A stretch of 33,372 nt of DNA from Candidatus Methylacidiphilales bacterium (GTDB taxonomy: Bacteria > Verrucomicrobiota > Verrucomicrobiia > Methylacidiphilales > JAAUTS01). A program made the translations under genes and the position numbers. The stretch is taken from NCBI GenBank assembly GCA_028713655.1, contig JAQTNW010000039.1, positions 1 through 33,372 on the forward strand. The letters are read 5' to 3'. Below, one piece after another: positions 1 through 33,372 of the stretch (the first letter of the stretch is position 1; every line of letters begins with the position of its first letter). Below the pieces are notes generated by a model, which made no database searches, was not told the DNA's origin, and saw only the letters and a program-made list of their open reading frames with translations.

Positions 1-1059
<1,059 letters not shown>

Positions 1060-1074
1060 CAGTCGGAGTGCGCT

Positions 1075-1905
1075 ATGTCCCGACCTATTTTATTTATTGC
1101 CTGTTTTCTTGTCATTGCGCTGGCCATTGCCGGTTTTTTTCTGCCTGACTCCATCCGGCCGAAGCTGGAAAAAATTTCCATCGAAGCGACTTCACCGGTG
1201 TGGCGGAGCCTGGATTGGATCAAGGACAAATATGTGAACATCCGCGCCGGCTTTCAAACCGCACAGGAACTCCGTTCGCAGAACCACAAGCTGACGACTG
1301 AAAATGCGGGGTTGCAGACCGAGAATGCGATTCTGAGGAGTTTGAAGGAGGAGAACGGGCGGCTGCGGGAGATGATAGGCTTTAAGGACGATTCAAATTT
1401 TCAACTCCTGCCTGCCCGGGTCATCCAGCGCGATCCTTCCAACTGGTGGAATGTGGTGATAATCAATCGTGGCTGGGAAGGCAACCCGGCCCTGGCTTCC
1501 GATCAGCCGGTTGTTTCTGCGCGCGGCGTGGTGGGCAAAACAGGGGCGGTCGGGAGATATGCCTCCCGGGTGATTTTGTTGGTGGATGAAAACTGCAAAA
1601 TTTCCGCTGTCACGGAAACCAGCCATGCCCGCGGGATTGTGGTGGGCGCCACTTCGCTCAGTGCGGGAGATCCGCTTTGCCACATCACATTTGTGGGCCG
1701 GGATTCCGAGTTTGCGGTCGGCGAACGGGTGTTTACGACGGGATTGGGGGGTGCATTTCCTCCCAATTTATTGATTGGCACGGTCAAGGAAGCGCCTCCT
1801 CTGGCGGCAGACAAAAATTTCGGCCTCTACCGCGATGGTGTGATTGAACCGACCGTTGACCTGAACAATCTTGAAGAAGTGTTCGTTGTCACGGGAGTCA
1901 AGTAA
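1075..1905 (+). CDS. mreC: Rod-shape determining protein MreC
   Basis: MreC is the periplasmic scaffold of the elongasome; it binds PBP2 and activates the RodA-PBP2 pair. The 276-residue protein shows one N-terminal membrane helix (about residues 4-23). A coiled coil at about 60-100 is rich in Glu, Leu and Asn, and a C-terminal beta-rich MreC domain follows. A GGAG Shine-Dalgarno sequence at 1065-1068 supports the ATG at 1075. The final base of its TAA is the first base of the mreD ATG, so the two are probably translationally coupled. Confidence 0.95.
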   Translation: MSRPILFIACFLVIALAIAGFFLPDSIRPKLEKISIEATSPVWRSLDWIKDKYVNIRAGFQTAQELRSQNHKLTTENAGLQTENAILRSLKEENGRLREMIGFKDDSNFQLLPARVIQRDPSNWWNVVIINRGWEGNPALASDQPVVSARGVVGKTGAVGRYASRVILLVDENCKISAVTETSHARGIVVGATSLSAGDPLCHITFVGRDSEFAVGERVFTTGLGGAFPPNLLIGTVKEAPPLAADKNFGLYRDGVIEPTVDLNNLEEVFVVTGVK

Positions 1906-2417
1906 TGCTGCGTTACACCTTTTCCCTTCTGGCGATATATCTGGCCATGCTCTTTTCGCAACGGATGATGCCAGCGGTATTTGGCCTGGACAGCTGGCTG
2001 CTGGGGCTGACTCCGGTTTTGCTTTGTTATATTGCATTGCGGGCGGGGGACCTGGCGCTGGTTTCTTTCATTATTCTCGGCGGGTTGTTGCATGACTTGG
2101 TGTTGCTGGAATATTTCGGCATGGGACCGCTTCTCTGGGCCATTGTGGTGTTTACCGTCCGGAGCCAGGAACCCTGGGTTGCGGGATCGCACTGGCTGGT
2201 TCAGATCCTGATGAATTTTGCCGCTTCGTTTTTGTACCTCTGTTGCGACCGCCTTTTTTTCCTGCTGGTGCACCAATACTGGTCCTGGGATTACAATTTG
2301 AGCATCGGGCTGCTCCAAATGTCATTGTTTAACGCATTGTTAGGCCCGCTGCTTTTCGTGGTTTTGGATTTTATTTTGGGAGGAACCGGCAGGATGCGCC
2401 GCCAGGCGGCGTTCTGA
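1905..2417 (+). CDS. mreD: Rod-shape determining membrane protein MreD
   Basis: This 170-residue, almost wholly hydrophobic protein has about five predicted membrane helices. It fits MreD, the integral-membrane partner of MreB and MreC. Sequence conservation in MreD is low, so the call rests mainly on size, topology and its place between mreC and the PBP2 gene. The start codon overlaps the mreC stop by one base. Confidence 0.88.
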   Translation: MLRYTFSLLAIYLAMLFSQRMMPAVFGLDSWLLGLTPVLLCYIALRAGDLALVSFIILGGLLHDLVLLEYFGMGPLLWAIVVFTVRSQEPWVAGSHWLVQILMNFAASFLYLCCDRLFFLLVHQYWSWDYNLSIGLLQMSLFNALLGPLLFVVLDFILGGTGRMRRQAAF

Positions 2418-2430
2418 CGGATGGTTTGCC

Positions 2431-4596
2431 ATGTTCATACGCAATCCCACCGCCAACATTGAAGTGCGCCTCCGACTGCTGATGCTCGGGGTGTTTTGCG
2501 GCATGGCTGTCCTTGTGGTGCGCCTGTACCAGGTGCAGGTCGAGGAAGGGCCCGCAAATACCGAAAAATTGCGCAGCCAGACCACGGTGGCCATCATGCT
2601 TCCGCCCGCCCGGGGCAGCATTGTGGACCGCAACGGGGTCGGCCTTGCGGAGAACAAAGCCAGCATCGATATGGACCTTAATTTGAGGGAGCTGGTGGGG
2701 ACCTATTCCCGCAGCATGCGGGGGCGCGTTGCCAAAACCACCGTCCCGGGCCATCCCAACCGGCAGATGGTCGATGTGGCCAAAATCGTCGATGCAACCA
2801 CGCACGATGTCCTGCAATTTTTGGGTTTGAACAAGGAACTTTCGCCCCGGGAGGTGCTGTTGCATTATTATCAAAAGCCCAATGTGCCGCTCCAGATCGC
2901 GCGCGATCTTGACTTCACAACTCTGTCCAAGTTTGCGGAACATAATGTCAACGTCCCCGGCTTGCAGGAACTGGCCCGCCCGGTGCGGAGCTATAATTTT
3001 GGCGCCATGGCCTCGCATCTTCTCGGTTACGTCGGCCAGATTGAGGAAACCTCGGACGCGGATTATGTTCCTGACGAAGTCGGAAAAGACGGGCTGGAAA
3101 AATCCATGGATTCCTATCTCCAGGGGATTCCCGGGGGCAAGATTTTGCTCAAAAGCAACGTGGGTTACATTTTGGGCGTGGATGCGATCAAGCAGCCGAC
3201 GGTGGGCGACACGGTCTATCTTTCCATTGACGCGCGCATCCAGCAGATCGTGGAACAGGAATTGCGGGCTGCGGGAGTCGGGCGCGGCGCCTGCGTTGTG
3301 ATGGACCCCAACAACGGCGATATTTTGGCGATGGCGTCGGTGCCGAGTTACGACCCGAATGTGTTTATTCCCAAGGTGGATTCCTCCGAGTGGAAGCGCT
3401 TGAACAGCGACGGCACCAAACCGTTGTTCAACCGCGCGCTCAACCCGTATGCCACGGGTTCCACGTTCAAGGTGATCACCGCCATGGCCGCGCTTAAGAA
3501 CAAGGACTGCAAGTTCACCCCCAACACCACGATTTATTCGCCGTCAGCGGTCTGGATTGGAAACCGCTGGTTCAAAGACTGGCCCAACAATCCGGGCGAG
3601 GGCGAAATCACCCTGAAGACGGCGCTGGCCTGGTCCACGAACACATTTTTCTATCAATTGGGTATTAGGACGAAAATCGCCTCCATCGAGGACATGGCCA
3701 GGCTTTGCGGCATGGGCCAGCCGTTGCTGGTGGATGAGGAAGGCAACAGCATGGTCAATGGGGAGGCTGCCGGCGTGGTGCCCGGCCCGGACTTGTTCAA
3801 GGCGGATTATGACCGCAAGCTCGAGGCCTGGAAAGCCAAGCGCGCCGCCGACCCGAAATACAAGGGCTCCCGTCCGTATCCCGAGATCTGGACGGATGCC
3901 CATACCGCCAACACTTCAATCGGCCAGGGGCGCGTGCTGGTGACCCCGCTCCAATTGGCCAACACAATGTGTGCCATCGCCAATGGCGGCACCGTCTATT
4001 ATCCGCGCCTGGTCACGCGGATTATATCGAACCGCGATGGCAAAAATGAATTGGTGAAGGAATATGCCACACGCAAGAAGGCGGATCTTGGAGTGGATGA
4101 GAAGGGTCTGCAGGGGCTGCGCGAGGGGTTGCGCGCCGTGGTGGATGGAGGTACAGGCAAGCGGGCGAATATTCCCGATTTTCATGTCGCGGGCAAGACC
4201 GGCACAGCGCAGTTCAAGACCTATATCAACGGCAGCTATGTCAGTGATCAGCGGACTTGGTTTAATTCCTTCGCGCCGTATGAAAAGCCGCGCTATGTTG
4301 TTACGTTGCTGGTCGAAGCCGGCGTGGCAGGGGGCGCGACCTGCGCGCCGATAGTCGGAGTGATTTATCACCGGCTCGCCGAAATGGAAAAGGGTTCAGC
4401 CGTTGACATGGTTTATTTGACGCCTTCGGTCGGGCATTATCAGGGGGTGACAGCGGTCCTGCCGACAACGCCTGGAGGCGAGCCTCCCCAGCAGGAACAA
4501 ACGCCTGACATGTCGCAGCCGATGGACACCCCGGTTGAAAACGCCGATGGAGAATCGCAATCGGTCCAGAAAATTATGCGTGACCGCCACCGATGA
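2431..4596 (+). CDS. mrdA: Penicillin-binding protein 2 (elongasome transpeptidase)
   Basis: PBP2 is the class B penicillin-binding protein that cross-links new side-wall peptidoglycan with RodA as its glycosyltransferase partner. The 721-residue protein has one membrane helix at about 9-30, a pedestal/dimerisation domain and a C-terminal transpeptidase domain. The three active-site motifs are present: S344-T-F-K347 with the acyl-enzyme serine, S402-T-N404, and K589-T-G-T. A hydrophilic tail rich in Pro, Gln and Thr follows the domain. The gene begins 13 bases after mreD and ends 10 bases before the rodA start chosen here. Confidence 0.96.
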   Translation: MFIRNPTANIEVRLRLLMLGVFCGMAVLVVRLYQVQVEEGPANTEKLRSQTTVAIMLPPARGSIVDRNGVGLAENKASIDMDLNLRELVGTYSRSMRGRVAKTTVPGHPNRQMVDVAKIVDATTHDVLQFLGLNKELSPREVLLHYYQKPNVPLQIARDLDFTTLSKFAEHNVNVPGLQELARPVRSYNFGAMASHLLGYVGQIEETSDADYVPDEVGKDGLEKSMDSYLQGIPGGKILLKSNVGYILGVDAIKQPTVGDTVYLSIDARIQQIVEQELRAAGVGRGACVVMDPNNGDILAMASVPSYDPNVFIPKVDSSEWKRLNSDGTKPLFNRALNPYATGSTFKVITAMAALKNKDCKFTPNTTIYSPSAVWIGNRWFKDWPNNPGEGEITLKTALAWSTNTFFYQLGIRTKIASIEDMARLCGMGQPLLVDEEGNSMVNGEAAGVVPGPDLFKADYDRKLEAWKAKRAADPKYKGSRPYPEIWTDAHTANTSIGQGRVLVTPLQLANTMCAIANGGTVYYPRLVTRIISNRDGKNELVKEYATRKKADLGVDEKGLQGLREGLRAVVDGGTGKRANIPDFHVAGKTGTAQFKTYINGSYVSDQRTWFNSFAPYEKPRYVVTLLVEAGVAGGATCAPIVGVIYHRLAEMEKGSAVDMVYLTPSVGHYQGVTAVLPTTPGGEPPQQEQTPDMSQPMDTPVENADGESQSVQKIMRDRHR

Positions 4597-4606
4597 CTTT
4601 TTAGCC

Positions 4607-5917
4607 ATGAATATCCTTCAAAAATTATTGAGAATGAACTGGTACCTGTTTGTCCTGATGCTGGGGCTGGCGGTGGCGGGTGTCTTTTTTATCAGGAGCG
4701 CCACCAACCAATCCGACGCGGCGGAAATGCAGGTCGCGGCCGGGCAACAGCGGATGTGGCTGATCGTCGGCCTGGTTCTGTTTTTTGTGGTTTCCCTGAC
4801 AAATTACGAGTTTATCCTCCGGATCGGGCCCTTGATTTACGCGGCCTCGCTGTTGCTGCTGGTTGCCGTGCTGTTCATCGGCCATGAGGTCAATGGCGCT
4901 AAAAGTTGGATCCGTTTTGCCGGTGTTGGGATTCAGCCGATTGAATTCAGCAAGGTGGCTTATGTCATCGGCCTGAGCTGGCTTTTGCTCAGCATGAGCG
5001 AGCATGTCAAAAAGCTCTGGTTTTTAATCGGGGCGGTTGGCGTGACGGCCTGCCTGCCGATTCTTCTTATCATGCGGCAGCCGGATCTTGGCGGGGCGGC
5101 TGTATTTATGCCGATCACGTTTTGCCTTTTGTGGGTGGGCGGGGCCAGCAAGCGTTATCTTATGATCCCGGTATTGGCGGCTGTGTTTGGAGGATTGTTC
5201 GGCTACCTTGTGATTTACAAGGCGCAATGGGACGGGACGCTGCAGGGGTTGCCAAAGGCGACGGTCGATGCCGTGTTCCTGCCGTTCCATAAAAAGGACA
5301 AACCCGACGACGCGGTGCCCAAAGCGCCCTTCGTTCCGCTTTCCACGAAGAAACCGGAGAAAGGCGAGCCGGAACCAACGGAAAGCAAGGAGAAGGTTCT
5401 TTTGAAGTCCTATCAACTCAATAGAATTAAAACATTCTTCAACCCGGATCTGGATCCTCTGGGCGCTGCATGGACGATCCGCCAGTCCCTCATTGCGATC
5501 GGATCGGGCGGGCTCAAAGGCAAGGGATATCTCAAGGGCGACCAAAACATCTACGGCTTCCTGCCCAAAAACATCGCCTACAACGATTTTATCTTTTCAG
5601 TCATTGGGGAGGAGTGCGGTTTTGTCGGAAGTTCGATCTTTGTGATTTGCGAAGGCCTGCTGATCATGGGTATGCTGTCGGTGGCCTCGCGCTCGAAGGA
5701 CATGGGCGGGGCGCTGCTGGCCGCGGGCATGGCCGGAATGTTTTTTGCCCATTATTTTGAAAATGTTGGTATGACAATCAAGGTGTTGCCCATTACGGGG
5801 ATTCCCCTGCCATTCACCAGTTACGGGGGTTCGTTCCTCGTGGCCTGCATGATCGGAATGGGCCTGGTGCAAAGCGTGTGGATCCACCGCCGCGACTATT
5901 ATGAAAAGCAATTTTAA
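4607..5917 (+). CDS. rodA: SEDS peptidoglycan glycosyltransferase RodA
   Basis: RodA polymerises lipid II into glycan strands for side-wall growth and works with PBP2. I chose the ATG at 4607 (436 residues) because the upstream in-frame ATG at 4535 lies inside mrdA and would add a hydrophilic leader not typical of the family. About ten membrane helices are visible. The region around D283 in DPLGAAW, followed by QSLIAIGSGGLKGKG and later DFIFSVIGEE, matches the catalytic extracytoplasmic loop and conserved core of SEDS enzymes. An unusual charged stretch of about 35 residues, rich in Lys, Pro and Glu (roughly 227-262), sits just before the catalytic region. Confidence 0.95.
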   Translation: MNILQKLLRMNWYLFVLMLGLAVAGVFFIRSATNQSDAAEMQVAAGQQRMWLIVGLVLFFVVSLTNYEFILRIGPLIYAASLLLLVAVLFIGHEVNGAKSWIRFAGVGIQPIEFSKVAYVIGLSWLLLSMSEHVKKLWFLIGAVGVTACLPILLIMRQPDLGGAAVFMPITFCLLWVGGASKRYLMIPVLAAVFGGLFGYLVIYKAQWDGTLQGLPKATVDAVFLPFHKKDKPDDAVPKAPFVPLSTKKPEKGEPEPTESKEKVLLKSYQLNRIKTFFNPDLDPLGAAWTIRQSLIAIGSGGLKGKGYLKGDQNIYGFLPKNIAYNDFIFSVIGEECGFVGSSIFVICEGLLIMGMLSVASRSKDMGGALLAAGMAGMFFAHYFENVGMTIKVLPITGIPLPFTSYGGSFLVACMIGMGLVQSVWIHRRDYYEKQF

Positions 5918-5932
5918 CAGAAAGAGGCATAT

Positions 5933-7504
5933 ATGATACTGGACAAAATCAGAGGGTTTTTGGGATTGAAAAAGAAAAGCGAGCAAAAGGAAATCATCAT
6001 CAATATCGAACCGCTGGAGCGCCGTGTGGCGTTGCTGGAAGGCGGAGTTCTGGAGGAATTCTCCATCGAACGCGACAGCGACCGGAGCATTTCCGGGAAC
6101 ATCTACAAAGGGAAGGTGCATAACGTTGAGCCGGCGCTCAAGGCGCTTTTCGTCGAGATCGGGGTCGATAAGAACGCCTTCCTTCACTACTGGGACGCCA
6201 TGCCTGCCGCGCTGGATTCCGGGGTGGAAAAGATCGACCGCGGAGGCAAGTCGAATAAAGGCAGGAAGCTGACGCATAACGACATTCCGAAGCTATACCC
6301 GCCGGGCGCCGACATCATTGTGCAGGTGACCAAGGGCCCCATTGGGACCAAGGGCGCACGCATTACGACTAACATCTCCATGGCGGGGCGTTACCTGGTG
6401 CTCATGCCCTACAGCGATCAATTCGGCATTTCCCGGAAAATCGAGGACCCCAAGGAACGGCAGCGTCTCCGCAAGATCCTGTTTGAGCTGGATGTGCCGG
6501 ACGGCATGGGGGTGATCCTGCGCACCGCGGGCGATGGAATGAAGGCCCGCTTTTTTGTGCGCGATCTGGCCCTGTTGCTCGAGCGCTGGCAGAATATTTC
6601 CCAGAATATCGACAGCATCAAGGCGCCTGCGTTGCTGCTGGCCGAGCCGGACATTGTCGAGCGCACGGTGCGCGACTTTTTGACCGATGACGTGGACCGG
6701 ATTGTGGCCGATGACGAGGATACTGCGAACCGGATCAAAACGCTGGTGCGGGCGATTTCCAAGCGTTCGGAACGGAAGGTGATTTATCATCATGAGCCGC
6801 TTCCTGTTTTTGAAAAATACCAGGTCAACAAACAGATCGAGAACGCCTTCCGCCGGCTTGTCTGGCTGAAGTCGGGCGCCTATCTGGTGATTGATGAGAC
6901 CGAGGCGCTGGTGGCCATCGATGTGAACACCGGCCGCAACAAGGGCGGGGACGACACCGAGAACACCATTTTCAACACCAATATCGAGGCTGCGGACGAA
7001 GCCGCCCGGCAACTTCGTCTGCGAAATATCGGCGGGCTGATCATCGTCGATTTCATCGATATGAAGTCGCGCAAAGACCAGCACGAAGTGGTGCGGCATT
7101 TCAAGGAATGCCTGAAGCGGGACAAGGCCAAGACGCATGTGCTCCCGATTTCGCCGCTCGGCATCCTGGAAATGACCCGTCAGCGCGTGCAGGAGAGCAT
7201 CAGCCGTTCGGTCTATATGGAATGCCCCGCGTGCAAGGGCAAGGGAATGGTCAAGACACCGGAGACCATGAGTGTTGAAATCCAGCGAGAAATCGGGCGT
7301 TTGCTGGCCAAATACCCGGACGTGCATGAGTTGAAAGTCACCGTCCATCCGAAGGTTCTGGAACGCCTGCGCTCGGAAGATGAAGAGCTGCTTGTCGATT
7401 TGGAGCGGAAATACGCCGGGCGCCTGACATTCAAGAGCGACCACAATTTCCATTTCGAGGAATTCACCGTGCTGAACAATCTGACCGGAGAAGAGCTGAA
7501 GTAA
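5933..7504 (+). CDS. rng: Ribonuclease G/E family protein
   Basis: RNase G and RNase E are single-strand endoribonucleases that process rRNA and tRNA and start mRNA decay. The 523-residue protein is RNase-G sized, without the long RNase E scaffold tail. It has an N-terminal S1-like RNA-binding region starting near SGNIYKGKVHNVEPALKALF. The DNase-I-like catalytic domain has metal-binding acidic residues D330 (AIDVNTGRN) and D373 (VDFIDM). The zinc-link C431-P-A-C434 motif tetramerises this family. The ATG at 5933 follows an AGAGG sequence and lies 15 bases after rodA, so it is probably the last gene of the mre operon. Confidence 0.95.
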   Translation: MILDKIRGFLGLKKKSEQKEIIINIEPLERRVALLEGGVLEEFSIERDSDRSISGNIYKGKVHNVEPALKALFVEIGVDKNAFLHYWDAMPAALDSGVEKIDRGGKSNKGRKLTHNDIPKLYPPGADIIVQVTKGPIGTKGARITTNISMAGRYLVLMPYSDQFGISRKIEDPKERQRLRKILFELDVPDGMGVILRTAGDGMKARFFVRDLALLLERWQNISQNIDSIKAPALLLAEPDIVERTVRDFLTDDVDRIVADDEDTANRIKTLVRAISKRSERKVIYHHEPLPVFEKYQVNKQIENAFRRLVWLKSGAYLVIDETEALVAIDVNTGRNKGGDDTENTIFNTNIEAADEAARQLRLRNIGGLIIVDFIDMKSRKDQHEVVRHFKECLKRDKAKTHVLPISPLGILEMTRQRVQESISRSVYMECPACKGKGMVKTPETMSVEIQREIGRLLAKYPDVHELKVTVHPKVLERLRSEDEELLVDLERKYAGRLTFKSDHNFHFEEFTVLNNLTGEELK

Positions 7505-7626
7505 ATGGGGTTCTCCCGCCTGTGCAGAAGGCTTAACCTGCATATTTCATACTCATTTCAATGGTCAACCTGTTAGCGCCGGGACGTAACAGCGGAAAGA
7601 TACGTACTGGGCATATGCAGGTTATT

Positions 7627-7697
7627 GCAAAACCGCCTCCAAATAAGGCAGTTCCAATTCAAAAATCAAAACAAAATACCCATTCAGGCGGTTTTGC
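7627..7697. repeat. Perfect 12 bp inverted repeat with 47-base loop
   Basis: GCAAAACCGCCT at 7627-7638 is matched exactly by its reverse complement AGGCGGTTTTGC at 7686-7697. It lies 120 bases after the rng stop. The loop is long and no T-run follows, so it is not a standard intrinsic terminator. Confidence 0.75.
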
Positions 7698-7700
7698 TTG

Positions 7701-7792
7701 TAACCCGGATGTTCCTGCACCCCAGTTCCTGCCACACTTTGGAGCAGGACACTTTGCTGAGGTTTTCAGAAGCGTGTGAAACATCCGGGTTA
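7701..7792. repeat. Perfect 13 bp inverted repeat
   Basis: TAACCCGGATGTT at 7701-7713 has its exact reverse complement AACATCCGGGTTA at 7780-7792. It adjoins the preceding inverted repeat. The 66-base interior contains a smaller CCTGC/GCAGG pair. This could be a remnant of a short non-coding mobile element or a structured RNA. Confidence 0.7.
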
Positions 7793-7803
7793 AAACTCAG
7801 ATT

Positions 7804-7834
7804 GAACCGCAGATAAACGCGGATTGACGCAGAT
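7804..7834 (+). repeat. Degenerate 'gaaccacggat' family dispersed repeat
   Basis: The text GAACCGCAGATAAACGCGG and the next dozen bases are built from imperfect ~10 base units of the form (a)ac(g)cggat. Related units occur at 28951-28971, 30035-30144, about 30249-30266 and about 30772-30790, always between genes. Confidence 0.6.
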
Positions 7835-7898
7835 GAGAGAAGCGGGTTCAGATGCTTGCTGAGCGGATTCTGTTATCGAGCTTGACAGGGTAAAAGTG

Positions 7899-8174
7899 AT
7901 GGTGTTGCATGATGGTATGGCTACCATGACGCATAGGACAACCTTCGCTTTAGACCAAGCTACGGCATCGCGCCTCAAGCGTCTGGCTGCGCGTTGGCAA
8001 GTGTCTCAGGCTGAGGTTGTTCGACGTTCTCTGGAACGAGCCGAGCACACCCAGGTTGCCTCTCCAGACAATGAGAAGCGAATCGACGCAGCCCGGCGTC
8101 TTCGCGAGAGTCTTCAAAAGCGCAATATTGATGTGGAAGCCTGGATTCAAACTGCCAGAGACTCCCGCCGCTAA
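7899..8174 (+). CDS. Ribbon-helix-helix (CopG/Arc-type) antitoxin
   Basis: This small DNA-binding protein probably neutralises the PIN toxin encoded next to it and represses their shared promoter. The part beginning MTHRTTFALDQATASRLKRL fits a ribbon-helix-helix fold: a short beta strand (TTFALD) then two helices (ATASRLKRLAARW, SQAEVVRRSLERAE). The C-terminal part is charged and would wrap the toxin. Start codons at 7896 (GTG), 7899, 7917 and 7926 are all in frame. I chose 7899 because an AGGG sequence lies at a proper distance upstream, but the fold itself begins near 7926. The gene stops 6 bases before the toxin start. Confidence 0.82.
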   Translation: MVLHDGMATMTHRTTFALDQATASRLKRLAARWQVSQAEVVRRSLERAEHTQVASPDNEKRIDAARRLRESLQKRNIDVEAWIQTARDSRR

Positions 8175-8180
8175 ACCTTC

Positions 8181-8564
8181 ATGCCTGCAGAGATTCACCT
8201 GGATACCAATTTCCTGATCTACTACATCGGCGGTGGAGATGATGCAGTAGTCAGAAAGGTTGAGGGGTGGTTGACCGAGGGGCGGGCCATTTATGCCAGC
8301 GCAATGGCTTGGGCCGAGTTTCAATGCGGTCCGTTGACGCCACAAGAACATTCGGTTGCCCTCGATCTGATCCATTCCGTACTGCCCGTCACCGTTGAGA
8401 CGGCAACGGAAGCCGGGAGGATATTTCAGGAGACAGGCCGACGCTCCCGCTCACTCGCGGATTGTATTATCGCCGCAACTGCCATTCGGAACAGCGCACG
8501 TTTGGCCACCAGTAACCGCGCTGACTTCGAGCCCTTCCTTCAGCATGGGCTGAAGCTGGTTTAG
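8181..8564 (+). CDS. PIN-domain toxin (VapC-like ribonuclease)
   Basis: VapC-type PIN proteins are magnesium-dependent ribonucleases that stop translation when freed from the antitoxin. The 127-residue protein has the expected acidic residues: D8 in LDTNFL, E46 in AWAEF, D94 in LADCIIAATA and N112/D115 near TSNRADF. It begins 6 bases after the RHH antitoxin gene, which gives the usual antitoxin-first order. The target RNA cannot be read from the sequence. Confidence 0.9.
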   Translation: MPAEIHLDTNFLIYYIGGGDDAVVRKVEGWLTEGRAIYASAMAWAEFQCGPLTPQEHSVALDLIHSVLPVTVETATEAGRIFQETGRRSRSLADCIIAATAIRNSARLATSNRADFEPFLQHGLKLV

Positions 8565-8647
8565 GAAAAGCAAGGCAACACTGTCTGCGCCAATGTGTGG
8601 GGGAAAGTGTGCTTGCAGAAGATAGGGGTGTGCGCTAAAAAGAGCGT

Positions 8648-8920
8648 ATGAAGACTCTGACAATCACCGAAGGGCGCGGTCGGCTCGGGTACTGGCTCAA
8701 AAAAGCGGTGAGCGGGGAAGACATTGGTTTTATGTTCGAAGGCAGGATTGTGGCCCTGCGTCCGGTGGAAGTGGTTTCGACGGATTACGCGCTTCAGGAA
8801 TATGGGTTGTCGCCCGGCGAAATGGCCGCAGCGGAAAAGCGAATCAGCGCGGAACTCAAGACTGCGCGAAAGCGCGGCGAAGTGACATCGTTCACTGGAA
8901 ATAAAAATGATTTCCATTGA
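8648..8920 (+). CDS. Phd/YefM-like antitoxin
   Basis: The 90-residue protein begins MKTLTITEGRGRLGYWLKKA and continues with a GEDIGFMFEGRIVALRPV segment. This is the N-terminal pattern of the Phd/YefM antitoxin family: strand, helix, then a hairpin with 'G..VA.L.P'. The C-terminal half is helical and charged and would bind the toxin. It overlaps the downstream toxin gene by 14 bases, which supports pairing and co-translation. Conservation to typical Phd proteins is moderate, so the family call is probable rather than certain. Confidence 0.75.
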   Translation: MKTLTITEGRGRLGYWLKKAVSGEDIGFMFEGRIVALRPVEVVSTDYALQEYGLSPGEMAAAEKRISAELKTARKRGEVTSFTGNKNDFH

Positions 8921-9182
8921 GCTGTCCAAACGGTTCAAAAAAATTGTCAGGGAAGCCCGGCGTGAAGAAGAAGTGTCCGGAACGTTAAGGCTGTTGCGGG
9001 ACGGGTTTGGACAGCCGCATGCCCATAGCGGACTGGGAATCCGAAAGCTGGGTAAACATCTTTACGAGTGCCTCACGGGTCTGGAGTGGCGGCTTGTTTT
9101 TACAGCGAGCAAGGGCGTGCTGGTGTTTGATTTTGCAGGCGACCACGACGGGGTGCAAAATTATCTTCGCGGCAAACGCTAG
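8907..9182 (+). CDS. RelE/ParE-superfamily toxin
   Basis: The 91-residue protein fits the compact RelE/ParE fold: an N-terminal helix pair (SKRFKKIVREARREEE), then strands with Arg-rich edges (GIRKLGKHLYECLTG, EWRLVFTASKGVLVFDFAGDHD). Whether it cuts mRNA (RelE) or attacks gyrase (ParE) cannot be told. It starts inside the antitoxin gene. Its TAG stop shares the palindrome CTAG at 9179-9182 with the stop of the convergent malic enzyme gene, so the two genes overlap by four bases tail to tail. Confidence 0.72.
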   Translation: MISIELSKRFKKIVREARREEEVSGTLRLLRDGFGQPHAHSGLGIRKLGKHLYECLTGLEWRLVFTASKGVLVFDFAGDHDGVQNYLRGKR

Positions 9183-10855
9183 GCGTTCAGATAAGAGCGG
9201 TACACCGGCTCGAACATCTGGGATTGGATGTCCTGCTTTAAGTTGTCGGGCTTGGCGTGCGGGGAAAGCCCCAGCCGGTAAACCTCCTCCGCGACAGCCA
9301 TGGCAATCCGCAGCGAAACCGTGCGGATGGATTTAAGATCCGGGAAAACCCGGCCCAGGGCCAGGTCCTGTTCTCCAACCTCGGAGGCGAGGGCCCGGGC
9401 CGCGGCCAGAAACATGGAGTCGGTAACGTGGCTCGATTGGCTTGCCAGTACGCCCAGCCCCACGCCGGGGAATATATAGACATTATTGCCCTGGCCCGGA
9501 ACATGGGTGACTCCGTTGAGTGTGACGGGCGGGAAGGGGCTGCCGCTGGCAAAAATCGCCCTGCCTTCGCTCCAGGTATAGGCGTCCACCGCAGTGCATT
9601 CGGCTTTTGAAGTGGGGTTGGAGAGGGCAAAAATAACCGGACGCTTGTTGATGGAACTCATCGCTTTGACGATTTCCCGGGTGAAGACCGGGCCAATCCC
9701 CGCCACGCCGAACAAGGCGGTCGGCTTGACTTGCCGGATGGCGCCCAGCAGGTCGCGCGCAACATCGCCATCATGTACAAAGGGCAATTTGTGCGCGGCG
9801 GGTTTGTCACCCCTGTTTTTGACGAGCAAGCCGTTGGAATCGACAAACCAGCAGCGGCGCCGGGCTTCTTCCGTGGGAATGCCCTCCGATTCCAGCGCGT
9901 TGACGAACAATTGCGCGATCCCCGTGCCGGCCTCACCCGCGCCGAGGAAAAGGATTTTTTGGTCCCGCAGGGGCTGCCCGGTCAGCCTTGTGGCGGACAT
10001 CAGTCCCGCGAGGGCGACTGCCGCGGTTCCCTGGATGTCGTCATTGAAACAACAAATTTTTTCCCGGTAGCGGTGCAGCAACTGAAAGGCGTTGGCATTG
10101 GCGAAGTCTTCAAACTGCAACAGCGCGCCGGGGAACACCATTTGAACCGATTCGACAAATTCAGCTATGAAGGAATCGTAGGCCTCGCCACGGACGCGCT
10201 TTTGCTGCAGGCCGATGTACAAGGGATCGGTTAGCAGCTTTTCATTGTCAGTCCCGAGGTCCAGTGTGACGGGCAGGCAATAGTACGGATGCACTCCCGC
10301 GCAGGCGGTGTAGAGCGCCAGTTTCCCGATCGGAATGCCCATGCCGAGCGCTCCGAGGTCGCCCAATCCCAGGATGCGTTCGCCGTCCGTGACAACGATC
10401 ATGCGGACATCGCGGTTGGGCCAATGGCGCAGGATTTCCGGAAGACGGCCCTTGTCGCGGATGGTCAGCCAGAGTCCGCGCGGGCGGCGGAAAATGCTGC
10501 TGTATTCCAGGCAGGCCTGACCAACCGTTGGAGTGTAAATGATGGGCATCATCTCATCGAGATGGTCGAGCAGCAGCCGGTAGAAAAGGGTTTCGTTGCG
10601 GTGCTGCATGGTGGTCAGGAAAATGTATTTCTCCAGGTCGTTGTTTTTCCGGCGGAATTGTCCCAGGGCGCGGCCGACCTGCTGTTCCATGCCAAAAATG
10701 CGGGGCGGGAGCAGGCCGCGGAGCCCGAGCGCGTCGCGTTCCTCCTCGCTGAAAGCGGTGCCTTTATTAAGAAGGGAATTGGCCATGAGAGCCGTGCCGT
10801 TGGGGAGGTCACGTTGGCCGTAGGGGGAAAGTTTGGGCATCTGAGCAGGGTTCAT
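9179..10855 (-). CDS. maeA: Malic enzyme (oxaloacetate-decarboxylating malate dehydrogenase)
   Basis: The enzyme oxidatively decarboxylates malate to pyruvate and CO2, reducing NAD or NADP, and links the TCA cycle to pyruvate and lipid precursors. The 558-residue length matches the large, eukaryote-like/SfcA class rather than the short bacterial class. Visible signatures include IIYTPTVGQACLEYS with the catalytic tyrosine, FEDFANANAF and CCFNDDIQGTAAVALAGL with metal-binding acids. The Rossmann motif is FLGAGEAGTGIA, and the segment FALSNPTSKAECT is also present. The cofactor cannot be assigned by eye; the NAD form is a family-based guess. The gene is monocistronic and converges on the RelE/ParE-like toxin gene. 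Confidence 0.93.
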   Translation of the reverse strand: MNPAQMPKLSPYGQRDLPNGTALMANSLLNKGTAFSEEERDALGLRGLLPPRIFGMEQQVGRALGQFRRKNNDLEKYIFLTTMQHRNETLFYRLLLDHLDEMMPIIYTPTVGQACLEYSSIFRRPRGLWLTIRDKGRLPEILRHWPNRDVRMIVVTDGERILGLGDLGALGMGIPIGKLALYTACAGVHPYYCLPVTLDLGTDNEKLLTDPLYIGLQQKRVRGEAYDSFIAEFVESVQMVFPGALLQFEDFANANAFQLLHRYREKICCFNDDIQGTAAVALAGLMSATRLTGQPLRDQKILFLGAGEAGTGIAQLFVNALESEGIPTEEARRRCWFVDSNGLLVKNRGDKPAAHKLPFVHDGDVARDLLGAIRQVKPTALFGVAGIGPVFTREIVKAMSSINKRPVIFALSNPTSKAECTAVDAYTWSEGRAIFASGSPFPPVTLNGVTHVPGQGNNVYIFPGVGLGVLASQSSHVTDSMFLAAARALASEVGEQDLALGRVFPDLKSIRTVSLRIAMAVAEEVYRLGLSPHAKPDNLKQDIQSQMFEPVYRSYLNA

Positions 10856-11025
10856 AAGATAAGCATGAAGAAGAATATTTAATAATCAAGCTATCTAATA
10901 CATTAGATGGCATAATAAACGATTATGCTGGAATTTGGCGCTGGGAGTCGGGTTTGAGCCTGTGTGGCAAGGCGAGGGTTCAAATCCCTTTTCAAATGCG
11001 CCATAACCCGCTACCAAGTCAAACC

Positions 11026-11649
11026 ATGGCAATGCGTGAAGCGAGACCTTTTCTGTTGATTTTGGGAGTTTTGACCCTGGCCTTCGCCTTTTTCGCATGT
11101 TGGTCGGCAATCCTGCCCGCGCTTCTTTTCGTGTATGTGCTTTATTTTTTCCGCGACCCCGAGCGCACACCACCCGGCGACCCGCTTGCCATTGTCAGCG
11201 CGGCTGACGGGAAAGTCATAGCGGTGGACGAAGTGGCTGAGGACGCCTTCACCCGGACAAAGATGAAGCGCGTGGCGGTTTTTCTTTCGGTATTCGACGT
11301 GCATGTGAACAGGGCGCCTTATGCCGGGACCGTGAAAAAGCGGCATCATCATGCGGGCGAGTTTCTGGATGCACGGCTTCCGGAGGTGGATGTTAAAAAT
11401 GAGGCCATGAACTGGCTGTTGGAAACCGCCAGGGGCTCCCTGGTCCTCCGGCAAATTGCCGGATTGATTGCCCGGCGCATTGTGGCCTGGCGGAATGAGG
11501 GGGACGTGCTGCAAACCGGGGAGCGGTTCGGCATGATCCGTTTTGGTTCGCGCACGGATGTTTTTTTACCTCTCGATTGCGAGATAAAAGTCAAAATTGG
11601 AGATCGTGTGAAAGGCGGCGAGTCGGTGATCGCCCGCTGGAAACAATAA
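11026..11649 (+). CDS. psd: Phosphatidylserine decarboxylase, short form
   Basis: Psd converts phosphatidylserine to phosphatidylethanolamine at the membrane. The 207-residue protein is the short single-gene form. It has an N-terminal hydrophobic segment (PFLLILGVLTLAFAFFACWS), a conserved FDVHVNR motif and the self-cleavage site FGSR, where S175 becomes the pyruvoyl group. The ATG at 11026 was chosen because an earlier in-frame start at 10954 would add 24 non-conserved residues from a region with tRNA-like T-arm sequence. It lies 18 bases before pssA, which makes the substrate. Confidence 0.93.
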   Translation: MAMREARPFLLILGVLTLAFAFFACWSAILPALLFVYVLYFFRDPERTPPGDPLAIVSAADGKVIAVDEVAEDAFTRTKMKRVAVFLSVFDVHVNRAPYAGTVKKRHHHAGEFLDARLPEVDVKNEAMNWLLETARGSLVLRQIAGLIARRIVAWRNEGDVLQTGERFGMIRFGSRTDVFLPLDCEIKVKIGDRVKGGESVIARWKQ

Positions 11650-11667
11650 ACCGGGAATCCATTGCGT

Positions 11668-12504
11668 ATGAAAGAACATGAACCGAAGATGGTCTATGTG
11701 TTGCCGAGCCTGATGACAGCCGGCAATTTATTCTGCGGCTTCATGGCCGTGCTGAACATTTTTGAAGGCGCCATCCAGTGGAAAGCGCTGACGGTGGGTT
11801 GGGCGACGGGATCCGTCGGCTGGACTGTTTATTATGAACGGAGCCTGCTTTTCATCATAGGCGCCTTTCTCTTCGACATGCTGGACGGCAGACTGGCGCG
11901 ACTGGGAGGTCAGGAAAGCCCGTTTGGGCGCGAATTCGATTCCCTGGCCGACATTGTGTCCTTCGGGGTCGCTCCCGCCCTTCTGCTTTTCAAGATTGTG
12001 TTGTATGAATTGCCGAACCGGGCGGGCTGGTTCATAGCCTCCATTTACCTCGTGTGCGGGGCCCTGCGCCTGGCGCGGTTCAATGTGCTGGCCGCCACGC
12101 CCGGCAAGGGCGGGTTGAAGGATTTTACCGGCTTTCCCATACCCGCCGCTGCCGGCCTCATCGCATCGATCACCCTGTTGCTGCTGCATATCTACGAAAA
12201 CGACGGCGAAATCGGCAACTGGAAGTATGTGCTGGCGGCGCTGATGATTTTTCTCAGCTACATGATGTTCAGCAAATTCCACTACCCGAGTTTCAAGGCC
12301 CTGGACTGGCGCGCCCAGTTTTCGATCCCGCGCCTGCTGGCCTTTGTGCTGTGCATTGCGCTGGTGGTCATTTACTACCGCTTCAGCCTGGCAATCGTTT
12401 TTACCTGTTATTTGATCTATGGGTTTGTCAGGCCCTATGTCTCGAAGGCGTGGCGCTCCGACTTCGAGGAGGAAGACGAGGAAAATAACGGCTCCCCAGG
12501 CTGA
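11668..12504 (+). CDS. pssA: CDP-diacylglycerol-serine O-phosphatidyltransferase
   Basis: PssA transfers phosphatidyl from CDP-diacylglycerol to serine, giving phosphatidylserine, which Psd then decarboxylates. The 278-residue membrane protein has the CDP-alcohol phosphotransferase motif beginning D73-G-R-L-A-R, then G...EFDSLAD with the correct spacing, and about six to eight membrane helices. The ATG at 11668 was preferred to a TTG two codons earlier. Together with psd it makes the usual two-gene phosphatidylethanolamine operon. Confidence 0.95.
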   Translation: MKEHEPKMVYVLPSLMTAGNLFCGFMAVLNIFEGAIQWKALTVGWATGSVGWTVYYERSLLFIIGAFLFDMLDGRLARLGGQESPFGREFDSLADIVSFGVAPALLLFKIVLYELPNRAGWFIASIYLVCGALRLARFNVLAATPGKGGLKDFTGFPIPAAAGLIASITLLLLHIYENDGEIGNWKYVLAALMIFLSYMMFSKFHYPSFKALDWRAQFSIPRLLAFVLCIALVVIYYRFSLAIVFTCYLIYGFVRPYVSKAWRSDFEEEDEENNGSPG

Positions 12505-12642
12505 GTTGCATTATTCCCCGATGATTTTGACAAAACCTTTCGACGCGGAAACAATTCGGAGTATTACTGAGTGTATTCTTAACATGGAAAGGGTTTTAAA
12601 TTTGATCGGATAGCTAGTTGGCGGTAGGAGGTTCATCTCCAA

Positions 12643-13419
12643 ATGAAAAAGAACCGTCATCGGAAGAAGCAACACTCCTCTTCCGAACGCCGTTCAGTTG
12701 CAGTTTCCTGGTTCGAGGCAAAAAAGCCGGTTCTCCAGTATGCGGGAATCTTTGCGGGCCTTGTGCTCCTTTTTGCCCTTCTGTCGCTGACCCCGGCTTA
12801 TCAATCGCATATGGTCCGGGAAGTGGAATGGAACGTGAAGCTGGCGCGGGGGATGCTGTCTCTCTTTGGAGGAGGCGCATCAGTGGTTACGGGGGCCACG
12901 TTTTCTCGGGAAACCGAAGCGATTCTCGAAGTCAAACCGGAGTGTTTCAGCCTGTATTACTGCTGGCTATTTTGCCCTGCGGTGCTGGCCTTTCCGGCTC
13001 CACTACTCTGGCGGTTTGCAGGAGCATTACTGGGGTCGGTGATTTTATTGACCATGAATGTTCTGCGCGTCGGAAGCCTCTTTTGGGTCGGCAGCTATTA
13101 TCCGGGCTATTTTACCGCCGCGCATGATCAGTTCTGGCCTTTGCTTTCGCTCTTTGTGATAGCCGCCTTGATGGGAGGATGGCTGTTGGCTCTGCAAGAT
13201 CCCGCCAGCCAACAGACCGTCCTCACCTACGAGGGCCTGGGGCGCGTGAAGACTTTGGTCGATGGCGTTGGCACGATCAACTGGACTTATGACGCTGAGG
13301 GCAACCCGACGGATGTCACTCAGAGTAGCGCTAACATCCACCGCACTTTTGACGACCTAAGCCGCTTGCACACCTGCACCGACACTTCCGGCATCGAGCG
13401 GGGCCTTACGGAGCTGTAG
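12643..13419 (+). CDS. Exosortase-like membrane protein fused to YD-repeat (Rhs) sequence
   Basis: Residues 1 to about 184 look like a small exosortase/archaeosortase, a membrane transpeptidase-like enzyme thought to process proteins with C-terminal sorting tags. There are about five membrane helices, and the expected catalytic set can be placed at C101 (PECFSLYY; C107 and C111 nearby), R142 (NVLRV) and H161 (AAHDQFWP). From about residue 185 the sequence changes abruptly to YD repeats (LTYEGLGRVKTLVDGVG, WTYDAEGNPTDVTQ, RTFDDLSRL), which belong to Rhs shell proteins and not to exosortases. A strong AGGAGG at 12626-12631 supports the ATG at 12643. The fusion looks like a recombination product. 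An alternative reading is that the enzyme still works and the tail is harmless. Confidence 0.72.
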   Translation: MKKNRHRKKQHSSSERRSVAVSWFEAKKPVLQYAGIFAGLVLLFALLSLTPAYQSHMVREVEWNVKLARGMLSLFGGGASVVTGATFSRETEAILEVKPECFSLYYCWLFCPAVLAFPAPLLWRFAGALLGSVILLTMNVLRVGSLFWVGSYYPGYFTAAHDQFWPLLSLFVIAALMGGWLLALQDPASQQTVLTYEGLGRVKTLVDGVGTINWTYDAEGNPTDVTQSSANIHRTFDDLSRLHTCTDTSGIERGLTEL

Positions 13420-13517
13420 GCGCTGCCGTCTATTATTTAATCGACAGCTTTTACCCGGGGGAGGTGCAAAACAATTCGCACATGAAATTTTGTCACGTGA
13501 AGCACAGTTGCCAGTAA
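13404..13517 (+). pseudogene. Probable remnant of an Rhs C-terminal tip, out of frame
   Basis: In the frame two bases on from the YD tail of the exosortase-like gene, 13404-13517 reads GPYGAVGAAVYYLIDSFYPG and continues for 18 residues to a TAA. The 'GAAVYYLIDSFYPG' pattern is the kind of hydrophobic, Gly/Ala-rich stretch often seen after the Rhs core. The YD tail ends in the other frame at 13419. I infer a frameshift or deletion that broke an Rhs C-terminus. The resemblance is from memory of the family, not a search. Confidence 0.4.
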
Positions 13518-13613
13518 TAATCCCATGAATTTATTTCTGGGAAATGCCAAATTTGAACTTTAAGATTTCGATTCGCTAAAGTTATGAATTTTGTCCTTAA
13601 GAAATATGCTGCC

Positions 13614-14030
13614 ATGAAACGACTATACTATTACACGTTCTATTGCCTCTATAAATTTGCGGCGAAATCATGCACTGAGGGTTGGAAGCAGTGGTATGGA
13701 GTGGCATTGATTACGCTAATTGAATTGTGGCTGCTTGGGATAGTAGATCTTTGGTGTGAAATTTGGACGGGCCACTCATATTTTTTTAGTTTGGGCCGTC
13801 CGGCTCTATTAATTATAGCAGCGGTAATTTATGCGCTAAATTACTATCCAACAATCGCGCATGCCAGGTGGCGGCTATATGCGAACGAGTTCGACAATCT
13901 GGATCAGGGGCAGCGCGTCAGATGGGTGATTGCAATTATTACCGGAATTGCCTGCACAATCGCGTTGCTATTCTACTCATTTCACGTATTTGGTGAAAAA
14001 ATGAGCGCACTGCGTGCTGCTGCACATTGA
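13614..14030 (+). CDS. Small membrane protein, possible Rhs immunity protein
   Basis: Function is unknown. The 138-residue protein (from the ATG at 13614; an ATG at 13584 is also in frame) starts MKRLYYYTFYCLYKFAAKS and has about three membrane helices: GVALITLIELWLLGIVDL, ALLIIAAVIYALNYY and WVIAIITGIACTIALLFYS. It is the first of four AT-rich small membrane-protein genes right after a broken Rhs end, the position where immunity genes are found. That role is inferred from context only. Confidence 0.6.
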   Translation: MKRLYYYTFYCLYKFAAKSCTEGWKQWYGVALITLIELWLLGIVDLWCEIWTGHSYFFSLGRPALLIIAAVIYALNYYPTIAHARWRLYANEFDNLDQGQRVRWVIAIITGIACTIALLFYSFHVFGEKMSALRAAAH

Positions 14031-14181
14031 AGAATTTTGCAAAGCATGAAGGCCTTACTCCCAATTCAATTCTCAACGAACGATATTGTAAAATGTTAGT
14101 CAAACAAAAATGGCGGAACAATCGCACTGCGAGGATTTACAGCCATCCATTGCAACCGCATTTCCCAAGCTACGAGGAAAC

Positions 14182-14658
14182 ATGAAGAGAGAAAACATTG
14201 ACCACTTCGCGACTCAAAGCGTATGGGGAATGATTGGCTTGTCGCTCATCACGCTCACATTTTACTTCCCGTTCTGGCTGCGGAAGACTTCCCGTATTGT
14301 CAACGAGCTTTTGCCGTCAAATCCAATCGGCGCATGGTACTTTCCCGTCGGCATCATTTTGACGGCGCTCAACTTCGGAATGCTCATTCCAGAAATGCTG
14401 ACTGACGACGATCCTACCGTCATGATAGTGAGCAAACTTCTCAATCGCATCGATACCGTATTTGTCATTTTTTGGGCGTTCAAAATCCGGAATAGGATAC
14501 ATGTGATTCTGGAATCGGAAAAGAAGACGCCCCTCTGGTTCAACACCTTTTGGACATTTTTCTTCCAGATGTTTTACATCCAATTTCGGATCAACAGGAT
14601 CAAGAAAGCCCAACAAACGAATACACGGGAGGCCACCCCTGTTGCACAGGATCCGTAA
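14182..14658 (+). CDS. Small multi-pass membrane protein (DUF4234-like)
   Basis: The 158-residue protein begins MKRENIDHFATQSVWGMIGL and carries membrane segments near residues 14-32, 51-70, 88-107 and 123-135. The start pattern 'WG...L.LITL.FYFPFWL' resembles DUF4234-type membrane proteins, a family of unknown function. I chose the ATG at 14182 because a GAGGAAA sequence lies 4-10 bases upstream; an ATG at 14110 is possible. It is the second gene of the AT-rich run and could be an orphan immunity gene. Confidence 0.6.
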   Translation: MKRENIDHFATQSVWGMIGLSLITLTFYFPFWLRKTSRIVNELLPSNPIGAWYFPVGIILTALNFGMLIPEMLTDDDPTVMIVSKLLNRIDTVFVIFWAFKIRNRIHVILESEKKTPLWFNTFWTFFFQMFYIQFRINRIKKAQQTNTREATPVAQDP

Positions 14659-14691
14659 TTTTTGGCAGAGAAACAAGAATAACGTTTCCAG

Positions 14692-15150
14692 ATGAAATCT
14701 GCATTGCGATACCTGATTTTGGCAACAACTGCCGTCGTCTCAATTTCGATTGCACATAGGTTTTGGATTAAATTCCAATCTGTGGCGCCAGAACGGCGAA
14801 TCAATGTTTCGTTCCTGGCGTTTGGTTATACACTATTGATCGGCAACGCTCTCTATGCGGCAACACGCATTTTTGAGCGCAATGCAGTGAAGATACAAAT
14901 ATGGCCATTACTCTTGCGTATTATTGCAGCTATCTTCCTAACAATAGGGAATATATGCGGAGTTACTTATGTGATTAAATATAACAGATTAGCTACACTA
15001 CAAAGACCCGTTATATGGACGGATTTATTCGTGCTTATCTTTTTGTATTATACCTTAATATGGCTCTTCAGAAATCGTCCAATAACGCATTTCGATCTAT
15101 GCCTAGGCTTGGGATCTTTTGCCACATGGTATCTAGCTACATTCCACTAA
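14692..15150 (+). CDS. Hypothetical four-helix membrane protein
   Basis: This 152-residue protein of unknown function has about four membrane helices: residues 5-22, 42-58, 72-95 (LLLRIIAAIFLTIGNICGVTYV) and 109-123. No catalytic motif is seen. Its AT-rich composition and rare-codon use match its two upstream neighbours and differ from the metabolic genes of the window, which suggests the run was acquired together. Confidence 0.55.
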   Translation: MKSALRYLILATTAVVSISIAHRFWIKFQSVAPERRINVSFLAFGYTLLIGNALYAATRIFERNAVKIQIWPLLLRIIAAIFLTIGNICGVTYVIKYNRLATLQRPVIWTDLFVLIFLYYTLIWLFRNRPITHFDLCLGLGSFATWYLATFH

Positions 15151-15167
15151 GAGTCGAGGATTGAGCA

Positions 15168-15533
15168 ATGAATGAAAAGACCATGTCCCGCTTTTCAAAA
15201 GCCTATTTGTTTGTTGTCTGGCTATTGCCGCTGCTTATTTTCATCATGCCGTTTGCAGGCCTTTTATTTGCCTCCTCTTATTACGCGCCACTCGCTACAA
15301 AGCCGGGGTTGATATTGTCATGTTTCGGCTTTTTGGGAGATGCGATTCTTCTCCTACTCCTGCATCTTATTTGGATCACGTTTACATGGACTAAATGCCG
15401 AAAACTTTCAGCTTGGATTCTTTACCCCTTGCGCGCCACACTCTGTGTTTGCTGTTTATTGCTAACTGTGATGGCATTCAGCATCTTTTATTTGGGGCCA
15501 CCCTGCTTAGTTTATGTTTCTCGTGAAAATTGA
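15168..15533 (+). CDS. Hypothetical three-helix membrane protein
   Basis: This 121-residue protein of unknown function is dominated by three hydrophobic segments: FVVWLLPLLIFIMPFAGLLF, a Leu-rich one around residues 58-70 and one near 85-105. It starts 17 bases after the preceding gene and is the last of the four small membrane-protein genes. No homologous family is recognised. A start at the second ATG (15183) is possible. Confidence 0.55.
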   Translation: MNEKTMSRFSKAYLFVVWLLPLLIFIMPFAGLLFASSYYAPLATKPGLILSCFGFLGDAILLLLLHLIWITFTWTKCRKLSAWILYPLRATLCVCCLLLTVMAFSIFYLGPPCLVYVSREN

Positions 15534-15568
15534 CAAAGTGTTAAATGGGGAATGGAGTCAACGCTTGT

Positions 15569-15985
15569 TTATTCTCCAATAATTTTTACCAGGACGCGCT
15601 TTTTGCGTTTGCCGTCGAACTCGCCGTAAAAAATCTGTTCCCAGGGGCCGAAATCCAGCTTCCCCTTCGTGACGGCGACAACAACCTCCCGGCCCATGAC
15701 GGTCCGCTTGAGATGTGCGTCGGCATTGTCCTCGTAGCCGTTGTGTTTGTACTGCGAGTGCGGCTTTTCGGGAGCCAGCTTTTCGAGCCAGGTTTCAAAA
15801 TCCTGATGCAGGCCTGATTCGTCGTCGTTGATGAAAACGCTGGCGCTGATGTGCATGGCGTTTACCAAACAAAGTCCTTCCTTGATACCACTGTCCTGCA
15901 GGCATTGTTGCACCTGGTCGGTGATGTTGACAAAGGCGCGGCGTTGCGGGATTTCAAACCAGAGTTCGTGTCGATGGCTTTTCAT
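15569..15985 (-). CDS. YjbQ / UPF0047 family protein
   Basis: The 138-residue protein matches the YjbQ family closely: [57 protein letters not shown] and the closing [15 protein letters not shown] motif. Family members are small beta-rich trimers, and a weak thiamin-phosphate synthase activity has been proposed for some. The true role is unsettled. The conserved 'HTT' is AMHISAS here, a mild departure. It is monocistronic and convergent with the small-membrane-protein run. Confidence 0.88.
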
Positions 15986-16027
15986 AGTATGGATAAAATA
16001 CAGCTATTACCCGCGAAAGAACGGAAA

Positions 16028-16150
16028 AAACCCAGAGAAAACAGGTTTTTACAGGAAGGACGCGAAGGATCGCAAAGAATGAAAATCGAATTCAAAACCC
16101 CGGCTTTCCGGCTTTGAGCCTCTGCGATCTTCCTGTAAATCCCCGGGTTT
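16028..16150. repeat. Imperfect long inverted repeat upstream of the deoxyhypusine-synthase-like gene
   Basis: TTTACAGGAAG (16048-16058) pairs with CTTCCTGTAAA (16129-16139). GATCGCA (16068-16074) pairs with TGCGATC (16123-16129), and AAACCC (16028-16033) pairs with GGGTTT (16145-16150). The sequence TTCCTGTAAATCC at 16130-16142 recurs at 27712-27724 after the O-antigen-ligase-like gene. It appears to be one copy of a dispersed non-coding element. Confidence 0.6.
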
Positions 16151-16200
16151 GACCGAGAATTCTTGTCAGATTCCGGTTAAAGCCTTTTAATCCCTGTGCC

Positions 16201-17175
16201 ATGAAAAAAGGACCCATCTCCCAGTTCATCCAGCATCATTACCGTCACTTCAATGCGGCCGCCCTTGTGGACGCCGCAAAAGGCTATGAGGCCCATCTGG
16301 AGGCCGGAGGAAAAATGATGGTGACGCTGGCGGGCGCCATGAGCACGGCGGAGCTGGGGGTTTCCCTCGCGGAAATGATCCGTCAGGACAAAATCCAGAT
16401 CATCTCCTGCACCGGCGCCAACCTCGAAGAGGACCTGATGAACCTTGTGGCGCACAGCCATTACCAGCGCATCCCGGGCTATCGCGATTTGACTCCCAAG
16501 GACGAATGGAAACTGCTCGAGGGCGGCTTGAACCGGGTGACCGACACCTGCATCCCGGAAGAGGAAGCATTCCGCCGCCTGCAGAAACACATTTATGAAT
16601 TATGGAAAGCGGCCGACAAAAAAGGCGAGCGCGCATTCCCGCATGAGTTCATGTACGAAATGATCCGCAGCGGCGTGTTGAAGCAATATTATGAAATCGA
16701 TCCCAAGGACTCCTGGATGATCGCTGCGGCTGAAAAGAATCTGCCGATTGTTGTGGGCGGTTGGGAAGATTCCACAATGGGCAATATTTTTGCCTCGTAT
16801 GTGATCAAAAACGACATCAAAGCCACCACGATGAAAAGCGGGATCGAATATATGGTCTTTCTAGCCGATTGGTATCGCAAAAATTCCGGGGGCAAGGGCG
16901 TCGGCTTTTTCCAGATCGGCGGGGGCATTGCGGGCGACTTCCCGATCTGTGTGGTGCCCATGATGTACCAGGATCTGGAATGGCACGACGTGCCGTTCTG
17001 GTCCTACTTTTGCCAGATCAGCGACAGCACCACGAGTTACGGTTCCTATTCCGGCGCCGTGCCGAATGAAAAGATCACCTGGGGCAAACTGGGAATCGAC
17101 ACGCCGAAATTCATCGTGGAGTCCGACGCCACCATCGTCGCGCCTTTGATTTTTGCGTATTTGCTGGGCTGGTAA
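16201..17175 (+). CDS. Deoxyhypusine synthase family protein
   Basis: True deoxyhypusine synthase moves an aminobutyl group from spermidine to a lysine of eIF5A. Bacteria lack eIF5A, and bacterial homologues are thought to act in polyamine chemistry, such as homospermidine formation. The 324-residue protein shows VTLAGAMSTAELG, ISCTGANLEEDL, the GGG(I)AGDFPICVV segment and SDSTTSYGSYSGAVPNE. These are followed by TWGK, whose K296 aligns with the catalytic lysine of the eukaryotic enzyme. The ATG at 16201 is well placed. No other polyamine gene is adjacent, so the substrate is not set by context. Confidence 0.9.
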   Translation: MKKGPISQFIQHHYRHFNAAALVDAAKGYEAHLEAGGKMMVTLAGAMSTAELGVSLAEMIRQDKIQIISCTGANLEEDLMNLVAHSHYQRIPGYRDLTPKDEWKLLEGGLNRVTDTCIPEEEAFRRLQKHIYELWKAADKKGERAFPHEFMYEMIRSGVLKQYYEIDPKDSWMIAAAEKNLPIVVGGWEDSTMGNIFASYVIKNDIKATTMKSGIEYMVFLADWYRKNSGGKGVGFFQIGGGIAGDFPICVVPMMYQDLEWHDVPFWSYFCQISDSTTSYGSYSGAVPNEKITWGKLGIDTPKFIVESDATIVAPLIFAYLLGW

Positions 17176-17186
17176 AATGGGGCTCC

Positions 17187-17630
17187 ATGAGAATCCCGCT
17201 GATTTGGATTCTTTGTTGTCTGGCTTTGTTCGGCGCAATGAGAGCAACGCAGGCGGCTGAGTCATCCCATCCTCCTGCTGAGGCCTTTTCCGGGGAATAT
17301 ATCCTGATCGGCAGGAAACCCGATTCCGGCGCCACGTATTCGGGCCGGGTCATTTTTCAACAAAGCAAACAGAAGCCCGATACGTTTGATGTCACCCGGA
17401 TCGTGGACGGGCAGACGATCCGCGGGAGCGCATTTTTTGACAGCGTTGCCGGCTCCGATAAAATTCCGGTCCTCAGGATGCGTTTTTTACTGGAACACTA
17501 TTCTTATGAGGGTATTTATCGATGGACGAGCGATCCTGACAATTATTTCAGACTGACAGGTTATGTTTATCTGTCGGGCGGCAGCGCGAAGTCGCCCGGC
17601 CTCGAAGCGTTGTTTCCCTGCATGAAATGA
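17187..17630 (+). CDS. Hypothetical exported protein
   Basis: This 147-residue protein of unknown function has an N-terminal signal peptide (IPLIWILCCLALFGAM, cleavage likely near TQAAES). The mature part is beta-rich: FSGEYILIGRKPDSGATYSG, VIFQQSKQ, then YEGIYRWTSDPDNYFRLTGY. A lipocalin-like or small beta-barrel fold is possible but not shown. It starts 11 bases after the deoxyhypusine-synthase-like gene and its stop overlaps the next start by four bases (ATGA), so the three genes may form an operon. Confidence 0.7.
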   Translation: MRIPLIWILCCLALFGAMRATQAAESSHPPAEAFSGEYILIGRKPDSGATYSGRVIFQQSKQKPDTFDVTRIVDGQTIRGSAFFDSVAGSDKIPVLRMRFLLEHYSYEGIYRWTSDPDNYFRLTGYVYLSGGSAKSPGLEALFPCMK

Positions 17631-17854
17631 AGCCCTACCTGAATGAAGAACTGCTTGCCGGGTCGGTAATCGCAGTCGATATGATGCGTGAGGATTTCCC
17701 GATCCTGAATCCCGGGCAGCAATTGGCCGGGGCGCTTCGCGTCTTTTCCAGGCACGACGGCGAGCGGATTCCGGTTGTGAACAACGAGACGGAACGGAAG
17801 CTTGTGGGCGTCATATCCAAGACGGATCTCCTGCTTTCGTTGGTGGAGGTTTAA
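17627..17854 (+). CDS. Single CBS-domain protein
   Basis: The 75-residue product carries one CBS half-domain: VDMMREDFPILNPGQQLAGA, then GERIPVVNNETERKLVGVIS and TDLLLSL. CBS domains normally come in pairs and bind adenosyl ligands, so a lone copy must dimerise or is a remnant, for instance the last domain of a ClC-type channel. The ATGA overlap with the upstream gene supports translation. A dispersed repeat begins two bases after its stop. Confidence 0.65.
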   Translation: MKPYLNEELLAGSVIAVDMMREDFPILNPGQQLAGALRVFSRHDGERIPVVNNETERKLVGVISKTDLLLSLVEV

Positions 17855-18474
17855 ATCCCCTCTATTAAGAGGGGCAGAAAGAGAGCGCAGCGACCGCTTC
17901 TGGGTGTGTCCTTCTCTATCAAGAGGGGTCGCAGATCCGGCGGCTGCCAGACGTGGTGCGTGGAGCGCATTACCAGCAAAGTATGCTGACCGGGGCTGTT
18001 CGTCATCGCGAGGCCCATCTGGAACACTCGCGACGCATGTCGGAGCTGGGCGGCGGCGACCCAAAATTCTTATCCATCCGCTCGCGGCGACGACTGGAGT
18101 TCGTCGCGGGAACTACCATTAAATTGCCATTTCATTTTCCAGAATAATACTTATTCCCAGCGATTCGTGTGTCTGACGCTCATCTGTAACCAAAAATTAA
18201 CAATGGGAAGCCTGGATTTTCCGTTTGTGGAACGCGTTGTCATGGAGGCGCTTGCGATACCCGGATGATCCCTCCCTGGGAATATTCACAGACCTGGAAA
18301 AATTCTGTTTGCATCTTGATAGAAGATATAGCAGTACGATGGCGCGCAAGAAAAACACAAGCATGCCTGCGTCCGGCGACAATGCCGCGGTTCGAGTTGG
18401 CTCTCGGACAAAAAGAGCGGGGAGGAGGATGGGCTGCAGGCTTGGAAGGAAATATTGAAACCGAAGTTTATCGA
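17855..18474. other. Gene-poor, repeat-bearing spacer before the Rhs core gene
   Basis: No recognisable gene lies in these 620 bases; the short frames (for example one starting ATG at 18340 with a basic, 39-residue product) carry no family signature. The left end is a dispersed hairpin repeat (17856-17928). GC-rich, imperfectly repeated 'tcgcgacg/ggcgacg' text follows to about 18110, then an AT-rich stretch at about 18115-18200. The Rhs core gene starts at 18475 without a clear Shine-Dalgarno. Confidence 0.6.
17856..17928 (+). repeat. Dispersed hairpin repeat, left copy flanking the Rhs locus
   Basis: The element starts with a perfect 7 bp hairpin, CCCCTCT-atta-AGAGGGG (17857-17874). The text GGGGCAGAAA, a variable piece, AGCGACCGCTTC and GGGTGTGTCCTTC follow, and a second CTCTATCAAGAGGGG ends it. 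The first 59 bases align, with about ten differences and small gaps, to the reverse complement of 23447-23508. Confidence 0.75.
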
Positions 18475-19320
18475 ATGAAAACAAAAATAGGATTGCTGGC
18501 CGCATGTGCGGCGGTTGCATTTGCCAGTATGAACCTCTCACAGGCCGCTGTGCCCGTGACGGACAACCTGCCCGGCCTGCCGGTTCAGGGGGCTGAGTAC
18601 TGGAAAGTGGTGGAACAGGAGCAAGCTGCCGTTCAGCAACCAAGAACTCAGAACTCCGAACCAAGAACGGCGCCCTCTGGCGCATTCTTCTACACCGGAA
18701 AGCCCTATGTCGCCGAACTGGGCGCGTACAGCTTCCAGTTCAGGAATTATGATCCCGAACTGCAGCGCTGGACCACCGCCGATCCCTCCGGCTTCCCCGA
18801 TGGGGCGAATAATTATGAGTATGCGCCTGTGCCAACTGCACAAATAGATACAAATGGATTAATAACCCTGATTGACAATCAACCTGGGCAAGCCAGTGGT
18901 GAATTTACAACCCTCTTTAATCTGGGAGGATACGCAACGTATAGTGGATTTAGCTTTGCAGATGCGAATGATAATTCAGGTACTGTTTATCTTTTTTCAA
19001 ATATTGTTGGAGTTAATACACCATTTGCGACAATGCAATCCTTAAATCTAACACCAGGGATCGATGTGTACTCAACCGGTAGCGGATTAAACTATAATAT
19101 TACAGGATCAAATCAGCTAACTGGAGCAAACGGAACTGTCGGAACAGGATTTACATACAATGTAGACGGTGTTGGAACTGATACACTAACATTTCATGTA
19201 TTTGTTGACTATGCATTACATGCGTCGTCAGTTTCCGGTGGCGGCACGGATGGAATATCTTGGAGTGATGCGATAAGGACAGCCTCTTATGCGCTGGGAA
19301 CATTTGTTTTTCAGGAATAA
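18475..19320 (+). CDS. Exported Rhs-core fragment with AT-rich C-terminal tip domain
   Basis: The ATG at 18475 gives a 281-residue protein with a clear signal peptide (KIGLLAACAAVAFASMNLSQ, then AA). Residues 71-128 match the last half of the Rhs-associated core: FFYTGKPYVAELGAYSFQFR, NYDPELQRW, ADPSG, NNYEYAP, ending IDTNG where normal Rhs proteins have 'DPLG'. The YD repeats and first half of the core are absent. Residues 129-281 form a Gly/Thr/Asn-rich, beta-type domain of unknown function, encoded by DNA that becomes AT-rich exactly at the end of the core. This shell/tip boundary is typical of polymorphic Rhs toxins. The linker at residues 55-65 contains a short tandem repeat. Confidence 0.72.
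   Translation: MKTKIGLLAACAAVAFASMNLSQAAVPVTDNLPGLPVQGAEYWKVVEQEQAAVQQPRTQNSEPRTAPSGAFFYTGKPYVAELGAYSFQFRNYDPELQRWTTADPSGFPDGANNYEYAPVPTAQIDTNGLITLIDNQPGQASGEFTTLFNLGGYATYSGFSFADANDNSGTVYLFSNIVGVNTPFATMQSLNLTPGIDVYSTGSGLNYNITGSNQLTGANGTVGTGFTYNVDGVGTDTLTFHVFVDYALHASSVSGGGTDGISWSDAIRTASYALGTFVFQE
18638..18669 (+). repeat. Short tandem 'aaccaagaactcag' repeat inside a coding region
   Basis: Imperfect units of the form CCAAGAACTCAG, AACTCCGAACCAAGAAC lie in frame within the linker of the exported Rhs-core protein and encode QPRTQNSEPRT. Such units are usually intergenic, so this looks like a repeat captured by a gene. Confidence 0.5.
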
Positions 19321-19340
19321 TCCGTATCAGGGATAAAGAC

Positions 19341-19688
19341 ATGCAGATTTTAAGCCATTATTTAGCAGCCAATAAGTCGTTCATTCTCTCAATAGCTGCT
19401 GCAATGCTTATGTTGGCGGCCTATTTAGATATTGGTGATAAATTCTTAATAAATGGGGGACTTTTGCTGATTCCACTTCTGGCCTTGGCGGCACTTTTTT
19501 GGTCGGGTGACTACAAGAACACAAAACCAGGAGCTGCTACTGCCATAAAAATCTTGACAGCATTTACCTTACTTTTCTTTTTTGGGGGTATTGCAGCAAT
19601 GCCTTATAGAATAAAGCAAGCGAAACTTCTGTCAGAACAGACACGGATTGATTATTTGAAAAATATAGACTGGGAAAGAAACAAATAG
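19341..19688 (+). CDS. Small membrane protein, candidate immunity protein for the Rhs tip
   Basis: The 115-residue protein has three membrane helices: SFILSIAAAMLMLAAYLDIG, a Leu/Ala-rich one near 41-54 and ILTAFTLLFFFGGIAAM. A short charged tail follows. No family is recognised. It begins 20 bases after the exported Rhs-core gene and shares the AT-rich composition of the tip, which is where an immunity gene would lie. If so, the tip would act at or in the membrane or in the periplasm of a sister cell. This role is inferred from position alone. Confidence 0.6.
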   Translation: MQILSHYLAANKSFILSIAAAMLMLAAYLDIGDKFLINGGLLLIPLLALAALFWSGDYKNTKPGAATAIKILTAFTLLFFFGGIAAMPYRIKQAKLLSEQTRIDYLKNIDWERNK

Positions 19689-19833
19689 ATAAAAGACTGT
19701 GATGAGCGGCGCGGTTCCGAGCAGCTTCTCGATTGCTGTCAAACCAGTCTTGGTGCTCAATGCTTGCTGACAATGAGTGAAGCATATCATCCTGTGTAAA
19801 GACAATCATAAGACATAACGACTTGCTGGAATA

Positions 19834-22800
19834 ATGTGCATTTTCCGTTTCATCTTTGTTTTGTTCTGCTGTAGCTTTAGCGTCGCCCAAGCCCGGGAAC
19901 TGGGCCTGGTGCAGGGCGATCTGAGCTGGCAGTTGCAGGAGTCCATTCGTCCGGAACCGAACGCGCAGGGCTTCCCTCTGTCGTTCAGGCTTGTTTACAA
20001 CAACAAGAACCCGAACGACTCTCTCTTCGCCAACTTTCAGTGCCTGGCCCTGGACTCTTCCGTGGATTTCACGGACACGAATACGTTCGACTGGTACACG
20101 ACCCAGGGCGAAAAGCTACGCTTTCGCTTCAATGGCAAAACGAAGACATGGTCGGACTTTTCGCATCAGTGGCAGGCCATCACAGACCGTGATGAGGTGG
20201 TGATCTACAACGCGGCGGGCTGGTGTTATTTTTATAAAAGCGGGCGCTTGCAATTGCTGGATTCGCCCACAGGCCGCTCCCTGGATTTTATCTACAAGAA
20301 CAAGGACCTGGTTGAAGTACGACTGGAAGGGGCGAGCCCGAACACACCCCGGTCTTCGACCGCCTCTTCTGGCGCTGGAGGGGATTATATTACGCTGATC
20401 GCGTTGATTTGCGATCAATACCATCGCTGTACAGATTTCGATGTTCAGGGGCAGGCGCATCATTTCGTGTATGAATCGCGGCGGGACGGGCTTCTCTTGT
20501 CGTGGGAACAGCCTTCGAGCAAGCGCTTGGACTTTGCTTATACCGATATTGGGGTGCTGGTTGAAATTCAGGAATGGAAGCGGAACCCGGCAGGTCAGTT
20601 GGCCAAAGTGGACAAGCCCAAGAAGTTTGTCTCCAAATATTTCCCCCCGGATGTCCTGCACCATTCGCTCAATTCGGAGGACGACAAAAAAATCCCGGCT
20701 AATTGGCGGCTGATGGACGACGGAACTTATTCCTACACGTACAATGACCGGCCGAAGGGCAGGTTTTCCTCAAAATTCAGGCGACCCCGGGGCTATTCCG
20801 AAGTTACGATGGAAGATAATAACGGATTGAAGCAGTCGATGATCGTGAATCCGGAAGAAGCTGTGGAAACGGCGGTGAATTCCTATGGGCAGGCGTTCAA
20901 AACCTATTTTTATCGCGCGCCGGGGAAGCCTTTCAACGGGAAACTGTGGCGGATCGAGCAGGCTGGCGTGACGATTCTCGAAAACATCTATGACCCCAAG
21001 ACCGGCTGGCTGGCGCAAAGCATCGATGCGAACGGGATTTCAACGTATTACGATTATGATCCTGGCGTCACGAGGAAAAGCGCCAATGCCAAGCTGAAGG
21101 TTGGCGGCAAGACATTGAGCATGGCGGGCTTTGATCCCAAGCCTGTCAGGGTTTCGCAGGGGACCGACCGCAAGACAGCCGAGGTCCGGCAGGAAGTTGA
21201 ATATGATGAAAAGGGCCGGGTGTTGGCCAGGACGGACGAGTCAGGCAAAACGACCCGCATTGTATATTCCGCCTTGGGCGAAGTGGCGCAGGTGATTCCG
21301 CCGGACGGTCCAGCGCTGAAGTTCACGTATGATGCCTTTGGGCGGCCCACGGAGTTGTCTGTGGCCGATCCCAAGGATGCGTTAGCGCAACCGAGGCGCA
21401 TCCAGGTGGAATATGACAATTTGGGGAGAGTGTCGAAGCAAACAATGCCGGACGGAATGGCGACAGAATATTCCTACGATGCGCAGGGGCATGTGCATGA
21501 AGTCAAGCAGAAGGGCGTGGTTGTGGCGTCGTACAGTTATGACAGGGACGGCCATGTTGTGGAGCAGGTTGATGGGTTGAAGCGGAAGAAGAAGTTGGAA
21601 TGGGACGCCAAGGGGAACCAGGTGGCGGAAATATTGCCGGACGGCAGCGCAACGCGGTTTGAATATGACGCGCAGGGGCGGCGCACAGCGCAGATCGACG
21701 GCGACGGAAACAAGATCACGTTTGGTTATGACAGCCATGGGAAGCTGGTCCGCCAGGCCAACGCGCTGGGGCAGGTTTTGACTTGGACCTATGACGAGCG
21801 CGGACTACCGGTGGAGCGCGCCAACGGGGTGCAAAAGATCCGCTATGTGTATGACAATAAACACCGACTGGCGCTTTTGGATTATGGCGCGCCCGGACAG
21901 CAGGTGGCGTATTCGTATGATGAGCGTGGACGACTGGCGATGGAGCGTACGCCGACGTTCCGGGTGGAGCGGTTTTACGATGTCCAGGGCCGGGCCAGTG
22001 CGCTTCGCATGACCGATCTGCGCGCCAATTATCAGGAAGCAATTGGAGGGACTGCCGCGCCGACGCTCGCAGCTCCTGAGCAGGTGATCCGTACGAGCTA
22101 CAATTGGCGCGGTCAGAAAACGGCAGTCACGCTGTGCGAGGCTGTTTTGAATGACAAAACCGTTGGAAAGCCGAATTACAAACTGCTCCAGCAAACCGAG
22201 TATGTGTATGATTCGAAAGGGCGCCTGTTGGAGATCCGGTCGGATGGGAAAAGCGTGATTAAAAACAGTTTTGACGCCAATGACCGCCTGCTTTTGAGGG
22301 AGTATGGGAACGGGATGCGGGCGGCTTACGCCTACAATGCGGCGGGCATGTTGGTAAAAGAGGAAATTTCCGGCGGGCCGCTCAAAACACCGCTTTTGTA
22401 TCTGCTCGAGTGGGATGCCGCAGGGCAACTAGTCCGGAGGCGTTGGGACAATCGCGCGATGGCGTATGAGTATGATCCGGCGGGACGACTGGTGAAGGTG
22501 ACCGGGGATGGAGGGTATAAGCAAGGGCAGGTTTTGGAATCGTACACGTATGACAAGGCCGGAAACATCATAGAAAAAACTGTGGATGGCACAGCCACTG
22601 CGCTGTCGTACAATGCCGCGAATCAGCTTGTCAGTTCGACTTCGGGCGGGAGAACATTTAATTATGCCTATGATGCCGCCGGGAGAATGACGGGAACCGG
22701 TACGGGCACGGAGTCTGCCAGGTCGCTTTATGGCTGGCTGGATAAAGTGATTGCCTTGGAAAAAGGGGCAATTCCCAGTCAGCCTGATCCAAGTCCCGCG

Positions 22801-23361
22801 CAGGGGCAGGCATTGCAGGCATCGGCGCCGTCCACTGCATCCGCGAATCTTTTGCAGCCCGTAAGTTTTACCACCGACCCGCAAGGGTCGCGGCGTCTTG
22901 GGTTTGATTATTATCCGGACGGCCATTTGGCCGTAAAAGGTTTGTTGCCATCCGCCGGCGGAGCAGAGCAGGCGGCGGCGTTGAAATCGTCGGGTTTGGA
23001 GTCGTTCTGGGGCCGGATGAAATATTGGTTTGGAGCGGGCGAGGAACAGCCATTGGCGCCGAGCCTTGACCAAATCCGCATGCAAGTTGCGGAGCGCTAT
23101 GTCTGGGACGGATTGGGATTGCTGCGGCGTAACAACGAGGTGTATGTCATTGAGCCGCATGCCAACGGCGGCGCGGTCGTGGCGTCATCGGTCATTGGGA
23201 AGCCGGGCGAGATCAAGTATTACATCAATGATTTGTTGGGAACGACTCTGGGGGAAGTGACGCCGCTGGGGGTGAGGGAACAGGATCTGAGCTCGTTTGG
23301 GTTGCCGAAAAAGACGGAGGCGGATGTTTCCAAGCCGGAGCCGATCCATGTGCCGCAGTGA
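19834..23361 (+). CDS. Large exported YD-repeat (Rhs shell) protein lacking the core C-terminus
   Basis: The 1,175-residue protein has a Cys/Phe-rich signal peptide (CIFRFIFVLFCCSFSVAQA) and an N-terminal domain to about residue 400. About two dozen YD units follow to about 945, such as YDEKGR, YDAFGR, YDNLGR, YDERGR and YDPAGR. These units form the spiral beta shell that encloses toxins in Rhs and teneurin proteins. Near residue 1134 the Rhs core begins (YYINDLLGTTLGEVTPLG, SSFGLPKK), but the protein stops 30-40 residues later without the YTG...RYYDP...DPxG part or any tip. That missing part is encoded upstream, in 18475-19320. The PAAR and VgrG adaptor parts of type VI Rhs proteins are absent; export appears to be Sec-dependent. 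Confidence 0.85.
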   Translation: MCIFRFIFVLFCCSFSVAQARELGLVQGDLSWQLQESIRPEPNAQGFPLSFRLVYNNKNPNDSLFANFQCLALDSSVDFTDTNTFDWYTTQGEKLRFRFNGKTKTWSDFSHQWQAITDRDEVVIYNAAGWCYFYKSGRLQLLDSPTGRSLDFIYKNKDLVEVRLEGASPNTPRSSTASSGAGGDYITLIALICDQYHRCTDFDVQGQAHHFVYESRRDGLLLSWEQPSSKRLDFAYTDIGVLVEIQEWKRNPAGQLAKVDKPKKFVSKYFPPDVLHHSLNSEDDKKIPANWRLMDDGTYSYTYNDRPKGRFSSKFRRPRGYSEVTMEDNNGLKQSMIVNPEEAVETAVNSYGQAFKTYFYRAPGKPFNGKLWRIEQAGVTILENIYDPKTGWLAQSIDANGISTYYDYDPGVTRKSANAKLKVGGKTLSMAGFDPKPVRVSQGTDRKTAEVRQEVEYDEKGRVLARTDESGKTTRIVYSALGEVAQVIPPDGPALKFTYDAFGRPTELSVADPKDALAQPRRIQVEYDNLGRVSKQTMPDGMATEYSYDAQGHVHEVKQKGVVVASYSYDRDGHVVEQVDGLKRKKKLEWDAKGNQVAEILPDGSATRFEYDAQGRRTAQIDGDGNKITFGYDSHGKLVRQANALGQVLTWTYDERGLPVERANGVQKIRYVYDNKHRLALLDYGAPGQQVAYSYDERGRLAMERTPTFRVERFYDVQGRASALRMTDLRANYQEAIGGTAAPTLAAPEQVIRTSYNWRGQKTAVTLCEAVLNDKTVGKPNYKLLQQTEYVYDSKGRLLEIRSDGKSVIKNSFDANDRLLLREYGNGMRAAYAYNAAGMLVKEEISGGPLKTPLLYLLEWDAAGQLVRRRWDNRAMAYEYDPAGRLVKVTGDGGYKQGQVLESYTYDKAGNIIEKTVDGTATALSYNAANQLVSSTSGGRTFNYAYDAAGRMTGTGTGTESARSLYGWLDKVIALEKGAIPSQPDPSPAQGQALQASAPSTASANLLQPVSFTTDPQGSRRLGFDYYPDGHLAVKGLLPSAGGAEQAAALKSSGLESFWGRMKYWFGAGEEQPLAPSLDQIRMQVAERYVWDGLGLLRRNNEVYVIEPHANGGAVVASSVIGKPGEIKYYINDLLGTTLGEVTPLGVREQDLSSFGLPKKTEADVSKPEPIHVPQ

Positions 23362-23375
23362 GAATACACGCGACA

Positions 23376-23446
23376 GCGTCATTGCGAGGAGGACGGCAGA
23401 AGCCGGACGACGCGGCAATCCAGAGCACATGGATCGCCACGGCTCA
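23376..23446 (+). repeat. 'gcgtcattgcgagg' type dispersed repeat
   Basis: The sequence GCGTCATTGCGAGGAGGACG, then GACGCGGCAATCCAGA and ATGGATCGCCACGG, matches the general plan of a widespread bacterial dispersed repeat (tcattgcgagg...gaagcaatcc). I recognise it by eye; no search was possible. Confidence 0.55.
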
Positions 23447-23508
23447 GAAGGCCACACACCCCGAAGCGGTCGCTACGGCGACATTTCTGCCCCTTTTGAT
23501 AGAGGGGA
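23447..23508 (-). repeat. Dispersed hairpin repeat, right copy flanking the Rhs locus
   Basis: Read on the minus strand this begins TCCCCTCTATCAAAAGGGGC and continues with AGAAATGTCGC, TAGCGACCGCTTC and GGGGTGTGTGGCCTTC. It is the inverted partner of 17856-17914. The pair brackets the Rhs-core gene, the small membrane-protein gene and the Rhs shell gene. Confidence 0.7.
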
Positions 23509-23563
23509 TTGAGCCTCCTAATGAACATATCGGGCAGGATGTTGAAAGATAGAATGTTAGCTA

Positions 23564-23791
23564 AAACGGCAACGCCGTTTCGTCTTTCAGCCCAGGGTTG
23601 GGCCGCTTGCGGGACTACCCTGGGTAAAATCAAAAAATCATCCCGAACCCTGAATGGGTTCCATCCTCCTATCGCCCGTGCCACCCCACCACGACTCCTT
23701 CAGAGTTGGGGTCAATTTTTTACAGATACCGATGCGAATGGAAAAAACATCCGCTGCGCAAGATGCGCAGCGGTGCGGGCAGGATGCCCGC
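23564..23791. repeat. Array of short hairpins
   Basis: Stem-loops follow one another: AAACGGC-aac-GCCGTTT (23564-23580), CCCAGGGT...ACCCTGGG (23591-23624), GAACCC...GGGTTC (23645-23661), GCTGCGCA...TGCGCAGC (23753-23771) and GCGGGC...GCCCGC (23775-23791). The intervening 'gactccttcagagttggggtc' adds a weaker one. The array ends at the first transglutaminase-like gene and may overlap its true start. Confidence 0.65.
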
Positions 23792-25050
23792 GCTCCCGGA
23801 GATACAGGGGATTCCTCCTTGCCGGTCTCGTTAGCTTTTGTTTCCTGCTGTCCAGGGCTGAGGCGGAGTTGTTGACATTGGATGAAGCGTTAAAGCGGTC
23901 AGGAGAAAACCGTCCGCAGCTTGAACAGGCGTTGAAGGAAACGCCGGGCCAGGAGATGGAACTGCTGATTCGCGGCGCCCGACAATATGATCTTGTTAAT
24001 ATTACGGCGGAGCATTTGAAGGACGACATTGCGTATGCGCGGAAGGCGCGTGAAGAAATGCCGTGGGGCAGGGAGATCCCGGATGAACTTTGGCGGAACT
24101 GGGTGTTGCCGTATCGGATAGCCGATGAGGACCTGGACGATTGGCGCCCGGAGTTTTACGAGATGCTGGCGCCTTTGGTGAAGGAGGCGAAAAGCAGCAA
24201 GGAAGCGGTTTTGCTCATCCACAAATGGCTGTGGCAAGACGTGCCGGGAGGCCGGGTGCGATTTGAGGTCTCGGAAAATCGCGATCAAACGCCGAGGCAA
24301 CTGCTTCAGCAAATCAAAATCGGACGCTGCTTTGAAATCAATCTATTGTTCACCGCGCTCTTGCGCTCGGCGGGCATTCCGGTCCGGCATACGGGCCCGC
24401 CCTGGTGGACGATGTGGGGGTCGTATCATTACTGGGTGGAGTATTGGGACACGGAATCGAAGACGTGGTGTTCCATTGAAGGTGCCAACGCAGATCCCGA
24501 CGGCTTTATGGCGGTGAATCAGACCCTGCCCAGATCAGGGAATACAGCGTTTGCGGCGGCCTATGCGTTAGCCGCCTATGGCAATGAAGCCGATCCGATT
24601 GGGCGGGAGGCCTGGGGTGGCGCAGTTCCGGCTGATTGTGCCTATCAAGCAACCGGCAAGCTGCAATTGGCATTCATGAACGCGGGATCAGGCAAGGCCG
24701 CAAACTATGCGGTTTATGTCTGGAGCAATTCGGCCTGGCGCCCGGTGGCATTGGGTTCGACGGACAAAATGCACGAAGTGAATCTGGCGCCAACAGCCGG
24801 ACGCTATCCTTATCTGGTGACGGCATCGCTGGGAAAAGCCACGGCCTGCGCCTTGGCGGAAGTAAAGCCGGGGCAGGACACATCCGTGACCCTGATGGAT
24901 TCACCGGCGGGCCCGGATTTGACCGTGGAATTTGTTTCCAAAAAAATGCTGGAAGAGCAGCAGAAAAAAGACGCTGAAACAAAAAAGCAAAAGGAGAAGG
25001 ACGATAAGAAAAAGAAGAAAAATCCAGTCACGGGAGCCGCGGCGGGATGA
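23773..25050 (+). CDS. Exported transglutaminase-like protein with Cys-His present
   Basis: The domain has the transglutaminase/papain-like layout: GRCFEINLLFTALLRSAGIP with C186, then YHYWVEYW with H219, and TWCSIEG with E236 where the third residue (normally Asp) is expected. Cross-linking, peptidase or amidase action on proteins or peptidoglycan is typical of the family. The hydrophobic segment GFLLAGLVSFCFLLSRAEAE looks like a signal peptide. The start is uncertain: the open frame extends back to ATG 23509, but that part is made of hairpin repeats, so I use the in-frame GTG at 23773, which leaves a short Arg-rich leader. The C-terminus is a Lys/Glu-rich coiled tail. It overlaps the next gene by four bases. 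Confidence 0.75.
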   Translation: MRAGCPRSRRYRGFLLAGLVSFCFLLSRAEAELLTLDEALKRSGENRPQLEQALKETPGQEMELLIRGARQYDLVNITAEHLKDDIAYARKAREEMPWGREIPDELWRNWVLPYRIADEDLDDWRPEFYEMLAPLVKEAKSSKEAVLLIHKWLWQDVPGGRVRFEVSENRDQTPRQLLQQIKIGRCFEINLLFTALLRSAGIPVRHTGPPWWTMWGSYHYWVEYWDTESKTWCSIEGANADPDGFMAVNQTLPRSGNTAFAAAYALAAYGNEADPIGREAWGGAVPADCAYQATGKLQLAFMNAGSGKAANYAVYVWSNSAWRPVALGSTDKMHEVNLAPTAGRYPYLVTASLGKATACALAEVKPGQDTSVTLMDSPAGPDLTVEFVSKKMLEEQQKKDAETKKQKEKDDKKKKKNPVTGAAAG

Positions 25051-26258
25051 ACATAAATCCTCCAAAATTAATATTGTTAGGGCTGGCGGTGTGGCTTGTT
25101 CCTCATGCGGAACTGGAAGCCCAATATATGGATTCAACGGCGCAAACCGAGTCGCAGGCCTATCTGGACAAAGTCAGGTCGGAACTCGGCGCCGAGGCGC
25201 TGCAATCCATGCCGGAACAGCATGTTCGTTTTCTCGCGCAAAGCATGGGACGGCTGGACCGGGCGACAGTGCCATCCTCCATATTCATGGAACATCTCCG
25301 GCTGGCGGAAAGCGTGCGGACGCGATTTTATACGGACATGCCCGATGAAGCGTTTTGCAGTTATGTTCTTTCCTTCCGGATCCGGGAGGAGTTGTCTTCG
25401 CATGCGGGATGGCGCGGCCGGTTTAAAACCGAACTCGATCCGGTGCTTGGCGATGAAAAGGATCCCGCTGCCGCTGCGGCGAGGATATTCGATTGGGTGT
25501 CGGGAAAAATAAAACTTTACGGAAAACTACGCTCGTATCCGCTGAATCTAAAAGGCGATTTGGACCCGTTGACGACCCTGAGAGGCGGATGTGGAAATGA
25601 AATCGACGCCGCGATTTTGGCAGTGGCGGCTTTAAGGTCGGCGGGTATTGCCGCGAGGATCGTCTATGCGCCAGTGCTTGCGGATGAGGACGGTGGAAAA
25701 GTCTGGGCCGAGTATCGGACGCGCGACGGATGGGCGCCGTGGGCGCCGTCGTTGGCGCTTGATGCCTTGGACGCCTCCGTGCAGGGGATTCCAAAAATAA
25801 AAGCCGGCATGCACAGGGATTGGTTAAAGAAAGAATTTGCGGGACGGTTCGGCTATGTGCTGGCAAATCCGCAGCGTCCGGCCAACATCACATGCGCATA
25901 TACATCTGTGACGTCTATTTGGATGAGTCCAAAACCCCTGGACAAGGAACCTTTCAATTGCACGCTCATGTTGTGGTGCAGGGGGCGGTTGCAACCGTTG
26001 ATGGGCAGGGACATTTACAACCCCGAGCCGGATAATTCCGCAGCAGGCGTGGGTCCCGGGAAGTATGTAATTGTGGCGGGTGACATAAAATCTGTGGGGA
26101 CCCTGAAGCAAATGCAATTGAATGCGGGTCAAACGGGATGGTATGTGATGGATTTCGAAAAGGGCGAGGCGCAATTTCAGATTGCGGATAAAAAACCCGC
26201 CTTTTTCGAGTGGGACCCCGAGACGCTGCCGCCAACGGATCCGGTCAAGGATTGGTGA
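25047..26258 (+). CDS. Exported transglutaminase-like protein, apparently degenerate
   Basis: The 403-residue protein has a signal-like N-terminus (PKLILLGLAVWLVPHA). Its domain keeps the fold signature LRGGCGNEIDAAILAVAALR, SAGIAARIVYAP and VWAEYRTRDGWAPWAP. C182 is present, but the 'HAW' position reads KVW, so K218 replaces the catalytic His, and the following 'DPT' reads APS. It may be a non-catalytic binding partner of the preceding protein. The ATGA overlap (25047-25050) indicates translational coupling of the pair. Position in the genome and matching domain type suggest a duplication. Confidence 0.75.
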   Translation: MNINPPKLILLGLAVWLVPHAELEAQYMDSTAQTESQAYLDKVRSELGAEALQSMPEQHVRFLAQSMGRLDRATVPSSIFMEHLRLAESVRTRFYTDMPDEAFCSYVLSFRIREELSSHAGWRGRFKTELDPVLGDEKDPAAAAARIFDWVSGKIKLYGKLRSYPLNLKGDLDPLTTLRGGCGNEIDAAILAVAALRSAGIAARIVYAPVLADEDGGKVWAEYRTRDGWAPWAPSLALDALDASVQGIPKIKAGMHRDWLKKEFAGRFGYVLANPQRPANITCAYTSVTSIWMSPKPLDKEPFNCTLMLWCRGRLQPLMGRDIYNPEPDNSAAGVGPGKYVIVAGDIKSVGTLKQMQLNAGQTGWYVMDFEKGEAQFQIADKKPAFFEWDPETLPPTDPVKDW

Positions 26259-26302
26259 ACCGGATGCCATACCGCGTTTGAATATAACCCGCACGGATTC
26301 CT

Positions 26303-27709
26303 GTGTTTTATTATTATAACGAAGCCTTAAGATGGTCGTTTGGGTTTGACAACCCGAACAAGGCTGGCGCTTTCATCGCCACCGTGCTGCCGCTTTTTTG
26401 GTTGTGGCTAGTTTTGTCTTTCCGGGTTTCAATCCGAGGGTGGCGAGTTTTGCTGCTGTGCCTGGCCTTTGTGGGTTTGGAATCCGCATGTTGGTTCCTG
26501 TTCAAAACCTATTCGCGGGGCGGGTTGGTGGCGGGTGTCTCGGCTTTTGCCTATATCGGCTGGATGTATCGGGGCAGGTGGGGTTGGTCTGTCTGGTGGA
26601 TTGCCGGGATTGCCATGTCGCTGCTTTTTGCGTCGGGCCTGGGATCGCGCAGTTTGGAAAAAGCAGCGGACGCTTCGACTGGCAACCGCCTGTTGCTATG
26701 GAAGGGAGGGCTGCAAATGCTGGCAGACAGGCCTTTGGGGGTCGGTTGGGGAAATTCAGGGTATGAATACATGCAATGGTATCAACCGCTGGAAATCGGG
26801 GCGGGGTATCGCACCCTGGTCAACAGCTACCTGACTTTTGCCGTCGAAGGGGGAATTTTTTTGTCGGGCCTGATTTTTGCGGGCGTGTTTTTCCTGGTTT
26901 TGTGGACGCGGCCCGCGCGGAGCGGGCAGTCACAGGAGGGCGGTAGGGCAGGTTTTGCCACTTGGGTTGCCTGCCGCGCGGCGTTGCTGGCGTTCGCGTT
27001 TGCCGGATTTTTCAGCACTACCATGGAGGAGCCGTTGTTATGGATTGCGCCTCTGGGATGCCTGGCGTATTTGATATTTCCGAGTATAAGATCGGCGGGC
27101 CGGATTTCGACAGGCGTTTGCGCGTTGCAAGGCTTGGGCTTCTCGTTTGTTCTGATTATATTTTTGTGGAGCGCCGGTTGTTATTTTAACTCCAAGGATT
27201 CCCTGTGCCGTGGCTTTGATTCGCGCCGCGGCCAGGTTTTGCTCAAGCCGCGCGGCTCTGCTTCTCCGAACAAGCTGTGGGTTTGGGCGGATGAGCGTAT
27301 TTTGGGCGACGCCAGTGGCAGGCCGCTGAGGAAGCTGTGTTCGGATACGGGATTATTTCTGAATGTCGGGAGCATCGGGCAGGATGGTGCGATACCGGCG
27401 GATGCGAGGGTTCTGGTGATGGGAGGCCAGGTTTCTCATGTCAATCCGGTGGGTGTAGGTCTCTTGGTGTTGCTTTGTCCGGGGAATGTTTCCGAGGAAC
27501 GCGCACTTGAATTGTTAGGCATGGCAAAATATGCGATTCTAATGCTGCCGGAGTCCGGAGCCCGGGGAAATATCGAATGGTGGCGGGATCTGGCGCTGAG
27601 GCCCGATCTGCGTGAAAAAACCGAAGTCGAAATGCTGCCCCTGGTTTCGGAGCGTGTGGACGTGGCCTGGGACAGGGTGATCCATCTCTTGCGGAAGGCA
27701 GGGAAGTGA
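26303..27709 (+). CDS. O-antigen ligase/polymerase-like membrane protein with extra C-terminal domain
   Basis: The first ~300 residues form about eight membrane helices. The family patterns are FGFDNPNKAGAF, TYSRGGLVAG, GNRLLLWKGGLQMLADRPLG and LVNSYLTFAVEGGIFLSGL, as in the Wzy_C (O-antigen ligase/polymerase) family, whose members join glycans to lipid or protein acceptors. The usual 'HNxYL' reads VNSYL here, so the conserved His is absent. From about residue 310 a soluble alpha/beta-type domain follows (KLWVWADERILGD, ADARVLVMGGQVS) that I do not recognise. The start is GTG at 26303, because an upstream in-frame stop (26285-26287) leaves no ATG. It lies 44 bases after the second transglutaminase-like gene. 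Confidence 0.75.
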   Translation: MFYYYNEALRWSFGFDNPNKAGAFIATVLPLFWLWLVLSFRVSIRGWRVLLLCLAFVGLESACWFLFKTYSRGGLVAGVSAFAYIGWMYRGRWGWSVWWIAGIAMSLLFASGLGSRSLEKAADASTGNRLLLWKGGLQMLADRPLGVGWGNSGYEYMQWYQPLEIGAGYRTLVNSYLTFAVEGGIFLSGLIFAGVFFLVLWTRPARSGQSQEGGRAGFATWVACRAALLAFAFAGFFSTTMEEPLLWIAPLGCLAYLIFPSIRSAGRISTGVCALQGLGFSFVLIIFLWSAGCYFNSKDSLCRGFDSRRGQVLLKPRGSASPNKLWVWADERILGDASGRPLRKLCSDTGLFLNVGSIGQDGAIPADARVLVMGGQVSHVNPVGVGLLVLLCPGNVSEERALELLGMAKYAILMLPESGARGNIEWWRDLALRPDLREKTEVEMLPLVSERVDVAWDRVIHLLRKAGK

Positions 27710-27729
27710 CATTCCTGTAAATCCATGTT

Positions 27730-28098
27730 TTAAGTTCCCGGCTTTTCCCCTTTGCGTTTGATGCGTACGCTCACGTGACGGGCGTCGGGCAGGATGAATT
27801 TGCGGATTTCGATCCCGACCCATTTGACCGCAAACTGCCGCAAGATCGCCGCGGCCAGGTCTTCGGCCAATGTTTCGATCAGTTTGCGCGGACGTTCGTG
27901 GGCCACGGACTTCGCCAGTTGCGCGACTTGAAAATAATCCACAGTCAGCCCGATGTCATCCAGGCGGGCGGCTTTTTTCAAATTGGCCAATGGAAAAGTA
28001 ATGGAAATTTCCAGCTTCTGCGCATTGGCCCGCTCGTCTTCAGGCACGCCGATCCGCGTGAAAACCTGCAACCCTTCGATGATGATGGTGTCGGACAT
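27730..28098 (-). CDS. folB: Dihydroneopterin aldolase family protein
   Basis: FolB splits dihydroneopterin to 6-hydroxymethyl-dihydropterin and glycolaldehyde in folate synthesis. The 122-residue protein has the family pattern: EGLQVFTRIGVPEDER with E22, the strand EISITF, then DIGLTVDYFQVAQLA and LIETLAEDLA, and a Lys in IEIRKFILPDA at about residue 100. It is a stand-alone gene; the other folate genes are not nearby. A 13-base spacer precedes it on the minus strand, after the nucleotidyltransferase gene. Confidence 0.9.
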   Translation of the reverse strand: MSDTIIIEGLQVFTRIGVPEDERANAQKLEISITFPLANLKKAARLDDIGLTVDYFQVAQLAKSVAHERPRKLIETLAEDLAAAILRQFAVKWVGIEIRKFILPDARHVSVRIKRKGEKPGT

Positions 28099-28111
28099 GA
28101 GAAGTGGGATG

Positions 28112-28594
28112 TTAGTTTTGTTGGAGCTTTTCGCGGATGGCTTTCAAATGAAGGACGTTTTCACGATCGCGCGGGCGGCTGAGGGCGGCTTTTGCCGTGA
28201 TTAACGCATCCAGTGACAATATTTTGCAGGGTTTACCGGACAAGTCCCGGGTTATTGAACGTTTCTCGCATTCGTTATAATCCCCAACCGACAGAACTTC
28301 ACTCAAACAGTCCAGATGGCCGAGGGAAGTTTGGATATAGAGATTTTTCAATCCAACACAGTTTTCGGGATTGAGAACGACGGGGAGTTTTCCTGGCGTG
28401 AGGCGGTGGACAGGGTTCAGTCCGTTCAAGGCATTCTTCAAATGTAAAAGGTTGCCGGGTGAAAAATCCAGGCAGATATCCACATCCTCGGTTACCATTG
28501 GGCTGCCATGAACCCGCGCGGCATAGCCTCCCACCAGAACAAAGCGGACCTCATGTTGCATCAGGATCTGAAGTAAGCCGTTAAGACTGCTCAT
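28112..28594 (-). CDS. Nucleotidyltransferase (AbiEii/MNT-like fold)
   Basis: The 160-residue protein has the Pol-beta-type signature GGYAARVHGSPMVTEDVDI, with Gly22-Gly23 and the metal-binding pair D37-x-D39. Such small nucleotidyltransferases act as toxins or antitoxins that modify RNA or proteins. The ATG at 28594 was preferred because an upstream start (28627) would add 11 residues with no conserved sequence. The small gene upstream overlaps it by 14 bases, which supports a two-gene module. Confidence 0.82.
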   Translation of the reverse strand: MSSLNGLLQILMQHEVRFVLVGGYAARVHGSPMVTEDVDICLDFSPGNLLHLKNALNGLNPVHRLTPGKLPVVLNPENCVGLKNLYIQTSLGHLDCLSEVLSVGDYNECEKRSITRDLSGKPCKILSLDALITAKAALSRPRDRENVLHLKAIREKLQQN

Positions 28595-28787
28595 CGAGAG
28601 AAGGGGCGCCGAGTGCCTGCATGGCATTGAGTGCCAAATCGTTCCGAATGAGGCGTTCCTCCGGTGAAAGCTCGAGATTGCTGAGGATCAGGCTTAGATC
28701 AATTCCATAGTCTGCGGCAGCCTTGGAGTCGGGGCCCCAAGGTTCGATCCGGTCCGGAATGGCCGTCAATGGCAGGTCTTGATCCAT
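28581..28787 (-). CDS. Small partner protein of the nucleotidyltransferase
   Basis: This 68-residue acidic, helical protein has no clear family: MDQDLPLTAIPDRIEPWGPD is followed by a helix around ILSNLELSPEERLIRNDLAL. I chose the ATG at 28787 over the TTG just before it. It ends inside the nucleotidyltransferase start region (28581-28594 shared), so it is probably translated with it. An antitoxin-like or regulatory role is a guess from the arrangement. Confidence 0.55.
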   Translation of the reverse strand: MDQDLPLTAIPDRIEPWGPDSKAAADYGIDLSLILSNLELSPEERLIRNDLALNAMQALGAPSLDEQS

Positions 28788-28923
28788 CAAATAATACTAA
28801 ACCTGAGCTTCCTGATCTTACAAGCCTGCAAGATGCAATTTCCCTTGGCCTTCCTCCGCATCCTCTGCGTTCTCTGTGGCCAAAACCAACCCCCTTCACT
28901 TCCCCCTTGTCAGGGGGATGGCT

Positions 28924-28971
28924 GCGTCTTGTGTCCTTTGCGTTAAATTTTAATCCGTGTTATCCGTGGTT
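28924..28971 (-). repeat. 48 bp inverted repeat, left of the HAD-Nudix gene
   Basis: Read on the minus strand this starts AACCACGGATAACACGGATT and ends CACAAGACGC. It differs from 30036-30083 (plus strand) at four of 48 positions. The two face each other across the HAD-Nudix gene. Confidence 0.8.
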
Positions 28972-28976
28972 GGAAT

Positions 28977-30026
28977 TTATTTGCAGATGTGCTCGCGAAC
29001 CGCTTCGAGCAAAATCCGCGTCGGGGTGTTGATGGGCATTTGCAGCGCTTCGTCGTGATCCACCCAACGGTATTCGTCGGCCTCGTCATTCAGCGTGACC
29101 GCCTGCGAATCCGTGTCGGCGACGTAGTTCAACAAAAGAAAATGGGCGGGCTTGTAAAACTCGGTGGAGCCAATGCAATCCTGCACCATGACAAATCGAA
29201 TGTTGCCCAGCTCGAGCCCGGTTTCCTCCCGTACTTCGCGGACGATGGCGTCGAGGCTTTTTTCGCCGGTCTTGATCTTGCCACCGGGGATGCCCCAGAG
29301 GTTGCTCCATTTGTAGGTGCGGATCATGAGCAATTTCCCGGCGGGATTGCGGATGAGTGCGCCGACCGTCGCTACCGGGAGGTAAGCCGGTTCGCTGCGG
29401 TGATGTTCGATGTAATTTTTCAGGCCCAGCAAATCCTTGAAGATCAAGTCGGGTTCGGAAGCCTGCAGCTTGGGCAGTGAATCATAGCCGGTCAGCACCG
29501 CACAGCTTTGAAGCCCGCCATGTTTGGCCGTTTCGATGTCGTGCTGCATGTCGCCCACGAAAAGGGTTTCGCGCGGGTCCAGGTCATGTTCGGCCAAAAG
29601 GCTGTGGATGGTTTTGCGTTTATCGACGGCCTGCACATAGGCTTTCGTGAAATATTCCTTCACGCCGAGTCGCTGTGCCTGCACCTCGTAATGCTCGGGA
29701 TGAATCGTGCTCAGGAGAAAGATTTTCATGCCGAGGGAGCGGCAATAATCCAGCGTCTCGCGCGCATAGGGCAGCAGCGGGATCTTTTCCTGCAAGAGCT
29801 TGAAGGAGCTGTGGTAATAATGGTCGAGCTGGACCATCGTGGCTTCGGGCAGATATTTTTTGTAAAAGTCTGGGAAGGGCAGGAAGAATTTTTCGCGGAA
29901 ATCCTCGGGTGTGAACGCGGGCTTGCCGTATTGGCGGAAGATTTCGTTGGTGGCTTCCAGGACGGGTTGGAAGTCGTCCGCCAGCGTGCCGGACCAGTCG
30001 AAGATGATGTTTTTAAGCACAGGCAT
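28977..30026 (-). CDS. HAD-family hydrolase fused to a Nudix hydrolase
   Basis: Residues 1 to about 215 form a HAD phosphatase-like domain: FDWSGTLAD (D10 nucleophile, with S12 where DxD would have the second Asp), the cap domain, LLSTIHPEH and VGDMQHDIETAKHGG with acidic metal ligands. Residues about 220-349 form a Nudix domain with a complete Nudix box starting G249 (GKIKTGE, then AIVREVREETGL). HAD enzymes remove phosphate and Nudix enzymes split nucleoside diphosphate derivatives, so the fusion may do sequential steps on one nucleotide or sugar metabolite. The substrate is unknown. The ATG at 30026 is preferred over 30041, which lies in the adjoining repeat. Confidence 0.88.
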   Translation of the reverse strand: MPVLKNIIFDWSGTLADDFQPVLEATNEIFRQYGKPAFTPEDFREKFFLPFPDFYKKYLPEATMVQLDHYYHSSFKLLQEKIPLLPYARETLDYCRSLGMKIFLLSTIHPEHYEVQAQRLGVKEYFTKAYVQAVDKRKTIHSLLAEHDLDPRETLFVGDMQHDIETAKHGGLQSCAVLTGYDSLPKLQASEPDLIFKDLLGLKNYIEHHRSEPAYLPVATVGALIRNPAGKLLMIRTYKWSNLWGIPGGKIKTGEKSLDAIVREVREETGLELGNIRFVMVQDCIGSTEFYKPAHFLLLNYVADTDSQAVTLNDEADEYRWVDHDEALQMPINTPTRILLEAVREHICK

Positions 30027-30034
30027 AATTTTTT

Positions 30035-30144
30035 GAACCACGGATAATGCGGATTAAAATTTAACGCAAGGGGCACAAGACGCCAAGGCGCAAAAGAAAG
30101 ACGCGTTGAACCACGGATGGACACAGATGAACACGGATTAAAAT
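30035..30144 (+). repeat. Composite 'gaaccacggat' dispersed repeat, right of the HAD-Nudix gene
   Basis: The first part (30036-30083) is the inverted partner of 28924-28971. A second unit at about 30109-30144 reads GTTGAACCACGGATGGACAC with further 'acacggattaaaat' text. The intervening stretch holds GACGCCAAGGCGCAAAAGAA. Confidence 0.75.
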
Positions 30145-30310
30145 ACAAGGTTTCATGCGACTGCACGAAGGAAGATAAGATTTTTCAAGGTTTATATAAT
30201 CAGCAACAAGGAACCACAAACGTGAAACTAAAAACGATTTTCATCGGCGTCAATCCGTGGTTCAAAATGTGTTTGGTATTTCTCGGAGACTGGGTGGTTA
30301 GGATTTGTGG

Positions 30311-30760
30311 TTATTGTATCAAGACTTGGGTGCCGATTTCGGCGAGATCGTAGAGCCGGAGGATGTCATTGTTGCGCAGGCGGATGCAGCCGAGGCTGGC
30401 GGGTTGCCCGATGAGTTCCTCGTGGTTTGTGCCATGGAAATAAATGGTGCGCTCCCGCGTGTTTTGATTTCCCGGGTCAAGCCCTTCCAGCCAGAGGATC
30501 CGGGTCAGGATCAGATCTTCGTCCGTGACTTGGCCCGGCGTCCAGATTGCGCCGGTGGGTTGGCGCCCCTTGAAAACCGTGCCCGGAGCCGCGCCGTCCC
30601 CGATCTTTTCGCAAACTTGAAGTCTGCCACGCGGAGTTCTGTAGCTGCCGGACTCCTCACCCAGTCCGTGCTTTGAGGTGGAAACTGGAGCGGACCAAAG
30701 CTCCCGGTCGCCGTCCAGGACAGTCAGGGTTTGGTTTTGAGTGGAAACGACAAAGTTCAT
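30311..30760 (-). CDS. L,D-transpeptidase (YkuD domain)
   Basis: YkuD enzymes form 3-3 peptidoglycan cross-links or attach proteins to the wall. The signature is complete: YFHGTNHEELIGQPASLGCI, with catalytic C125 and its His. The 149-residue product from ATG 30760 lacks a signal peptide. The open frame runs on to 30823, adding a hydrophobic run (PVLAFLGVFVVQYLLM) whose DNA is a repeat unit (gaaccacgaagacacc). The true N-terminus and location are therefore uncertain. The enzyme fits the wall-related theme of the window but is far from the mre operon. Confidence 0.85.
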   Translation of the reverse strand: MNFVVSTQNQTLTVLDGDRELWSAPVSTSKHGLGEESGSYRTPRGRLQVCEKIGDGAAPGTVFKGRQPTGAIWTPGQVTDEDLILTRILWLEGLDPGNQNTRERTIYFHGTNHEELIGQPASLGCIRLRNNDILRLYDLAEIGTQVLIQ

Positions 30761-30896
30761 AAGTAGATACTGAACCACGAAGACACCAAGGAAAGCCAGC
30801 ACAGGTTGGCCGCAAAAGAACACATAGAACTCAAAAGTTTCAAGAATTTCGCTTCTAATTCTATGAGATCTTTGCGCTCTTTTGTGGCAAATGTTG

Positions 30897-31937
30897 CTAA
30901 AATTGGTTGATGCGGTCGATGAGTTGCCGCAGGCGGCCGTTGGATTTGCGGTCGAACTTCAGGCAAAGCCGGGGCAGGTGCGCAATCTCCGGCTCATTGA
31001 TTTCCTCCGGCAGAAAGGAGCAGACGCGCAGGGAATCCTTGTCCTCCAGAATATCGGAAAAATCATCGACCAGGCGCTTGAGCGCAGCCGGGGGAATTTC
31101 ACGCTGGGTGCGGATGACCAATTCGTCGCCGACATAACGGTAGGAGTGGAAGTTGTAATAAAAGTTCAGGATTTCCTTCTGGGCCGCGACCAGGTCGTCG
31201 GTGATTTTGAAAAGATTGAAATCGCTTTCCGAGATCATGCCGTCGCCAAGGAGGTGTTCGCGCAGATAATGCTCGAAGGTGCGCCAGAAATTGCCCTTGG
31301 GCGCATCGACCATGAGGATCGGAATGAGCGGCATCTTGCCGGTTTGCAACAGGGTGATGATTTCGAAGCCTTCATCCATGGTGCCGAAGCCGCCCGGGAA
31401 AAGCGCGACGGCATCGGAATTTTTGGCAAAGTTCAGCTTGCGGGTGAAGAAGTAGTGGAAGTTGATGAGCTTCGAATCCCCGGCTATTGTATTGTTAGCT
31501 TTTTGTTCGAATGGGAGGCGGATGTTGAGGGCGAAGCTCCGGTCACGTCCGGCGCCCGACTGGGCGGCGCCCATGATGCCGTCCCCGCCGCCGGTGATGA
31601 CCATGTATCCGCTTTCCATCATCATGTGGCCGAAGGCGTGGGCGGTTTTGTAGGCCGCTTCGTCGGGCTGGGTGCGCGCCGAACCGAAGATGCAGACTTT
31701 TTTCACCCCGCGATAGGGTTGGAAAACCCTGTTGGCGTAACGCATTTCCTTGAATGCGCGGTTGAGCAGGAAAATATCGGCAGGGTGGGGTTCGTCCTCG
31801 TTGAATTTCAGAACGGTCACGATCATTTCCCGGATTTTATCGTAATCCGCGTGGACGTCGGCCAGTTTCAGGAGTTCGTCGATCTTGGTCTCCAGCTTGG
31901 GCTTGCCCGTGGTGTAGGGCTGTTTTTTATGGTTCAT
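30897..31937 (-). CDS. LOG family protein (lysine decarboxylase-like fold)
   Basis: LOG-fold proteins include cytokinin-riboside monophosphate phosphoribohydrolases and related nucleotide hydrolases. The 346-residue protein has the signature ALFPGGFGTMDEGFEII and an earlier VCIFGSARTQPDE and TGGGDGIMGAAQSGAGR. The long N- and C-terminal extensions resemble the larger bacterial group of unknown function. On the opposite strand a long open frame exists, but it is a shadow of this gene. It lies 7 bases downstream of metF, likely in one transcript. Confidence 0.88.
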   Translation of the reverse strand: MNHKKQPYTTGKPKLETKIDELLKLADVHADYDKIREMIVTVLKFNEDEPHPADIFLLNRAFKEMRYANRVFQPYRGVKKVCIFGSARTQPDEAAYKTAHAFGHMMMESGYMVITGGGDGIMGAAQSGAGRDRSFALNIRLPFEQKANNTIAGDSKLINFHYFFTRKLNFAKNSDAVALFPGGFGTMDEGFEIITLLQTGKMPLIPILMVDAPKGNFWRTFEHYLREHLLGDGMISESDFNLFKITDDLVAAQKEILNFYYNFHSYRYVGDELVIRTQREIPPAALKRLVDDFSDILEDKDSLRVCSFLPEEINEPEIAHLPRLCLKFDRKSNGRLRQLIDRINQF

Positions 31938-31944
31938 GGACTTG

Positions 31945-32823
31945 TCAGGCGAGGGAATGCATGCTGAGGGTCTCGTAAATTTTCCGCGTCGCGAGCGCCC
32001 GGTTCAGCGTGTAAAAATGGATCCCGCGGACGTTGTGGTCGATCAGGTCGCGCACCTGTTCCGTGGCCCAGTGAATGCCGGCTTTTTCCACGGAGGGGTC
32101 GTCGGCGCAACGGGCCATGATTTTCAAAAGCGAGGCGGGAAAGCGGGTGCCCGCGGCAAGCTCGGCCATGCGGATCATGCCGGACCGGGTTGTGATAGGC
32201 ATGATGCCCGCTATGATGGGGACACGGATGCCCGCCAGATGGCAGCGTTCGACGAAATCATAAAAATCACGGTTGTCGAAAAAAAGCTGCGTCACGATGT
32301 AATCGGCTCCCGCCTCAACCTTGGCCTTCAGGTAGTCGATTTCCTTCAAGCGGTTGGGGGTGGCAGGGTGGCCCTCGGGAAATCCCGCGACGCCGATTCC
32401 AAAGTGCGGAAAATTTTTTTTGATGAAGGCAACCAGTTCGGCGGCATAGCGAAACCCGCCGGATGTTTCCTGCCACTGGGTTTGTCCCCGCGGCGGATCT
32501 CCGCGTAGTGCGAGGATGTTGTGGATGCCATTTTCGTTGTAACGATCCAGGATGGAGCGGATTTCGTCCCGGCTGGAGCCGACGCAGGTGAGGTGGGCGA
32601 CGGGGTTCAGATTGGTTTCGCGGGCGAGCCGGACGACGAGTTGATGGGTCCGGTCGCGGGTTGTACCTCCTGCTCCGTATGTTACGCTGACCGAGGCGGG
32701 TTGAAGCGGAATCAGGTCGGTGATGGTATGAAAGAGGCTCTCTCCATCGGCATCCGTTTTGGGCGGAAAAAACTCGAAGCTGAAAGCCGGGTGTTTGATG
32801 TCCAGGATGTCTCGGATCAACAT
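31945..32823 (-). CDS. metF: Methylenetetrahydrofolate reductase
   Basis: MetF reduces 5,10-methylene-THF to 5-methyl-THF using an FAD cofactor, supplying methyl groups for methionine synthesis. The 292-residue length is typical. Family motifs are FSFEFFPPKTDADGE, SVTYGAGGTTRDRT, NILALRGDPPRG, GVAGFPEGHP and VTQLFFDN, with the FAD-site segment ITGIMPI read here as IAGIMPITTRSG. The ATG at 32823 starts the conserved sequence. The LOG gene follows after 7 bases. Confidence 0.95.
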   Translation of the reverse strand: MLIRDILDIKHPAFSFEFFPPKTDADGESLFHTITDLIPLQPASVSVTYGAGGTTRDRTHQLVVRLARETNLNPVAHLTCVGSSRDEIRSILDRYNENGIHNILALRGDPPRGQTQWQETSGGFRYAAELVAFIKKNFPHFGIGVAGFPEGHPATPNRLKEIDYLKAKVEAGADYIVTQLFFDNRDFYDFVERCHLAGIRVPIIAGIMPITTRSGMIRMAELAAGTRFPASLLKIMARCADDPSVEKAGIHWATEQVRDLIDHNVRGIHFYTLNRALATRKIYETLSMHSLA

Positions 32824-32958
32824 GGGATTACTTTAGCATCGTTAACGGGTATTTGCCCATTACAGTTTTAAGCCTTGGATAGCATAGGATAGGCTTATTC
32901 CCAAGGGGGTACTTTGATGGTTGACTTTTTAGAGTACTTTACATAAAAAGGCATCACT

Positions 32959-33372
32959 ATGCACCTTCCTTCCCTACGGATAGGCGTTTTCGGGCTTGTC
33001 GCCTGTGCTGCTTTGAGCATGACGCTACATGCCGAAACGGCAGACCAGGTCGTGCTTCCCCCGGCTCCACGCCCTCTTCCTCCACCCCCGGCTGATACTT
33101 CAACTACTTCCACATCTGATATGACCGGCGGTTCCGACTCAGGAGCGGTACAACAAAACAAAACCACTTCTTCATCAAAATCCCGTGATGTACAACAGCA
33201 AAATCAGGCCCCTGCAAGTACTCCCCCGGTACCGCGTGGGAGCAAGGGACCGGAATTTGCCAGTACTGTGGGCTTGCGCAAAGAACCCCGGACCGGTTTC
33301 AGTTTTGCGGTTTTCGGCGGCGCCAATCTGTTTGAATCGCTGTCGGGAACCTTGGACAGTCAGGCCATTGTC
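32959..33372 (+). CDS. Exported Pro/Thr/Ser-rich protein, 3' end beyond the window
   Basis: The frame starts at ATG 32959 after an AAAGG sequence (32947-32951) and is still open after 138 codons at the window end. It begins MHLPSLRIGVFGLVACAALS and continues with TLHAETAD, a signal peptide. A low-complexity stretch follows (LPPAPRPLPPPP, then Thr/Ser/Gln-rich), and then KEPRTGFSFAVFGGANLFES. The last part resembles the first strands of an outer-membrane beta-barrel, but too little is present to name it. Function is unknown. Confidence 0.75.
   Translation, partial: MHLPSLRIGVFGLVACAALSMTLHAETADQVVLPPAPRPLPPPPADTSTTSTSDMTGGSDSGAVQQNKTTSSSKSRDVQQQNQAPASTPPVPRGSKGPEFASTVGLRKEPRTGFSFAVFGGANLFESLSGTLDSQAIV

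What the first reader, a model, noticed from the sequence alone, without database searches (positions are those of the whole stretch)
12643..13517. Exosortase-like protein fused to YD repeats, then an out-of-frame Rhs-tip remnant
Residues 1-184 keep the exosortase triad candidates C101, R142 and H161. The reading frame then passes directly into two or three YD units. Just past the stop, in another frame, sequence reading GPYGAVGAAVYYLIDSFYPG looks like a post-core Rhs stretch. This implies that an Rhs gene 3' end was joined to an exosortase gene. Either a sorting enzyme gained a tail, or a deletion removed the gene's own end and most of an Rhs gene.
Basis: partly seen in the sequence, partly recalled or inferred. 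Interest (0 to 1): 0.65.

Follow-up and report, generated by a model that had tools for sequence, protein, structure and literature searches.

The report
Sorting-enzyme gene fused to Rhs scrap
A deletion-type join has fused an otherwise normal bacterial exosortase (protein-sorting enzyme) gene, in frame, to a leftover piece of an Rhs/YD-repeat gene; a second leftover piece and a likely companion membrane-protein gene lie just behind it, so this looks like genome decay rather than a new kind of enzyme.

Summary
ORF 12643-13419 (258 aa) is an exosortase up to about residue 184. It matches the exosortase/archaeosortase signature model above cut-off and is closest to XrtH. C101, R142 and H161 are invariant in nine relatives. 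The ORF then continues in frame into about three YD units (RHS_repeat above Pfam's gathering score). None of the nine aligned relatives has such a tail: they end 9-21 residues after the conserved W180, against 78 here. In four of five close relatives a conserved ~200-aa membrane-protein gene directly follows the exosortase; I found no homologue of it in this window or genome.

The out-of-frame stretch GPYGAVGAAVYYLIDSFYPG is real. Another genome of the class has a 70%-identical stretch near the C-terminal end of an ORF, directly followed by a homologue of window ORF 13584-14030. That same gene follows the scrap here. The scrap is therefore the truncated end of a tip/membrane-protein pair, in a GC-poor trough like those described downstream of Rhs genes.

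Best reading: deletion joins removed the exosortase's last residues, probably its partner gene, and most of an Rhs gene. The enzyme may still work; the tail probably has no function. No reads were available, so misassembly is not excluded.

The parts
12643..13194 (+). Exosortase (XrtH-like) catalytic domain, residues 1 to about 184, with C101 (nt 12943), R142 (nt 13066), H161 (nt 13123)
   Evidence: NCBIfam TIGR04178 39.8 bits (cut-off 23), TIGR04177 54.9 bits (below its cut-off 86); triad invariant in nine relatives
13195..13398 (+). Remnant of a YD/RHS-repeat gene (about three YD units), in frame with the exosortase; the ORF closes at 13417-13419
   Evidence: PF05593 23.6 bits, gathering score 22; TIGR01643; 45% identity over 57 aa to a 2076-codon reading frame in G182; no second copy in the own genome
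13401..13460 (+). Remnant of a C-terminal tip (GPYGAVGAAVYYLIDSFYPG) in another reading frame, truncated
   Evidence: 70% identical over 20 aa to the end of an ORF in G076 (L126:9121-9180), which is followed there by a homologue of the gene at 13584 here
13584..14030 (+). Small membrane protein with three TM-like segments, immunity-like, homologue of the gene behind the G076 tip
   Evidence: tblastn 27% over 124 aa, E 5.5e-14; hydropathy
14110..15533 (+). Further small ORFs (14110-14658 DUF4234-like but below cut-off, 14692-15150, 15168-15533), all with TM-like segments, possibly orphan immunity genes
   Evidence: ORFs, Pfam, hydropathy, GC trough 0.38-0.49 over about 13500-15600
13183..13197 (+). 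Join 1: exosortase to YD remnant
   Evidence: Alignment to relatives ends at W180; the RHS_repeat match starts at residue 179, so the exact base cannot be fixed
13390..13403 (+). Join 2: YD remnant to tip remnant, with change of frame and no Rhs core between
   Evidence: Three-frame translation; no core signature found between YD units and tip (inspection)

Best explanation
An exosortase gene of the XrtH-like kind was joined to the remains of an Rhs-type locus by deletion. Shown: the exosortase is complete except for its last roughly ten cytoplasmic residues; the reading frame then runs through about three YD units taken from an Rhs/YD gene; after a change of frame come the last residues of a tip, and then the tip's neighbour gene, a small membrane protein. 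Inferred: one deletion removed the exosortase's own stop, the partner gene that normally follows it, and the front of the Rhs gene; a second removed the Rhs core and most of the tip. What remains is an exosortase that may still be active in the membrane and carries a cytoplasmic YD tail of no obvious use, plus an orphan immunity-like gene that may persist because it protects against relatives that carry the toxin.
For: Exosortase models and conserved triad. All nine aligned relatives end 9-21 residues after W180, the window ORF 78. A conserved partner gene directly follows the exosortase in L075, L077, L078 and L079 and was not found in the window or own genome. YD models. Tip and neighbour gene are shared in the same order with G076. 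A GC-poor trough with small ORFs starts right behind the remnant, as described behind enterobacterial Rhs genes (PMC2935791). The own genome has other loci with broken Rhs ends interleaved with small ORFs on C66, C48 and C50.
Against: The ancestral locus was not found: no genome with the intact exosortase, partner, Rhs and tip order. The YD remnant has no close relative (best 45%), so its donor is unknown and the YD part and the tip may come from different Rhs genes. The G076 tip ORF carries no recognised Rhs domain. The lack of a partner gene in the own genome rests on a 225-aa query from another family and a genome 95% complete. The YD units show no stop or obvious damage, so decay of the tail itself is not visible.
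Confidence: 0.72

Rival explanations
1. The fused protein is a working exosortase that gained a useful YD tail, for example one that binds YD-type substrates or a partner.
For: The fusion is in frame, the YD units are undamaged and all three catalytic residues are kept. In relative G019:C109 an RHS-repeat gene lies directly upstream of an exosortase and is followed by an ORF with a sorting-signal-like end, so an enzyme-substrate link to YD proteins is conceivable.
Against: None of nine relatives has such a tail. By hydropathy and charge the C-terminus is on the cytoplasmic side, where exported YD proteins would not be met (inference). In-frame joining has a one-in-three chance. The tail ends where an out-of-frame tip scrap begins. 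A single-sequence fold gives the tail pLDDT about 35-50, which decides nothing since the whole model is poor.
Confidence: 0.1
2. Assembly or binning artefact: the exosortase contig was wrongly joined to Rhs sequence.
For: Rhs/YD sequence is repetitive and a common cause of misassembly; the genome is a 90-contig draft; no reads or second assembly could be examined.
Against: The YD-tip DNA occurs once in the genome and matches no other Rhs locus there, so it is not a shared repeat that would mislead an assembler. The join lies about 13 kb inside a 33-kb contig. Two independent joins (exosortase to YD, YD to tip) would have to be wrong, while the gene order tip then membrane gene is shared with another genome.
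Confidence: 0.1
3. The YD remnant is what is left of a dedicated YD-repeat substrate gene of this exosortase, not of a toxin-type Rhs gene; deletion fused enzyme and substrate.
For: In relatives the exosortase sits next to large exported proteins with sorting-signal-like ends: RCC1 repeats (L075), Ig domains (L076), cellulase with an IPTL-CTERM-like tail just below cut-off (L077), and an RHS-repeat ORF in L079.
Against: In L079 the YD gene is upstream of the enzyme, not downstream. The scrap behind the YD units is a tip shared with a tip/membrane-gene pair, not a sorting signal.
Confidence: 0.15

Closest known systems
Exosortase H (XrtH, TIGR04177) and the exosortase/archaeosortase family (TIGR04178)
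   Same: Residues 37-182 align to 7-153 of the 158-position XrtH model; Cys, Arg and His in the expected places; short length class
   Different: 54.9 bits is below the XrtH cut-off of 86, so it is XrtH-like and not a called XrtH; it carries a 74-residue YD tail
Dissociated Rhs tips and core fragments (C-terminal displacement arrays; Jackson et al. 2009, PMC2935791)
   Same: Fragments of Rhs sequence, a GC-poor stretch and small downstream genes
   Different: In the described arrays the fragments keep a core piece nearly identical to a nearby Rhs gene plus a whole tip; here the core is gone, the tip is only an end, and no Rhs gene in the genome is a close match
artA-pssA-pssD clusters of Methanosarcina (PMC7157517)
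   Same: Here too a sorting-enzyme gene lies beside pssA and psd genes on one strand
   Different: Bacterial, only one case seen, and the relatives' exosortases are not beside these genes

Membership tests
Exosortase/archaeosortase family | Score above the signature model cut-off (TIGR04178) | tested here: met
   39.8 bits against 23
Exosortase/archaeosortase family | Conserved Cys, Arg and third catalytic residue (Arg/His) | tested here: met
   C101, R142, H161 invariant in ten sequences
Exosortase/archaeosortase family | Cognate C-terminal sorting signals on exported proteins of the same genome | not tested
Exosortase H (XrtH) | Score above the TIGR04177 cut-off of 86 bits | tested here: not met
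   54.9 bits
Rhs / YD-repeat protein | YD (RHS) repeats above curated cut-off | tested here: met
   PF05593 23.6 against 22; TIGR01643 17.6 against 15.8
Rhs / YD-repeat protein | Rhs-associated core domain before the tip | tested here: not met
   No core between YD units and tip in any frame (inspection; core-end pattern gave none here)
Rhs toxin/immunity pair | Toxic tip with a cognate immunity gene directly behind it | tested here: inconclusive
   Tip end plus neighbour gene shared with G076, but the toxin part is gone here and no function is known for either gene
Dissociated Rhs tip array | Core fragments nearly identical to a nearby intact Rhs gene | tested here: not met
   The Rhs gene at 19834-23361 shares only 27-28% with the YD remnant and no DNA-level similarity

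The most novel reading that the evidence does not exclude
The exosortase is still active and works with the psd-pssA genes just upstream (10954-12504), anchoring sorted proteins to phosphatidylethanolamine, as proposed for archaeosortase A with archaeal PssA/PssD; the YD tail is tolerated.
Probability: 0.1. Interest if true: 0.6.

Novelty: new member of a known kind. Interest (0 to 1): 0.27.

Why it matters
It shows how Rhs loci can erode and splice their scraps onto unrelated neighbour genes. An automatic annotation would call one 258-aa 'YD repeat exosortase', which would be misleading. It also gives a tip/membrane-gene pair seen in two genomes, and a membrane-protein partner directly behind XrtH-like exosortases in related genomes, both apparently without a curated family.

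Tried and rejected
(1) A copy of the remnant elsewhere in the genome: none. (2) Origin from the Rhs gene in the same window (19834-23361): only 27-28% protein similarity, no DNA similarity. (3) Close relatives of the exosortase in 84,980 genomes by exact peptide patterns: none; relatives came from whole-genome search. (4) Close relatives of YD plus tip in genome contigs: only generic YD proteins. (5) Tip among post-core sequences of collected Rhs genes: none. (6) Tip or membrane gene in plasmids, phages, viral contigs: none; YD part in plasmids: none. (7) Weak further tip matches were unrelated proteins or frames with stops. (8) Structure prediction from one sequence: mean pLDDT 49, not usable. 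(9) The exosortase as a regular YD-tailed design: rejected, no relative has it. Note: the E-value of 6.5e-31 for G076 came from a query partly made of G076 sequence and is not evidence.

Full report
What is there. The window is all of contig C39 of a 3.29-Mb draft genome in 90 contigs, 95% complete. ORF 12643-13419 encodes 258 residues. Residues 37-182 match exosortase H (TIGR04177, 9.4e-15, 54.9 bits, below that model's cut-off of 86) and residues 95-181 the general exosortase/archaeosortase signature TIGR04178 (39.8 bits, cut-off 23). It is the only match to this protein in the genome. From about residue 185 the same frame matches RHS repeats (PF05593, 23.6 bits against 22; TIGR01643, 17.6 against 15.8). 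The units read TYEGLGRV, TYDAEGNP and TFDDLSRL.

Comparison with relatives. Homologues at about 30% identity occur in one genus of the same order, and weaker ones elsewhere in the phylum. In an alignment of nine of them with the window protein, C101, R142, H161 and W180 are invariant. The nine end 9-21 residues after W180, the window protein 78. So the exosortase is complete but for a short end that should be cytoplasmic (inference from hydropathy and charge), and the YD tail is not a regular design of this group. In four of the five closest loci (L075, L077, L078, L079) a conserved membrane protein of about 200 aa starts at or just before the exosortase's end. No homologue was found in the window or elsewhere in the own genome. 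That second negative is soft, since the query comes from another family.

The out-of-frame scrap. GPYGAVGAAVYYLIDSFYPG (13401-13460) had no match in the genome itself or among Rhs post-core sequences collected from the phylum. The key came from the next gene. A search with ORF 13584-14030 found one relative among 98 genomes, in G076. In that genome the gene directly follows an ORF ending in GPMGAAGGAGYFLIDNFYPGGW plus about 40 further residues, 14 of 20 identical to the scrap. The reverse search, with 163 aa of the G076 ORF, finds in the whole own genome only this place (E 0.0013). Gene order, strand and spacing agree. The scrap is thus the truncated end of a tip whose neighbour gene is kept. 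In G076 no YD repeats were found near the tip within the 18 kb read, so the link of this tip to an Rhs protein rests on its position behind YD units in the window and on the general pattern.

Setting. GC falls from about 0.55 to 0.39-0.48 from about 13500 to 15600, where several small ORFs with TM-like segments lie. Jackson et al. describe Rhs genes as generally followed by a GC-poor region with fragmentary core and tip sequences (PMC2935791). The same genome has other loci of this kind: on C66, C48 and C50, Rhs ends are interleaved with small ORFs. The intact YD gene at 19834-23361 in the window is of a different sort and not the donor.

Mechanism. The most likely history is two deletion-type joins. 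One linked the exosortase's last membrane segment to the middle of a YD gene, removing the enzyme's stop and probably its partner gene. The other linked the YD units to the tip's end, out of frame, removing the core. Shown: both joins, the missing partner homologue and the kept neighbour gene. Inferred: that deletions caused them, their order, and a single Rhs donor. Whether the enzyme works is open: the catalytic residues are intact, but the short C-terminal end and the partner are gone, and sorting signals in the genome were not searched for.

Alternatives. A functional YD-tailed enzyme is possible but has only the in-frame join (one chance in three) and undamaged repeats in its favour. Misassembly cannot be excluded without reads, but the remnant is single-copy in the genome, lies well inside the contig and would need two wrong joins. 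A fused dedicated substrate is suggested by L079, where an RHS-repeat ORF sits beside an exosortase, but the gene order and the tip speak against it.

Verdict. It is an informative piece of genome decay, not a new system.

Noticed in passing
window 10954-12504, + strand: psd (phosphatidylserine decarboxylase) and pssA genes lie directly upstream of the exosortase on the same strand. In Methanosarcina artA lies with pssA and pssD, and these act in archaeosortase-dependent lipid anchoring in Haloferax (PMC7157517). The relatives' exosortases are not near psd/pssA, so this may be coincidence.
   Followed up: partly
L075:4308-4970, L078:1461-2060, L079:4092-4769, L077 about 5539-6102: A conserved ~200-aa membrane protein directly follows XrtH-like exosortases in four loci (28-48% identity to each other); no curated family reached its cut-off. 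One copy matches the exosortase models weakly (E 0.001).
   Followed up: partly
L079:5314-10001: An RHS-repeat gene directly upstream of an exosortase, followed by a short ORF with a sorting-signal-like end, possibly one broken gene: a candidate YD-type exosortase substrate.
   Followed up: no
window 19834-27709: An 1175-aa YD-repeat protein without a recognised Rhs core, followed by two transglutaminase-like genes and an O-antigen-ligase-like gene on the same strand.
   Followed up: no
L126:7942-9731 (G076): A tip-like ORF end and a small membrane gene with no YD repeats found nearby: an orphan pair without a Pfam or NCBIfam hit above cut-off.
   Followed up: partly
window 16201-17175: A deoxyhypusine-synthase family gene (PF01916, 6.5e-39).
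   Followed up: no

What the first reader, a model, noticed from the sequence alone, without database searches (positions are those of the whole stretch)
18475..23361. Split Rhs: core C-terminus plus tip and YD shell encoded as two separate exported proteins
The YD shell (19834-23361) stops about 30-40 residues into the Rhs core (YYINDLLGTTLGEVTPLG). The missing half of the core (FFYTGKPYVAELGAYSFQFR ... ADPSG ... IDTNG) is in a separate upstream gene with its own signal peptide, and that gene carries a C-terminal variable domain. Between them lies a small membrane protein that could be the immunity protein. Together the two proteins would restore one complete core, so the toxin tip may be joined to its shell after export rather than by autocleavage. 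No T6SS adaptor is present. The alternative is a rearranged, non-functional Rhs locus. Seen: domain pieces and signal peptides; inferred: assembly and toxicity.
Basis: partly seen in the sequence, partly recalled or inferred. Interest (0 to 1): 0.8.

Follow-up and report, generated by a model that had tools for sequence, protein, structure and literature searches.

The report
Rhs toxin split: shell and plug-toxin cartridges
In Verrucomicrobiota bacteria, a toxin that is normally one large protein (a hollow shell with its plug and poison) is made as two separately exported pieces, so that one shell gene sits beside up to seven interchangeable plug-and-toxin genes; this suggests an unrecognised way to load protein weapons outside the cytoplasm.

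Summary
Window 19834-23361 encodes an exported Rhs/YD cocoon. It stops exactly where the C-terminal autoprotease plug should begin. That plug, with its catalytic aspartate pair, lies in a separate signal-peptide gene (18475-19320) that ends in a variable tip. A small membrane protein gene (candidate immunity) follows the tip gene.

The same split occurs across Verrucomicrobiota: the host genome has 1 shell and 4 plug-tip genes, and relatives have 1 shell and 1-7. Each tip gene is followed closely by a gene that in nearly every case encodes an exported or membrane protein. The detached signal-peptide-plus-plug is under purifying selection (dN/dS mostly 0.08-0.35).

Unsplit relatives exist, and other relatives are split at two different upstream points, so splitting happened at least twice.

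Two unexplained features were found. Nearly all tips, whatever their sequence, end in Glu (31/32). The loci also carry a dedicated Wzy_C-family membrane protein plus paired hydrolases.

Best model: a two-piece Rhs toxin in which interchangeable plug-toxin cartridges close a common shell after export. Assembly, toxicity and immunity are inferred, not shown.

The parts
18475..19320 (+). plug-tip cassette gene (281 aa): signal peptide, linker, Rhs autoprotease plug, variable tip
   Evidence: conserved start with paralogues on C79 and C33
18475..18549 (+). predicted Sec signal peptide MKTKIGLLAACAAVAFASMNLSQAA (end approximate)
   Evidence: sequence; near-identical in 3 paralogues; no signal-peptide predictor was available
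18688..18861 (+). detached Rhs core/plug (residues 72-129) FYTGKPY...DTNGL; catalytic pair D103 (18781-18783) and D125 (18847-18849); predicted cleavage after GL
   Evidence: TIGR03696; PDB plugs; dyad by alignment to RhsA
18862..19317 (+). variable C-terminal tip (152 aa) with no Pfam match; final residue Glu281, the residue shared by nearly all tips of the family
19341..19688 (+). 115-aa hydrophobic membrane protein directly after the tip gene (candidate immunity protein)
   Evidence: position conserved, sequence not
19834..23361 (+). exported Rhs/YD shell (1175 aa) without plug; ends ...LSSFG (residues 1152-1156) plus a short Pro-containing tail
23509..25050 (+). transglutaminase-core protein 1 (start uncertain); associated gene
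   Evidence: PF01841 E 8e-12; a homologue near the split locus L123
25047..26258 (+). transglutaminase-core protein 2; associated gene
   Evidence: PF01841 E 3e-14; a homologue near L123
26303..27709 (+). Wzy_C (O-antigen-ligase family) membrane protein; recurrent neighbour of split-Rhs loci
   Evidence: PF04932 E 2e-13

Best explanation
This is a two-piece, Sec-exported Rhs polymorphic toxin. One gene makes the hollow shell. One or more separate genes make 'cartridges': a signal peptide, the autoprotease plug that normally seals the shell's C-terminal end, and a variable toxin tip, each followed by an exported immunity gene. After export, a cartridge's plug docks into the open end of the shell, restores the core and carries its tip inside. 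The conserved Asp pair can then cut the tip from the plug, as in one-piece Rhs toxins. One shell can thus be loaded with different toxins by swapping cartridges. Shown here: gene architecture, complementarity to solved Rhs structures, conservation, purifying selection, repeated origin and shell-to-tip ratio. Inferred: export, docking, encapsulation, autocleavage, toxicity, immunity and delivery route.
For: The shell model covers Rhs cocoons up to the plug, and the cartridge profile covers the plug up to the cleavage site. The split recurs in many Verrucomicrobiota, with shells that also end after the '..FG' strand: G005, L071, L073, L062, G387, G002 and the C-terminal piece of the transposase-interrupted G045 shell. 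Shell-to-cartridge counts are 1:4, 1:2, 1:3, 1:1, 1:7, 1:3 and 1:3. dN/dS of signal peptide plus plug is 0.08-0.35, with one close pair at 0.53. The catalytic Asp pair is invariant in alignments A1 and A4. The gene after each tip carries an N-terminal hydrophobic segment in 34 of 38 cases. Two other split positions, each with complementary halves and a signal peptide on the C-terminal half, occur in relatives (G341, in a single-contig genome; G374/G205). The tree puts the split types in two separate clades among fused relatives (100/100 and 97/96). Two tips resemble Tlde1/YkuD L,D-transpeptidase toxins, consistent with a periplasmic target.
Against: No complex was modelled; the predictor takes single unchanged chains only. 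The cartridge model failed (pLDDT 38). No shell was found in some genomes with cartridges: G270 (96% complete, but its cartridges sit at contig ends), G389, G004, G006. The G045 shell is interrupted by a transposase gene, and the G387 shell frame is shifted near its 3' end in the assembly. Most tips match no known toxin family. How a folded shell would take up a tip after export is unexplained.
Confidence: 0.68

Rival explanations
1. The cartridges are stand-alone secreted toxins. The plug is a leftover acting as a pro-domain or self-cleaving leader, and the neighbouring shell is not needed.
For: Some genomes have cartridges but no detected shell. Each cartridge has its own signal peptide. Paralogues lie on other contigs.
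Against: The plug keeps its conserved Rhs-core residues (FYTGKPY, R-Y-P, RW) and is under purifying selection. Shells that end exactly before the plug persist beside cartridges in several lineages. Splits at three positions always give complementary halves.
Confidence: 0.17
2. The cartridges are silent orphan rhs-CT modules kept as a reservoir for recombination into a full-length rhs gene.
For: Multiple tip-immunity modules lie near a main gene, with shell 3'-end fragments in front of some of them (G045, G386, G388), as in enterobacterial rhs loci.
Against: Known orphans lack translation-initiation and export signals (PMC3967940). These have conserved starts, SD-like sequences (GGAG before the C79 and C33 copies) and signal peptides. 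The main shell has no core or tip of its own to exchange.
Confidence: 0.08
3. The locus is a rearranged, decaying Rhs gene.
For: Decayed pieces occur in the family: G004 has a frame-broken cassette, G045 has a transposase inside the shell.
Against: Intact frames, dN/dS well below 1, and the same boundary across several lineages in a well-supported clade.
Confidence: 0.03

Closest known systems
Tc toxin BC cocoon (TcB + TcC, e.g. YenB/YenC2, TcdB2/TccC3)
   Same: A YD/Rhs cocoon made of two polypeptides; the second carries the autoprotease core and a variable toxin; the plug sequence matches TccC3/YenC2 cores.
   Different: The Tc junction is mid-shell (YenC2 aligns to shell-model residues 580-1161). 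Here the cartridge carries only the last ~60 residues of the core, or in relatives about the last 250. No TcA was sought and no propeller domain was seen; both pieces here have predicted signal peptides.
T6SS Rhs effectors (RhsA, Tse15, Tre23/Rhs1, Tse5)
   Same: Same cocoon fold (VIA Z 14-20) and same autoprotease Asp pair and cleavage motif.
   Different: Those are one polypeptide with T6SS docking parts; here two genes, signal peptides, and no T6SS VipB gene in the genome.
Orphan rhs-CT/rhsI modules of Enterobacteriaceae
   Same: Extra tip-immunity modules near a main rhs gene.
   Different: Orphans lack start and export signals and are expressed by fusion to the main gene (PMC3967940); here the modules are complete exported genes and the main gene has no tip.
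Sec-exported polymorphic toxins with RHS repeats (Zhang et al. 2012, PMC3482391; WapA)
   Same: A signal peptide leads an RHS region with C-terminal toxin and immunity gene; solo toxin cassettes are described.
   Different: No split of the core between two exported proteins was found in the passages read or by paper searches.

Membership tests
Rhs/YD-repeat polymorphic toxin | YD-repeat shell that folds as a cocoon | tested here: met
   RHS_repeat E 7e-60; model aligns to Rhs cocoons, Z up to 20
Rhs/YD-repeat polymorphic toxin | Rhs core with D(22)D autoprotease pair and DxxG-L cleavage motif | tested here: met
   Present in the separate cassette; TIGR03696 E 1e-13; D103/D125 invariant
Rhs/YD-repeat polymorphic toxin | shell and core on one polypeptide | tested here: not met
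   Two genes here and in related split loci; fused in other relatives
Rhs/YD-repeat polymorphic toxin | variable toxic C-terminus with cognate immunity | tested here: inconclusive
   Tips highly variable with exported downstream genes; toxicity not testable here
T6SS Rhs effector | T6SS apparatus and PAAR/VgrG docking | tested here: not met
   No VipB/TssC in the genome, control positive; no PAAR match in either protein
Tc toxin BC subunit pair | second polypeptide contributes about half of the shell | tested here: not met
   Cartridge holds only the plug
Tc toxin BC subunit pair | partner TcA translocator | not tested
   TcA was not searched for
Orphan rhs-CT module | lacks translation-initiation and export signals | tested here: not met
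   Conserved start, SD-like sequence in paralogues, and hydrophobic leader

The most novel reading that the evidence does not exclude
A modular weapon in which one exported shell is closed in trans by any of several exported plug-toxin cartridges. The cartridges' shared C-terminal Glu is read by a dedicated envelope module (a Wzy_C-family ligase with paired alpha/beta hydrolases or transglutaminase-like enzymes) that anchors, matures or releases them.
Probability: 0.25. Interest if true: 0.92.

Novelty: new variant of a known kind. Interest (0 to 1): 0.78.

Why it matters
In the Rhs toxins of the papers read here, shell and tip are made as one chain. A shell closed in trans after export would mean that loading can be separate in time and place, and that a cell can keep one shell and a magazine of toxins without recombination. 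The system makes the question of how Rhs shells encapsulate their cargo directly testable with separately purified parts. The near-invariant C-terminal Glu on otherwise unrelated tips and the dedicated Wzy_C/hydrolase neighbours point to an unknown step in handling these toxins.

Tried and rejected
AlphaFold of the cartridge gave pLDDT 38 (13-row alignment), so nothing is concluded from it. Pfam/NCBIfam scans of 44 tips gave almost no families. The idea that the C-terminal Glu is a DNA-level effect (overlap with the next start codon, or a recombination site) was rejected: GAA and GAG occur with TAA, TGA and TAG stops and with variable gaps to the next gene. The idea that loss of the 'RYYD' Asp (N or S in most copies) disables autocleavage was rejected: the catalytic pair is the later D(22)D. 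Paper searches for split or two-piece Rhs found nothing; a description elsewhere is possible, since the library is open-access only.

Full report
What is in the window. The window is a whole 33.4-kb contig (C39) of a 3.29-Mb genome. Related loci named in a genome scan come from Verrucomicrobiota MAGs. 18475-19320 encodes a 281-residue protein with a signal peptide, a linker, the C-terminal part of an Rhs core and a 152-residue tip. 19341-19688 encodes a small membrane protein. 19834-23361 encodes a 1175-residue exported YD/RHS-repeat protein.

The two proteins are the two pieces of one Rhs cocoon. AlphaFold on the shell with seven relatives gave mean pLDDT 69, with the repeat barrel mostly above 80. 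The model matches Rhs cocoons (Foldseek E about 1e-44; VIA Z 20.0 to Tse15, 13.9 to RhsA). The aligned chain ends at RhsA residue 1278, Tre23 1279 and Tse15 1331. A profile of nine detached pieces matches the cores of TccC3, RhsA, Tse15 and YenC2 up to the autocleavage site. In RhsA the plug holds the catalytic pair D1324/D1346 and cleavage is at W1350 (PMC8765631). The cassette's D103/D125 have the same spacing and are invariant in alignments A1 and A4. So the autoprotease travels with the toxin, and autocleavage is expected to be retained.

It is conserved and repeated. The host genome has one such shell and four cassettes on three contigs. Family members G005 and G006, and G045 in another family, have cassettes. 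G005 has a separate shell downstream of a cassette. In G045 the shell ends 20 bases before a cassette start. A scan of about 85,000 species genomes found relatives in MAGs named as Verrucomicrobiales, Chthoniobacterales, Akkermansiaceae, Methylacidiphilales, Terrimicrobiaceae and Lentisphaerae, including a tandem array of six cassettes. Shell-to-cassette counts: G000 1:4, G005 1:2, G045 1:3, G384 1:1, G386 1:7, G388 1:3, G391 1:3 (weak hits to ordinary Rhs proteins were not counted, and a shell C-terminal fragment in the G386 array is not counted as a shell). dN/dS over signal peptide plus plug is 0.08-0.35 for paralogue pairs, apart from one recent pair at 0.53 (simple Nei-Gojobori, some dS near saturation). 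The next gene lies close behind each tip and carries an N-terminal hydrophobic segment in 34 of 38 cases (heuristic). Two cassettes have tips resembling Tlde1/YkuD L,D-transpeptidases (E 1e-4 for one, below the curated cut-off; the other is its homologue). This fits targets in the envelope.

It arose more than once. Unsplit relatives exist (L070, L075, L076, L117, L122). Mapped on L122, three break points occur: about 808 (G341, a single-contig genome), about 832 (G374, G205), and about 1003-1013 (the window's type). In each the C-terminal half has a signal peptide and the halves are complementary. In a shell tree the window type is one clade (100/100) and the other two types another (97/96), separated by fused proteins. 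At least two splits are the simplest reading; a single split with re-fusion at other points is not excluded but is awkward.

The C-terminal Glu. Of 32 tips of the window's type, 31 end in Glu. I counted these; the exception is L072, near a contig end. In the other subfamilies Glu is usually last or second to last. Codons and stops vary. Neighbouring genes end in Glu in 9 of 144 cases and ordinary Rhs proteins in 0 of 10. Under the neighbour frequency the chance is about 1e-36, ignoring relatedness; but most tips have no detectable similarity to one another. Something common must read this residue: the shell interior, an export step, or the module below. I have no test that separates these.

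The neighbours. A Wzy_C-family membrane protein (window 26303-27709) recurs at these loci, usually beside two alpha/beta hydrolase genes, and in the window beside two transglutaminase-core genes. In 384 genomes of the class, the seven best matches to this Wzy_C group are all in cassette genomes, at the same loci; six of them were rows of, or overlap, the alignment used as query, so the informative part is that no equally close copy lies elsewhere. Overall 13 of 32 Wzy_C genomes are among the 37 genomes with a cassette-profile match, against 3.1 expected (P 7e-7; relatedness ignored; the 37 include weak hits to ordinary Rhs proteins). Ten of the 13 have both on one contig within about 11 kb. 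The role is unknown.

Mechanism. I favour assembly in trans after Sec export: the plug with its tip closes the shared shell, then autocleavage frees the tip inside. Steps shown: genes, complementarity, conservation, selection. Steps inferred: docking, encapsulation, cleavage, killing and protection. The delivery route is unknown; no T6SS sheath gene is present. The main weakness is that some genomes with cassettes show no shell (G270, G389, G004, G006), though G004 and G006 are 77% complete and the G270 cassettes sit at contig ends.

Position relative to known systems. It works like the TcB/TcC cocoon in being two-piece, but the Tc junction is mid-shell (YenC2 aligns with model residues 580-1161). 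It is not a T6SS Rhs effector. It differs from orphan rhs-CT modules, which lack start and export signals (PMC3967940). I found no description of this arrangement in the open-access library.

Noticed in passing
tips in window 19315-19317, L010, L011, L036, L039, L062-L064, L067-L071, L073, L120, L121, L186: Nearly all tips of the family end in a C-terminal Glu (31/32 in the window's split type; E-x in others) despite unrelated sequences; unexplained.
   Followed up: partly
window 26303-27709; L036 9666-11108; L041 1152-2570; L067 5873-7267; L068 6028-7440; L071 15333-16676; L120 3999-5360: A distinct Wzy_C (O-antigen ligase family) membrane protein with paired alpha/beta hydrolases recurs beside the Rhs loci, split and fused.
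   Followed up: partly
window 23509-26258; L123 3556-5977: Two tandem transglutaminase-core proteins stand where other loci have two alpha/beta hydrolases.
   Followed up: partly
L107 12634-12990 (- strand): A short signal-peptide protein without a plug that also ends ...TVEK, beside cassettes whose tips end in EK or ER; perhaps a tip without its plug.
   Followed up: no
L039 6061-7026: A transposase gene interrupts the YD shell of G045; the three cassettes downstream are intact.
   Followed up: no
L026 1537-2451: A different signal-peptide protein with a shortened Rhs core (SAYYDPETGTFLTRDPAGF) and no shell, in G051; possibly another split type.
   Followed up: no
window 16201-17175: A deoxyhypusine-synthase-family protein scoring far below every curated cut-off for named functions.
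   Followed up: no
L063 147-1163 and 2623-3603: These cassettes keep one YD repeat (VETFTYDSKGNLTHIKG) between signal peptide and plug, possibly a trace of an earlier split point.
   Followed up: no
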